A stretch of 64,000 nucleotides of DNA from NCBI RefSeq assembly GCF_018070025.1, contig NZ_JAGPYQ010000001.1, forward strand, positions 7,502,001-7,566,000. The letters run 5' to 3'. Positions 1 through 64,000 of this stretch are shown here, piece by piece (position 1 is the stretch's first letter; each line of letters opens with the position of its first letter). Position numbers and translations under genes: made by a program. The stretch is from Streptomyces liliiviolaceus (GTDB lineage: Bacteria; Actinomycetota; Actinomycetes; Streptomycetales; Streptomycetaceae). Below the pieces are notes generated by a model, which did not search any database, was not told where the DNA came from, and saw only the letters and a program-made list of their open reading frames with translations.

Positions 1-550
1 CGCCGGATCCGCTGGAACCGGTTCTGGCGTCCACCTTGACCGTGCCCTCGATCAGCCCCGCCCGGGCCAGCGGCCGGACCGCGAGGATGCCGGCCGTGGC
101 CATGCAGCCGGGAACGGAGATCCGGTCGCTCGTGGCGAGTTCGGCGCGATGCCATTCGGGCAGCCCGGTGGTGAACTCGGGAATCAGCTCCGGCGCGCTG
201 TGCGTGACCCCGTAATAGGACGCGTAGACGTCGGGGTCCCGCAGGCGGAAATCGCCGGACAGATCGATGACCGTCCCGGCCAGTTTCAGGAATTCGGCCA
301 TCCTTCCCATGGTTTCCCGATGCGGAGCGGCCAGGAGAAGCACATCGAATTCGATGTCCCGCAAGGTGTCGTGGCCGACGAAGCACAGCTCCGTGTGGCC
401 GCGCAGATTCGGATGGGGGCCGTCGACGCGGCGTCCGGCCAGGCGGTCGGAGGTAGCGGCCACGACGGTGACCCGTGGATGACCGTGCAGCAGCCGCAGC
501 AGCTCGCCGCCGATGTAGCCGGACGCCCCGACGATCGCTACTCGGAGCAT
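1..550 (-). CDS. lysY: LysY/ArgC-type N-acyl-glutamyl-phosphate reductase (5' part only)
   Basis: The first about 183 residues of an NADPH-dependent acyl-phosphate reductase; the C-terminus lies beyond the left edge. Seen: an N-terminal nucleotide-binding loop with GASGYIGGELLRLL, then SGDFRLRD and the catalytic-cysteine region VPGCMAT. ArgC reduces N-acetylglutamyl phosphate, and LysY does the same with an acyl chain held on the LysW carrier. The ATG lies 13 nt inside the end of the LysX-type gene, with GGAGAAG just upstream, so the two are translationally coupled. Directly following LysW and LysX makes the carrier-bound (LysY) role more likely than general arginine synthesis. Which acyl group it reduces cannot be read from the sequence. 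Confidence 0.9.
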   Translation of the reverse strand, partial: MLRVAIVGASGYIGGELLRLLHGHPRVTVVAATSDRLAGRRVDGPHPNLRGHTELCFVGHDTLRDIEFDVLLLAAPHRETMGRMAEFLKLAGTVIDLSGDFRLRDPDVYASYYGVTHSAPELIPEFTTGLPEWHRAELATSDRISVPGCMATAGILAVRPLARAGLIEGTVKVDARTGSSGSG

Positions 551-1404
551 GAGCGTGACTTCTCCAGGAGATGGTCGACGATCCGGTCGGCGACGGAGAC
601 CGCGTCGCCCAGGGCCTGTTGGAGACCGGAGAACTCGACACCGTGGTTGACCTCCAGGACCAGGACCTCTCCCGTCTCGTCCTCGATCAGGTCGACACCG
701 GCGATCTCGGCCTCCACCGCCTGCGCGGCCATGACCGCGAGTTTCGCGAGGTCCGGTGTCAGGGGGCACAGTTCGCTCACGGCGCCCCGCGCCACATTGG
801 TCCGCCAGTCCTCGCTGCGCCGGTAGGTCGCGGCCAGCGCCTCGCCGCCCACCACGATCACCCGGATGTCCCGGCCCGGTTTGGCTATCCATTCCTGCAG
901 GTAGACGATCCGCGCCTGTGGTGAGGGCAGGGCGGCGACGTACTCCAGCACGGTCTCCGCGGTCCGCCGGTCCGGCAGCGCGGAGACCAGCCGGCCCCAC
1001 GAGCCCTGCAGCGGCTTCACCACGGCCGGATAGCCGAGGCCGTCCAGTGCCGTCAGCGCGGCTTCCGGGGTCAGCCCGAGGGCCGTTCGCGGTGTCGGGA
1101 GTCCGGCTTCGACGAGCGCCGCGGACGTGCGCCACTTGTCGCCGCACAGCGCGGTCGCCCGCGCGGAGTTGACCACCGTCGCGCCCGCCGCCTCCAGCGC
1201 GTCGGCCGCGTACGTCGCCCTGGCGAGCCCGATCTCCCTGTTCAGCACGATCGGGTGAGGGAAGCGGTCACCGAGCCGGTGCCACCACTCACGGCTGTCG
1301 ATGTGCCGATGGGCGATCCCTCTGCGGGAGAGCGCTTCGAGGATTCTCTTCTCGCTGGCCCGCACACGGGACGCGAGGACCGCGAACGGCTCGGCGCCGT
1401 TCAC
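538..1404 (-). CDS. lysX: LysX/ArgX-type ATP-grasp ligase, loads an amino acid onto the LysW carrier
   Basis: A 288-residue ATP-grasp enzyme of the RimK/LysX group. It would join the alpha-amino group of glutamate or 2-aminoadipate to the C-terminal glutamate of the carrier protein. Seen: ATP-grasp segments VVKPLQGSWGR and LQEWIAKPGRDIRV, and a C-terminal LEVNHGVEF that fits LysX-type ligases. I chose the GTG at 1404, which overlaps the lysW stop as GTGA; a longer ORF start at 1485 would run through lysW in another frame. The gene sits between lysW and lysY in one leftward operon. Substrate choice (Glu or aminoadipate) is not resolved. General ribosomal S6 modification by a RimK is less likely given the neighbours. 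Confidence 0.9.
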   Translation of the reverse strand: MNGAEPFAVLASRVRASEKRILEALSRRGIAHRHIDSREWWHRLGDRFPHPIVLNREIGLARATYAADALEAAGATVVNSARATALCGDKWRTSAALVEAGLPTPRTALGLTPEAALTALDGLGYPAVVKPLQGSWGRLVSALPDRRTAETVLEYVAALPSPQARIVYLQEWIAKPGRDIRVIVVGGEALAATYRRSEDWRTNVARGAVSELCPLTPDLAKLAVMAAQAVEAEIAGVDLIEDETGEVLVLEVNHGVEFSGLQQALGDAVSVADRIVDHLLEKSRSCSE

Positions 1405-1565
1405 TCGCCCCAGTCCTCTTCGATCTCCGGCGCGAGAGCGGCCCGTATCGGATCCAGCGTGAGGATCTCCAGTTCGCTGGCGCATTCACCGCATTCCACT
1501 ATCTCGCCAATCACCGGTGTTCCGGCGGGAACCACCGCGTTCTCGCATTCCGGGCAGGTGACCAT
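1401..1565 (-). CDS. lysW: LysW-type amino-group carrier protein (AmCP)
   Basis: A 54-residue acidic protein with two Cys pairs, CPEC near residue 4 and CGEC near residue 25, expected to bind zinc, and the diagnostic C-terminus EDWGE. In this family the C-terminal glutamate forms an isopeptide bond with the amino group of the substrate and protects it during later steps. The start is ATG with AAAGGGA upstream. In Thermus the system makes lysine; Streptomyces carriers of this type serve specialised metabolites. Here it is beside an NRPS cluster and in one operon with lysX and lysY, so it most likely supplies an unusual amino acid. The kinase, aminotransferase and hydrolase needed would lie left of the window. 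Confidence 0.94.
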   Translation of the reverse strand: MVTCPECENAVVPAGTPVIGEIVECGECASELEILTLDPIRAALAPEIEEDWGE

Positions 1566-1648
1566 TTCCAGTCCCTTTCATCGACGGCCAAGACACGGGT
1601 AAACGTAGGGGCCGCCGTGGGCCCCGGTAGGCAGAAGCAGCGGCAGTC

Positions 1649-3157
1649 TCAGCCGGCCCGGGCCACTCCCGCCGGGGTGCGGTCCCGCCCGTGCAGGAGC
1701 CGCACCAGGTGCAGCGCCGTGAAGTGCTCGGGCAGATGGGCGCCCGCCGGCCGTACCAGGCCGTGGACCAGCAGGGCGTGCAGGGCGGCGGCCGGATCCG
1801 GCACGAGGTGGTCGAGGTCCGCGACCGTCCAGTGCGGACGGTCCGCCACCTCGGCCAGCACCCGGCGGTGGCGCTCGGTCACGATGCCGACGCTGCGCGC
1901 CAGGGAGCGCAGCAGGTCCTGGCAGCCGCAGCCCGCCGGGGAGGAGAGCAGGGAGGAGTCGCGGCCGGCCCGGGCCAGCAGGAGTTCGGGCGGGTACACC
2001 AGGCACCAGCCCGCCGCGTACTCAAGTGCCCTGGGTACGCCGTCGAGCCAGCGGCACAGGCCCGCCACGGCGTGCGCGTTGTCCTGCCGGAGCCGGAACC
2101 CCGGCCGTGACCGGCGCATGTGGGACAGGAACAGGGCCACGGACGCGACCTCGCTCAACCGGGCGTGGTCGTAGTCACGCGCCTCCTCCGGCACGGCCAT
2201 CGCGGTGAGCGGCAGGACGCGTTCACCCGGCAGGTGTCGCGGTGTCAGGCCGGTCACCACGACGCGCAGCCCCGGACGGCGCCGCAGCAGTTCGCCGATG
2301 TCGACCCTGCCGGGGCCCGGGGCGTCGTCGCCGTCGATCACCAGCAGGTCGTACCGATCGCCGATCGCCTCGACGAGGTCGTCGGTCGAGCCGGCGGCAC
2401 CCGGCGGCCGTTCGCCGGAGCCGGAGCCGGCCGCGGGGATCGCGCCGCAGCAGAGGGGATCCCCGGCCGGGGCGTACCACCCGACCCGGCGGCCCCTGGC
2501 GCGCAGCACCTGGGCCGCCTCAAGCACCAGATGTGTCTTGCCGATACCGCCGATGCCGACGACGCTCACCAGACGGTGGCCGTGCACGGTCACCTGATCG
2601 AGCAGGACCTGCAGCTCCGCCTCCCGGCCCACCAGCGCGCCGGGCGGAGCGGGTGGCTCCGGCAGGGCGGGCTGCGCGGGCAGTTCGAACAGTGAGACCC
2701 GCAGGTCCGCCGGGCTTCCTCCGGCGGCGTGCAGTTGCAGACGCTCCGTGTCGCCCAACCGCAACGCGTCGGCGAGCAGCCCCACGCTCTCCCGCCGGGG
2801 CCGTCGCACCCGTCCGCTCTCCAGGTCCCGGATCGCCCGGACGCTCAACGTGGCGAAGTCCGCCAGCTGTTGCTGGGTCAGCCCGGACCGGCCGCGGTGC
2901 CTCTTCAGGAGCTCGGCGAAGGGAACCGTCTCGCGGGCCCCCTCCGACGGTGCCGGCGGCACCGGCCGCTGCCGCGGGCCGCCCGCGGCACGTTCGCGTA
3001 ATGAGATTCCCGTTGCCGTGCTTTTCCCGACGGCATGCGGGCTGACATTCAGGCGCCGGGCGATCTCCCCGTAGGTGTCCCCGCGCGCCACATGTCCGAG
3101 TGCTTCTCTTTCCCGGTCACCAATTTTCCGGACAGCATCCCGTATTTTATTGCTCAC
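1649..3157 (-). CDS. Pathway regulator: LuxR-type HTH + XRE HTH + NB-ARC ATPase
   Basis: About 502 residues from the GTG at 3157, which has AGAAAGGGCG upstream; an alternative start is at 3214. Domains: an N-terminal sigma/LuxR-like helix-turn-helix (DREREALGHVARGDTYGEIARRLNVS split over residues 14-40), an XRE helix-turn-helix around residues 80-135 (LTQQQLADFATLSVRAIRDLE), then a nucleotide-binding domain with P-loop GIGGIGKTHL. No TPR repeats follow, so it is short compared with AfsR-like proteins. Leucine 53 is encoded by TTA (2999-3001), so translation probably depends on bldA tRNA. The first about 60 codons are AT-richer than the rest. It precedes lysW on the same strand with an 83-nt gap. 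Likely a cluster-situated activator; its targets are unknown. Confidence 0.85.
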   Translation of the reverse strand: MSNKIRDAVRKIGDREREALGHVARGDTYGEIARRLNVSPHAVGKSTATGISLRERAAGGPRQRPVPPAPSEGARETVPFAELLKRHRGRSGLTQQQLADFATLSVRAIRDLESGRVRRPRRESVGLLADALRLGDTERLQLHAAGGSPADLRVSLFELPAQPALPEPPAPPGALVGREAELQVLLDQVTVHGHRLVSVVGIGGIGKTHLVLEAAQVLRARGRRVGWYAPAGDPLCCGAIPAAGSGSGERPPGAAGSTDDLVEAIGDRYDLLVIDGDDAPGPGRVDIGELLRRRPGLRVVVTGLTPRHLPGERVLPLTAMAVPEEARDYDHARLSEVASVALFLSHMRRSRPGFRLRQDNAHAVAGLCRWLDGVPRALEYAAGWCLVYPPELLLARAGRDSSLLSSPAGCGCQDLLRSLARSVGIVTERHRRVLAEVADRPHWTVADLDHLVPDPAAALHALLVHGLVRPAGAHLPEHFTALHLVRLLHGRDRTPAGVARAG

Positions 3158-3262
3158 GGAGTCGGGCGCCCTTTCTCTGTACGATTCCTGCGTTCCGGGG
3201 ACCTGCTGGACCACAGACTCCGGAAGTCGCCACGGGTCGACTTCCCCGTGTATACCTGCAGG

Positions 3263-3421
3263 TCATCCCGCTATGCGGCCCCAACCGCTGTCGTCGCCGG
3301 GCGTGGCGGAGGCAGTCGTCGTGTAGTCGGCGCTCCCCGTGTCGGCGGCGGCGGTGCCGGCGACGGTGCCGACGGTCAGCGCGAAGAGAACGGTGGCCAC
3401 GAACACACGGACAGACTTCAT
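3263..3421 (-). CDS. Small secreted peptide, 52 aa
   Basis: A short ORF that starts with ATG after GGGAGA. The N-terminus MKSVRV is followed by a hydrophobic stretch (FVATVLFALTVGTVAG) and TAAADTGS, which reads as a signal peptide cleaved after AAA or nearby. The mature part would be about 27 residues, rich in D, S and T, ending DDSGWGRIAG. Streptomycetes encode many such small exported peptides of unknown role. It lies upstream of the pathway regulator on the same strand. I see no RiPP-modifying enzyme beside it. The coding call rests on the start, Shine-Dalgarno sequence and signal peptide. Confidence 0.62.
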   Translation of the reverse strand: MKSVRVFVATVLFALTVGTVAGTAAADTGSADYTTTASATPGDDSGWGRIAG

Positions 3422-3830
3422 GGTTTCTCCCAGAATTCAGAGTGAGGAATGTTTGGAAGGTCCCGTCCGGCGTTGTCCGGCCGTTTCCCCTTCCGCTCTT
3501 CCAGGATGGTGGGCGCCCGCCCCACAATCCACCGACCGAGCCATTCACCAAGTTCTCCGGCACCAAAGCGGGGGGTGAACGAAAAACCCACGGGGCCGCA
3601 ATCGATGGCAATACGGACGCCGTCGGCGGGGTGCGGGCCGGTTCCGGGAGCCGGTCCCGGCCGTCCACGACCGCGCAGACGTCGGAACCCCGTATCCGCG
3701 CCAGGACCCCGTACATGCGAAAGCCGGCCCTGGACAGGGCCGGCGTGGTCGCGCGGCGGTACGGCGGGGCCGGTGGCCGGCGCTCCCGAGGTCTCCTCGT
3801 GAAGCGCAGGCCGCGCCGGCCCGCGATGTC
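3422..3830. other. Non-coding stretch between panD and the small secreted peptide
   Basis: About 400 nt without a convincing gene. It would hold the promoter for the leftward small peptide near its left end. At its right it holds the panD transcription terminator (separate entry). Open frames across it have shadow-like composition and no Shine-Dalgarno support. Confidence 0.5.
3723..3744 (-). terminator. Hairpin downstream of panD
   Basis: Perfect inverted repeat with 10-bp arms (GCCGGCCCTG / CAGGGCCGGC) and a 2-nt centre. Read leftward it lies about 90 nt after the panD stop and is followed by CTTTCG, which suits a terminator for panD. Confidence 0.6.
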
Positions 3831-4250
3831 TCAGCCGGCCTTCACCCTGTCCCCGGCGATCAGCCCGTGGCCGTCGGGCGCCGATCCCAGGGCGTCGCCC
3901 AGCTGCACGACCTCGTTGTGCTCGTCCACGAAGACCACGCGGGGCTCCACCTTCGACGCCTCCGCGTCCGCCACCGCCGCGTAGGCGATGATGATCACGA
4001 GGTCGCCGTTCTGGACGAGACGGGCCGCGGCGCCGTTGACGCCGATGATCCCGCTGCCCCGGGGCCCCTCGATCACATAGGTCTCCAGCCGGCTGCCGTT
4101 GTTGATGTCCACGAGGTGGATCAGCTCGCCGGGGAGCAGATCGGCCGCGTCCATCAGGTCGGCGTCGAGGGTGAGGGAACCGACGTAGTTCAGGTCGCAC
4201 TGAGTGATCGTGGCTCGGTGGATCTTGGACTTGAGCATGGTACGGAACAT
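3831..4250 (-). CDS. panD: Aspartate 1-decarboxylase (pyruvoyl enzyme), cluster copy
   Basis: A 139-residue PanD. The proenzyme cleaves itself between Gly24 and Ser25 (YVGSLTLD) to form the pyruvoyl group; the N-terminus [16 protein letters not shown] and the segment [15 protein letters not shown] are typical. It converts L-aspartate to beta-alanine and carbon dioxide. Its length is normal for the family. It stands alone, divergent from the NRPS operon, inside the biosynthetic cluster and far from panB/panC. It probably supplies beta-alanine as a building block, though extra beta-alanine for coenzyme A and phosphopantetheine is a possible alternative. None of the A domains here shows the loss of Asp235 expected for a beta-amino acid, so where beta-alanine is used is open. 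Confidence 0.93.
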
Positions 4251-4864
4251 GGCTGTCGCCTTTCGGGTTCAGTGCCTTCTGGTCTGGAACCACGCGTGGA
4301 CGTCGGCGGGAAAGAATGTGGTGAAGCCGCCCCGGAAAACACGCGGATGAATGCTCGTACAGCGCAGGCGGGCAGTTCGCGGGGCACGGTGGCCGGACGA
4401 ACGATCGGCATCGGCGGTGGCCGCGTGAATCGGCCCTCGTACGGATGCCATGAGCACGCACGAAAATATCTTCGACGGCGGTCGTCGAGTATTCCATGCG
4501 AAAGCGGCCGTCGCCAGACACGTATTTCCGGGACACCGCGGTGATTTGGGGTACCGACCGCCCCCGAGCTGTCCCGAAGCCGCCGCCGGCCAGGGCTCCA
4601 GTCGCTCCGAGACACTGGGTGAACTGCGGCGGAACAGAATACGGATTCCCTCCGCACCCCCTGTCCGCGTGGCCTGTTCTGCTCGCTTGGGCGTGAAATG
4701 TGACCCGCTCACTTTCATGTCGCGCAGTTTGCTGAGGGGGCTGGGCACTGGAGACGAATTACCCACCGGAGTCACAGTGAGAAGGCACCGAAGGCGTATG
4801 CGAATAAGCGCATTCGCCCTCTGCTGCGGAAGTCCGAAGTCGTCAAGCGTGAAGGGGACGGAAT
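4251..4864. other. Divergent promoter region between panD and the NRPS operon
   Basis: About 600 nt with no supported gene; composition is AT-richer than the flanks. It must carry the panD promoter (leftward) and the main NRPS operon promoter (rightward). Two dyads are visible: an imperfect one near 4463-4495 (AAAATATCTTCGACG against CGTCGAGTATT) and a perfect one at 4800-4817 (separate entry). No match to a -35/-10 pair was strong enough to call. Confidence 0.5.
4800..4817 (+). promoter_or_regulatory. Palindrome upstream of the NRPS operon, possible operator
   Basis: Perfect arms GCGAAT and ATTCGC separated by six bases, ending 47 nt before the start of the free carrier protein gene. Position and symmetry suit a regulator site in the leader or promoter of the main operon; the binding protein is unknown. 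Confidence 0.35.
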
Positions 4865-5125
4865 ATGACGGTGGACAGCGCGACCGAGGAGGCCCGGGCG
4901 ATCGCCGTACGGATCGCCACGGTCTTCAAAGAGGTGCTGGGCGCACAGGACGTGCCCGACACGAGCAGCGGATTCCTGGACATCGGCGGCGACTCGCTGA
5001 CGGCCGCGCGGGCGGTGTCCCTCATCAGTTCGCGACTGGGCGTACGGATCACCGTCCGTGACCTGTTCCGGTCCCAGACCCCCGAGTCGCTCGCCCTCGT
5101 GGCGCTGCGGCGCCCGGCCGCCTGA
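4865..5125 (+). CDS. Free-standing peptidyl carrier protein
   Basis: An 86-residue carrier protein, first gene of the NRPS operon. The phosphopantetheine attachment serine sits in [13 protein letters not shown] (about residue 43). Start ATG follows GAAGGGGACGGAAT. It has no attached adenylation or condensation domain, so it must be charged in trans. The stand-alone A protein at 17509-19182 is the obvious partner. NRPS-4 ends in a C domain plus a dead A domain with no carrier, so this protein may complete that module. It could instead be a scaffold for modifying an amino acid before incorporation. Confidence 0.92.
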
Positions 5126-5217
5126 CCCGCTCCGTGGCCGGCCGCTCCGGGCCGGCCCGCGGTGAGGGGCGGCAGTACCGATCGCACGTCCGTAACGACT
5201 TTTCGAGAGGTGAAGGC

Positions 5218-5403
5218 ATGGTGGCGCAGACGTACCGCGTGGTGGTGAACGGCGAGGAGCAGTACTCGGTCTGGCCGACGGGACGGGAGCTGCCCGCGGG
5301 CTGGTTCGATGAGGGCACCTCCGGCTCCAAGGAGGACTGCCTCGCCCATGTCGAGCGGGTGTGGACCGACATGCGGCCGCTCAGCCTCCGCCGGGCGCGG
5401 TGA
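5218..5403 (+). CDS. MbtH-like protein
   Basis: A 61-residue MbtH family protein with the signature [15 protein letters not shown] and the terminal [11 protein letters not shown]. MbtH proteins bind the N-terminal subdomain of A domains and help them fold and work. It lies between the free carrier protein and NRPS-1, preceded by GAGAGGTGAAGGC. It probably serves several A domains of this cluster. A slightly short C-terminus is the only departure from the norm. Confidence 0.95.
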
Positions 5404-5413
5404 GACGACCGTC

Positions 5414-8400
5414 ATGACGACGCGGACCGAAGAAGCAGCCGGAGCGGGAGAGTCGGTCGCGGAGGGCAGGGAACTGACCTCCGCGAAGCGCGAGTTGCTG
5501 GCACAGCGGCTGCGTGGGCGGTCGGACACCGCGAAGGCGCCCCCGGGCGCCGTGAGTTCCGTGCCACGCCGCCCCGGCACCGGGAGCGCCCCCCTGGCGC
5601 CCGTCCAGCACAACCTGTGGGTCGCGGACCGACTGCTGTCGGACAACTCCACGTTCAGCGTCCACCGCGTGCTGCGGCTGACCGGGTCGCTGGACCGCGA
5701 CGCGGTCAGCCGCGCGTTGGACGCCCTGGTGGAACGCCACGAGACCCTGCGCATGACGTTCCGGGACGACAACCCGCCCCGCCAGATCCCGCAGCCGCCC
5801 GGGCCGGCCCCGCTGCGGACCGTCGATCTGACGCATCTGCCGCCGGTCGCGCGGGCGGCCGCGGCGGTGCGGGTCGCCGAGGAGGAGATCGCGCTCCCCT
5901 TCGACCTGGAGCGCGGCCCCGTCTTCCGGGCCGTGCTGGCGGTCTGCGACGACTCCACCCACGTCCTCGTACTGAACCTGCACCACTGTGTCGCCGACGA
6001 GTGGTCGTGCGGTGTGCTGGCCCGTGAGTTCGGCGCCCTCTACTCGGCGTCCACGCGCGGAGCCAGGGGCCCGGACCTGGCGAGGACGCTGCCCGAGCTT
6101 CCCGCCTCGTACACGGACTACTCGGCATGGCAGTCGGAGCGGCTCTCCGGTGACCTGCTGGTGCGGCAACTCGCCCACTGGCGCTCGGCCCTGGACGGAG
6201 TGCCCCCGGTCCTCGAACTGCCCACCGACCACGTCCGTCCGCCCACGCCGTCCTTCTGGGGGCACGGCGCCCGCCGGCTGCTGTCGCCCGAGGTGAGCTC
6301 CGCGCTGCGCGACTTCGCCAGGCGGCACAACGTCACCCTCTTCACGGCCCTGCTGACGGTGTTCGCCGGCTATCTGCACCGCTGGAGCGGCGGACAGGAC
6401 CGGTTCTCCGTGCTGACGCCGGTCTCCGGACGGGTCGTCGCCGACACCGAACCGCTCGTGGGCATGCTGGCGAACACCCTGCCGCTGACGGTGGACGTCA
6501 CCGACGACCCGGGCTTCTCCACGCTGGTGCGCCGTATGAACTCCGTGGTGCTCGGGGCCCTTGAGCACCAGGACGTCACCTTCGAGCAGCTGGTGGCGGA
6601 TTCCGGGCAGCCCCGGGACGCGTCCCGCAATCCCCTGTCCCAGGTCATGTACCAGTGCATCGAGTCACGCGAGCACGTGTGGGAACTGCCCGGCGTCACC
6701 GTCGAGCGCGAGCGGATCGGCCTGGCGTCCGCGAAGGTGGACCTGTCGCTGGTCGCGGCGAACCTGGACGAGGGCGTCCGGCTCGACCTGGTGGGAGAGA
6801 GCACCCTGTTCGAGCCCGCGACGGTGGAGCGGATGCTCGACTCGCTGGTCGAGGTGCTGACCCGCGCGGTCGCCGCTCCCGACACCACCGTCGGCGAGGT
6901 GGAACTGCTGTCCGCGGCCGAACGCGCCCAGGTCGTCGACGACTTCAACCGCACCGGCGCCACACCGCCCGACGGCACCGTCCTCGACCTGTTCGCCGCC
7001 GCCGTCGCCGCCTCGCCCGACGCCACGGCCGTCGCCTCGGACAGCGGCTCCCTCACCTACCGCGAGCTCGACGCGTGGTCGGACCGCCTGGCCGCGCGGC
7101 TGGTCGCGTCCGTACCCGGGCCCGGCGCCCTGGTCGGGGTCCATCTGCCCCGCTCCGAGCAGCTGGTGGCCACGCTGCTCGCGGTGTGGAAGGCCCGCTG
7201 CGCCTTCCTCCCGCTGCCCCTGGACCACCCCGACGAGCGGCTGCGCACCATGCTGGACGACGCGGACGTCGCCCTCGTCGTCGCGGAGCCGGGACGGCAC
7301 GAGCGGCTCGGCGGGGTGCCGGTGTTCCACGCCGACCCCGCGGACCGCACGGCGGACCGCATCGCGTCCGCGGAGCCGGCCCGGCCGGGGCCCGCGCCGC
7401 TCCCCGCCGATCTCGCCTATCTGCTGTACACCTCGGGCTCCACCGGCCGCCCCAAGGCGGTGGCGATCGAGCACTCCGGGCTCGTCAACTTCCTGAGCGG
7501 CACCGCGCAGCGGCTGGGCGCCGGCGCGGACGACGTGTGGCTGGGCCTGACCGGCATCGGGTTCGACATCGCGCTGGTCGAGATGTTCCTGCCGCTGACC
7601 ACCGGCGGCCGGGTGGTGCTGGCCCCGGAGGGGGCCGCGCACGACGGCGGCACCGCCGTCGAGACCGCCCGCCGGCATCAGGTCACGCATGTGCAGGCGA
7701 CCCCGTCGGGCTGGCGGGTCCTGCTCGCCGCGGCGGACCGCCTGCCGCACCTGGCGGTCGCCATGACCGGCGGCGAGACGCTGCCACCCACGCTGGCGGC
7801 GGAGCTGCGCCGCAGGGCCGGACGCCTGTTCAACTGCTACGGGCCCACCGAGTCCACGGTGTGGGCCACGTACGACGACGTCACCGATCCGGCCGCGGAG
7901 ATCACCGTCGGCACGGCCGTCGACAACGTCACCGTGTACGTGCTCGACGCGGCCATGCGCCCCGTGCCGGTCGGTGTGCCGGGCGAGCTGTACATCGGAG
8001 GGCCCGGGGTCGGACGCGGTTACCACGCGCGCCCGGGGCTGACCGCGGGCGTCTTCGTGCCCGACCCGTTCGGACCGCCCGGGGCACGCCTGTACCGCTC
8101 GGGCGATGTGGGCGCCCGGCGCCCGGACGGCCGTATCCGCTTCTTCGGCCGCGACGACCACCAGGTCAAGATCCGCGGCCACCGCATCGAACTCGGCGAA
8201 ATCGAGGCCCGGTTGACCGCACACGCGGACGTGGCGCACGCCGTGGTGGTGGCGGAGCAGCTGCCCGCCGGGGCCCGGCTCGTCGGCTATGTCGTCGGGG
8301 GCGCCTCGGAGGACGAGCTGCGCCGCCACCTCACGGCCGCCCTGCCCGGCGCCATGGTGCCCGCCGTCCTCGTCTTCCTGGAGAGCCTGCCGCTGTCGCC

Positions 8401-11400
8401 GAACGGCAAGGTCGACCGCCGCCGGCTGCCGGCCCCGCGCAGCGCGGCGCCCGCGGAGCGCACACCGCCCGCCGACGGGGTCCAGCGGGTGCTGGCCGAC
8501 ATCTGGAGCCGGCTGCTCGACATCCCGCCGGTCGCCGCGCAGGACAACTTCTTCACCCTCGGCGGCGACTCGGTCACCGCCGTGTTCCTCGTGTCGAAGG
8601 CCAGGGAGGCGGGCTACGCCTTCACCGCACGCCAGGTGTTCGCCCACCAGACCCTCGCCGAACTCGCCGCCGTGGCGGTCCCGTTGGACACCGGTACGGC
8701 GGCCGGCGGGGTGGACCCCGACGACTTCCCGCTGGCCGGCCTCGACCGGGACGGCCTGGAGCGCGTCCTGTCGGGGCTTCCCGCGGGGGACGTGCAGGAC
8801 ATCTACCCGTGCACCCCGCTCCAGGCGGGCATGCTGTTCCACAGCCTGCACGACCCGGGCGGCCACTCCTACTTCAACCAGTACCGCTGGGAGATCGAGG
8901 GCGACCTCGACGAGGACGCGCTCGTCGCCGCCTGGCAGCACGTGCTGGACCGGCACGACGCGCTGCGCTGCTCCTTCCGCTGGGAGGGCCTGGACCGCCC
9001 GCTCCAGGTCGTCCACCGCACCGTACGGGCCGACTTCACCGTCCTCGACTGGACGGACACCCCCGCGGACGCCCTCCCCGAGCGCTTGGAGGAACTGCTC
9101 GCCGGGGAACGCGGGCGCGGCTTCGACCTGTTCCGCGTCCCGCCCCAGCGGTTCCACCTCGTCCGCACCGGCCCCACCAGCCATCACCTGGTGTGGCACA
9201 ACCACCACATCCTGTCCGACGGCTGGAGCGTCGGCCCGCTCCTGAACGAGGTCTTCGCCACCGTCACGGCGCTGCGCCGGCTGGGGCACCCGCCGCGCGA
9301 CCTGCCCGTACCGGTCCCCCACCGCGCCTACGTGGAGTGGCTGGAGGGACAGGACCCGCTCGCCGTCGAACGGTGCTGGCGCGACTCCCTCGCCGGTTTC
9401 GGCGAGCCCACCCCGATCCCGGTGGTGCGGCAGGTCCCGAAGGACGAGCCCGCCGGGGCGGCCCGTACCGTCGAACTCGCGCTGGACGCGGAGCTGACCG
9501 AGGGTCTGACCCGGTTCGCCCGCGAGCGGGGCTGCACCCTCGGCACCGTGTTCCAGGGCGCCTGGGCGCTGCTGCTGGGCCGCTGGAGCCGGCGCCGTGA
9601 CGTGCTGTTCGGGCTGACCGTCTCCGGGCGTTCCGTCGACCTGCCGCGCGTCGAGCAGGTCGTGGGACTGCTGTCCAACACCCTGCCGGTGCGCGTGCGC
9701 TGGGCGGACGACGACCGGCTCGACGACTGGCTGGGCCGCCTGGCCGGACAGCTCGGCGGGCTGCGCGACGTCGAGCACTCCGCGCTGGTCGACATCCACG
9801 ACTGGTCCGAGGTGCCGGGCGACCGGCGGCTGTTCGACAGCATCCTGGTCATGCAGAACCTGGCGGTCGCCGAGCGCGCCGACCTGGGCGGTCTGCGCCT
9901 GCGCATGGGTCCCGTGCACCAGAGCAGCGGCTATCCGCTGATGCTGAACGTCCGCGCCGCACCGGCCGGGACCGTCCTCCAGCTCGTCCACGACGACGTC
10001 CGGGTCGACCCCGCTGACGCCGAGCGCCTGCTGGCGTCGTTCGGCCGGCTGCTCGGCGCGTTCGTGGAGCGGCCCGACGCCCGGGTCGGCGAGCTGCCGA
10101 TCCTGCCGGACGCCGACCGCGAGAGGGTCGTCCACCACTGGAACGACACCGCGCACGCCTTCCCCGCCGCCACGACCGTGCCCGCGATGATCAGGGAGCA
10201 GTCGACCCGTACCCCGGACGCGACGGCGGTGGTGTGCGGCGCCGAAAACGCCGGGGACGCCGAGGAATGGTCGTACTCCCGGCTCGACGACGAGGTCGCG
10301 GGGCTGGCGCGGCGGCTGCGGGCCGCCGGGGTGCGGCGCGGGGACCGGGTGGGGCTGCGGCTCGACCGCTCGGCGACCATGACGGCCGCGGTGCTCGCGG
10401 TCTGGCGGGTCGGCGGCGCCTACGTCCCGCTGGACCCGGAGTACCCCGACGCGCGGACCGCCTTCGTGCTGTCCGACTCCGGGGTACGTGTCCTGCTCGC
10501 GGGCGGCGAACCGGTCCCGGCGTCCGTGCCGCCCGAGGTGAGCGTGGTCCGCGCCGACGACAGCGGCAGTGACCCCGGCGTGGAACCGCCGGAGCCCGAA
10601 ACCCCCGAAGAGCGGGGCAGCGGCTTCGAGCCCTCGCGGCCGGACGACGTGGCCTACGTGCTGTACACCTCCGGCTCCACCGGCCGGCCCAAGGGCGTGG
10701 AGGTCACCCACGCGGCGCTCGCCCATCTGACCGCCGCCATGACACATGTCCTGCGGCCGTCCGGCCGGCAGGTGTGGCTGGGGCTCACCGCCCTGTCCTT
10801 CGACATCTCGACCGTGGAGATGTTCGTGCCGCTGACCACGGGCGGCCGGATCGTGGTCGTCCCCGAGGAGGGACGCTGGGACGCCGCCGCGCAACGCGAT
10901 CTGATCCGCCGTCACGGGGTCACCCATGTCCAGGCCACCCCGTCCGGGTGGCGGCTGCTGCTGGCCGCCGGCTTCGGGGCGGCGGACGGTGTCGCCGTCG
11001 GCCTGGTCGGCGGCGAGGCGCTGCCCGAGCCCCTGGCCGCCGAGCTGGGTACGGGCCTGCCCCGGCTGATCAACGTCTACGGCCCGACCGAGGCCACCGT
11101 CTGGTCCACCTGGGACGAGGTCGACCCCGGCGCGCAGGAGGTAACCATCGGCCTCCCACTGCCCAACACCACCGCCCACGTCCTCGACGAGGCGATGCGG
11201 CCCGTGCCCCTCGGGGTGCCGGGCGAGCTGTACCTCGGCGGCGCGGGGGTGGCCCGCGGCTATCTGGGGCGGCCCGCGCTGACCGCGCGGCAGTTCGTGC
11301 CGGACCCGTTCGGCGGGCCCGGGGCCCGGCTGTACCGCACCGGCGACCTCGCCGCGCGGCGCGCCGACGGCCGGATCCGCTTCCTCGGCCGGGACGACCA

Positions 11401-14400
11401 CCAGGTCAAGATCAGCGGTCACCGGATCGAACTCGGCGAGATCGAGGAGGCGTTGACCGGCCACCCGGACGTGCGGCTCGCCGCCGTCACCGTCCACCGG
11501 GACGCGGCGGGCGAGGAGTTCCTGGTCGGCCATCTCGTCGGCGACTCGCCCGACCCCGCCGACGTACGGACGTATCTGCGCGGCAAGGTGCCCCGCGCGA
11601 TGGTGCCGGCGCGGCTCGTCGTCCTGGAGTCGATGCCGCTCAGCCCGGCCGGCAAGGTCGACCGGGCGGCGCTGCCCGCCCCCGAGGCGCCCACGGCGGG
11701 CCCCGCCGGGCGGACCGCGCCCCGCAGCGCCGCCGAGCGGAGCCTCGCGGACATCTGGGCCCGTGTCCTGCACACCGACGAGATCGGGACGGACGACGAC
11801 TTCTTCGCCCTGGGCGGCAACTCCCTCAAGGCGGTCATGGTCTCCGCGCTCGCACGGGAGGCCGGGCTCTCCGTCTCCACCCGGCAGATCTTCGCCCACC
11901 CCACGGTGGCGGAGCTGGCGGGCCTCGACTCCGCGGCGCCCGCGGCGGAACCCGTGGTGAGCGCGCCGTTCCGGTTCACCGGACTGGACAGCGAGACCCT
12001 GGAAGGGTTCCTGGACACCGTGGGCAGGGAGGGCACCGAGGACGTCCTGCCGCTGTCGCCCCTGCAGACCGGGCTGCTCCTCGACACGCTGGCGGAGACC
12101 GGCGACTACGTCCGCGCCTTCGCCGTCGACATCGAGGGCGACTTCGACCGGGCGGCCTTCGAGGACGCCTGGACCCACCTGGTCGACCGCCACGCGATCC
12201 TGCGGTCCACCTTCCACTGGGCGCAGCTGCCCCGCCCGGTCCAGGCCGTCCGGCGGGCCGCGCCGCCCCGCTTCCGGTACACCGACCTCTCCGCGCTTCC
12301 GGCGGACCGGCGTACGGAACGGCTCGCGGAGCTCACCGACGCGGAGGGCCGGACCGTCTTCGATCTCGGCGCCGCCCCGCCGGCCCGCTTCCTGCTGATC
12401 CGCGTGGCCGAGGACCGGCACCGCTTCGTGTGGACCACCCACCACGTCGTCTTCGACGGCTGGAGCCTGCACGCCCTGTTCACCGAGGCGTTCGACATCT
12501 ACCGCAGCCGGCGCGCGAGCGGCCGTCCGCCCGTCCTCGCCGACCCGCCCCCGTACCGGGAGTACCTGCGCCGGCTCGCCGAGCACGACACCCCGGAGGA
12601 CGCCGAGCGCGAGGACGCCCACTGGCGTTCCCAGCTGGCGGGCTTCACCCGTCCCACTCGCCTGCCCGGCAGCCGTCCCACCGGCGCCGCCGAAGGTGTG
12701 TGGAGCGCCCGGCAGACCCTTCCGGGCGACCTGTGCGACGCCCTGGAACGAGCCGGCCGCCGCCATCGCGTCACCGTCGGCACCCTCGTCCACACCGCCT
12801 GGACCCTGCTGCTGAGCCGGACGAGCGGGGAGCGGGACGTCGTCTTCGGCACGACCGTCTCGGGCCGCTTCGGCGACGTACCGGGGATCGAGCGCATGGT
12901 CGGCCTGCTGATGAACACCCTGCCCCTGCGCGTCGAGGTGGCCCCGGACGCCTCCCTCACCGGGCTGCTGCGCGAGGTGCAGCGCCGGATCACCGAGGTG
13001 GCCGGGCGGGCGCACGTCGCACTGCCCGCCGTCCAGCGGGCGAGCGACGTGGCGCCCGGACGGCGGCTCTTCGACAGCCTGGTCGTCTTCACCGACACCG
13101 GCTTCGGCGGACTGCCGCCGGGGGTCGTCCCGCTCGCCGAGAGCGAGGTCCGCGACACCGGCTATCCCCTGGTCCTGGAGGTCATGCGGGCCGGCGGGCT
13201 CACCCTCGAACTGGGCTGCGAGAAGTCGCACTACGACCAGGTCACCGCGGACCGGCTGCTTGCCCAGTTCGTCCAGCTGCTGACCGGCCTGGCCGAGGAC
13301 CGTCCCGCCGTCGCCGACGTGCCCATGCTGTCGGCCGGGGAACGCGCCCAGGTCCTCCACACCTGGAACGACACGACGACCGCCTTCCCGGCCGACCGCA
13401 CCCTGCACTCCCTCGTCGGGGAACAGGCCGCGGCCACACCGGACGCCGTGGCCGTCCGGCTCGGCTCCGACACCTGGACGTACGCCGAACTCGACGCCCG
13501 GGCCGACCGGGTGGCCCACCGCCTGCGCCTGGAGGGGGTGCGGCCGGGCGACCTGGTGGCGCTGTGCACCGAGCGTTCCCTCGACCACGTCGTGGGGCTG
13601 CTCGGCATCCTGAAGTCCGGTGCGGCCTTCGTCCCCGTCGACCCCGAACACCCCGCCCGCCGCCAGGCGTACATCCTCACCGACGCCGGAGCCCGGGTCC
13701 TGCTCACCCAGACCCACCTGCGCGCGGCCCTTCCCGAAGGCGTCGCCGCGAGCGTCCTCGCGCTGGACGACCCGGCGGCCTGGACCGCCGAACCCGGCCC
13801 GGGCCCCCGCCCGGACGCGCTGCCCGCCGACCTGTGCTCGCTGTACTACACCTCCGGGTCGACCGGCTCGCCCAAGGCGGTGGCCTCGCACCACGCGGGC
13901 TGGGTCAACCGCATGGCGTGGATGCAGCGCCGGCACGGGCTGCGCGCCGGCGAGGGGGTCCTGCACAAGACGACGCTCACGTTCGACGACGCGGCGGTGG
14001 AGATCCTGTGGCCGCTGATCACCGGCGGCCAGGTCGTCCTGCTGCCGCCGGGCGCGCACCGCGACGCCCACGCGATCGCCGAGGCCGTCGCCCGGCACGA
14101 CGTGGTGCATGTGCAGTTCGTCCCCAGTGTGCTGGAGGTGTTCCTCGACGTCCTCACCCCGGAGCGGGCCCTGGCCATGCCCCGGCTGCGGTCCGTCCTC
14201 ACCAGCGGCGAGGCGCTGCGGCCCGCGCTGCTGCGCCGGTTCCGCGAGGTGTTCGGGGACCGGGTGAGCCTCGACAACACATGGGGCGCCACCGAGGTGT
14301 CCATCGACTCCACCTGCCGGGTGTGCACCGCCGAGGACGCCGTCGGCGACACGGGCGCGGTCGCCCTCGGCCTGCCCATCGACAACAACACCGTCCACGT

Positions 14401-17400
14401 GCTCGACGGGGCGATGGCGCCGGTGCCGACCGGGGTCACAGGGGAGCTCTTCATCGGCGGCCCCACGCTGGCCCGCGGCTACCACGGGCGGCCCGGGCTG
14501 ACCGCCGAGCGGTTCGTGCCGGACCCCTTCGGAGCGCCCGGCTCCCGGCTCTACCGCACCGGCGACCTGGGGCGCAGGCGTGCCGACGGCGTCCTGGAGT
14601 TCGCCGGGCGCGCCGACCACCAGGTCAAGCTCGGCGGTGTCCGCGTCGAACTCGGCGAGATCGAGGACGCGTTGCGCAGGGCACCCGGCATCCGGGACGC
14701 GGTCGCCGACGTACGGACCGTGGGCGCCGCACGGAGTCTCGTCGGCTACACCGTCGGGGACGACGACCCGGACCGTACGCTGGCCGCGCTGCGCGCCGAG
14801 CTGCCCGACGTCATGGTGCCGAGGTTCCTCGTCGCCCTGGACGCCGTACCGCTCAACGCCAACGGCAAGGTGGACCGGGCCGCTCTGCCCGATCCGGACC
14901 CCGCGGCCCGGGAGGCGACGGCACAGTCGCACACGGCTCCCGGTACGCCGACCGAGGAGGCCCTCGCCCGGATCTGGTGCCGGGTCCTCAAGGTGGAGCG
15001 GATCGGGGTGCACGACAACTTCCGTGCGCTGGGCGGGGATTCCATCCTGCTGATCCACACCGTCGCCAGGGCGCGTGAGGCGGGCCTGTCCCTCACCCCG
15101 AAGATGGTCTTCGAACACCCCACGATCGCCGCTCTCGCCGCGGCCTGCGACGAGGCGGCGGCCCTGGGCCGCGACACCTCCGTGCACGCCGAGCAGGGCC
15201 CCGTCACCGGGGAGGTGCCCCTCGGGCCGATCCAGCGGCAGTACGCCGAACTCGGGCCGCGGGACCGCTTCAACCAGAGCCGGCTCCTCGACGTCGACCC
15301 CGGAGTCGATCCCGGGACGCTGCGGGCGGCGCTGCGCACGCTGACCGTCCACCACGACGCGCTGCGGCTGCGCTGGCACCGCCGGGGGGCCGACTGGCAC
15401 CAGTACCTGGCCCCGCCGAACGACCACGGCGACCACGGCGACCCGCTGACGGTCGTGGACTCCCCGCAGGACACCGACGCCGCGGTGGAGGCCGCGCACG
15501 CCGGGCTCGACCTGGCCCACGGCCCCCTGCTGCGCGCCGTCCTGATCAGGCCGTCCGGACAGCTCCTGCTGGTCGTCCACCACGTGGCCGTCGACACCGT
15601 GTCCTGGGACATCCTGGTCGAGGACCTGAACACCCTGTGCGGCGGAGGCGGACTGCCCGCCAAGACCACCTCTGTGCGGCACTGGGCCGAACGGCTCCAC
15701 GAGCACGCGCGCGGCGCCGGGTTCGAGGCCGAGGCCGCCTACTGGGCGCTGCCGCGACCGCACGTCGAGCCGCTGCCGACGGACCACCCGGCAGGCGACG
15801 ACACCGAGGGCCGCGTCCGCGTCACGAAGGTGGTCCTGCCGGCCGCGCCCACGGCGGCCCTGCTGCGCCAGACCGCCGCGCTGCGCGGGGCCGAACCGGA
15901 ACACCTCATGCTGGCCGCCCTGGCCCGCACGCTCACCGAGGCCACCGGCGGTGACACCTGTGTGATCGACGTGGAACGGCACGGCCGTGAGCCGCTGTTC
16001 GACGACGTCGACCTCACGCGCACCGTCGGCTGGTTCACCAGTGTGCAGCCCCTGACGATCACCCGTCCCGGGTCCGACGGCACGGACGCCTGGATCGACG
16101 TGGTCGCCGAACACACCCGTACCCCCGCGGGACGCGGCATCGGCCACGGCCTCGCCCGGTATCTGCGCGGGAGCGGCGTCGGAGCGCCCCCGGCCCAGGT
16201 CTCGTTCAACTACCACGGCCGCCGGGACACCGCCGGGACACCGGACGCCCTGCTGCGCCCGCTGTCCCGGACGTACGGCGATCCCGTCGACCCCGGGCAG
16301 CGGCGCTCCCACCTCGTGGAGATCGAGGCGGCGGTCCTCGGCGGCGAGTTGCACATCGAGTGGCGGTACGCGGCCGACCGCTTCGACGCCGACACCGTAC
16401 GCGGCCTGGCCGAACGGCAGTTGCGGCATCTCACCGACCTGGGCGACACCCCGCCCGGGGCGGTACGGCGGCCGGCCGAGCCGTTCGTGCGGCGGCTGTT
16501 CGCCGGGACACCGGCCCCGAGGCTGCCGATGCTGCGGCACCGGGTCCCGGGAGTGGGCATCGCGGTGATCGCCGACGGCGACCTGCGCGGGGCCTGGGGC
16601 TTCGGCACCCTCGGCGCCGAGGACCCCGTCGAGGTCGACGAGCGGACCGTCTTCCAGGTCGGCTCGATCAGCAAGCACGTCACCGCGCTGGGCGTCATGC
16701 GCCTGGTCCAGGACGGGCGTCTCGACCTCGACACCGACGTCAACCGCCTGCTCACCGGCTGGCGGCTGCCCGGCGACGGCGTCACCCTGCGCCACCTGCT
16801 CACCCACACCGCGGGGCTCGGCGCGCAGTCCTACGACGGCTACCGCGCGGACCGGCCGCTGCCCACGCTGGCCCAGGTCCTCGACGGCCGGCCCCCGGCG
16901 CTCACCCCGCCGGTACGGCCGGTGGGCCCGCCCGGCTCGCCGTACCTGTACGCGAGCAGCAACTACACCGTGGTCCAGCAGGTGCTCCAGGACGTCACGG
17001 GGCAGGACTTCGCACCCCTGATGCGCTCGCTCGTCCTGGACCCGCTCGGGATGCGCGACAGCGACTTCGCGCCGCGCGTGCCCCGGTTGCCCGGCACCAC
17101 GGTCGCCCGCAACCACGACGCGGCGGGCGTCCCCCACCCGGAGGGCTGGCACCTGTACCCGGAGTCGGCCGCGGGCGGGCTGTGGTCCACGCCCCGGGAC
17201 CTGGCCCGGGTCGCCGTCGAGATCCAGCGGGCGGTCACCGGCGGCCCCTCGGTCCTGCTGGGCGCCGAGGCGGCGGACGAGATGCTCCGCACCCATCCCG
17301 GCACCCCGGGAGGACTGGGCACGGCGGGCAAACCGTACGGCGGCCGGCGGTGGTTCGGACACACCGGTGGTGTCCCCGGCTTCCGCTCCCTGACCTGGGC

Positions 17401-17515
17401 CGACCCGGACCGCGGTCTGGGGCTCGTCGTCACGGCCAACTCGGACGCCGGTGAGGACTTCCTGCGCGAATTGCTGCACGACCTCGGGGTCGGACTGGAG
17501 GACGCACGATGGTGA
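5414..17515 (+). CDS. NRPS-1: C-A-T-C-A-T-C-A-T-E with fused PBP/beta-lactamase-type domain
   Basis: A 4033-residue three-module synthetase. Approximate layout: C1 60-500 (HHCVADEWS), A1 525-1010, PCP1 (Ser1053), C2 1125-1560 (HHILSDGWS), A2 1583-2090, PCP2 (Ser2137), C3 2210-2640 (HHVVFDGWS), A3 2663-3160, PCP3 (Ser3210), epimerization domain 3265-3680 (HHVAVDTVSW, VGWFT, FNYHGR). The last 340 residues are a serine-hydrolase fold of the class C beta-lactamase/penicillin-binding group with SISK (3751-3754), Tyr3846 and HTGG (His3983). No ordinary GXSXG thioesterase is present. Hand-aligned pocket residues: A1 D-I-V-Q-M-G-C-V-W and A2 D-I-V-Q-L-G-V-V-W, both glycine-like; A3 D-D-V-Q-L-S-T-I-D, which has extra acids and suggests a basic side chain. 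Starting with C, it needs an upstream donor; the PBP-type domain suggests it ends the line. Confidence 0.95.
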   Translation: MTTRTEEAAGAGESVAEGRELTSAKRELLAQRLRGRSDTAKAPPGAVSSVPRRPGTGSAPLAPVQHNLWVADRLLSDNSTFSVHRVLRLTGSLDRDAVSRALDALVERHETLRMTFRDDNPPRQIPQPPGPAPLRTVDLTHLPPVARAAAAVRVAEEEIALPFDLERGPVFRAVLAVCDDSTHVLVLNLHHCVADEWSCGVLAREFGALYSASTRGARGPDLARTLPELPASYTDYSAWQSERLSGDLLVRQLAHWRSALDGVPPVLELPTDHVRPPTPSFWGHGARRLLSPEVSSALRDFARRHNVTLFTALLTVFAGYLHRWSGGQDRFSVLTPVSGRVVADTEPLVGMLANTLPLTVDVTDDPGFSTLVRRMNSVVLGALEHQDVTFEQLVADSGQPRDASRNPLSQVMYQCIESREHVWELPGVTVERERIGLASAKVDLSLVAANLDEGVRLDLVGESTLFEPATVERMLDSLVEVLTRAVAAPDTTVGEVELLSAAERAQVVDDFNRTGATPPDGTVLDLFAAAVAASPDATAVASDSGSLTYRELDAWSDRLAARLVASVPGPGALVGVHLPRSEQLVATLLAVWKARCAFLPLPLDHPDERLRTMLDDADVALVVAEPGRHERLGGVPVFHADPADRTADRIASAEPARPGPAPLPADLAYLLYTSGSTGRPKAVAIEHSGLVNFLSGTAQRLGAGADDVWLGLTGIGFDIALVEMFLPLTTGGRVVLAPEGAAHDGGTAVETARRHQVTHVQATPSGWRVLLAAADRLPHLAVAMTGGETLPPTLAAELRRRAGRLFNCYGPTESTVWATYDDVTDPAAEITVGTAVDNVTVYVLDAAMRPVPVGVPGELYIGGPGVGRGYHARPGLTAGVFVPDPFGPPGARLYRSGDVGARRPDGRIRFFGRDDHQVKIRGHRIELGEIEARLTAHADVAHAVVVAEQLPAGARLVGYVVGGASEDELRRHLTAALPGAMVPAVLVFLESLPLSPNGKVDRRRLPAPRSAAPAERTPPADGVQRVLADIWSRLLDIPPVAAQDNFFTLGGDSVTAVFLVSKAREAGYAFTARQVFAHQTLAELAAVAVPLDTGTAAGGVDPDDFPLAGLDRDGLERVLSGLPAGDVQDIYPCTPLQAGMLFHSLHDPGGHSYFNQYRWEIEGDLDEDALVAAWQHVLDRHDALRCSFRWEGLDRPLQVVHRTVRADFTVLDWTDTPADALPERLEELLAGERGRGFDLFRVPPQRFHLVRTGPTSHHLVWHNHHILSDGWSVGPLLNEVFATVTALRRLGHPPRDLPVPVPHRAYVEWLEGQDPLAVERCWRDSLAGFGEPTPIPVVRQVPKDEPAGAARTVELALDAELTEGLTRFARERGCTLGTVFQGAWALLLGRWSRRRDVLFGLTVSGRSVDLPRVEQVVGLLSNTLPVRVRWADDDRLDDWLGRLAGQLGGLRDVEHSALVDIHDWSEVPGDRRLFDSILVMQNLAVAERADLGGLRLRMGPVHQSSGYPLMLNVRAAPAGTVLQLVHDDVRVDPADAERLLASFGRLLGAFVERPDARVGELPILPDADRERVVHHWNDTAHAFPAATTVPAMIREQSTRTPDATAVVCGAENAGDAEEWSYSRLDDEVAGLARRLRAAGVRRGDRVGLRLDRSATMTAAVLAVWRVGGAYVPLDPEYPDARTAFVLSDSGVRVLLAGGEPVPASVPPEVSVVRADDSGSDPGVEPPEPETPEERGSGFEPSRPDDVAYVLYTSGSTGRPKGVEVTHAALAHLTAAMTHVLRPSGRQVWLGLTALSFDISTVEMFVPLTTGGRIVVVPEEGRWDAAAQRDLIRRHGVTHVQATPSGWRLLLAAGFGAADGVAVGLVGGEALPEPLAAELGTGLPRLINVYGPTEATVWSTWDEVDPGAQEVTIGLPLPNTTAHVLDEAMRPVPLGVPGELYLGGAGVARGYLGRPALTARQFVPDPFGGPGARLYRTGDLAARRADGRIRFLGRDDHQVKISGHRIELGEIEEALTGHPDVRLAAVTVHRDAAGEEFLVGHLVGDSPDPADVRTYLRGKVPRAMVPARLVVLESMPLSPAGKVDRAALPAPEAPTAGPAGRTAPRSAAERSLADIWARVLHTDEIGTDDDFFALGGNSLKAVMVSALAREAGLSVSTRQIFAHPTVAELAGLDSAAPAAEPVVSAPFRFTGLDSETLEGFLDTVGREGTEDVLPLSPLQTGLLLDTLAETGDYVRAFAVDIEGDFDRAAFEDAWTHLVDRHAILRSTFHWAQLPRPVQAVRRAAPPRFRYTDLSALPADRRTERLAELTDAEGRTVFDLGAAPPARFLLIRVAEDRHRFVWTTHHVVFDGWSLHALFTEAFDIYRSRRASGRPPVLADPPPYREYLRRLAEHDTPEDAEREDAHWRSQLAGFTRPTRLPGSRPTGAAEGVWSARQTLPGDLCDALERAGRRHRVTVGTLVHTAWTLLLSRTSGERDVVFGTTVSGRFGDVPGIERMVGLLMNTLPLRVEVAPDASLTGLLREVQRRITEVAGRAHVALPAVQRASDVAPGRRLFDSLVVFTDTGFGGLPPGVVPLAESEVRDTGYPLVLEVMRAGGLTLELGCEKSHYDQVTADRLLAQFVQLLTGLAEDRPAVADVPMLSAGERAQVLHTWNDTTTAFPADRTLHSLVGEQAAATPDAVAVRLGSDTWTYAELDARADRVAHRLRLEGVRPGDLVALCTERSLDHVVGLLGILKSGAAFVPVDPEHPARRQAYILTDAGARVLLTQTHLRAALPEGVAASVLALDDPAAWTAEPGPGPRPDALPADLCSLYYTSGSTGSPKAVASHHAGWVNRMAWMQRRHGLRAGEGVLHKTTLTFDDAAVEILWPLITGGQVVLLPPGAHRDAHAIAEAVARHDVVHVQFVPSVLEVFLDVLTPERALAMPRLRSVLTSGEALRPALLRRFREVFGDRVSLDNTWGATEVSIDSTCRVCTAEDAVGDTGAVALGLPIDNNTVHVLDGAMAPVPTGVTGELFIGGPTLARGYHGRPGLTAERFVPDPFGAPGSRLYRTGDLGRRRADGVLEFAGRADHQVKLGGVRVELGEIEDALRRAPGIRDAVADVRTVGAARSLVGYTVGDDDPDRTLAALRAELPDVMVPRFLVALDAVPLNANGKVDRAALPDPDPAAREATAQSHTAPGTPTEEALARIWCRVLKVERIGVHDNFRALGGDSILLIHTVARAREAGLSLTPKMVFEHPTIAALAAACDEAAALGRDTSVHAEQGPVTGEVPLGPIQRQYAELGPRDRFNQSRLLDVDPGVDPGTLRAALRTLTVHHDALRLRWHRRGADWHQYLAPPNDHGDHGDPLTVVDSPQDTDAAVEAAHAGLDLAHGPLLRAVLIRPSGQLLLVVHHVAVDTVSWDILVEDLNTLCGGGGLPAKTTSVRHWAERLHEHARGAGFEAEAAYWALPRPHVEPLPTDHPAGDDTEGRVRVTKVVLPAAPTAALLRQTAALRGAEPEHLMLAALARTLTEATGGDTCVIDVERHGREPLFDDVDLTRTVGWFTSVQPLTITRPGSDGTDAWIDVVAEHTRTPAGRGIGHGLARYLRGSGVGAPPAQVSFNYHGRRDTAGTPDALLRPLSRTYGDPVDPGQRRSHLVEIEAAVLGGELHIEWRYAADRFDADTVRGLAERQLRHLTDLGDTPPGAVRRPAEPFVRRLFAGTPAPRLPMLRHRVPGVGIAVIADGDLRGAWGFGTLGAEDPVEVDERTVFQVGSISKHVTALGVMRLVQDGRLDLDTDVNRLLTGWRLPGDGVTLRHLLTHTAGLGAQSYDGYRADRPLPTLAQVLDGRPPALTPPVRPVGPPGSPYLYASSNYTVVQQVLQDVTGQDFAPLMRSLVLDPLGMRDSDFAPRVPRLPGTTVARNHDAAGVPHPEGWHLYPESAAGGLWSTPRDLARVAVEIQRAVTGGPSVLLGAEAADEMLRTHPGTPGGLGTAGKPYGGRRWFGHTGGVPGFRSLTWADPDRGLGLVVTANSDAGEDFLRELLHDLGVGLEDARW

Positions 17516-19182
17516 CGATCGATTCCGCCTTCCGTACGTGGGCGGTACGCACCCCGGACGCGGTGGCGCTGCGCGCGCCCGGCAGCCGGCTGACCTACGG
17601 CGAGCTGGACCGCGCGGCGACCCGTCTCGCCCGCCGGCTGCTCGGGCTCGGCGTCCGGCCCCAGGAACTGGTCGGGGTGGCGGCCGTCCCGTGCCCCGAG
17701 TTCGTGGTGGCGGCGCTGGCGGTGCTCCGCGCGGGCTGTGCCTACGTACCGCTGGATCTGGCGTATCCGCAGGAGCGGCTGGCGCACATGCGGCGGGACA
17801 GCGGCATCCGTGTCGTGGTCCGCAGTTCGGGCGAGGAGCTGCCGGCCGCTCTCGCGGACTGCGTGGTCCTCGATCCGGCCGCGGACGACGACGATGGCGA
17901 TGGCGATGGCGTCCGCACCACCGACAGCACGGCCGACGGCACCGCCGACCCCCTGGACGCGGTGCGGGCCGGGCCCGACGATCTGGCGTACGCGATGTAC
18001 ACCTCGGGATCGACCGGGCGTCCCAAGGCGGTCCTGGTCGAGCAGCGCAATGTCACCGCGTTCGCGCTGCGGCAGGACTTCGCCGCGCTCGGGCCCGGCC
18101 GCACCATGCTGCAGAGCAGTTCCTTCTCGTTCGACGCGTCGGTGCTGGAGATCTGGGGGGTGCTGCTGCGCGGGGCCTGTCTGGCCTTCCCGCCGGACGA
18201 CCTGCTGACCTCCGCCGAGCTGGCCGAGGTCCTGGCGGAGCAGCAGGTGACCGACCTGTGGCTGTCGGCCGGCCTCTTCCACCGGATCGCCGACGACGTG
18301 CCGGAGGCGTTCGCGCCCCTGCGCACCGTCGTCACGGGCGGGGACGTCGTGTCCCCGCCCCGGGTACGGCGTGTGCTGAGCGCCAACCCCGGGCTGACGG
18401 TGGCGCACATCTACGGGCCCACCGAGACCACGGTGGCCGTCTGCCGCCGACTGCTCACCGACCCGGACCAGGTGGAGTTCCCGCTGCCGCTGGGTACCGC
18501 GCTGCCCGGGACGTGCCTGCACGTCATGGACGAACGCGGCCGTCCCCTCCCGGCGGGCGAGACCGGCGAACTGTGGATCTCGGGGGAGACCGTCTCCCGC
18601 GGCTACCACGACCGGCCCGAGCTCACCGCGGAACGCTATGTCACCGACCCCGCGACCGGCCGGTACTCGTACCGCAGCGGCGACCTCGCCCGTAAACGCC
18701 CCGACGGCACCGTGGAGTTCGCGGGCCGCGCCGACCAGCAGGTCAAGATCCGCGGTTTCCGGATCGAACCCGGTGAGATCGAGGCCGCGCTCTGCGAGGC
18801 GCCCGGGGTGCGCGCCTGTCTGGTCACCGCGCGCGTCGCGCCCCCCGGCGACAAGCGAGTCGTCGCCTACGTCGTCCCGCGGGCGGCGGGCCCGCTGCCC
18901 GCCGCCGAACTGCACCGCTTCCTCGCCGGGCGGCTGCCCCGCCACATGCTGCCCGCCGAGTACGTGGCGCTCGACGCGCTGCCCCTGGACGCCAACGGAA
19001 AGGAGGACCGGCGCCTCCTGCCCGAGCCGGCCTGGGGGCGCGGCAGCCTCGCCGTGCTCGACACCACCCCCGCCGCTCCCGCCCCCGTGCCCGTCCCCGC
19101 CTCCGCACCCGCCGCTCCCGCCCCCGTGCCCGTCCCCGCCTCCGCACCCGCCGCCCCGGCCGCCCTGCCCGAGAGGATCTGA
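17509..19182 (+). CDS. NRPS-2: stand-alone adenylation protein with Pro/Ala-rich tail
   Basis: A 557-residue single A domain. It has YTSGSTGRPKA (from about residue 164), FSFDASVLEIW, IYGPTETT, YRSGD and GRADQQVKIRGFRIEPGEIE, with the catalytic lysine in DANGKEDRR, so it looks active. It has no carrier domain. Hand-aligned pocket residues are D-A-L-W-V-G-I-V-A, with Asp235 present, suggesting a hydrophobic alpha-amino acid. The tail (residues about 521-551) is a tandem Pro/Ala/Val repeat, probably a flexible linker. Its start overlaps the NRPS-1 stop by 7 nt. It presumably charges the free carrier protein at 4865-5125. Confidence 0.93.
   Translation: MVTIDSAFRTWAVRTPDAVALRAPGSRLTYGELDRAATRLARRLLGLGVRPQELVGVAAVPCPEFVVAALAVLRAGCAYVPLDLAYPQERLAHMRRDSGIRVVVRSSGEELPAALADCVVLDPAADDDDGDGDGVRTTDSTADGTADPLDAVRAGPDDLAYAMYTSGSTGRPKAVLVEQRNVTAFALRQDFAALGPGRTMLQSSSFSFDASVLEIWGVLLRGACLAFPPDDLLTSAELAEVLAEQQVTDLWLSAGLFHRIADDVPEAFAPLRTVVTGGDVVSPPRVRRVLSANPGLTVAHIYGPTETTVAVCRRLLTDPDQVEFPLPLGTALPGTCLHVMDERGRPLPAGETGELWISGETVSRGYHDRPELTAERYVTDPATGRYSYRSGDLARKRPDGTVEFAGRADQQVKIRGFRIEPGEIEAALCEAPGVRACLVTARVAPPGDKRVVAYVVPRAAGPLPAAELHRFLAGRLPRHMLPAEYVALDALPLDANGKEDRRLLPEPAWGRGSLAVLDTTPAAPAPVPVPASAPAAPAPVPVPASAPAAPAALPERI
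19069..19146 (+). repeat. Two perfect 39-nt tandem repeats in the tail of NRPS-2
   Basis: Two identical 39-nt units (19069-19107 and 19108-19146), each coding PAAPAPVPVPASA, followed by a partial third unit. They make an extended, disordered tail on the stand-alone A protein. Such arrays can change copy number without shifting frame. Confidence 0.9.
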
Positions 19183-19188
19183 TCGCCC

Positions 19189-22100
19189 ATGTCTGCCACC
19201 CCCGGCCCCACCGGGGTCCAGGTGCCGCTCAGCCGCGACCAGGAACGAACCTGGTTCGTCGACCAGTTGAGCAGCTGCTCGTCCGACTACCTCATCCCGC
19301 TCCGGCTGCACTTCGCCGGGGCCCTCGACCGCGACGCGCTGCGCCGGGCGCTGGAAGCCCTGGTGGCCCGCCACGAGGTACTGCGCACCGGTGTCGTCGC
19401 GGGGGACGCGAGGCCCGTCGGAGTGGTCCGCCCGGCGGACGCGTTCCGGCTGCGGGAGACGACGGCGCCCGACGCGGGGGCGCTCGACGCGGCCCTCGCG
19501 AAGGAGGCGGCCACCCCGATGGACCTGGCCGCCGAACTGCCCGTGCGCGCCCTGCTGATCCGCCACGGCGAGCGTGAGCACACCCTCGTCCTGACGATCC
19601 ATCACGTCGCCGCCGACGACTGGTCCTGTGCCCTCGTCTACGACGAACTGGCCGCCGACTACGCGGCCTTCACCGCGGGGGACCCGTCCCCGGTCCCGGC
19701 GCCCGCCGAGCCCTACCGCACGGTGGCCGCCCGCCTGGACGCCCTCGCCGACGAGGCGGAGCCGGCCGGGCTGGAGCACTGGCGCACCGCGCTGGCCGAC
19801 CTCACCCCCTTCGAGGTGCCCTGCGACCGGCCCCGCCCCGCCGTCCGGGCCGGGCGGGGAGCGATGCGTACCGCCTTCGTGCTGCCGCCGAAGGTCGCCG
19901 AACCGCTCGTCGCGCTCGGCCGTTCCGTGGGGGCGACCCCCGCGATGCTGCTGACCGCCGCGGTCCAGGGCGTCCTGTACCGCTACACCGGCCGGCAGGA
20001 CGTCACCACCGGCACCACCTACGCGCGCCGCGACGACCCCGCGACCGAACGCCTCCTGGGCGTCCTCATCAACATGCTGCCCCTGCGGGGCCGACCGGCC
20101 CCGGAGCTGACGTTCCGTCAATTCGTCGAGCAGTTCAGGGAGGTGTCGCTCGACGCGTTCGATCACGCCGATGTCCCCTTCGACCGGCTCGTGGGCGAGA
20201 GCGGCGCCGAGCGCGATCCCTCCCGCACCCCACTGTTCCAGATCCTGGTCAACTTCCGCACCGGCCGCCGCCGGGTCCCGGAGCTGCCGGACCTGACCGT
20301 CACCGAACTCCCGATGCCGTACGAGGGTGCCAAGTACGACCTCTGCGTCAGCTTCGAGCAGAGCGCCGCCGGGCTGTGGTGCGGCGTGAACTGGGACACC
20401 GCCCTGTACGACGACGACACGGTGGAACGCCTGGGACAGTGGCTGGAGCGGCTGCTGCGGCACGTCGCGGAGCGGCCCGACACCCTCCTCGACGACATCC
20501 CGCTGCTGTCGGGACCGGAGCAGGACGCCCTGCGCGCCCTGTCCCTGCGCCCGGCCGTCGACACCCCCCACCGCACCCTGCACGAACTGGTGTCCCTCAG
20601 GGCCGCGGCGCAGCCGGAGGCGGTCGCCCTGGTCGACGCCGACGGCACCACGACCAGCTACGCGGCACTGGAGGGGGCCGCCAACGCCGTCGCCCGCCGG
20701 CTGATCGCCCACGGGGTCGGGCCCGACATCCCCGTGGGCCTGCTGATCGACCGTTCCGTCCCGCTGGTCGTCGGCCTCCTCGGCATCCTCAAGGCGGGCG
20801 GCGCCTATCTGCCCATCGAGCCGGCCACGCCCGCCGCCCGGATCGCCACCCTGCTCACCGACGCCGGCGCCCCGGTCTGCCTCACCGCCCCGGAGCACGC
20901 GGGCACCGTCACCGCCGGGGGTGCCGTCCCGCTCACCGTCGACCCGGACGACCGGGCGGCTCCCCCGGCCGTGTCCGTCCACCCCGACCACCTGTGCGCC
21001 GTCTACTACACGTCCGGCTCCACCGGCCGGCCCAAGGGCGTGGCCTGCACGCACCGCGGCTGGGTCAACCGGATGGCGTGGATGCAGCACCGGCACGGTC
21101 TGCGGCCGGGCGAGACGGTCCTGCACAAGACGACCCTGCCGTTCGACGACGCGGCCGTCGAGATCCTCTGGCCGCTGATCACCGGGGGCACGGTGGCGCT
21201 GCTGCCGCCCGGTCTGCACCGCGACCCGCGGGCGCTGGTCGACGCCGCCGTCCGCCACCGCGCCGTCCATGTGCAGTTCGTGCCCAGCGTCCTCGACCTC
21301 TTCCTCGAAGAACTCACCCCCGACGACGTCACCGCGCTGCGCCGGAACCTGCGCAGCGTCCTGTCCAGCGGCGAGGCGCTGCGCCCGGTGCTCGTGGAGC
21401 GCTTCCGTGCCGCGTTCGGCGACGCTGTCAGCCTGGACAACACCTGGGGCGCCACCGAGGTGTCCATCGACTCCACGTTCCACGTCTGCGGCCCCGAGGA
21501 CACCCGCGGCACCGGCGCGGTCAGCCTCGGCCGGCCCATGGACAACAACGAGGTGCTGGTCCTCGACCACCGCCTCTCCCCCCTGCCGCCCGGCGTCCCC
21601 GGCGAGCTGTGCATCGCCGGCATGGGCCTGGCCCGCGGTTATCTGGGCGACCCCGCCAAGACGGCCGGCGCGTTCGTCCCGCACCCCTACCGGCCCGGCG
21701 AGCGCGTGTACCGGACCGGCGACCGCGGCCGGATGCGACCGGACGGCACCTTCGTCTACCTGGAGCGGATGGACCGCCAGGTGAAGGTGCGCGGCGTCCG
21801 GGTGGAGCTGGGGGAGGTCGAGGCCGCGCTGCGCGAACACCGCGCGGTGACGGACGCCGCGGTGGTGACCCGCCGCGTCCCCTCCGGCGATCTGCGGCTG
21901 GCCGCCTACGTCGCCCTCGACGACGCCGGGGCGACCGTCCACGAGCTGCGCGAGCACCTGTCCGCGCGACTGCCCGGGTACGCGGTGCCCTCGATCCTCA
22001 CCGTGCTGGACGCGCTCCCCCGCTCGGCCAGCGGAAAGCTCAGCCCCTCGCTGCTTCCCGAGCCCGACCCGGCCGACCACCAGAGCGCGGACCACGTCGC

Positions 22101-22427
22101 TCCCCGCGACGAGACCGAGCGGATCATCGCCGACATCTGGGCCGACGTGCTCTCCCTGCCCCGCATCGGCGTCCTCGACGACTTCTTCTCCCTCGGCGGC
22201 CACTCCCTGATCGCCACCCGGGCCGTCAACCGCATGCGGCAGGCCTTCGACGCCCGGCTCCCGCTCAGCGTGATCTTCGAGCGGCCGACCGTCGCCGGAA
22301 CGGCGGAGTACATCCACGACCTGATCCTGGCCGAGATCGAGGCGATGTCCGACGACGAGGCACGCCGGCTCCTCACGGAGACCTCCCCGGTCACCACTCC
22401 CGCGGACCACGAACGAGGTGCGACACG

Positions 22428-22431
<4 letters not shown>
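19189..22431 (+). CDS. NRPS-3: single C-A-T module
   Basis: A 1080-residue elongation module. C domain at about 9-440 with HHVAADDWS; A domain at about 460-960 with YTSGSTGRPKG and a conserved NTWGATEVSIDST stretch in place of the usual YGPTE region; PCP with Ser1006 in GGHSL. The end EIEAMSDDEARRLL is a common short C-terminal region that may help docking. Hand-aligned pocket residues are D-D-V-Q-L-S-T-I-D, the same as the third A domain of NRPS-1, so both should load the same amino acid, possibly a diamino acid. The gene starts 7 nt after NRPS-2 and its stop overlaps NRPS-4 by 4 nt. Confidence 0.94.
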
Positions 22432-26888
<4,457 letters not shown>

Positions 26889-26922
26889 CCGCCCCCGACC
26901 CCGACCCTCGATCGAGGTAGCC

Positions 26923-27852
26923 ATGCTGCACGACATGTCCACAGCACCGTCCGGGACGGCGGTCCGCATCCGGGGAACCCACCACAGCGTCGGCCACCAC
27001 GGAGAGATCCTCCAGGGTGTCTTCGAGTCCGACGGACGCCTGCGCCGCGCACTGATCACCCTCCCCTGCCCCCTCTACGAGTCCCACGCCGTCTTCGAAC
27101 CGTCCGACACGAGCACCGGGGTCACCGTCCTCGACCCCTGGCGGACCAAGGCCGCCCGGGCCGCCGAACTCGCCCTGCGCACCCTGGGCGGCGCCCTCAC
27201 CGGCGGCACCCTCGGCCTGACCAGCAACATCCCGCCCGGTCGCGGCTTCGGCTCGTCCACCGCCGACGTCGTGGCGGCCATCGGGGCCGTGTACGACGCC
27301 GCCGGGCGCCGCCCCAGCCCCGCGCAGTACGCCGCCCTGGCCGTCGCGGCCGAGACCGCCTCCGACGCGCTCATGTACGCCCACCGGGCCGTCCTGTTCG
27401 CGCACCGCGAGGGGGAGGTCATCGAGGAACTGGGCGGCCCCCTGATGCCGGTGGCCGTCGTCGGCTTCGGCACCAGCGAGGACAGCGCGGGCACCGACAC
27501 GCTCGCCCTGCCGCCCGCGCGCTACTCGGTCTGGGAGATCGAGGCGTTCCGCCCCCTGCTCGGCGCGGCCCGCCGGGCCGTCCGCACCGGTGACGTCGCC
27601 CTGCTCGGCCGGGTGGCGACCGCCAGTGCGCGGCTCAACCAGCGCCACCTGCCCGTCCCCGGGCTCCCGGACCTGCTGCGGGTCACCGAGGCGGTGGGCG
27701 CGGCCGGGCTCCAGGTCGCGCACAGCGGTGACGTGGCCGGGCTCCTCTTCGACCCCGACCTGCCCGATCTCGCCACCCGCACCGACGACGCCCGCAAGCG
27801 CCTCGCCGACCTGGGCATCGGCGACTCCTGGTACTTCACCACCAAGAACTGA
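26923..27852 (+). CDS. GHMP-family kinase, L-threonine kinase (PduX)-like
   Basis: A 309-residue small-molecule kinase. It has HHGEILQGVF near residue 25, in the place of the GxxGE(L/I)xQG region of PduX-type threonine kinases, and the GHMP ATP loop PPGRGFGSSTADVVA near residue 105. It would phosphorylate the hydroxyl of threonine, or possibly serine or a related amino acid. ATG is preceded by GAGG; a second ATG four codons on is possible. It is the first of five tightly packed genes after the NRPSs. With the following PLP enzyme and the lyase it fits a route O-phosphothreonine, aspartate adduct, 2,3-diaminobutyrate. The substrate is inferred from this context, not shown. Confidence 0.82.
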   Translation: MLHDMSTAPSGTAVRIRGTHHSVGHHGEILQGVFESDGRLRRALITLPCPLYESHAVFEPSDTSTGVTVLDPWRTKAARAAELALRTLGGALTGGTLGLTSNIPPGRGFGSSTADVVAAIGAVYDAAGRRPSPAQYAALAVAAETASDALMYAHRAVLFAHREGEVIEELGGPLMPVAVVGFGTSEDSAGTDTLALPPARYSVWEIEAFRPLLGAARRAVRTGDVALLGRVATASARLNQRHLPVPGLPDLLRVTEAVGAAGLQVAHSGDVAGLLFDPDLPDLATRTDDARKRLADLGIGDSWYFTTKN

Positions 27853-27863
27853 GAGCGGAGACC

Positions 27864-28952
27864 ATGAGATCACCCACTCTGCCCGCGGCCAGCGACTCGG
27901 TCGTCGAGGCGACCGTCCTGCCGCGGCTCATACGCCTCGGCCCCAACCTGTGCGTCGCCGCGTTCACCCTGATGAAGCTGCTCCCGGCCCGCTTCATGCT
28001 CGACCGGGCCGAACAGCGCGGCGAACTCGCCCCCGACACCACGGTCCTGGAGACCTCGTCGGGCACCTTCGCCCTCGGCCTGGCGATGGTGTGCCGGCTG
28101 CGCGGCTATCCCCTGGTCATCGTCGGCGACCCGGCCATCGACCCCGCGCTGCGCCGCAGGCTCGGCGAGCTGGGCGCCCGGGTCGAGATCTGCACCGAGC
28201 CCAGCCCGCGCGGAGGCTTCCAGCAGGCCCGGCTCGACCGGCTGGAGGAACTGCGGAGCATCTACCCCGACCACTACGTCCCGGGCCAGTACGACAACCC
28301 GGACAACCCCAACGCGTACGCCGCGGTGGCCGAGCAGATCGCGGAGACCGTCGGCGCCGTGGACTGCCTGGTCGGACCGGTGGGCTCCGGAGGGTCGACC
28401 GGGGGCACCGCCGCCTTCCTGCGGCTGCCCCAGCCGCACATGCGCCTCATCGGCGTGGACACCTCCCCCAGCGCCATCTTCGGCCAGACCGACGGGCCCC
28501 GTATCGTGCGCGGCCTCGGCAACAGCCTCGTACCGCCCAACGTCAGCCACGACGCCTACGACGAGGTGCACTGGGCGGGCCCCGCGGAGGTCGTCCGGGC
28601 CACCCGCGAACTGCACGCCCGGCACGCCCTCTACATGGGCCCCACCAGCGGCGCGTCCTTCCTCGTCGCCCGCTGGTACGCCGAACGCAACCCCGACGCC
28701 CAGGTGGTGGCCTTCCTGCCGGACGAGGGGCACCGGTACCAGGACTCGGTCTACCGGGACGAGTGGCTCGCGGAGCGGGGCCTGCTGGACGGCCCGGTCG
28801 CCGGCGCGCCCCGCACCGTCACCGATCCCGGTGACGCGGTCGGGGGGTGGGCGCGCATGGAGTGGCGCCGCCGCTCCCTCGACGACGCCCTGCGCGGCAC
28901 CGCCGCCCGTCCGGACCCCGTGTCCGCCCCCGTCCCCGTGGAGCAGCGATGA
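27864..28952 (+). CDS. Cysteine-synthase-like PLP enzyme (beta-replacement)
   Basis: A 362-residue fold type II PLP enzyme. The cofactor lysine is in FTLMKLLPAR (about residue 38) and the phosphate-binding loop is GPVGSGGSTGG. The substrate loop usually read as TSGNTG is TSSGTFALG here, so the usual Asn that contacts PLP O3' is replaced. Such enzymes swap a beta-leaving group (acetate or phosphate) for a nucleophile. With a threonine-type kinase before it and an argininosuccinate-lyase-like enzyme after it, the likely reaction is phosphothreonine plus aspartate to an N-linked adduct. It starts 11 nt after the kinase and overlaps the ATP-grasp gene by 4 nt. Cysteine supply is less likely. Confidence 0.85.
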   Translation: MRSPTLPAASDSVVEATVLPRLIRLGPNLCVAAFTLMKLLPARFMLDRAEQRGELAPDTTVLETSSGTFALGLAMVCRLRGYPLVIVGDPAIDPALRRRLGELGARVEICTEPSPRGGFQQARLDRLEELRSIYPDHYVPGQYDNPDNPNAYAAVAEQIAETVGAVDCLVGPVGSGGSTGGTAAFLRLPQPHMRLIGVDTSPSAIFGQTDGPRIVRGLGNSLVPPNVSHDAYDEVHWAGPAEVVRATRELHARHALYMGPTSGASFLVARWYAERNPDAQVVAFLPDEGHRYQDSVYRDEWLAERGLLDGPVAGAPRTVTDPGDAVGGWARMEWRRRSLDDALRGTAARPDPVSAPVPVEQR

Positions 28953-30187
28953 CCGAGCCGTTCCTGGTCCTCGTCGAGTCCAACACCTCCGGTACGGGGC
29001 CGCTGTTCGCCCGGCGCGCCCGGGACCTCGGGGTCCGGCCGGTGCTGCTGGCCGAGGACCCCGGCCGCTACGGCTACGCCCGGACCGAGGACATCACCGT
29101 GGTCGAGGCCGACACGTCGAGCGCCGGGGCGGTCCTCGACGCGATCGCCGCGCTCGGCGCCGGTCCGCCGGCCGGGGTGACCACCAGTTCCGACTATTTC
29201 GTCCCCGTCGCCGCCGAGGCGGCGCACGCGCTCGGCCTGCCGGGGCCCGACCCCGGGGCCGTGACCCGGTGCCGGCACAAGGGACATCAGCGGGCGGCGC
29301 TCGCCGCGGGGGGTGTGCCCGTGGCCGCCCACACCCTGGTGACCGACGCCGGCGCCGTCCTCGACGCCGTGGGACGCACGGGACCGCCGGTGGTGCTCAA
29401 ACCCGCCGACGGCTCCGGCAGCACCGGTGTCCGCCTGTGCCGCGACCGTGCGCAGGCCGCCGAGCACGCGGCCCGCCTGCTGGCCCGTACGCACAACGAG
29501 CGCGGCATCCCGACCGCTCCCGGCCTCCTCGTGGAGGAGTACGTGGACGGGCCCGAGTTCTCGGTCGAGGTGTTCGGCCGCACTGCCGTCGCCGTCGTGG
29601 GCAAACACCTCGGCGCCGCCCCGCACTTCGTCGAGACGGGGCACGACGTACCCGCACCCGTGCCCACCGGCACGGCACAGCTCCTCGCGGACACGGCCGT
29701 GGCGGCGGTGAAGGCGCTCGGTCTCGGCCACGGCGCGGCCCATGTCGAACTGCGGCTGGCCGCCCGGGGACCCGTGCTCATCGAGGTCAACCCACGGCTC
29801 GCGGGCGGCATGATCCCCGAGCTGATCCGGTCCGCCCTGGGGATCGACCTGGTCGCCGCCCAGGTCGGCGCGGCCCTCGGCCACCGGCCCGACATGGAAC
29901 CCCGTACCGCGCACCACGCCGCACTGCGCTTCCTCGTGGTCGACGAACCCTCGGTGCTCGACGATCCGCCCCCGGCCCCCGCGGATCCGGCGCGGTACGT
30001 CACCGCCGCGGTCCTCACGGGAAGCCGCGGCGTCCCGCTCGTCCCGCGGCACGACCACCGCGACCGCGTCGGCCACGCCACCGCCACCGCCCCCAGTGCC
30101 TCCGCCGCCGCGCGGGCGGCGGAGGAGGCACTGGCCGGGCTGCGCACCTCCCTACGACCGCGACGCGCCGAGGAGAGCCCCGTATGA
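28949..30187 (+). CDS. ATP-grasp carboxylate-amine ligase
   Basis: A 412-residue ATP-grasp protein of the carbamoyl-phosphate synthase/amino acid ligase group. Seen: VVLKPADGSGSTGVRLC (ATP loop), VEEYVDGPEFSVEVF, and the metal-binding end LIEVNPRLAGGMI. It joins a carboxylate to an amine through an acyl phosphate. It overlaps both neighbours by 4 nt in the diamino acid operon. The three-enzyme diaminobutyrate route does not need it, so it may make an amide or dipeptide, or protect an intermediate. Substrates cannot be read from the sequence. Confidence 0.85.
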   Translation: MTEPFLVLVESNTSGTGPLFARRARDLGVRPVLLAEDPGRYGYARTEDITVVEADTSSAGAVLDAIAALGAGPPAGVTTSSDYFVPVAAEAAHALGLPGPDPGAVTRCRHKGHQRAALAAGGVPVAAHTLVTDAGAVLDAVGRTGPPVVLKPADGSGSTGVRLCRDRAQAAEHAARLLARTHNERGIPTAPGLLVEEYVDGPEFSVEVFGRTAVAVVGKHLGAAPHFVETGHDVPAPVPTGTAQLLADTAVAAVKALGLGHGAAHVELRLAARGPVLIEVNPRLAGGMIPELIRSALGIDLVAAQVGAALGHRPDMEPRTAHHAALRFLVVDEPSVLDDPPPAPADPARYVTAAVLTGSRGVPLVPRHDHRDRVGHATATAPSASAAARAAEEALAGLRTSLRPRRAEESPV

Positions 30188-31677
30188 CCGTCACCGCCGA
30201 CGCCACCGCGACCGCCACCGGACGTCTGACCTCCGCCGTGCACCCGGCAGCCGCGGAGATCCTCTTCGAGAGGCATCTGCGGGTCCCCCCGGACCCGGTG
30301 GCCGCCGAACTGGGCCCCACCAGCGAGGTGGACCGCGCCCATGTCGTGATGCTCACCGAGCAGGGCGTCATCGAGCGCGGGACGGCCGCCCGGCTGCTCG
30401 CCGGCATCGAGGAACTGCGCGCCGCCGACTTCGCCCCGCTGCGGCACCTCCCCGCCCCGCGCGGCCGCTACCTCGCCTACGAGGGGCACCTCGTGGACAC
30501 CCTGGGCGAGGAGACCGGCGGCGTCCTGCACAGCGGCCGTTCCCGCAACGACCTCAACGCCACCGTTCTCAGGCTCCAGTTGCGCCGCCCCTACGACCGG
30601 CTGCTCACCGAGACGGACGCCCTCGGCCGGGCCCTCGTCGACCGGGGCCGTCGCTGGCACACCACCGTCATGCCCGCCTACACCCACCACCAGCCCGCCG
30701 TGCCCATCACCTACGGCCACTATCTCGCCGGGGTCGCCGCGGCCCTCGTACGGGATCTGGACCAGCTCGACCACGCGGGCCGCGAACTCGGCGAGAACCC
30801 GCTCGGCGCCGGGGCCGTCGGGGGCACCACCCTGCCCGTCGACGCGGCCCGCACCACCGAACTGCTGGGCTTCGACGCGCCCCTCGCCAACTCCCTGCAC
30901 GCCGTGGCGTCCCGGGACGTGGTGCTGCGGCTGCTCGCCGCCTGCACCGTCCTCGGTGTGCTCCTGACCCGGACCGCCCACGACCTCCAGTCCTGGACCA
31001 GTGCCGAGAACCCCCTGCTCGTCCTGCCCGACGACCTGGTCGGCAGCAGCTCGATGATGCCGCAGAAGCGCAACCCGTTCCTGCTGGAGAACATCCAGGG
31101 CAGGGCGGCGGGCGCGCTCGGCGCGCTCACGGCGGCCACCGCGGCCATGTCGACCGCGCGGTACACCAACGCCATCGCCGTGGGCACCGAGGCGGTCGGC
31201 CATGTGTGGTCCGCCCTGGAGGCCACCACCGACGCCGTGGTCCTGCTGCGGCTGATGATCGAGGGCGCGGAGCCCGACGGGGAGGCCATGCGGCGGCGCG
31301 CCGCGCACGGGCAGACCGCCGCCACCGCGCTCGCCGAGCGCCTCGTCGTGGCGGGGGTGCCGTTCCGCACCGCCCACCACACGGTCGGCGACATCAGCAG
31401 GGTGGCCCTCGTCACCGGCCGGTCCTTCGAGGCCACCGCCGCCGAGCGCCTGGTCGACCACCCCCGCGAACTGCTCGACGCCCTCGACCCCGACTCGGTG
31501 GCCGCCTCCGCGGGCGCGGGAGGCGGGCCCGCCCCGGCCGCCGTGACCGCGGCCCTCGACGACGCCGCCGCCCGCCTCGACGGGCTCGGCGCCGCCGCCG
31601 ACGCCCGCAGGAACCGCTGGACGGCCGCCGGACGCGCGCTCGCCGACGCCGTGTCGACCCTGATCCGCCAACCGTGA
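30184..31677 (+). CDS. Argininosuccinate lyase-like enzyme
   Basis: A 497-residue member of the fumarase/aspartase superfamily. The signature GSSSMMPQKRNP (from about residue 288) and HSGRSRNDLNATV near residue 119 are intact. Family members release fumarate from an N-succinyl substrate. In this operon the expected substrate is the aspartate adduct made by the PLP enzyme, leaving 2,3-diaminobutyrate. Primary arginine synthesis is unlikely because argG and other arginine genes are not beside it. The N-terminus carries a short Thr/Ala-rich leader. The start overlaps the ATP-grasp gene by 4 nt. Confidence 0.88.
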   Translation: MTVTADATATATGRLTSAVHPAAAEILFERHLRVPPDPVAAELGPTSEVDRAHVVMLTEQGVIERGTAARLLAGIEELRAADFAPLRHLPAPRGRYLAYEGHLVDTLGEETGGVLHSGRSRNDLNATVLRLQLRRPYDRLLTETDALGRALVDRGRRWHTTVMPAYTHHQPAVPITYGHYLAGVAAALVRDLDQLDHAGRELGENPLGAGAVGGTTLPVDAARTTELLGFDAPLANSLHAVASRDVVLRLLAACTVLGVLLTRTAHDLQSWTSAENPLLVLPDDLVGSSSMMPQKRNPFLLENIQGRAAGALGALTAATAAMSTARYTNAIAVGTEAVGHVWSALEATTDAVVLLRLMIEGAEPDGEAMRRRAAHGQTAATALAERLVVAGVPFRTAHHTVGDISRVALVTGRSFEATAAERLVDHPRELLDALDPDSVAASAGAGGGPAPAAVTAALDDAAARLDGLGAAADARRNRWTAAGRALADAVSTLIRQP

Positions 31678-31688
31678 GGAGCCCGGCC

Positions 31689-32755
<1,067 letters not shown>

Positions 32756-32759
<4 letters not shown>

Positions 32760-34054
32760 GCGAACCGCCCACCGCCACCGCGCTCGCGCCCCCGCCCGCC
32801 TCCCTGCGGCACCACCGTGCGTTCCGGCTCTTCTGGGCGGCCGACTCGGTCAGCCAGTTCGGCACGTACGTCGGCAACGCCCTGCTGCCGCTGCTGGCCG
32901 CCACCACCCTGGCGGCGACCCCGCTGGAGATGGGGCTGCTCAGCGCCGCGGAGACCATGGGCTATCTGCTGATCGGGCTGCCCGCGGGGGTGTGGGTGGC
33001 CCGGGCCCGGCAGCGGCGCCTGATGCGGCGCGCCAACACCGGCCGGGCGCTGCTGCTGTGCACGATCCCGGTGGCCTGGTGGAGCGGCCTGCTCACGGTC
33101 GCCCAGCTCATCGCCGTCGCCCTGCTGTGCGGCGTCCTCGCCGTCCTCTTCGACGTCGCCTACCAGTCGCATCTGCCGGCGCTGGTCGACCGCGACCGGC
33201 TCCTGGAAGGCAACGCCCGCCTCCAGTCCAGCCAGTCCCTGGCCCAGATCACCGGGCCCGGCATCGGCGGCTCCCTCGTCCAGCTGGCGGGGCCCGCCGC
33301 TCCCGTGCTGGCGACGGCCGCCGGCTATCTGACATCCAGTGTGCTGCTGCGCCGCGTACGCGAACCGGACCCGGCGAACCCTCCGGACGGCACGGGCCCG
33401 CCGCTGCTCGCCGAGATCGGCGCGGGGCTGCGTTTCATGGCCCGGCACCGCACCCTGCTCGCCATCACGGGCTGCACCGCGACCGCCAACTTCTTCGCCG
33501 GTGTGCTCGGTGCCGTACAGGTCCTCTTCCTGACCGGCGACCTCGGCCTCAGCGGATCCGCCGCCGGGGCCACCCTGGGCGTCCTCGGTCTGGGCGGGGT
33601 GCTCGGCGCGCTCTCGGCGCACCGCGTCGTCCGCCGGATCGGCCAGGCCCGCGCGGTCTGGCTGGTGCCGCTGACCACGTTCCCGGCCCTGCTGCTGGTG
33701 CCGCTCGCGGGCCGGGGCGCCCTGCTCGCCCTCGCCCCGGCGCTGGCCGGTCTGCTCGTCACCGGCTACGGCGTCGTCGTGTACAACGTCGCCCAGGTCA
33801 GCTACCGCCAGGTGGTCTGTCCCGAGGCGATGCTGGCCAGGGCGAACGCCACCGTCCGCTTCCTCGGCTTCGGCGCGGTGACGCTCGGGGCGCTGCTCGG
33901 AGGCGTGCTCGGCGAGTCCGTCGGGATCAGGGGCACGCTGTGGATCGCGGCCTGCGGCACGTCCCTGGCCGCCGCGTGGGTGGTGTGCTCGCCGCTGCGC
34001 GGCATGCGGGACTTCGCCCCCGCGCCGACGGAGGCGCCCACGACCGGAAGGTGA
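32756..34054 (+). CDS. MFS exporter
   Basis: A 432-residue major facilitator protein of the EntS-like group with about 12 hydrophobic segments. It starts HHRAFRLFWAADSVSQFG and contains typical loops such as VWVARARQRRLMRRANTGR. GTG start overlaps the aldolase stop, so it is the last gene of the NRPS operon. It probably exports the peptide product and gives self-protection; transport direction is inferred from position. The stretch between its stop and the following hairpin is GACCGCGACCGC-type repetitive sequence. Confidence 0.9.
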
Positions 34055-34127
34055 CGGCGACCGCGACCGCCGGGCCTGCCGCCGTGACCGCGACCGCGAC
34101 CGCCGACCAGGCCGCCATCGCGGTCGC

Positions 34128-34176
34128 CGCCCCGGCCGTCCGCCGAGCCGCGTGCGCTCGGCGGACGGCCGGGGCG
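34128..34176 (+). terminator. Perfect 21-bp hairpin closing the NRPS operon
   Basis: Arms at 34128-34148 and 34156-34176 are perfect complements over 21 bp with a 7-nt loop. No T-run follows. It lies 74 nt after the exporter stop and about 70 nt before the stop of the convergent DUF6299-like gene, so it could stop transcription from both sides. It marks the probable right edge of the cluster. Confidence 0.8.
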
Positions 34177-34245
34177 TGGCACCGCTGACATGACATCAGC
34201 GAACGTCGGGCGCCGTCGGACGGAATCAGATGCCGTCAGGCGGAA

Positions 34246-34890
<645 letters not shown>

Positions 34891-34994
34891 TCACGACTCT
34901 TCTCCCGCTGTTCCGATGAGTTCGCGACGGGCGCATGGTCTATCCATACGGACGACGAAAACGCCGCCCGACTCCTCGCAGGTGGAGGCCCATC

Positions 34995-35216
34995 ATGTGT
35001 TCTCGCCAGCCTTCGTGCCCGTCCGCCGACCGCACCGCCCGGACCGGTCACGACGACCGTTCCGACGCGCACATCGTCTCCGCGCACCCCGAGCAGGGCT
35101 GGTACCTGCTGTGCGACGGCGCGATCGTCTTCGACGACACGGGCGCGCTGCTGCCCGACGGGCGGGTCGTCGCCCCGCACCGGGTGCCGGTCGAGCAGCT
35201 GGCCATCGCCGCCTGA
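34995..35216 (+). CDS. Small conserved protein, DUF5999-like
   Basis: A 73-residue protein beginning MCSRQPSCPSAD, then HPEQGWYLLCDGAIVF, DDTGALLPDG and APHRVP. This pattern matches a small family common in Streptomyces (DUF5999 from memory), of unknown role. Start ATG follows GGTGGAGG at good spacing. Two Cys at the N-terminus and one later might bind a metal. The 278 nt upstream (34717-34994) hold no other gene and should contain its promoter. Confidence 0.82.
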   Translation: MCSRQPSCPSADRTARTGHDDRSDAHIVSAHPEQGWYLLCDGAIVFDDTGALLPDGRVVAPHRVPVEQLAIAA

Positions 35217-35505
35217 CCCTCTCGGCGTCCCAGCCCGCCCCTCCTCTCCCCTCTCCCCGCCACTCCTCGTTCCCCTGTCGCGACCTGTTGACGGCCGTCA
35301 CGAAGTCGATACGCTTCTGATGCGACACCGACAGGCCTCCGGACAGGTGGTGCCGCGCCACAGCGGCCGGCCCGGCACCGACGCACCACGCACTCCCGTC
35401 AGACCCGAGAACGTCAACCCGGTACGCGTGCAAGGCCGTTCCGTACGAACGGAAAGTGAGCCCCTGCCCCCGGATGGTGATCTCGCGTGACGGTGACGAT
35501 CTAGA

Positions 35506-36348
35506 GTGATCAACGTGTCCGAGCAGCACGCCCCCCGGTCCCTCATCGTCACCTTCTACGGCGCGTACGGCCGCTTCACCCCAGGTCCCGTACCCGTCGC
35601 CGAGCTGATCCGGCTTCTCGCCGCGGCCGGCGTGGACGCGCCCTCCGTACGGTCGTCGGTGTCCAGACTCAAACGCCGGGGACTGCTCCTGCCGGCCCGC
35701 ACGGAGACCGGCGCGGCCGGGTACCTCCTGTCGCCGGGCGCGCGGCAACTCCTCGACGACGGCGACCGCCGGGTCTACGCGGCCTCACCGCCCGAGGACG
35801 ACACCTGGGTCCTCGCCGTGTTCTCCGTGCCGGAGTCCGAACGGCAGAAACGTCACGTACTGCGCTCACGCCTGGCCGGTCTCGGCTTCGGGACGGCCGC
35901 CCCCGGCGTGTGGATCGCCCCGGCCCGCCTCTACGAGGAGACCCGTCACACGCTGGAACGGCTGCGGCTGGACGCGTACGTGGACCTGTTCCGCGGCGCA
36001 CACCTCGGGTACGCGCCGACGGCCGAGGCGGTCGCGCGCTGGTGGGACCTCGCCGGGATCGCCAAGCAGCACGAGGCGTTCCTCGACCGGCACGCGCGCG
36101 TGCTGCACGACTGGGAGGACAGGGCCGACACCCCCGCCGAGGAGGCGTACCGCGACTATCTGCTCGCCCTCGACTCCTGGCGCCACCTCCCGTACGCCGA
36201 CCCGGGGCTGCCCGCCTCGCTGCTGCCCCCGGAGTGGCCCGGTGCCCGCTCCGCCGCCGTCTTCCGGGCTCTGCACGAGCGGCTGCGGGACGCCGGGGCG
36301 GCCTTCGCGGGCGTGCCCGAGGGCCTCCCCGCCCCCCGGCCCATGTGA
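35506..36348 (+). CDS. PaaX-family transcriptional regulator
   Basis: About 280 residues from GTG (a second GTG three codons on is possible). The N-terminal winged helix has SLIVTFYGAYGR and VRSSVSRLKRRGLL; the middle and C-terminal parts with VWIAPARLY match PaaX-type repressors. PaaX controls phenylacetate breakdown through phenylacetyl-CoA, but no paa genes are here, so the ligand is unknown. The 289-nt gap before it (35217-35505) contains nothing else that I can support. It is followed after 83 nt by the sulfation operon. Confidence 0.87.
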   Translation: MINVSEQHAPRSLIVTFYGAYGRFTPGPVPVAELIRLLAAAGVDAPSVRSSVSRLKRRGLLLPARTETGAAGYLLSPGARQLLDDGDRRVYAASPPEDDTWVLAVFSVPESERQKRHVLRSRLAGLGFGTAAPGVWIAPARLYEETRHTLERLRLDAYVDLFRGAHLGYAPTAEAVARWWDLAGIAKQHEAFLDRHARVLHDWEDRADTPAEEAYRDYLLALDSWRHLPYADPGLPASLLPPEWPGARSAAVFRALHERLRDAGAAFAGVPEGLPAPRPM

Positions 36349-36431
36349 CGTGAGACACAACCCCCGTCGCTAAGGCAACGCTCAGGTGACTCAATCCCTC
36401 TTCTCATAATCCTTACTTAACGTCGGGACGC

Positions 36432-37349
36432 ATGAGTCTGATGGGCAATCTGAACCGGGCGCTCTCCGCCACCACCGGCCTTCAGGTGCGCCGGGCCACT
36501 CCCGCCGCACCGCAGCAGCCGACCAGGACCGGGGCGAAACCCGGCAAGCGGCCCACGCCGGTGTACCGATGTCCGGCCCCCGGGGATCTCGCCACGGACC
36601 GGCTGCTGCGGCGGCCGGTCTTCATCATGTCTCCCGTACGCTCCGGCTCGACGCTGCTGCGGATGCTCCTGAACGCGCACTCGCGGCTGCACTCCCCGCA
36701 CGAGCTGCACATCCGCCGCCTGGAGGTCGACTTCGGCAGCAGGCTCTCGCAGCGCGCCATGAGCGCCCTCGACCTGGAGCGCGGCGACCTGGAGCATCTG
36801 CTCTGGGACCGGGTCATGCACCGGGAACTGGTCAGGTCGGGCAAGGACGTCCTGGTCGAGAAGACGCCCAGCAACGCGTTCGTCCACCGGCGCATCCGGG
36901 ACTGCTGGCCCGACGCCCGCTTCGTCTTCCTGCTCCGCCACCCGGTGTCCATCGCCCGGTCCTGGCACGAGGGCGACCCCGACAAGCGGACCTTCGACGA
37001 GGCCGCGGCCGACGCCCTGCGCTACATGAAGGCCGTCGAGAACGCCCGGCAGGCCGCCAGCGGCCCCGCGGACGGTCAGCCCGCCGCCCACCACACCCTG
37101 CGTTACGAGGACCTGACCGCCGACGCCGAGCGCGAGATGCGCGACCTCTGCGCGTTCCTCGGCGTCGACTTCGAACCGTCGATGCTCGACTACGGCCGCC
37201 GCGACGACACCCAGGTGGTGAAGGGCCTCGGCGACTGGCGGGACAAGATCCGCACCGGCCAGGTGCAGAGCGGACGCGCGCTGCCCGCCGAGGACGAGAT
37301 CCCGGAGCTGCTGCGGCCCATGTGCGAGGCCTGGGGATACAGCTCGTGA
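36432..37349 (+). CDS. PAPS-dependent sulfotransferase
   Basis: A 305-residue sulfotransferase. The 5'-phosphosulfate loop is SPVRSGSTLLRML (residues 67-79) and the 3'-phosphate segment is FLLRHPVSIARSW (about 166-178). It transfers sulfate from PAPS to a hydroxyl or amine, probably on a carbohydrate or lipid. It is the first gene of an operon with its own PAPS supply (cysC, cysD, cysN), and is coupled to the next gene by GTGA. The 83-nt leader upstream is AT-rich (CTCATAATCCTTACTTAACG) and probably holds the promoter. The acceptor is unknown. Confidence 0.88.
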   Translation: MSLMGNLNRALSATTGLQVRRATPAAPQQPTRTGAKPGKRPTPVYRCPAPGDLATDRLLRRPVFIMSPVRSGSTLLRMLLNAHSRLHSPHELHIRRLEVDFGSRLSQRAMSALDLERGDLEHLLWDRVMHRELVRSGKDVLVEKTPSNAFVHRRIRDCWPDARFVFLLRHPVSIARSWHEGDPDKRTFDEAAADALRYMKAVENARQAASGPADGQPAAHHTLRYEDLTADAEREMRDLCAFLGVDFEPSMLDYGRRDDTQVVKGLGDWRDKIRTGQVQSGRALPAEDEIPELLRPMCEAWGYSS

Positions 37350-37756
37350 AGCCGCACGCCGAGATAGCGGAGGTGTGGCCGCGCGACGGGCGCGTACGGC
37401 TCGTCGGCCGCATCCACGGACGTCCCGCCGAGGGCGACTGGCGGCTGCTGCTCACCCGCCGCGGCCACTTCGACCGCCCGCTCGACTACCCCGCCACGGT
37501 GAAGGGCGACCGCTTCGAGGGCGAGCTGCCCATCGCGGACCTGGTGACGCCGGACCCCGCCGGGATCGAGGAGTGGGACATCCATCTCACCGACGGCGAG
37601 ACCCGGTTGAGGGCGGGACGACAACTGGACGACATCCACGGCAAGAAGAAGATCATGGTCTTTCCCGAACAGCGCGTACGAGGTCTGCGCGTGCGCCCGT
37701 ACTACACGGTGAAGGACAACCTCTCACTGGAGTGCCGTACGGGAGACGCCTCATGA
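37346..37756 (+). CDS. Conserved protein of the sulfation operon, unknown
   Basis: A 136-residue protein without signal peptide or membrane segments. It reads as a beta-rich domain (RVRLVGRIHGRP, WRLLLTRRGH, FEGELPIADLV, EWDIHLTDGETRLRAG) and ends with PYYTVKDNLSLEC. This pattern resembles accessory domains found beside glycosyl- and sulfotransferases for surface polymers, but I cannot name a family. It overlaps the genes on both sides by 4 nt, so it surely acts with them. Confidence 0.75.
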   Translation: MKPHAEIAEVWPRDGRVRLVGRIHGRPAEGDWRLLLTRRGHFDRPLDYPATVKGDRFEGELPIADLVTPDPAGIEEWDIHLTDGETRLRAGRQLDDIHGKKKIMVFPEQRVRGLRVRPYYTVKDNLSLECRTGDAS

Positions 37757-39018
37757 CGGACCATCAGCCGACCGCACCTCGGGGGGACACGACCGGACGG
37801 CCGAAGGTCCGCTATCTCCTGCTGCACGCCTACGGCCGCGGCGGCACCATCCGTACGGTGATGAACCAGGCCAACTCCCTGGTGCAGGCGGGCTGGGAGG
37901 TCGAGCTGGTGAGCGCGCTGCGCCGCCGGGACGACATCCAGTTCCCGCTCGACCCGCGCGTGCGCGTCAGCACGGTCGTCGACCTGCGCGAGAGCGCCCA
38001 CTCCCCCGGCCGGGGTGTGGGCGGACGCTGGCGGGACTGGCGGCGCGGGCGGCTGACCGAGCGGCCCGCGCGGCACATCCCGCCGGGCGAGTTCGGCTAC
38101 CGGTACTTCAACCGGTACGTGGAGCAGCGGCTGATCGCGTACCTCTCCTCGCTGCGCGACGGCATCCTCGTGACCACCCGGCCCGCGCTCAACTTCCTCG
38201 CCGCGGAGCACGCGACGGGCGGTGTGGTGCGGGTGGCGCAGGAACACATGAACCACGGCACGCACAAGCGCGATGTGCAGCTACGCATCCGGGAGACCTA
38301 CTCGCGCTTCGACGCGGTCGCCGTCCTGACGGAACGGGACCGCGAGGAGTACGAGCACCTGCTGCCCGGCACCCGGGTGGTGCGCATCCCCAACGCCGTG
38401 CACTCCCTCGACCAGGTTCCCTCGGACCAGCGGTCGAAGATCGCGGTGGCGGCCGGCCGGCTGTTCCCGCAGAAGGGCTTCGACCTGCTGATACCGGCGT
38501 GGGCGCGGCTCGTCGAGGCGTACCCCGACTGGCAGTTGAGGATCTACGGCAGCGGTGAGAAGAAGGCCGAGCTGCGGGCGCTCATCGAGGAGCACCACCT
38601 CTACAACCATGTGCTGCTGATGGGCCACACGGACCGGCTGGACGACGAACTCGCCAAGGCCGCCTTCTACGTGCTCAGTTCACGCTTCGAGGGACTGCCG
38701 ATGGTGATGATCGAGGCGATGAGCCACTCGCTGCCGGTGGTGGCCTTCGACTGTCCGACCGGACCCTCGGACGTCCTCACCCACGGCGTCGACGGTCTGC
38801 TGGTACCGCCCGAGGACCCCGACGCGCTCGCCGCGTCCATGGCCAAGCTGATGGGCGACCGGGCGCTGCGCGCCGACATGGGCGTCGCGGCCGTGCTGAC
38901 GGCGGCGTCGTACGGCCCGGACGCGGTGCACCCGCGCTGGGAGGCCCTCTTCAGCGAACTCGACCTTCCCGAACAACGGCACCGCAGCGCGGACGCCGCG
39001 AAAGGACACCACGCATGA
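37753..39018 (+). CDS. Glycosyltransferase family 4
   Basis: A 421-residue GT-B glycosyltransferase. The N-terminal part has LLLHAYGRGGTIRTVMNQANSL. The donor domain has VAAGRLFPQKGFDLLI and YVLSSRFEGLPMVMIEAM, the EX7E-type region of GT4 retaining enzymes. It probably builds the glycan that the sulfotransferase modifies. A stretch around residues 85-110 (SPGRGVGGRWRDWRRGR) is basic and may contact membrane lipids. It overlaps cysC by 4 nt. Confidence 0.88.
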   Translation: MTDHQPTAPRGDTTGRPKVRYLLLHAYGRGGTIRTVMNQANSLVQAGWEVELVSALRRRDDIQFPLDPRVRVSTVVDLRESAHSPGRGVGGRWRDWRRGRLTERPARHIPPGEFGYRYFNRYVEQRLIAYLSSLRDGILVTTRPALNFLAAEHATGGVVRVAQEHMNHGTHKRDVQLRIRETYSRFDAVAVLTERDREEYEHLLPGTRVVRIPNAVHSLDQVPSDQRSKIAVAAGRLFPQKGFDLLIPAWARLVEAYPDWQLRIYGSGEKKAELRALIEEHHLYNHVLLMGHTDRLDDELAKAAFYVLSSRFEGLPMVMIEAMSHSLPVVAFDCPTGPSDVLTHGVDGLLVPPEDPDALAASMAKLMGDRALRADMGVAAVLTAASYGPDAVHPRWEALFSELDLPEQRHRSADAAKGHHA

Positions 39019-39587
39019 CCACCACGGCAAGGGGCCGCCAGAAGCCCCCTACCGCTCAGGGAGCCACGGTCTGGCTCACCGGGCTGCCGAGCGCGGGCAA
39101 GACGACGATCGCCCGCTTCCTCGCCGGCCGGCTGCGCGCCGAGGGTCATCGCGTGGAGGTCCTCGACGGTGACGAGATCCGCCGCTTCCTCTCCGCGGGG
39201 CTCGGCTTCTCCCGCGAGGACCGCAACACCAACGTGCAGCGCATCGGCCTGGTCGCCGAGGTGCTGGCCCGCAACGGCGTCCTCGCCGTCGTCCCCGTCA
39301 TCGCCCCGTACGCCGACAGCCGCGAGGCGGTGCGCAAGCGCCACGAGGCGAGCGGGACGCCCTACATCGAGGTGCATGTCGCCACACCGGTCGAGGTGTG
39401 CAGCGAACGGGACGTGAAGGGCCTGTACGCGCGTCAGGCGGCCGGCCGCCTGACCGGGCTCACCGGCGTGGACGACCCGTACGAGCCCCCGCTCGACCCG
39501 GCGCTCGCACTGGACACGCGGTCGCAGACACCCGAGCAGTCGGCGGACGCGGTGCACGCGGTGCTGGCGGCGAGGGGGTTGGTGTGA
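39015..39587 (+). CDS. cysC: Adenylylsulfate (APS) kinase
   Basis: A 190-residue APS kinase with Walker A GLPSAGKTT (residues 23-31), DGDEIRRFLSAGLGFSREDRN and KGLYARQAAGRLTGLTGVDDPYE. It phosphorylates APS to PAPS, the sulfate donor. The first 18 residues are an extra basic leader. It lies between the glycosyltransferase and cysD with 4-nt overlaps on both sides, dedicated to the sulfotransferase of the same operon. Confidence 0.94.
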   Translation: MTTTARGRQKPPTAQGATVWLTGLPSAGKTTIARFLAGRLRAEGHRVEVLDGDEIRRFLSAGLGFSREDRNTNVQRIGLVAEVLARNGVLAVVPVIAPYADSREAVRKRHEASGTPYIEVHVATPVEVCSERDVKGLYARQAAGRLTGLTGVDDPYEPPLDPALALDTRSQTPEQSADAVHAVLAARGLV

Positions 39588-40519
39588 GTCCCTCGACGAC
39601 GGCTGCCTGGGCGCCCGTACGCCCCTACGCGCTCTCGCATCTGGACGCGCTGGAGTCCGAGGCGGTGCACATCTTCCGTGAGGTGGCGGGCGAGTTCGAG
39701 CGGCCGGTGGTGCTGTTCTCCGGCGGCAAGGACTCCATCGTCATGCTGCACCTGGCGCTGAAGGCGTTCGCGCCCGCCGCGGTGCCCTTCTCGCTCCTCC
39801 ATGTGGACACAGGACACAACTTTCCGGAAGTCCTTGAGTACCGGGACCGTGTGGTGGCCGCACATGGGCTGCGGCTCCATGTGGCCTCCGTACAGGAGTA
39901 CATCGACAGCGGTGTGTTGAGAGAACGCCCGGACGGGACCCGTAACCCGCTCCAGACCCTGCCGCTGACCGAGAAGATCCAGGCAGAACGCTTCGACGCC
40001 GTGTTCGGGGGCGGACGCCGGGACGAGGAGAAGGCCCGCGCCAAGGAACGCGTCTTCTCCCTGCGCGACGAGTTCTCCCAGTGGGACCCCCGCCGCCAGC
40101 GCCCCGAACTGTGGAACCTCTACAACGGCCGCCACGCCCCCGGCGAACACGTCCGCGTCTTCCCGCTGTCCAACTGGACCGAGCTCGACGTGTGGCAGTA
40201 CATCGCCCGCGAGGGCATCGAACTGCCCGAGATCTACTTCGCGCACGAACGGAACGTCTTCCAGCGCGCCGGCATGTGGCTCACCGCCGGCGACTGGGGC
40301 GGCCCCAAGGACGGCGAGACCGTCGAGACACGCCTCGTGCGCTACCGCACGGTCGGCGACATGTCCTGCACCGGCGCCGTCGACTCCGACGCCACCACGC
40401 TGGAAGCCGTGATCACCGAGATCGCCGCCTCCCGGCTCACCGAGCGGGGCGCCACCCGCGCCGACGACAAGATGTCCGAGGCCGCGATGGAAGACCGCAA
40501 GCGCGAAGGGTACTTCTAG
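39584..40519 (+). CDS. cysD: Sulfate adenylyltransferase subunit 2
   Basis: A 311-residue CysD with the PP-loop FSGGKDSIVMLHLALKAF (about residues 45-62) and GGGRRDEEKARAKER. With CysN it makes APS from ATP and sulfate. GTG start overlaps the cysC stop as GTGTGA; the C-terminal segment ATRADDKMSEAAMEDRKREGYF (split here only for description) is the usual end of the family. Two nt separate it from cysN. Confidence 0.95.
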   Translation: MSPSTTAAWAPVRPYALSHLDALESEAVHIFREVAGEFERPVVLFSGGKDSIVMLHLALKAFAPAAVPFSLLHVDTGHNFPEVLEYRDRVVAAHGLRLHVASVQEYIDSGVLRERPDGTRNPLQTLPLTEKIQAERFDAVFGGGRRDEEKARAKERVFSLRDEFSQWDPRRQRPELWNLYNGRHAPGEHVRVFPLSNWTELDVWQYIAREGIELPEIYFAHERNVFQRAGMWLTAGDWGGPKDGETVETRLVRYRTVGDMSCTGAVDSDATTLEAVITEIAASRLTERGATRADDKMSEAAMEDRKREGYF

Positions 40520-40521
40520 CC

Positions 40522-41757
40522 ATGACCAGCACCACCACGGTCGACACCCTGCGTTTCGCGACCGCGGGTTCCGTCGACGACGGCAAGTCCACCCTCGTGG
40601 GCCGCCTCCTCCACGACTCCAAGTCGGTCCTCACCGACCAGCTCGAAGCCGTCGAACACGCCTCCCGCAACCGCGGCCAGGACACCCCCGACCTCGCCCT
40701 GCTCACCGACGGCCTGCGCGCCGAACGCGAACAGGGCATCACCATCGACGTCGCCTACCGCTACTTCGCCACCGCCAAAAGACGGTTCATCCTCGCCGAC
40801 ACCCCCGGCCATGTGCAGTACACCCGCAACATGGTCACCGGAGCGTCCACCGCCGAACTGACGATCGTCCTCGTCGACGCGCGCAACGGCGTCGTCGAGC
40901 AGACCCGCCGCCACGCGGCCATCGCCGCCCTGCTGCGCGTCCCGCACATCGTGCTCGCCGTCAACAAGATGGACCTCGTCGGGTACGAGGCGAAGGAGTT
41001 CGACCGGATCGTCGAGGACTTCGCGGGCCACGCCGCCGAGCTGGACCTGCCGGGCTTCACCCCGATCCCCGTATCGGCGCTGGCAGGCGACAACGTGGTG
41101 GACCGTTCCGCGCACATGGACTGGTACGAGGGCCCCGCGCTGCTGGAGCACCTGGAATCCGTCCCGGTCGGCGCCGACCCGATGGGCGCGCCCGCCCGGT
41201 TCCCCGTCCAGTACGTGATCCGGCACGGCGAGGCCCGTCACTACGCGGGCCAGCTGGCCTCCGGCTCGCTGCGCGTCGGCGACCGCGTGACCGTCCACCC
41301 CTCCGGCGGGACGTCCACGATCGAGGGCATCGACGTACTCGGCGAGGAGACGCGGGAGGCGTACGCGCCGCAGTCACTGGCCCTGCGCCTCACCGACCAC
41401 CTCGACGTCTCCCGCGGCGACATGATCACCAGCGGGGCGGCGGCGCCCGCGCTCACCCGGGACGTCCGGGCCGCCGTCTGCCATCTGGCCGAGCGTCCGC
41501 TGCGGGTCGGCGACCGGGTGCTGGTCAGACACACGACCCGCACGGTGAAGGCCGTCGTGAAGAACCTGGCCGCGCAAGAGGGCGGGCTGCACGCGAACGA
41601 CCTGGGCCGGATCACCCTGCGCACCGCCGAGCCGCTCGCGCTCGACGACTACGCCGACAGCCGCCGTACCGGCGCGTTCATCCTGATCGACCCGGTGGAC
41701 GGGGCGACGCTGACGGCGGGCATGGTCGATCTGAGCGAGGCGACCGCCACGATCTGA
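40522..41757 (+). CDS. cysN: Sulfate adenylyltransferase subunit 1 (GTPase)
   Basis: A 411-residue EF-Tu-like GTPase. G1 GSVDDGKST (16-24), G3 DTPGHVQY, G4 NKMD. Hydrolysis of GTP drives APS formation by CysD. It is the non-fused form without an APS kinase domain, consistent with separate cysC. It is the last gene of the sulfation operon and is followed by a strong hairpin. Confidence 0.95.
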   Translation: MTSTTTVDTLRFATAGSVDDGKSTLVGRLLHDSKSVLTDQLEAVEHASRNRGQDTPDLALLTDGLRAEREQGITIDVAYRYFATAKRRFILADTPGHVQYTRNMVTGASTAELTIVLVDARNGVVEQTRRHAAIAALLRVPHIVLAVNKMDLVGYEAKEFDRIVEDFAGHAAELDLPGFTPIPVSALAGDNVVDRSAHMDWYEGPALLEHLESVPVGADPMGAPARFPVQYVIRHGEARHYAGQLASGSLRVGDRVTVHPSGGTSTIEGIDVLGEETREAYAPQSLALRLTDHLDVSRGDMITSGAAAPALTRDVRAAVCHLAERPLRVGDRVLVRHTTRTVKAVVKNLAAQEGGLHANDLGRITLRTAEPLALDDYADSRRTGAFILIDPVDGATLTAGMVDLSEATATI

Positions 41758-41784
41758 CCGCGGGACCACCGTACGAGGCGTACC

Positions 41785-41816
41785 AGGCCGGGCACCAGCG
41801 ACAAGGTGCCCGGCCT
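41785..41816 (+). terminator. Terminator after cysN
   Basis: Perfect 12-bp stem (AGGCCGGGCACC / GGTGCCCGGCCT) with an 8-nt loop, 27 nt after the cysN stop, followed by TCCGCT. It closes the sulfation operon. Confidence 0.85.
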
Positions 41817-42015
41817 TCCGCTGTCGTGACACGCCCGGTCACCGAGTCACGGCTCGTCGATAGCTCCGTAACGGCGGGAGCGGTCCCGGGAGGCGAACCG
41901 TTCCTCTGGGTAGACAGCCCGGAACCGGGCCGAACGTCCCGAAAAAAGCCCACCGAGCGCCTCTGTCGGGATGCGACGTACCATTCCTAAAGTTGAAAGC
42001 AGGACATCCTGCTCC

Positions 42016-42468
42016 ATGAACGGATCCGCCTTGCACGAGCCCCCCGCCCCAGCCTCCTGGCGCATCGCCCTGCCGCACACCGTCGCGGCGGTGCCGGTCG
42101 CCCGCGCACTGGTCCGTACCGCGCTGGCGGAGATCGAGCTGTCCGCCGACTGCGACACCGCGGAGCTGCTCACCGCGGAGCTGGTGGCCAACGCCGTGGA
42201 GCACACCAGGGGCGACGGGCCCATAGAGCTGGTCGTGGAGCTGCTGCCCACCGGATGCCAGGTCGAGGTGCACGACCGGGACCCGTCCCCGCCGGGCGAC
42301 CTCACGATCCCGGATCAGTCGTGCGAGCCCGATCCCTGGCAGGAGCACGGTCGCGGGCTGCTGCTGATCCGCACCCTCAGCTCGTCGTGCGGCCACCGCC
42401 CGACCGAGTCCGGCAAGGCGGTGTGGTTCCGGCTGCCGGTGGTCCCCCACCAGCGAAGGTCCGCCTGA
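42016..42468 (+). CDS. RsbW/SpoIIAB-type ATP-binding anti-sigma protein
   Basis: A 150-residue HATPase protein of the type abundant in streptomycetes. The N-box is ELLTAELVANAVEH, the G1 region is VEVHDRDPSPP and the G2 region is HGRGLLLIRTLS. Such proteins bind ATP and may phosphorylate or sequester anti-anti-sigma factors. I preferred the ATG at 42016 to the one at 41971. No sigma or STAS partner lies beside it, so the target is unknown. It converges on arcB. Confidence 0.85.
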   Translation: MNGSALHEPPAPASWRIALPHTVAAVPVARALVRTALAEIELSADCDTAELLTAELVANAVEHTRGDGPIELVVELLPTGCQVEVHDRDPSPPGDLTIPDQSCEPDPWQEHGRGLLLIRTLSSSCGHRPTESGKAVWFRLPVVPHQRRSA

Positions 42469-42522
42469 AAAAGCTCGCGCCACGACTCATGCCACAGCTC
42501 ACGCCACGACTCAGGAAACGGC

Positions 42523-43530
42523 TCAGGACAGCGTCGCCACCAGGACCGCCTTGATCGTGTGCAGCCGGTTCTCCGCCTCGTCGAAGACGACCGAATGGGC
42601 CGACTCGAAGACCTCGTCGGTGACCTCCAGGCAGTCGAGTCCGTGCCGCTCGTGGATCTCCCGGCCGACCTTGGTGCCCAGGTCGTGGAAGGCGGGCAGG
42701 CAGTGCAGGAACTTGACGTCCGCGTTGCCGGTGGCCCGCAGGACGTCCATCGTCACGGCGTACGGGCCGAGGTCGGCGATGCGCTCGTCCCAGACCTCCT
42801 TGGGCTCCCCCATCGACACCCACACGTCCGTGGCGACGAAGTCGGCGCCCAGGACCCCCTCGCCGACCTCCTCGGTGAGCGTGATCCGGGCCCCGCTGGC
42901 CACGGCCAGCTCGCGCGCCTGCGCCACGACCTCCTCTGCGGGCCAGTAGGACTTCGGCGCGACGATCCGTACGTCCATGCCGAGCAGCGCGCCGGTTACC
43001 AGGTAGGAGTTGCCCATGTTCATACGGGCGTCGCCGAGGTAGGCGAAGGCGATCTCGTTCAGCGGCCGGTCGCAGTGCTCGACCATCGTGAGCACGTCGG
43101 CGAGCATCTGCGTCGGGTGCCAGGCGTCGGTCAGTCCGTTGTAGACGGGCACCCCGGCATGGGCCGCCAGTTCCTCGACGCCCTCCTGGCTGTCGCCCCG
43201 GTACTCGATCGCGTGGAACATCCGGCCGAGCACCCGCGCGGTGTCCTTCACGGACTCCTTGTGCCCTATCTGCGAACCGGACGGGTCGAGGTACGTGGTC
43301 GACGCGCCCTGGTCCGCGGCGGCGACCTCGAAGGCGCAGCGCGTGCGCGTCGACGTCTTCTCGAAGATCAGCGCGATGTTCCGGCCCCGAAGCCGCTGGG
43401 TCTCCGTCCCCGCCTTCTTCGCCGCCTTCAGCTCGGCGGCGAGCTCGATCAGGCCGCGGAACTCGTCCTGCGTGAAGTCCAGCTCCTTCAGGAAGTGGCG
43501 GCCGGCGAGGGCGTACGGGACTGTCGCCAT
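42523..43530 (-). CDS. arcB: Ornithine carbamoyltransferase (probably catabolic)
   Basis: A 335-residue OTCase with carbamoyl-phosphate motif [19 protein letters not shown], and ornithine motif HCLPAFHD. It interconverts ornithine plus carbamoyl phosphate with citrulline. It follows arginine deiminase on the same strand, so a role in arginine breakdown is likely; an anabolic ArgF role cannot be excluded by sequence. The start ATG has GGAGCG upstream. The 103-nt gap before it carries two repeats (separate entry). No carbamate kinase gene is adjacent. Confidence 0.93.
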
Positions 43531-43568
43531 GGGGGCGCTCCAGGGTTACGTAAACAGGGACTCTTGGA

Positions 43569-43599
43569 ATTCTATACGATGCTCCACATTTCTATACGG
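43569..43599 (-). promoter_or_regulatory. Direct repeats upstream of arcB, possible ArgR boxes
   Basis: TTCTATACG occurs twice (43570-43578 and 43590-43598), spaced 20 bp, about two helical turns, in an AT-rich island 40-70 nt upstream of arcB. Paired ARG boxes have a similar spacing and are AT-rich, but the match to a published Streptomyces consensus is not certain. Confidence 0.4.
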
Positions 43600-43633
43600 A
43601 CCCCTGCTCCTGCCCGGTTCCCGTCCGGGCCGC

Positions 43634-44860
43634 TCAGCCCACGCCGTCCCGCTGCACCGGGCAGCTCATACAGCGCGGGCCGCCCCGCCCCCGCCCCAGT
43701 TCACTGCCGGGGATCTCGATCACCTCGATGCCCTGTTTGCGCAGATGGGTGTTGGTGGTCTGGTTGCGCTCGTACGCGACGACGACGCCCGGTTCGACCG
43801 CGAGGACGTTGCAGCCGTCGTCCCACTGCTCGCGTTCGGCGGCGTGGACGTCCTGGGTGGCGGTCAGGACGCGGATCCGGCTCAGTCCGAGCGCGGCGGC
43901 GATCGCGCGGTGCATGTGCTCCGGCGGATGGTCGGTGACCTTGAGTTCCTTGTCGCCGACGCCCGGCTCGATGGTGTACGAGCGGAGCATGCCGAGCCCG
44001 GCGTACTGGGTGAAGGTGTCGCCGTCGACCATCGTCATGACCGTGTCGAGGTGCATGAGGGCCCGCTTCTTGGGCATGTCGAGCGCCACGATGGACTGCG
44101 CCGAACCGGTGGCGAAGAGCTTGTGGGCGAGCATCTCCACGGCCTGGGGTGTCGTCCGCTCGCTCATGCCGATGAGCACGGCGCCGTTGCCGATGACGAG
44201 GACGTCGCCGCCCTCGATGGTGGACGGATAGTCGGCCTGCCCCTCGGACCACACGTGGAAGGGCTCCGCGCGGAACAGCGGATGGTGCCGGTAGATCGCC
44301 TCGAAGTGCACGGTCTCGCGTCTGCGGGCGGGCCAGCGCATGGCGTTGATGGAGACGCCGTCGTAGATCCAGGCGGAGGTGTCGCGGGTGAAGAGGTGGT
44401 TGGGCAGCGGTCCGAGGAGGAAGTCGTCGAGGTCCATGACGTGGAAGCGCACGGAGGTCGGTTCGGGGTGCGCGTCGAGGAACTCCCGCTTGGTCATACC
44501 GCCGACGAGCGCCTCGGCCAGCTCGCCCGCCGGCAGCCCCTCGAAGGCGGCCCGCAGATGGTCGGTGGCGAGCGGCCCGTACTCCTTCTCGTCGAAGACC
44601 CTGTCCAGGACGAGCGACCGGGCCTCCGGGATGGCCATGGCCTCGGTCAGCAGGTCGCCGAAGAGGTGGACGGTGACGCCGCGGTCGCGCAGGACGTCCG
44701 CGAACCCGTCGTGCTCCGCGCGCGCCCTGCGCACCCACAGCACGTCGTCGAAGAGCAGGGCGTCCTTGTTGCTGGGGGTGAGCCTTTTGAGCTCCAGATC
44801 CGGCCGGTGGAGGATGACGCGGCGCAGCCGCCCGGCTTCGGAGTCGACATGGAATCCCAT
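43634..44860 (-). CDS. arcA: Arginine deiminase
   Basis: A 408-residue ADI starting [20 protein letters not shown]. Substrate and catalytic segments are [25 protein letters not shown], and the catalytic-cysteine region GGPRCMSCP near the C-terminus. It hydrolyses arginine to citrulline and ammonia, first step of the ADI pathway, upstream of arcB. I rejected a longer start at 44944 because the conserved family start is this Met. It diverges from the SPFH gene across a 187-nt promoter region. Confidence 0.95.
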
Positions 44861-44969
44861 GACTCCATCCTGACCACCGCGGGGCCGCTTGACCCACCGG
44901 TCGGCACTTTCTTCGCCCAAGCGTTCCCCCGGACACCCCCGCACCCCTCCCCCCTCCCCCCGTCACCTT

Positions 44970-44990
44970 TAATAGTCCTCTTGACTATTA
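44970..44990 (+). promoter_or_regulatory. Perfect palindrome upstream of the SPFH gene
   Basis: Arms TAATAGTC and GACTATTA, perfect over 8 bp with a 5-nt centre, in an unusually AT-rich patch between divergent arcA and the SPFH gene. It has the size and symmetry of a dimeric winged-helix repressor site. It lies 57 nt before the SPFH start. The regulator is unknown and not in this neighbourhood. Confidence 0.6.
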
Positions 44991-45047
44991 ATAGAGGAAC
45001 TGGTTATCGTCGGCCGGACGACAAACGAGGGGGAACGAGGGAATCCG

Positions 45048-46184
45048 ATGGCCGACATCACCAGGCGCCTGGGCTGGCGCCACCTGCGCGGCGCTCCGAC
45101 CGCGCACATCCGGCACCACCGCGGCGCGGAACTGCTGCACGACGGCCCCGGACTCAGCTTCTGGTACCGCGCGCTGAGCGCCGCGCTGTCCGAGGTGCCG
45201 GTGGACGACCGCGAGCTGGCGATGACCTTCCACGCCCGTACGTCCGACTTCCAGGACATCGCGGTGCAGGCGACCGTCACCTACCGGGTCAGCGACCCGG
45301 CGCTCGCCGCCGCCCGCCTGGACTTCTCCATCGACCCCGACACCGGGGTGTGGCGAGGCGCGCCGCTGGAGCAGCTGGGCACCCTGCTGACCGAGTCGGC
45401 CCAGCAGCACGCCCTGGACGTACTGGCCCGTACGACCCTGGCGTCGGCGCTGGTCGACGGCGTGGCGTCGGTACGGGAACGGGTCGCGGCCGGGCTGGGG
45501 GCGGAGCCGCGGCTGCCCGCGACCGGCATCGAGGTGGTCGCCGTGCGCGTGGTGGCGCTTCGCCCGGAGCCGGAGGTGGAGCGGGCCCTGCGCACCCCGG
45601 CCCGCGAACAGATCCAGCAGGAGGCGGACCGCGCCACCTACGAGCGGCGGGCCGTGGCCGTCGAGCGGGAGCGGGCGATCGCCGAGAACGAACTGGCCAG
45701 CCAGATCGAACTCGCTCGCCGCGAGGAGCAGTTGGTCGAGCAGCGCGGGACGAACACGCGCCGCGAGGCGGAGGAGCACGCGGCGGCGGACGCGGTACGC
45801 GCCGAGGCCGAGGCGGCCCGGACGGTGAAGCTGGCCGGGGCGGAGGCCGAACGGTCCGTGCAGCTGGCGGACGCCGAGGCCAGGCGGACCGAGCGGCTGG
45901 CCAAGGCGGAGGCCGAGCGGACGGTACGGCTCGCGGACGCCGAGGCGGCCCGTTCCGTGCGGCTCGCGCGGGCGGAGGCGGAGGCGGCGCGCGAGGTCGG
46001 GGAGGCGCGGGCGCAGGCCCAGGCCGCCTGGCTGCGGGTGCACGCGGACGTCGACGTCAGCACGCTGCACGCGCTGACCGGGACGCGGCTCGCGGAGAAC
46101 CTGCCGAACATCGACAGTGTCACCGTCTCGCCGGACGTACTGACCGGCCTGCTGGCCAAACTGGGCGTACGGGACGGCACATGA
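45048..46184 (+). CDS. SPFH/Band 7 domain protein
   Basis: A 378-residue SPFH protein without an obvious N-terminal membrane helix. SPFH core at about 20-190 (VPVDDRELAMTFHARTSDFQDIAVQATVTYRV). A long coiled coil at about 180-330 is made of repeats like AEAERTVRLADAEA and ARRTERLAKAEA. SPFH proteins form large membrane-associated rings. Start ATG follows GAGGGAATCC. It overlaps the NAD-kinase-like gene by 4 nt, so the two are co-translated; this pair recurs in streptomycetes as far as I recall. Role unknown. Confidence 0.85.
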   Translation: MADITRRLGWRHLRGAPTAHIRHHRGAELLHDGPGLSFWYRALSAALSEVPVDDRELAMTFHARTSDFQDIAVQATVTYRVSDPALAAARLDFSIDPDTGVWRGAPLEQLGTLLTESAQQHALDVLARTTLASALVDGVASVRERVAAGLGAEPRLPATGIEVVAVRVVALRPEPEVERALRTPAREQIQQEADRATYERRAVAVERERAIAENELASQIELARREEQLVEQRGTNTRREAEEHAAADAVRAEAEAARTVKLAGAEAERSVQLADAEARRTERLAKAEAERTVRLADAEAARSVRLARAEAEAAREVGEARAQAQAAWLRVHADVDVSTLHALTGTRLAENLPNIDSVTVSPDVLTGLLAKLGVRDGT

Positions 46185-47116
46185 GCCTCGCCCCGCGGAT
46201 CGTCCTGGTCCACCGCACCACGGAGTACGAGGAGTTGGTGGCCCACCACGGCACGCACGGGCAGGCCGCCTTCTTCCTCTCCTCCCGCGGCCGGGACATC
46301 GAGGAGGTCGCGGAACGCCACCGCCGCACGCGGCGCGCGCTGTCCGAGGTGACCGCGGCGATCCCCCTGACCTGGCGTCAGAGCCGGGTCGAACGGGCCG
46401 ACCTGGACCGCTTCCTGTTCGCCCCGGAGGACGTGGTGGTCGTGGTCGGCCAGGACGGCCTGGTGGCGAACGCGGCCAAATACCTCAGCGGGCAGCCGGT
46501 GGTGGGCATCGACGCGGACCCCGGCCGCAACGCGGGCGTCCTGGTGCGCCACAGCCCGGCGGACGCGGCCCGTCTGCTCCCCGCGGCGCTCGCCGCCGGG
46601 ACGGGGAGGGAGGAACTCACCATGGTGGAGGCGGTCGCCGACGACACCCAGCGGCTGCTCGCGCTGAACGAGATCTACCTGGGCGCGGCGGGCCACCAGA
46701 CGGCCCGGTACCGCTTGAGCGTCGAAGGGTCCGTGTCCGCCAGGGCGGGCGAAGGCGCCGCGGAGCCCCGGACCCCCTCCGAGGCGCAGGCCTCCTCCGG
46801 GGTGCTGGTGGGCACGGGTACGGGGGCGACGGGGTGGATCAGATCGGTGTGGCAGGAGAGGGGCAACCCCCTGCCGCTCCCCCGTCCCACGGAGGACCGC
46901 CTGGTGTGGTGCGTCCGCGAGGCCTGGCCGTCCCCGGCGACGGGCACCTCCCAGGTGGCGGGCCAGCTGTCCTCCACGTCCCACCTGACCCTCACGGCCG
47001 AGTCCGAACGGTTGATCGCGTTCGGGGACGGGATGGAGGGGGACGCGTTGGAACTCACGTGGGGGCAGTCGGTGCGGGTGGGGGTCTGCGGGCGCCGGCT
47101 GGGGTTGGTGGGGTGA
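46181..47116 (+). CDS. NAD kinase-like protein
   Basis: A 311-residue protein with the fold pattern of NAD(H) kinase. VVVVVGQDGLVANAAKYL stands where NAD kinases have GGDG, and GVLVGTGTGATGW stands for the GTPTGSTA region. Changes at both motifs (GQDG for GGDG) make catalytic activity uncertain. It is tightly coupled to the SPFH gene. It could be a nucleotide sensor, or a kinase for a different substrate. The C-terminal part has RLIAFGDGMEGDALEL. Confidence 0.75.
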   Translation: MSLAPRIVLVHRTTEYEELVAHHGTHGQAAFFLSSRGRDIEEVAERHRRTRRALSEVTAAIPLTWRQSRVERADLDRFLFAPEDVVVVVGQDGLVANAAKYLSGQPVVGIDADPGRNAGVLVRHSPADAARLLPAALAAGTGREELTMVEAVADDTQRLLALNEIYLGAAGHQTARYRLSVEGSVSARAGEGAAEPRTPSEAQASSGVLVGTGTGATGWIRSVWQERGNPLPLPRPTEDRLVWCVREAWPSPATGTSQVAGQLSSTSHLTLTAESERLIAFGDGMEGDALELTWGQSVRVGVCGRRLGLVG

Positions 47117-47204
47117 GGGCCTTCCTCGCCCCCGCCGCCCCTACCCTTCCCGTCACTGCATGGGGGCTGCGCCCCCTCGCCCCCTGATCGCGCTGCGCGC
47201 TCGT

Positions 47205-47252
47205 CCTCAAACGCCGGACGGGCTGGATTTCCAGCCCCTCCGGCGTTTGAGG
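47205..47252. repeat. Dispersed intergenic hairpin element, type 1 (full copy)
   Basis: Perfect 14-bp arms (CCTCAAACGCCGGA / TCCGGCGTTTGAGG) around an inner GGGCTGG/CCAGCCC stem. It sits between the convergent NAD-kinase-like and pnkp genes and may end transcription from both. Half-site copies occur at 52658-52680 and 58141-58162. Flanks are rich in GGGGGC/GCCCCC. Confidence 0.8.
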
Positions 47253-47324
47253 AGCGGGGGTTCGGGGGCAGCGCCCCCGAGACAGGGACGGGAACGGGTA
47301 GGGGCGGCGGGGGCGAGGAAACCC

Positions 47325-49913
47325 CTACAACCGAGGATCCACCGGCTCCGACTCCAGCGCCAGCACCCCGAACACCGCCTCATGCACCCGCCACAGCGGT
47401 TCACCCCCGGCAAGCCGGTCCAGCGCCTCCAACCCCAGCGCGTACTCCCGCAACGCGAGCGACCGCTTGTGGTCGAGGGAGCGCCCGCGCAGCCGGTCGA
47501 GGTTCTCGGGTCGGGTGTACTCCGGCCCGTAGATGATCCGCAGATACTCCCGCCCCCGGCACTTGATGCCCGGCTGGACCAGCCGCCCCTTGGTCGTGCG
47601 GGCCACCGCCCGGACCGGCTTGACCACCATGCCCTCGCCGCCGCGACCGGTCATCTCCAGCCACCAGTCGATCCCGGCCTGTACCGACGCCGGGTCGTCC
47701 GTGTCGACGAACAGGCGCCGGGTGGTGCTCAGCAGCCCGGACGGGTCGGCGGTCACGAGCCGGTCGATCAGGGCCAGCTGCTCGTCGTGCGGGACGGCGG
47801 CCAGGCTCCGCCCCTGGGCGGCGAGGATCTGGAAGGGGGCGAGCCGCACTCCTTCCAGACCGGACGTGGGCCAGCAGTAGCGCCGGTACGCGTCGGTGAA
47901 GGCAGCCGCGTCGACGGCCCGTTCCCGCTGCTTGGTGAGCAGGTCCCCCACCTCGACGCCCCGTGCCGCCGCCTTCTCCAGCGCGGCCACCGCGCCCGGG
48001 AACACCGCCCCGGCCGCGGCGCCCACGGCGGCGTACTGCGAGCGCAGCAGCCCGGAGGCCTTGAGCGACCAGGGCAGCAGCTCGGCGTCGAGCAGCAGCC
48101 AGTCCGTCTCCAGTTCCTCCCAGAGACCGGCCTCCGTGGCGGCGTCCCGCACCCGGCCGAGGATCTCCTCGGTGAGGGAGGCACCCGCGCCCGGACCACC
48201 GGAACCACCGGTCGGCACCGGGAAGAAGGGGCGGCCCGTACGGGTGTACAGCGCGCCCGTGACCCCGGTCGTCGCCCCGAACCGTGCGCGCGCGGTCTCC
48301 GCGTCACGGCACACCAGCGCCACCGCCCGCGACCCCATGTGCTTCTCCTCGCACACGACCCGCGCGACCCCGTCGGCCCGGTACTGCGCGAAGGCCTCGG
48401 CCGGGTGCTCCAGATAACCGTCCGCACGGGAGGTCGCGGTGGGCGCCATCGTCGGCGGCAGGTACGGCATCAGGCGGGGGTCCACGGCGAAGCGGCTCAT
48501 GACCTCCAGGGCCGCGGCGGCGTTCTCCTCGCGTACGGAGACGCGGCCCGCGTGCCGGGTCTCGACGACGCGGCGGCCGTGCACGTCCGCGAGGTCGAGC
48601 GGCCGTCCCTCGTGGCCGCCCGGCGCCTCGGAGGCCAGCGGCCTGACCGGCTCGTACCAGACCTTCTCGGCCGGTACGTCGACGAGTTCGCGCTCCGGCC
48701 AGCGCAGTGCGGTGAGTTTGCCGCCGAACACGGCTCCGGTGTCCAGGCAGATGGTGTTGTTGAGCCAGGTGGCCTCCGGCACGGGGGTGTGGCCGTAGAC
48801 GACCGCCGCCCGGCCCCGGTAGTCCTCGGCCCACGGATAGCGCACCGGCAGCCCGAACTCGTCGGTCTCGCCGGTGGTCTCGCCGTACAGCGCGTGCGAG
48901 CGCACCCGGCCCGAGGTGCGGCCGTGGTACTTCTCGGGCAGCCCGGCGTGGCAGACGACGAGGCCGCCGCCGTCGAGGACGTAGTGGCTGACCAGCCCGT
49001 CCACGAACTCCCGTACCTGCTGCTTGAATTCGTCGCTCTCGTTCTCCATCTGCGCGATGGTCTCGGCGAGGCCGTGGGTGGGCTGGACCTTGCGGCCCTT
49101 TAGGTGACGGCCGTACTTGTTCTCGTGGTTGCCCGGTACGCACAGGGCGTTGCCGGAGCCGACCATGGACATCACCCGGCGCAGGACGCCCGGGGAGTCG
49201 GGGCCGCGGTCGACGAGGTCGCCGACGAACACGGCCGTACGCCCCTCGGGGTGCACGCCGTCCGCGTAGCCCAACTTCACCAGCAGCGACTCCAGTTCGG
49301 CAGCGCAGCCGTGGATGTCGCCGATGATGTCGAAGGGGCCGGTGAGGTGGGTCAGGTCGTTGTACCGCTTCTCGGTACGGACCTCCGCGGTCCCGACCTC
49401 CTCCACACCCCGCAGGACGTGCACCTTCCTGAAGCCCTCGCGCTCCAACTGCTTGAGCGAGCGCCGCAGTTCGCGGATGTGCCGCTGGACGACGCGGCGC
49501 GGCATCCCGGCGCGGTCGGTGCGCGCGGCGTTGCGCTCGGCGCACACCTCCTCGGGCACGTCCAGCACGATGGCGATGGGCAGCACGTCGTACTTCCTGG
49601 CCAGCTCGATCAGCTGTCTGCGGCTGTCCGGCTGCACGCTGGTCGCGTCCACGACGGTGCGCCGGCCCGCCGCGAGGCGCTTGCCCGCGATGTAGTTGAG
49701 GACGTCGAAGGCGTCCTTGCTGGCGCTCTGGTCGTTCTCGTCGTCGGCGACGAGGCCCCGGCAGAAGTCCGACGAGATCACCTCGGTCGGCTTGAAGTGC
49801 CGCCGGGCGAAGGTGGACTTGCCGGAGCCGGACGCGCCGATCAGCACGACGAGGGAGAGGTCGGTGACGGGCAGCGTACGCACCCTGGTCTCGTTGGTCT
49901 CGTTGTCACTCAT
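47325..49913 (-). CDS. pnkp: Bacterial polynucleotide kinase-phosphatase-ligase (Pnkp)
   Basis: An 862-residue RNA repair enzyme. Kinase domain with P-loop GASGSGKST (26-34). Metallophosphoesterase domain at about 185-480 with GDIHGC, GDLVDRGPDS, GNHENKYGR and GHTPVP. C-terminal adenylyltransferase/ligase domain with EEKHMGSR (Lys about 524), GEGMVVKP and KCRGREYLRIIYGPEY. It phosphorylates 5' ends, removes 2',3'-cyclic phosphates and adenylates itself for sealing. I chose the ATG at 49913, which overlaps hen1 by 4 nt; a longer frame upstream is a shadow across hen1. It works with Hen1 to mend broken tRNA. Confidence 0.95.
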   Translation of the reverse strand: MSDNETNETRVRTLPVTDLSLVVLIGASGSGKSTFARRHFKPTEVISSDFCRGLVADDENDQSASKDAFDVLNYIAGKRLAAGRRTVVDATSVQPDSRRQLIELARKYDVLPIAIVLDVPEEVCAERNAARTDRAGMPRRVVQRHIRELRRSLKQLEREGFRKVHVLRGVEEVGTAEVRTEKRYNDLTHLTGPFDIIGDIHGCAAELESLLVKLGYADGVHPEGRTAVFVGDLVDRGPDSPGVLRRVMSMVGSGNALCVPGNHENKYGRHLKGRKVQPTHGLAETIAQMENESDEFKQQVREFVDGLVSHYVLDGGGLVVCHAGLPEKYHGRTSGRVRSHALYGETTGETDEFGLPVRYPWAEDYRGRAAVVYGHTPVPEATWLNNTICLDTGAVFGGKLTALRWPERELVDVPAEKVWYEPVRPLASEAPGGHEGRPLDLADVHGRRVVETRHAGRVSVREENAAAALEVMSRFAVDPRLMPYLPPTMAPTATSRADGYLEHPAEAFAQYRADGVARVVCEEKHMGSRAVALVCRDAETARARFGATTGVTGALYTRTGRPFFPVPTGGSGGPGAGASLTEEILGRVRDAATEAGLWEELETDWLLLDAELLPWSLKASGLLRSQYAAVGAAAGAVFPGAVAALEKAAARGVEVGDLLTKQRERAVDAAAFTDAYRRYCWPTSGLEGVRLAPFQILAAQGRSLAAVPHDEQLALIDRLVTADPSGLLSTTRRLFVDTDDPASVQAGIDWWLEMTGRGGEGMVVKPVRAVARTTKGRLVQPGIKCRGREYLRIIYGPEYTRPENLDRLRGRSLDHKRSLALREYALGLEALDRLAGGEPLWRVHEAVFGVLALESEPVDPRL

Positions 49914-51424
49914 GCGGCCTTCTCCTCCTTCGTGTTCTGTGCGCGCAGTGCGAAGACCGCCATCTGGGTCGGCGGGCCCACCTCGGGGTCGTCGGGGCCG
50001 ACGGGTACGAACTCCACCCCGTAACCGTGCCGTTCGGCCACCTCGCCCGCCCACGTCCTGAACTCGGCGCGCGTCCACTCGAAGCGGTGGTCGCCGTGCC
50101 GGACGTGGCCGGCCGGGAGGGTGTCCCAGCGGACGTTGTACTCGACGTTCGGTGTCGTCACGATCACCGTCCTGGGGCGCGCGGAGCCGAACACCGCGTA
50201 CTCCAGGGCGGGCAGCCGCGGCAGGTCGAGGTGTTCGACGACCTCGCTGAGCACCGCCGCGTCGTACCCCTTGAGCCGCTTGTCGGTGTAGGCGAGCGAG
50301 CCCTGGACGAGCGTGACGCGGTCGGACTGCCGCTCCCCCATCCGGTCCAGGCCGAGCCGCCGGGCGGCGACGGTGAGCGCCCGCATCGACACGTCGACCC
50401 CGACGATCTCGGTGTACCGCGTGTCCTTGAGCAGCTCCTGCACCAACTGGCCCTGTCCGCAGCCGAGATCGAGCACCCGGGCGGCACCGGTCGCCCGCAG
50501 CGCGGCGACGATCGCCTCCCGCCGCCGGACGGCCAGCGGTACGGGCGCCTCCTCGGTGCCCGCCCCGATGACCGCCACGGTGCCGGGCTCGGCGCCCGGC
50601 TCGGTGTCCGCCCGCTCGTCGACGGCGTTGTCGATCTCCTCGACCGCGCTGTCGTCCGTCTCGGCGAGCCGTACGAGTTCCAGCCGCTCCATGGCCTGCC
50701 GGGTGAGCGTCGAACGGCGCGCCAGATAGCGGCTGGTGATCAGCTCCTGCTCCGGGTGGCCCGACAGCCAGCCCTCCCCGGCCCGCAGCAGCTTGTCCAC
50801 CTCGTCGGAGGAGACCCAGTAGTGCTTGGCGTCGTCGAGCACCGGCAGCAGGACGTACAGGTGCCGCAACGCGTCGGAGAGCCGCTGCTCCCCTTCGAGT
50901 ACGAGGCTGACGTACCGCGAGTCGCCCCACTCGGGGAACTCCGTGTCCAGCGCCACCGGTTCCGCGCTCACCGCCCACCCGAGCGGCTCGAACAGCGCGC
51001 GTACGAGAGCGGCGCCGCCGCCGGCCGGCAGTGCGGGCACCTCGATGCGCAGGGGCAGCGGGCGCGCGGGCAGCTCCGGCCGCGCCCGGCAGGCGCCCTT
51101 CATCGCACTGGAGAACACACTGCTCAGCGCCACGGCGAGGAGTGAGGAAGCGGCGTACGGGCGGTCGTTGACGTACTGCGCGAGAGCCGCGTCCGGTGCT
51201 CCGCCACGGCCCTTGCCCCGGCCGCGGCGGACCAGAGCCACCGCGTCCAGTTCCAGGAGCAGCGCCGCCGTGCAGCGCTCCGCGCTCGCCTCGGGGTAGA
51301 AGACGTGGGCCTTGCCGTAGGAGGTGGAGAACGCCTGCGCGTTGTCAGGATGCTTGTGCAGGAGATGGCCGAGGTCGGTCGCGGGGCGCTCCGGGGCGCC
51401 GGTGGTACTGATCGCAAGGAACAC
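49910..51424 (-). CDS. hen1: Hen1 RNA 3'-terminal 2'-O-methyltransferase
   Basis: A 504-residue Hen1. The N-terminal half (FLAISTTGAPERPATDLGHLLHKHP split over residues 2-26) is the bacterial domain needed to activate Pnkp ligase. The C-terminal methyltransferase has VLDLGCGQGQLV (SAM) and the metal-binding region SEVVEHLDLPR with HGDHRFEWTR. It methylates the 2'-OH at the break so repaired RNA resists the same cut. GTG start at 51424 matches the usual family start. It is upstream of and coupled to pnkp. 182 nt before it contain only its promoter region. Confidence 0.95.
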   Translation of the reverse strand: MFLAISTTGAPERPATDLGHLLHKHPDNAQAFSTSYGKAHVFYPEASAERCTAALLLELDAVALVRRGRGKGRGGAPDAALAQYVNDRPYAASSLLAVALSSVFSSAMKGACRARPELPARPLPLRIEVPALPAGGGAALVRALFEPLGWAVSAEPVALDTEFPEWGDSRYVSLVLEGEQRLSDALRHLYVLLPVLDDAKHYWVSSDEVDKLLRAGEGWLSGHPEQELITSRYLARRSTLTRQAMERLELVRLAETDDSAVEEIDNAVDERADTEPGAEPGTVAVIGAGTEEAPVPLAVRRREAIVAALRATGAARVLDLGCGQGQLVQELLKDTRYTEIVGVDVSMRALTVAARRLGLDRMGERQSDRVTLVQGSLAYTDKRLKGYDAAVLSEVVEHLDLPRLPALEYAVFGSARPRTVIVTTPNVEYNVRWDTLPAGHVRHGDHRFEWTRAEFRTWAGEVAERHGYGVEFVPVGPDDPEVGPPTQMAVFALRAQNTKEEKAA

Positions 51425-51606
51425 TGATCTGCCTCGAAACATCATCTGAACTGCGGAAACCTGCCGTTTCCGCACGCCCGCCCAACGTACAGCGAACACT
51501 TCCGACGCACGCAGGCATTTTCGAGGGCGCGAGGCCGTCGGCACGGCCCCGCGCCCCTGCGGGGCACCCGTCGCTCAGACGTTCAGAAGCTCGGACGCTC
51601 AGAGAC

Positions 51607-52527
51607 TCACAGCTGGGACTGGACCTGGGAGGAGATGAGGTCCAGGTGGTCCAGGTCGTCGAGGTCGAGGATCTGGAGGTAGACCCGCTGGGAGCCGATC
51701 TCCGCGAAACGGCCGATCCTGTCGACGACCTCGGCCGGGGAGCCCGCCAGGCCGTTGGCCTTCAGCTCCTCCACCTCACGGCCGATCGCCGCCGCCCGGC
51801 GGGCCACCTCGGCGTCGTCCTTGCCCACACAGGCGACGAGCGCGTTCGAGTAGACCAGGTCGGAGCCCTTGCGGCCGGCCTGCTCGGCGGCGGCCCGCAC
51901 CCGGCCGAACTGGCGCTCGCTGTCCTCGACGGACGCGAACGGCATGTTGAACTCGTCGGCGTACCGGCCCGCGAGGCGCGGCGTACGGGACGCGCCGTGG
52001 CCGCCGATGAGCACCGGCACCTTGGACTGCGCGGGCTTGGGCAGCGCGGGCGAGTCGGTGAGCTGGTAGTGGGTGCCGTCGTAGGAGAAGGTCTCGCCCG
52101 GCTTGGTCTCCCACAGCCCGGTGACGATCGCCAGCTGCTCCTCCAGGCGGGCGAACTTCTCCTTCGGGAAGGGGATGCCGTACGCCTTGTGCTCCTCCTC
52201 GAACCAGCCCGCGCCGAGGCCCAGTTCGACCCGGCCGCCGGACATCTGGTCGACCTGTGCGACCTGGATCGCCAGGACGCCGGGCAGGCGGAAGGTGCCG
52301 GCCGTCATCAGGGTGCCGAGCCGGATCCGCTTGGTCTCGCGGGCGAGTCCGGCGAGGGTGATCCAGGCGTCCGTCGGCCCGGGAAGCCCGTCCACGGACC
52401 CCATGCGCAAGTAATGATCCGAGCGGAAGAAGGCATCGAAGCCGAGGTCTTCGGTGGCCTTCGCCACGGCGAGCAGGGTGTCGTAGGTCGCCCCTTGCTG
52501 GGGCTCGGTGAAGATTCGAAGATCCAT
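51607..52527 (-). CDS. LLM-class F420-dependent oxidoreductase
   Basis: A 306-residue luciferase-like TIM-barrel protein starting MDLRIFTEPQQGATYDTLL, with RIRLGTLMTAGTFRLPG, VELGLGAGWFEEEHKAYG and VPVLIGGHGASRTPRLA, patterns of F420-dependent LLM enzymes. It would reduce or oxidise an unknown substrate with F420. Start at 52527 chosen over 52611 because the family begins here. No operon partner is visible. Confidence 0.88.
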   Translation of the reverse strand: MDLRIFTEPQQGATYDTLLAVAKATEDLGFDAFFRSDHYLRMGSVDGLPGPTDAWITLAGLARETKRIRLGTLMTAGTFRLPGVLAIQVAQVDQMSGGRVELGLGAGWFEEEHKAYGIPFPKEKFARLEEQLAIVTGLWETKPGETFSYDGTHYQLTDSPALPKPAQSKVPVLIGGHGASRTPRLAGRYADEFNMPFASVEDSERQFGRVRAAAEQAGRKGSDLVYSNALVACVGKDDAEVARRAAAIGREVEELKANGLAGSPAEVVDRIGRFAEIGSQRVYLQILDLDDLDHLDLISSQVQSQL

Positions 52528-52657
52528 GCCTCCATCCTGCACGGTCGTACGCCGGTCGGCGCCATCGGTACCGCCGGTCGCCCGCGTCCCCGGTCGGGTG
52601 AAATCCGTCAACCGTGTGCGCGGGGGTGGTCTCGGGGCCGGCCCCCGAACCCCCGGT

Positions 52658-52680
52658 CCTCACACGCCGGACGGGCTGGA
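52658..52680. repeat. Type 1 dispersed element, half-site copy
   Basis: CCTCACACGCCGGACGGG followed by CTGGA, matching the left arm and inner part of the element at 47205-47252 with one change, in the gap between two leftward genes. The GGGGCCGGCCCCCGAACCCC before it is also shared flank. Confidence 0.7.
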
Positions 52681-52688
52681 AGATCCGC

Positions 52689-53153
52689 TCACTGCCCCGC
52701 TGCCGCCCCCTGATCCCGCACGGCCAGCCGCCGCAGCATCTCAAGGACCCGGTCCCGAGACTCGTCCGCCGCGTCGATCGCCTCCATGCACTGCCAGTAC
52801 GTCCCCTCGTCCGCAGCCGCGCAGGCTATCCCCACCAGCGCGATCCCCACCTCCCCCAGCAACCCCCCGAGTTCGAGAAGCGCCCCCCGCGCATCCCCGA
52901 GCTCCGTCAGCTGCGCCGCCCGTAAGAGGCTGACATCGAGCGCGGGAGCTCCCAGCACCCCGCACCCCCGACCGGCCAGCTCCGTCAACCCCAGGGCCTC
53001 CCCTCTCAGTTCGGGAGGTCCGGACACCGCCAGCCGACTGCCTATCGCCTGGGCGAGGGCCTGGGCCTGCCAGGCCTCGGCCATGGTCTCGGAGGCGTCG
53101 CCGCTCCTCATCAGGGCACACCTGCTCGCACCGATGAGCCGCACCGCATCCAT
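52689..53153 (-). CDS. Conserved protein, DUF6099-like
   Basis: A 154-residue, mainly helical, Ala/Leu-rich soluble protein starting MDAVRLIGASRCALMRSG and containing EAWQAQALAQAIGSRLAVSGP. It resembles a Streptomyces family of unknown function (DUF6099 from memory). Start at 53153 chosen over 53213 by family resemblance. Three short AGTTGG repeats lie upstream. No operon partner. Confidence 0.75.
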   Translation of the reverse strand: MDAVRLIGASRCALMRSGDASETMAEAWQAQALAQAIGSRLAVSGPPELRGEALGLTELAGRGCGVLGAPALDVSLLRAAQLTELGDARGALLELGGLLGEVGIALVGIACAAADEGTYWQCMEAIDAADESRDRVLEMLRRLAVRDQGAAAGQ

Positions 53154-53352
53154 CCGCTGTCCCCGTCTGTCCCGACGCGCTGTGCACGCGCCTGCCCGAA
53201 CTCCGCCTGCCACTACCCAGAGTGAGCTGCCTCGGGACGAAAAGCCAGAGGAAGTCTGAAATCTGCGGACACGGAATCGAATATGAACAGATCAACAACT
53301 CCGGAGAGTGACAATCGGAATTGTTGGTCCGTTTTTCCGTCCACAGCACGGG

Positions 53353-53377
53353 AGTTGGCGCAGTTGGTGACAGTTGG
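53353..53377. repeat. Three phased AGTTGG repeats
   Basis: AGTTGG begins at 53353, 53362 and 53372, spaced 9 and 10 bp, about one helical turn, in the 256-nt gap between the MazG-like gene and the DUF6099-like gene. Phasing suggests a protein-binding array; nothing else supports this. A short T-run (GTTTTTCC) just left might end MazG-operon transcription. Confidence 0.4.
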
Positions 53378-53409
53378 TGGCAGTAGGCAGCGAGCCCGGC
53401 CGGCGTGTG

Positions 53410-53736
53410 TCACTCCGCCACCGGGAACCTCCCCTCGTTGCGGTCGATCTTCGCGTCCAGCGCCGCGAGCAGATCGACTCCGAGGACCTCGCACAGCTGG
53501 AGCAGGTACGCGAGCACGTCCGCGACTTCGTCCCGTACACGCGGCGCTCTCTTCGGGTCGTCCATCACCCGGGCCGACTCCTCAGGCGTCAACCACTGGA
53601 AGATCTCGACGAGTTCGGACGCCTCCACGCTGAGCGCGGCGACGAGGTTCTTGGGCGTGTGGTAGGGCTCCCAGTTCCGCGCCGCGGCGAACGCGGCCAG
53701 TCGGCGCTGCAGGGTCGCCACATCAAGTTCGGTCAC
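53410..53736 (-). CDS. MazG-like nucleotide pyrophosphohydrolase
   Basis: A 108-residue all-helical MazG/dUTPase-like protein. Metal-binding motif SVEASELVEIFQW (EExxE-like) and a second DEVADVLAYLLQL (ExxD). It hydrolyses nucleoside triphosphates to monophosphates, probably cleaning non-canonical or excess dNTPs. GTG start overlaps the stop of the upstream ATPase by 4 nt. Confidence 0.88.
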   Translation of the reverse strand: MTELDVATLQRRLAAFAAARNWEPYHTPKNLVAALSVEASELVEIFQWLTPEESARVMDDPKRAPRVRDEVADVLAYLLQLCEVLGVDLLAALDAKIDRNEGRFPVAE

Positions 53737-54956
53737 GGTGCAAGGTCTACCACCGTCACCCCGCCCGTTCCCGCCGCCCAGGACGCGTCGCTCACGGCCC
53801 CCACCAGCCGGATGTGTCCTCGTTCGCACATCCGGGCCGCCAGCCGTACGAGCCCTTCCCGTTGCCGGGCGTCCAGATCGCGGTCGAACCCGTCGACGAG
53901 CACGGTGAGCGTCTGCAGCGCCGCGGGTACCTCGCCCGCCGGGTCGACCTCCAGGACACCGGGCCCGGTGAGCAGCACCAGGGCCAGCGCGAGGTAGCGC
54001 AGTTCGCCGTTCCCCAGGCGGCCGAGCGGTGTACGCAGCCCGTCACCCCGGTCGAGGAGCGCCCGGACCGTGCCGCCCGCACCCGTCCCGTCGGCCCCGG
54101 GCTCGGCCAGTACGTCGTGGACCGGTCCCGCGCATCCCGCCCGTACCGCGTCGACCAGCAGTCCGTGCCGCCGCCCGCACTCGGAGCGCGTGCGCCACAG
54201 CACTTCGGCGAGGTTGTCGCAGCCGCGCAGCAGCCGTCCCGTGCCGAGCGGCACATCGGTGCGCATGGCGCGGGGCTGCGGGTCGCACACGAAGACCGAC
54301 CGCAGCGCGACCACCATCTGCTGGGCGGCGGCGAGGACTTGGCGCTGGCCGTCCGTCCTGCCCGCGACCCGCAGCGGCAGGAGCGCGGTGCCGAGCCGGT
54401 CGTCGGGGAGCGGCGCCCTCGTCACGAGGGACGAGCCCGCGGTGTGCCAGGCCGCCTGCACCGCCCGGCGCGCCGGATCCCGCAGGGCCGTCTCCAGCAG
54501 GGTGCGCCCTCCGGCGGTCAACCGCTCGCCCACGATGCGGAGTCGGGGTTCGGCCTGTACCGCCACATCGAGTCGTACGGGGCCCTCGGGGCCGTCCGCC
54601 GTGCACCCGATACGGAACCCGCGGCGCCGTTGGGCGTCGGGCCGGGCCCGCTCCGGCACGCAGTCGGCCGGTTCCGGGAACACCTCACCGAGTTCGGCAC
54701 CGCCACCGAGCCGCGCCAGTGCCTCGTACGCCCTCAGGGCGGTGGACTTCCCACTCCCGCTGGGCCCGCACAACAAACTGAGAGGCCCGAGCGGGAAGCT
54801 GGCCCCGCGGTGCACGCCGAACGCGGACAGCCGGAGCTCGGTGACGCACGGCCGGTCGGACCGGGACCGCGTCCCAGTGCTCCCCAGCCCCCTCAGGGGC
54901 GCGGGGAACTGCGCGGTCTTCTCACCTTGGCGGGGGACGCGGGGAGGCACGGTCAT
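53733..54956 (-). CDS. SMC/ABC-type AAA ATPase
   Basis: About 407 residues from ATG at 54956. The P-loop LLCGPSGSGKSTALRAYEALARLGGG (G62-T70 region) is followed late by a signature-like LGNGELRYLALALVLL and Walker B-like TVLVDGFDRDLD, like RecF/SMC-type ATPases with a short middle. Residues about 13-33 (EKTAQFPAPLRGLGSTGTR) are the translation of a dispersed intergenic element (54894-54916), so the N-terminus may be non-functional leader or the start may be further in. It is coupled to the MazG-like gene. Substrate unknown. Confidence 0.78.
   Translation of the reverse strand: MTVPPRVPRQGEKTAQFPAPLRGLGSTGTRSRSDRPCVTELRLSAFGVHRGASFPLGPLSLLCGPSGSGKSTALRAYEALARLGGGAELGEVFPEPADCVPERARPDAQRRRGFRIGCTADGPEGPVRLDVAVQAEPRLRIVGERLTAGGRTLLETALRDPARRAVQAAWHTAGSSLVTRAPLPDDRLGTALLPLRVAGRTDGQRQVLAAAQQMVVALRSVFVCDPQPRAMRTDVPLGTGRLLRGCDNLAEVLWRTRSECGRRHGLLVDAVRAGCAGPVHDVLAEPGADGTGAGGTVRALLDRGDGLRTPLGRLGNGELRYLALALVLLTGPGVLEVDPAGEVPAALQTLTVLVDGFDRDLDARQREGLVRLAARMCERGHIRLVGAVSDASWAAGTGGVTVVDLAP
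54894..54916. repeat. Dispersed element, type 2, copy in the ATPase gene
   Basis: CAGGGGCGCGGGGAACTGCG matches, with one change, the copy at 60070-60091. Here it lies within the 5' end of the ATPase reading frame. Confidence 0.7.
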
Positions 54957-55111
54957 ATCCGGACCGTAGGACTCCGCCCAGAGGCGGAACCGTTTCGTCC
55001 GCGGACCTTCCTACGATCGGGGTACCCGGTCACGGAAGTTGCCGGGAACGCCAACGCCGTGAACGCCCGCGCCGCGAACACCGGCGCCGTGAACGTCACA
55101 CGCCGTGAACG

Positions 55112-55501
55112 TCACACGCCGGGAATCCCGGCCCCCTGCATCAGCCCCGCCACCTCGGTACCCGGCGGCGTCAGCAGGAAGACGTTCTTGTCGACCCGGT
55201 GCATCCCGCTCGCCAGGCCGAAGACCACACCCGTGCTGAAGTCGAGTACACGCTTGGCGACGTCCGTCTCGGCGCTGGTGAGATCCAGGAGGACCGGAAT
55301 TCCGGCCATCAGGGTCTCGGCGACCTCGCGGGCGTCCGCGAAGATGTTGATGCGCAGCACCACGAAGCGGCGCCGCGTCTCGGTCTCCGCCTCCGGCAGC
55401 GCCCGATGTCCGACCGCCGACGGCCAGGCATCGCGCCCGCGCAGAGGAACTACCTGGGCGAGCCCTTCCCACTGTTCATCGGTGACGTCGTGGCTGTTCA
55501 C
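55112..55501 (-). CDS. SepF-like protein
   Basis: A 129-residue SepF-family protein: RRFVVLRINIFADAREVAETL, PVLLDLTSAETDVAKRVLDFSTG and a hydrophobic GVVFGLASGMHRVDKNVFLLTPPG. SepF binds FtsZ and anchors it to the membrane; streptomycetes have extra paralogues outside the ftsZ cluster, and this seems to be one. GTG at 55501 chosen because GGGGGAGCC precedes it; an ATG at 55585 lacks such a site. No amphipathic membrane helix is evident at the N-terminus. Confidence 0.85.
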   Translation of the reverse strand: MNSHDVTDEQWEGLAQVVPLRGRDAWPSAVGHRALPEAETETRRRFVVLRINIFADAREVAETLMAGIPVLLDLTSAETDVAKRVLDFSTGVVFGLASGMHRVDKNVFLLTPPGTEVAGLMQGAGIPGV

Positions 55502-55868
55502 CGGCTCCCCCCGCCCTGTCGTGCACTGAATGCTGTCCTGATCGCTGCCTTGAGCAGTGCCCGGATTCGTGCTGATTGTTTGCACCGGTCACTGTCGGGC
55601 CATTGTTGCGCATGGTCACCCGTTCGGCCGAATGCGACACGGTCCGCAGCCGACCGCCGTAGGCTGCGAAACCCACGACCGGCCCATGAATCGGCCCACG
55701 AACCGGCCCTCGCGTCGGCCCCGGGCCGACCCTTGCACCGACCCCTCACACCGGGCCGGCCGCCGTTGTGTGACGGGTGTAACCCCTCAAGATCACGCCA
55801 CGTGACACAGGCGTAACGGGCAATTCGTACAGTCGGAGCTCCCGAGAAAAGCCGGAGAAGGGCAGCGT
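55502..55868. other. Divergent promoter region between the SepF-like and nitrate reductase genes
   Basis: 367 nt without a supported gene. The right third carries GlnR-like half-sites (separate entry) and a possible -10 (TACAGT at 55828-55833). The left part should contain the SepF-like promoter. Short frames here look like chance. Confidence 0.5.
55779..55817 (+). promoter_or_regulatory. GlnR-like half-sites upstream of nitrate reductase
   Basis: GTAAC (55779), AGATC (55790), GTGAC (55802) and GTAAC (55813), spaced by 6, 7 and 6 bases. The last two resemble one GlnR pair (GTnAC-n6-GAAAC) with one mismatch. GlnR activates nitrate assimilation in streptomycetes, so the place is right. The match is by eye. 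Confidence 0.4.
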
Positions 55869-58800
55869 GTGAGCACGACCTCCCCCACGTCCTCGTCCTC
55901 CCCTGACCCCTCGTCCTCCCCTACGTCCTCGTCCTCCCCCGCCTCCCAGGTGCGCACGGTCTGCTCGTACTGCGGTGTCGGCTGCGGCCTGGTCCTCGAC
56001 ATCGGCATGGGCCCCGACGGACGGCGTACGGTCCTCAAGGCGACCGGCGACAAGGCGCACCCGGCGAATCGCGGCCGGCTGTGCACCAAGGGGGCGACCA
56101 CCGCGGACATGCTCGCGGCGCCGGGGCGGCTCTCCACCGCGCTCGTACGGGAGGACCGCGGGGCCGGGCCCGCACCGGCGTCCGTGGACGCGGCGATAGC
56201 CGAGACCGCGCGGCGGCTGCGCGCGGTCGTCGACGAGCACGGCCCGGACGCCTTCGCCTTCTACGTCTCGGGGCAGCTGAGCCTGGAGGCCCAGTACCTG
56301 GCGAACAAGCTGGCCAAGGGTTTCGTGCGGACGAATCAGATCGAGTCCAACTCGCGGCTGTGCATGGCGAGCGCGGGCGCCGGTTACAAGCTGTCGCTGG
56401 GGGCGGACGGGCCGCCCGGCTCGTACCAGGACTTCGAGTCGGCGGACGTCTTCCTCGTCATCGGCTCGAACATGGCCGACTGCCATCCGGTCCTGTTCCT
56501 GCGGATGATGGACCGGGTGAAGTCGGCGGGCGCGAAGGTGATCGTCGTCGACCCGCGGCGCACCGCCACCGCCGACAAGGCAGATCTGTATCTGCGGATC
56601 AGGCCGGGTACGGATCTCGCCCTGCTGAACGGGCTGCTGTATCTGCTGCACGAGAACGGGCACACGGATCCCGCCTTCATCGCCGCCCACACCGAGGGCT
56701 GGGAGGCGATGCCCGGCTTCCTCGCCGACTACCCGCCCGCCGCCGTCGCCGAGATCACCGGCATCCCGGAGGACGACATCCGTGCCGCCGCGCGGCTGAT
56801 CGGCGAGGCGGGCGAGTGGATGAGCCTGTGGACCATGGGCCTCAACCAGTCCACGCACGGCACCTGGAACACGAACGCCCTGGTCAACCTGCATCTCGCC
56901 ACCGGCGCGATCTGCCGCCCGGGGTCCGGGCCCTTCTCCCTCACCGGGCAGCCCAATGCCATGGGCGGGCGCGAGATGGGGTACATGGGGCCCGGTCTGC
57001 CGGGGCAGCGGTCCGTACTCGTCGACCACGAGCGGGCCTTCGTCGAGGAGCTGTGGGAGCTGCCGCCCGACACCCTCCGCAAGGACGGGGTCGGCAAGGG
57101 CACCGTCGAGATGTTCCGGAAGATGGCCGACGGCGAGATCAAGGCCTGCTGGATCATCTGCACCAACCCGGTCGCCTCGGTGGCCAACCGCCGCACGGTC
57201 ATCGAGGGCCTCGAAGCCGCCGAGTTCGTCGTCACGCAGGACGTGTTCGCCGAGACCGAGACCAACGCGTACGCCGATGTCGTGCTCCCCGCCGCGATGT
57301 GGACCGAGACCGAGGGCGTGCTCATCAACAGCGAACGCAACCTCACGCTCGCCCGGCCCGCCGTCGACCCGCCCGGCGAGGCGCTCGCGGACTGGCGGCT
57401 CATCGCGCGGGTGGCCTGCGAGATGGGGTACGAGAAGGGGTTCTCGTACGCGAGCGCGGAGGAGATCTTCGAGGAGATCAAGCGGGCGTGGAATCCGGGG
57501 ACGGGGTGGGATCTGCGGGGCGTCACGTACGAGCGGCTGCGGGACACCTCCGTGCAGTGGCCGGCCGCGGACGTGGAGGGACCCGACCGGAATCCGATCC
57601 GGTACGTCGGCTCCGGTGAGCCGGTCTTTCCGACCGCCAGTGGGCGGGCCGTGTTCCATGCCCGGCCGCATCTGCCCGCCGCCGAGTTGCCCGACGACGA
57701 CTTTCCGTTCGTGCTGAACACCGGGCGGGTGCAGCATCAGTGGCACACGCTGACCAAGACGGGGCGGGTGGCCCGGCTCAACAGGCTGAATGCCGGGCCG
57801 TTCGTGGAGGTGCATCCGGAGGACGCGGCGGCGCTGGGGGTGGGTGACGGGGACCGGGTCGAGGTCGCGTCCCGGCGGGGGCGGGCCGTGTTGCCCGCGG
57901 TGGTCACGGACCGGGTGCGGTCGGGGAATCTGTTCGCGCCGTTCCACTGGAACGACCTGTTCGGGGAGTACCTGAGCGTCAATGCCGTCACCAGTGACGC
58001 CGTTGATCCCGTGTCGTTCCAGCCGGAGTTGAAGGTGTGTGCGGTGGCTCTGACCCGGGTTTCCTCCCCCACCCCGCCCCTTCCCGAAACCGGGGCGGCG
58101 CCCCGGACCCCGTCGGGGGCGCTGCCCCCGGGCCCCCGCTCCTCAAACGCCGGAGAGGCTGGGAGTACAGGCGCCGGAGGGGGTGAAAGTGCGGGAGCTG
58201 AAGAAATCTTCGGGCTGGAGCCCAGCCCCCCGCCCCGCCTCTCCGCCTCCGAGCGCCACTACCTCACCGGCTTCCTCGCCGTGCTTCCCGCGGGGGCGCC
58301 CGGTGTGCCCGTGCTTCCGGGGGACGCGCCCTTCGACGCGGAGCACGCGCTCTGGGTGAACGGTGTTCTCGCCGGGATGTACTCCCGCGCGGCCGACACC
58401 CCTCGGGCCGTGGAAGCCGCCGCACCCCTCCGCGAAGTCGTCGTCCTGTGGGCCTCGCAGACCGGGAACGCCGAGGGGTTCGCCGGTGCGACCGCCGAAC
58501 AGCTCATCGCCAGTGGGCACAGGGCCACGCTCCTCGGCATGGACGACGCCGATCCGCGTGCCCTGCCGGCGGGGGCGGACCTGCTGCTCATCACCAGTAC
58601 GTTCGGCGACGGGGACGCGCCCGACAACGGCTCCGGGTTCTGGGAGGCCCTGGCCGAGGAGTCGCCCGAGCCACCCCGTATGGACGGCGTGCGCTATGCC
58701 GTGCTCGCCCTCGGCGACTCCTCGTACGACGACTTCTGCGGGCACGGGCGGCGGCTCGATCAGCGGCTGGACGAGCTGGGCGGGGTGCGACTGGCTCCGC

Positions 58801-60035
58801 GTACCGACTGCGAGCCGGACTACGAGCCGTCCGCGCGGGCCTGGCTCGACCAGGTGGTCGACGCACTCGCGGCCGTGAAGGAACCCGCGCCCGCCACGGC
58901 GCCGACCGTGTCGAGCAAGCCCGCCGTCACCGCGCGGCTCGTCGGGAACCGGCTGCTCAGCCTGCCCGGTGCGGGCAAGGAGGTACGCCGGTTCACCTTC
59001 GACACCCGGGGTGGTGACATCCCGCTGACGTACGAGGCCGGGGACTCGCTCGGGGTACGGCCGCTCAACTCGCCCGCCCTGGTGGGGGAATGGCTGGACG
59101 TGGCCGGGCTCGACCCCACAACCGGCGTCGTGGTCGGCGGAGTCGGGCACACCTCCCTCGGCGACGCCCTCGTCCGCCACCTCGACATCACCCGGATCTC
59201 CCCGGACCTGCTGCGCTTCGTCGCCGAACGGACCGGTGACAACCGCGAGTTGAAGCGGCTGCTGCGGCCCGACAACAAGGACGGTCTGGCCCAGTGGAGT
59301 TGGGGGCGTCAGGCCGTCGACGTCCTCGCCGAACATCCGGTGCGCGCGAACGCCCAGGAATGGGCCGACGTCCTGAAGCGGCTCCAGCCCCGCCTGTACT
59401 CCATATCGTCCAGCCCCCTCACCGACCCGCACCACGTGTCACTCACGGTCTCCGTCGTGCGGTACGAGAATCTGGGCGGCCGGGCCCGCGGCGGGGTCTG
59501 CTCGCCCTTTCTCGCCGATGCCGAGGCGGGCACGCCGGTCCCCGTCTTCGTACAGCGCTCCCCGCATTTCAGGCCACCGGCCGATCCGGCGACCCCGATG
59601 GTGATGGTCGGGCCCGGCACCGGCGTCGCCCCCTTCGTCGGCTTCCTGGAGGAGCGGCGGGCCCTCGGGCACCGGGCGCCGAACTGGCTGTTCTTCGGCG
59701 AGCAGCACCGGGCGACCGACTTCTACTACGAGGAGGAGCTGGACGGCTTCCTCGCCGACGGCACCCTCACCCGGCTGGACACGGCTTTCTCCCGCGACCA
59801 GCGCGCCAAGGTCTACGTCCAGGACCGGCTGCGCGAACACGGCCCCGAGCTGTGGTCCTGGCTCCAGGGCGGCGCCCGCTTCTACGTCTGCGGCGACGCC
59901 TCCCGCATGGCCAAGGACGTCGACCGGGCCCTGCGGGACATCGCGGTCACCCACGGCGGCCTGGCCGAGCCGGAGGCCGCCGCATACGTCAAGCAGCTGG
60001 CGTCGGAGAAGCGCTACGTCCGGGACGTGTACTGA
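55869..60035 (+). CDS. Assimilatory nitrate reductase fused to a CysJ-type flavoprotein reductase
   Basis: A 1388-residue fusion. After a Ser/Pro-rich leader comes a [4Fe-4S] site (Cys32, 35, 39, 72), then the molybdopterin-binding catalytic part (to about 500) and the MGD-binding C-terminal part (about 600-725, [19 protein letters not shown]). A 120-residue linker follows. Then come a flavodoxin domain ([16 protein letters not shown], from about 855), an FAD domain and an NADPH domain ([13 protein letters not shown] near 1247) ending KRYVRDVY as in CysJ. It should take electrons from NADPH through FMN/FAD to reduce nitrate to nitrite. GTG start with GAGAAGGGCAGC upstream. The linker (about 731-790) is partly a translated dispersed repeat. 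Confidence 0.93.
58141..58162. repeat. Type 1 dispersed element inside the nitrate reductase gene
   Basis: CCTCAAACGCCGGAGAGG followed by CTGG, identical in its first 14 bases to the left arm of the element at 47205-47252, and preceded by the same GC-rich flank. It lies in frame within the interdomain linker of the reductase. Confidence 0.75.
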
Positions 60036-60069
60036 CCCCCGCGCCTCTGGATGGCGGCGCAGCCGCTCC

Positions 60070-60091
60070 AGGGGCGCGGGGAGCTGCGCGA
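60070..60091. repeat. Dispersed element, type 2, intergenic copy
   Basis: CAGGGGCGCGGGGAGCTGCG, one change from the copy at 54894-54916, in the 242-nt gap between the nitrate reductase and furA, next to GGCGGCGCAGCCGC. Apart from the furA promoter the gap holds nothing else. Confidence 0.65.
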
Positions 60092-60231
60092 CCAGCCCCC
60101 ACCGGCCCGCAGCCGAATCACCCCCCCCCACCGGGCCACACCCCTTGCAGGACAAGGCCCCCGCTGACCTGCGCCGACACCCCCACCGGCAGGTGAACGG
60201 CACCCCAAGCCCACGCATCCAAACCTGTACC

Positions 60232-60271
60232 GTTCATTTACTTGAACTGTTCGTGTTTATGTCAGTAGGTT
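60232..60271 (+). promoter_or_regulatory. furA promoter with palindromic operator; probably leaderless
   Basis: A GTTCA-n6-TGAAC palindrome (60232-60247) and an overlapping GAAC-T-GTTC (60244-60252). A -35 (TTGAAC, 60242-60247) and -10 (TAGGTT, 60266-60271) are 18 nt apart, so transcription would start at or next to the ATG at 60278. There is no Shine-Dalgarno sequence. FurA-type repressors of katG bind their own promoter in this way. Confidence 0.65.
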
Positions 60272-60277
60272 GGGTCC

Positions 60278-60733
60278 ATGACCGCACCCGGCACACCGAC
60301 GACCGCCGAAGAGCTGCGCGGCGCCGGCCTGCGGGTGACGGCCGCCCGTGTCGCGCTGCTCGAAACCGTCCGGGCGGGTGATCATCTCGGTGTGGAGGCC
60401 ATCGCCACCGAGGTACGAGCCCGCGTGGGCCACATCTCGCTGCAAGCCGTGTACGAGGCACTTCACGCGCTGACCACGGTGAAACTCGTCCGTCGCATCG
60501 AGCCCCCCGGCAGCCCGGCCCTCTTCGAGGGTCGTGTCGGGGACAACCACCATCACCTCGTGTGCCGGTCGTGCGGCGTCGTGGCCGACGTCGACTGCGC
60601 GACCGGCCACGCCCCCTGTCTCACCGCGTCCCAGGACCACGGCTTCGCGGTCGACGAGGCCGAGGTCATCTACTGGGGCCTGTGCCCCGCCTGTGCCACC
60701 GAGTCCCCCAGTCCCACCAGCCTCAGTTCCTGA
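60278..60733 (+). CDS. furA: FurA/CatR-type peroxide-sensing repressor
   Basis: A 151-residue Fur-family protein. DNA-binding part LRVTAARVALLETV and HISLQAVYEALHALT; metal site NHHHLVCRSCG and a second Cys pair CPACA. In actinobacteria this type represses katG and itself, and is released by oxidation. It is followed 54 nt later by katG, in one operon. Confidence 0.93.
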   Translation: MTAPGTPTTAEELRGAGLRVTAARVALLETVRAGDHLGVEAIATEVRARVGHISLQAVYEALHALTTVKLVRRIEPPGSPALFEGRVGDNHHHLVCRSCGVVADVDCATGHAPCLTASQDHGFAVDEAEVIYWGLCPACATESPSPTSLSS

Positions 60734-60754
60734 GCAAGTGATCCACCCCGTTGA

Positions 60755-63019
<2,265 letters not shown>

Positions 63020-63044
63020 GTCCGGTGACCCGCTGAGGGTCGAT

Positions 63045-63076
63045 ACCCGGGTCGGTCCCTCCGGACCGGCCCGGGT
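63045..63076 (+). terminator. Terminator after katG
   Basis: 14-bp stem (ACCCGGGTCGGTCC / GGACCGGCCCGGGT, with one T-G pair), 4-nt loop, then TTTCG. It lies 25 nt after the katG stop. Confidence 0.9.
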
Positions 63077-63116
63077 TTCGCGTTCAACCGCACGGACGAC
63101 CGCACCGGCATCGTGG

Positions 63117-63461
63117 TCACGCCTTCGGGTCGTGGCCCCAGTTCATCAGCGAGTACCGCCACGGCGTGTCCGTGACGTCGCCCGAGGGGCGCTGCTTGAG
63201 GTGGCGGTGCACATAGCCGACGACCTTGCGCATATGGGCGACATCGGCGTCGGTCAGGTCGGCCTTCTTCTTCTCCAGCAGGCGGACGATACGGCGCCCG
63301 GACGCGTGCCCCACGCTCTCGCCGCCGCCGTCCGACTGGCCCACGCTCTTCGAGTCGTCCGTGTCCAGCCACTCCTTGAGGGCGCCGGGCGTCATGTTGA
63401 CAGCCTCGCCGAACTCCTCGACCGTGTCCGCGCGATCCGTGTCGGTCTTGCCGGCGCTCAT
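63117..63461 (-). CDS. DUF3140-like small protein
   Basis: A 114-residue charged protein: EEFGEAVNMTPGALKEWLDTDDS, VGHASGRRIVRLLEKKK and HMRKVVGYVHRHLKQRP, ending RYSLMNWGHDPKA. This pattern fits DUF3140, small actinobacterial proteins proposed to bind DNA. It is coupled to the upstream DUF2945-like gene by a 4-nt overlap. Function unknown. Confidence 0.85.
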   Translation of the reverse strand: MSAGKTDTDRADTVEEFGEAVNMTPGALKEWLDTDDSKSVGQSDGGGESVGHASGRRIVRLLEKKKADLTDADVAHMRKVVGYVHRHLKQRPSGDVTDTPWRYSLMNWGHDPKA

Positions 63462-63697
63462 GAACCGCTGCTCTTCTTGCGCAGCGACCCGGGCTTGTGG
63501 ACGGCGTCGCGGCCGGACTTGTCGCTCTCGACCTCGTACTGCGGCTCGTCCTTCGAGGCGTCGACGGTACGGCCCGCCACCTCGGCACGGCCCGTGATCT
63601 TCTTCTTCACCTTGCCGGGGACGGTCTGCCCATGACTGCTCCAGGAGACCTTGTCCCCCTTGCTGAGCTTCTTGTCCTTGTCCTTGTCCTTCGCCAC
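63458..63697 (-). CDS. DUF2945-like (Tudor-type) small protein
   Basis: A 79-residue basic protein: KLSKGDKVSWSSHGQTVPGKV, YEVESDKSGRDAVHKPGSLRK. This matches the DUF2945 (hypervirulence-associated TUDOR) pattern. GTG start with GAGGGAGCG upstream chosen over a longer frame. It forms a two-gene unit with the DUF3140-like gene. Role unknown. Confidence 0.85.
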   Translation of the reverse strand: MAKDKDKDKKLSKGDKVSWSSHGQTVPGKVKKKITGRAEVAGRTVDASKDEPQYEVESDKSGRDAVHKPGSLRKKSSGS

Positions 63698-63814
63698 GGT
63701 CCGCACGCTCCCTCGATTTCGGCCCCCGCGATGGACGGCCCTCCCCACTGTCCGGCTCTTCGTGGCAGGGCGCACTTCGGGTGGCATCCGACCTGGGGAT
63801 GGCTATGGCTGCCG

Positions 63815-64000
63815 CTAACGGCTCAGCAGCCGCAGTACCGCCTCTTCCACCGGCTGTGTGGCCAGTGCGCCCGCGACCGGGACGGAGCCCAGGGACGCCA
63901 GAGCGGGTGCGATCGTCCTGCCCTCGTCGAAGAGTTCGAACAGGCGCGGGTTGATGTAGGAGGCCCGGCACACGGACGGGGTGTTGCCGAGGTAGCCGGC
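63815..64000 (-). CDS. DNA topoisomerase IB (C-terminal 61 residues)
   Basis: The 3' end of a gene that enters from the right edge. It begins AGYLGNTPSVCRASYINPRLFELF, the active-site tyrosine region of poxvirus-type topoisomerase IB (SYINP), and ends VEEAVLRLLSR. It relaxes supercoils by a 3'-phosphotyrosyl bond. The start lies outside the window. Confidence 0.85.
   Translation of the reverse strand, partial: AGYLGNTPSVCRASYINPRLFELFDEGRTIAPALASLGSVPVAGALATQPVEEAVLRLLSR

Follow-up and report, generated by a model that had tools for sequence, protein, structure and literature searches.

How does a nonribosomal peptide synthetase (NRPS) let go of its product when its last carrier domain is followed by an E domain and then by a serine hydrolase of the beta-lactamase fold, with no ordinary thioesterase at its end? 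This question is raised by NRPS-1 of Streptomyces liliiviolaceus, which is encoded in the 64,000-nucleotide stretch of contig NZ_JAGPYQ010000001.1 analysed here (hereafter the window; all coordinates refer to it). The open reading frame spans 5309–17515 on the plus strand (4,068 aa), and the likely start codon at 5414 gives a protein of 4,033 aa, the numbering in which the tyrosine discussed below is Tyr3846. Pfam recognized four Condensation-type, three AMP-binding, and three PP-binding stretches together with one PF00144 stretch (residues 3734–4050; 193.4 bits, cut-off 27), which corresponds to the order C-A-T-C-A-T-C-A-T-E-Bla. The last T domain (14924–15163, plus strand) carries the motif LGGDS. 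The E domain behind it (15179–16453, plus strand) has the motifs HHxxxDxxSW, read as HHVAVDTVSW, VERHGR, and TVGWFT, all of them intact. A putative release domain of 344 aa follows (16481–17512, plus strand), a CubicO/S12-type serine hydrolase according to PF00144, the AF2 model, and structural matches, with no lipocalin behind it. On the same strand, its SxxK motif is Ser-Ile-Ser-Lys (SISK, 16664–16675), Tyr-Ala-Ser within YASSNY stands where Tyr-x-Asn is expected (16949–16957), and the third motif is His-Thr-Gly-Gly (HTGG, 17360–17371); the catalytic-type residues are thus Ser 16664, Lys 16673, Tyr 16949, and His 17360. The domain order was identical in 13/13 close homologues (77–95% identity, counted over the searched region), with the Bla domain at the C terminus in all of them, indicating that the architecture did not arise by chance. 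The Pfam, motif, and homologue data confirmed the first-pass annotation of a T-E terminus followed by a serine hydrolase with SISK, Tyr3846, and HTGG.

NRPS-1 belongs to a cluster at 4865–34054, as the same twelve genes were found in the same succession in all three orthologous loci that were fetched (stretches beginning less than about 1.1 kb ahead of the PCP gene and running about 9–11 kb past the MFS gene). All twelve genes lie on the plus strand. They comprise a stand-alone PCP of 86 aa (4865–5125; PF00550, 51.4 bits), an MbtH-like protein (5134–5403; PF03621), NRPS-1, a stand-alone adenylation protein with the code DALWVGIVA (17509–19182), NRPS-2 with the order C-A-T and the code DDVQLSTID (19189–22431), and NRPS-3 with the order A-T-C plus a degenerate A domain, probably the initiating protein (22428–26888). 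The degenerate adenylation domain of NRPS-3 lies behind its C domain, at about 25800–26888. These are followed by a GHMP kinase, proposed to be a threonine kinase (26740–27852, start position approximate; PF00288; 77–80% identity in the three loci), an SbnA-like PLP beta-replacement enzyme (27864–28952; TIGR03945, 220.4 bits, under the cut-off of 349.95), an ATP-grasp ligase (28949–30187; PF13535), an argininosuccinate-lyase-like enzyme (30184–31677; PF00206; argH, 276.8 bits, just below the cut-off of 279.5), a GntG-type PLP aldolase (31674–32759; NF041359, 424.5 bits, above the cut-off of 230), and an MFS exporter (32756–34054; PF05977/PF07690). No Pfam thioesterase match was present in the twelve genes, in agreement with the earlier statement that a normal thioesterase is absent.

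Consecutive sulfotransferase, glycosyltransferase, APS kinase, and CysD/CysN-like genes at 36432–41757 look like a separate sulfation cassette and had no match in the three orthologous loci. This sulfotransferase and these PAPS genes suggested that the product might be sulfated or a monobactam, an idea that was rejected because the match in the three loci stops at the MFS gene. Elsewhere in the window, an ornithine carbamoyltransferase gene adjoins an arginine deiminase gene (42523–44944, minus strand), Pnkp-like genes (PNKP_ligase, kinase, phosphoesterase) and a Hen1-like gene form a bacterial RNA repair cassette (47325–51544, minus strand), and two large open frames of 1388 and 743 aa show coding-like GC3 (55869–63019, plus strand).

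The building blocks were approached through the adenylation codes. The last-module code of NRPS-1 was DDVQLSTID in 14/14 orthologues, identical to that of NRPS-2 in the window, and the two adenylation domains are 56% identical, compared with 29–50% for the other pairs in the window. From these codes, both domains may load 2,3-diaminobutyrate. The kinase, SbnA-like, and argininosuccinate-lyase-like families adjoin one another and were all present and matched in 3/3 loci, with the SbnA-like gene scoring below the SbnA cut-off. This trio would fit a route from threonine to 2,3-diaminobutyrate, presumably equivalent to the DabA/B/C pathway of the friulimicin type, from which the cluster differs in having an additional ATP-grasp ligase and GntG aldolase and no conventional thioesterase. 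The cluster likely carries a 2,3-diaminobutyrate pathway.

A link with 2,3-diamino acids was also found across the genus. There were 31 matching loci in 27 of 392 Streptomyces genomes (E ≤ 1e-50; at most five candidates scored per genome), which are related to one another and for some of which the fusion was confirmed. An SbnA-like (2,3-diamino-acid) synthase lay within 45 kb of 24 of them when all 123 SbnA-like matches were counted, against a chance expectation of 4.3% derived from match density, and an SbnB-like match lay within the same distance of 18. At two loci, G142 and G150, the SbnA-like match nearby had no SbnB-like companion. Five of the seven SbnA-negative loci were on contigs without any SbnA-like match; four of those contigs were no longer than 50 kb, and the fifth locus was 4 kb from a contig end. 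For comparison, an SbnA-like gene lay within 45 kb of one of 19 listed PF00975 thioesterase matches (open frames above 1,100 aa, 17 of them with C or A domains). The single positive one was an NRPS, giving 1/17 for thioesterase-terminated NRPSs among the matches listed. An SbnA-like match lay within 45 kb of 0/18 SurE-type loci, a control spanning 16 of 73 genomes, in which some loci need not serve an NRPS. As the 31 loci are akin to one another, the SbnA link counts few independent events. Of the fused loci outside Streptomyces, about 16 in number, 12 were chosen and 11 genomes searched; in four, an SbnA-like match was found within 45 kb on what its length indicates to be the same contig, the rest being negative or unplaceable.

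What kind of enzyme is the terminal domain? It passes the Pfam gathering score of the CubicO/PF00144 superfamily, and its AF2 model (pLDDT 92.1) shows a catalytic domain of the beta-lactamase fold in which SxxK, Tyr, and His are present. The first-pass annotation had named clustering with true beta-lactamases, together with hydrolysis of beta-lactams but not of peptidyl thioesters, as the result that would overturn its reading; checked with curated models, the domain scored far under the class C cut-off (NF033085, the general class C model, 53.3 vs 415 bits; best family model NF033569, 62.5 vs 850), and class C identity was rejected. A PHROGs search matched two families, one of them a tail protein with lysin activity. 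The best two PDB sequence matches were a P. abyssi PBP homologue (2qmi) and the IS11 esterase (7spn), CubicO/S12 proteins that share the fold and the SxxK, Tyr, and His residues with the window domain but are longer chains (447 and 456 aa) outside any NRPS. Among the top solved folds, SurE was the joint best match, and many others were hydrolases (IS11 esterase, EstB, R61 DD-peptidase, D-amino acid amidase, ClbP), and the fold matches do not tell cyclase, esterase, and peptidase apart. This list of hydrolases and the absence of a lipocalin are what one would expect of a D-specific peptidyl thioesterase whose product leaves as a linear chain ending in a D residue. We regard such hydrolytic release as possible but on the whole unlikely, as SurE and BifB-SurE, its nearest functional counterparts from NRPS clusters, are cyclases or have been assigned that role (PMC11735501, PMC13285481).

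The first-pass annotation had linked the domain to the SurE group of PBP-type thioesterases. These are separate proteins of two domains, with Asn in the catalytic tetrad, that connect an N-terminal L residue to a C-terminal D residue (PMC11735501), and they require Gly or a D residue at the C terminus (PMC7459860). SurE and Ulm16 (surugamide, ulleungmycin) resemble the window domain in the beta-lactamase fold and the Ser-Lys-Tyr-His set. They use a D- or Gly-terminated peptide where an ordinary thioesterase is missing (PMC11735501, PMC7459860), and the window domain, with an E domain of intact motifs immediately before it, may do likewise. They differ in being stand-alone, in having a C-terminal lipocalin and Y-x-N, and in belonging to another clade. 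In the window, 0 aa follow the domain; the tail does not exceed 37 aa in 49/49 fused rows, nor 55 aa in any of the 45 fused loci from a genome-contig scan. In 30/30 stand-alone SurE-like rows, it measures 110–127 aa, the length of a lipocalin. The Y-x-N position reads Y-(A/S)-S in 14/14 window orthologues and Y-x-N in the same 30/30 rows. With the lipocalin lid and the Asn both absent, the SurE cyclisation geometry cannot be assumed for the window domain.

A 95-row tree was built from rows picked among 140 distinct domain sequences plus five typed PDB segments. SurE, Ulm16, and 18 SurE-like rows formed one clade (SH-aLRT 100) without the window domain. The latter fell in a 52-row group (support 83) made up of 43 NRPS-fused rows, eight genus hits whose fusion was confirmed for some only, and the 332-aa fragment P0052. 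The neighbours of this group were stand-alone CubicO-type proteins, and the 63-row union of both had support 99. Beyond its orthologues, the nearest rows to the window domain were likewise other NRPS-fused and stand-alone CubicO-type domains, with up to 48% identity; SurE is 30.5% identical across 302 aligned positions. When SurE was forced together with the 52 rows, the union survived the AU test at a borderline level (p-AU 0.0572); in a 65-row set without the longest branches, assembled after the 95-row result was seen, the corresponding union was strongly rejected (p-AU 0.0039). In the 65-row tree, two changes are required to account for the 22 fused rows, which leaves room for either one recruitment or two, and a single clade of fused domains is not firm. 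On these alignments, the separation of the window domain from SurE is likely, though not beyond doubt. A fused SurE-family cyclase that has lost its lipocalin would fit the residual identity, the joint best fold match, and the borderline AU value; given the clade, the 65-row rejection, and the nearest rows, we consider it improbable. The earlier interpretation thus stands as regards a cis beta-lactamase-fold domain with intact motifs after an E domain and no normal thioesterase, whereas SurE kinship found no support.

Genuine cis fusions of SurE do occur. The report on biffamycin A (2026) describes BifB as C-A-PCP-E-C-A-PCP-SurE with a C-terminal Gly, unlike NRPS-1, terms its cis SurE domain a unique observation, and reports that deletion of this domain abolishes biffamycin A (PMC13285481). 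The cis configuration that the first-pass annotation regarded as a new cyclase arrangement is thus already in print. Three candidate cis SurE fusions came up in our sequences. Two of them, L076 and L077, were rejected as long open frames without C, A, T, or E domains (L076 also by Pfam). The third, L075, encodes C-A-T-E-C-A-T and then the domain in a 3,098-aa frame; from this architecture, we infer a biffamycin-type cluster, BifB itself being outside the rows of the tree. The L075 domain lies inside the SurE clade and retains about 112 aa behind it, which also argues against counting the tail-less window domain as a SurE fusion. The genome that contains the window also encodes, at another site (L078, G000:C1:5249167-5250078), a SurE-like protein that stands alone and has a tail of lipocalin length.

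The domain type found in the window is more common than the first-pass annotation supposed. One search, in which the best 1,591 candidates by shared words were scored, yielded at least 48 homologues as long as an NRPS, of which 23 end in E-Bla and 25 in T-Bla, so cis fusions of this kind are not rare. In the genome-contig scan, 45 of the best 80 of 340 relatives had NRPS domains upstream, all 45 in Actinomycetota, and some of the other 35 were truncated by contig ends. A tree of 92 domains (a 93rd, not NRPS-fused, was dropped) fell into two branches, Tyr-intact (28 rows) and Tyr-lost (64 rows), with support 99 each. The window domain is in the Tyr-intact branch, 17 of whose 28 rows are its own orthologue group, and the SbnA link spans both branches. 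Termination by an E domain was seen in 25/28 Tyr-intact and 8/64 Tyr-lost rows, the E state of L110 and L112 being taken from the genome-contig locus analysis, unlike that of the remaining rows. Two of the three Tyr-intact rows without E have the last-module code DILQLGVIW, which we take to be glycine-like; the third, L153, is Tyr-intact, yet has neither an E domain nor a Gly-like code (DLPKVGEVG). L106 and L112 are Tyr-lost with both E and a Gly-like code, and a rule coupling Tyr to E explains neither. On the tree, Tyr is altered a single time, and the coupling is therefore not independent evidence. In Tyr-lost rows (e.g., L089, L126, P0018, P0022, P0047), SxSK is retained, and the Tyr site is occupied by Lys, Leu, Val, Glu, Gln, or another residue. 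Clusters of two Tyr-lost relatives (L079–L082) contain SbnB/OCD-like and OTC-like genes and an MFS exporter, one also a TauD dioxygenase, and possibly make carbamoylated diaminopropionate peptides.

An altered catalytic residue in so many NRPS-fused copies would suit a domain outside the release step, be it a hydrolase for maturation or proofreading or a passenger without activity, the peptide being released by another enzyme. At least 15 of the 31 related genus loci also had, by eye, a PF00975 thioesterase within about 11 kb, the window's locus not being among them. For the window this explanation seems improbable, because Ser, Lys, Tyr, and His are retained in 14/14 orthologues and the conserved cluster is free of Pfam thioesterases.

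A role in chain release, in cis behind the E domain, is very probable; the observed basis is the architecture, the conserved Ser, Lys, Tyr, and His, the E motifs, the lack of a Pfam thioesterase in the cluster, and the position outside the SurE clade. The last T domain of NRPS-1, presumably terminal in the assembly line, would bear the full peptide, and the E domain would turn its C-terminal residue into the D form. The Ser of SISK would accept the peptide as an acyl-enzyme, with Lys and Tyr acting as bases and His-Thr-Gly-Gly as the third motif, roles assigned by analogy with characterised relatives. A peptide amine may then resolve the ester to a macrolactam, either head-to-tail or through the beta-amine of the putative 2,3-diaminobutyrate. 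The main alternative fate of the acyl-enzyme would be hydrolysis, yielding a linear peptide whose last residue is D. We put the probability that the domain is the cis chain-release domain of the terminal module, passing a D-terminated peptide through a Ser acyl-enzyme to a macrolactam, at roughly 0.55. Our best reading is D-selective release of a diaminobutyrate peptide, for which cyclisation is likelier than hydrolysis; cyclisation is favored by analogy with SurE-type systems. The domain would work like SurE but probably represents a separate recruitment of a CubicO-type hydrolase.

What is new would thus be a branch of NRPS-fused CubicO-type release domains, apparently undescribed, and not the cis arrangement as such. 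In the accessible portions of the open-licence PMC literature, no paper was found to describe an NRPS with a CubicO release domain outside the SurE group, and PMC12662965 makes no mention of a lactamase. A bolder version, speculative and quite unlikely in our estimate, is that Actinomycetota NRPSs recruited a CubicO-type hydrolase independently of SurE for 2,3-diamino-acid peptides, with the ring shut by the beta-amine to give a side-chain-to-tail macrolactam or, at the extreme, a four-membered beta-lactam on the terminal diaminobutyrate. It stays viable because of the SbnA-like synthases near most genus loci and the DDVQLSTID code shared with NRPS-2. Were the beta-lactam variant true, a beta-lactamase fold would make a beta-lactam.

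The Tyr-lost branch raises a clear mechanistic question, namely what substitutes for the base. If release by the window domain holds, the family would add a further type of built-in NRPS release domain, free of lipocalin and tied to diamino-acid peptides, and would offer a compact fused and possibly D-selective cyclase for peptide synthesis. The domain would also be a marker for finding uncharacterised diaminopropionate and diaminobutyrate peptides across many actinomycete genomes.
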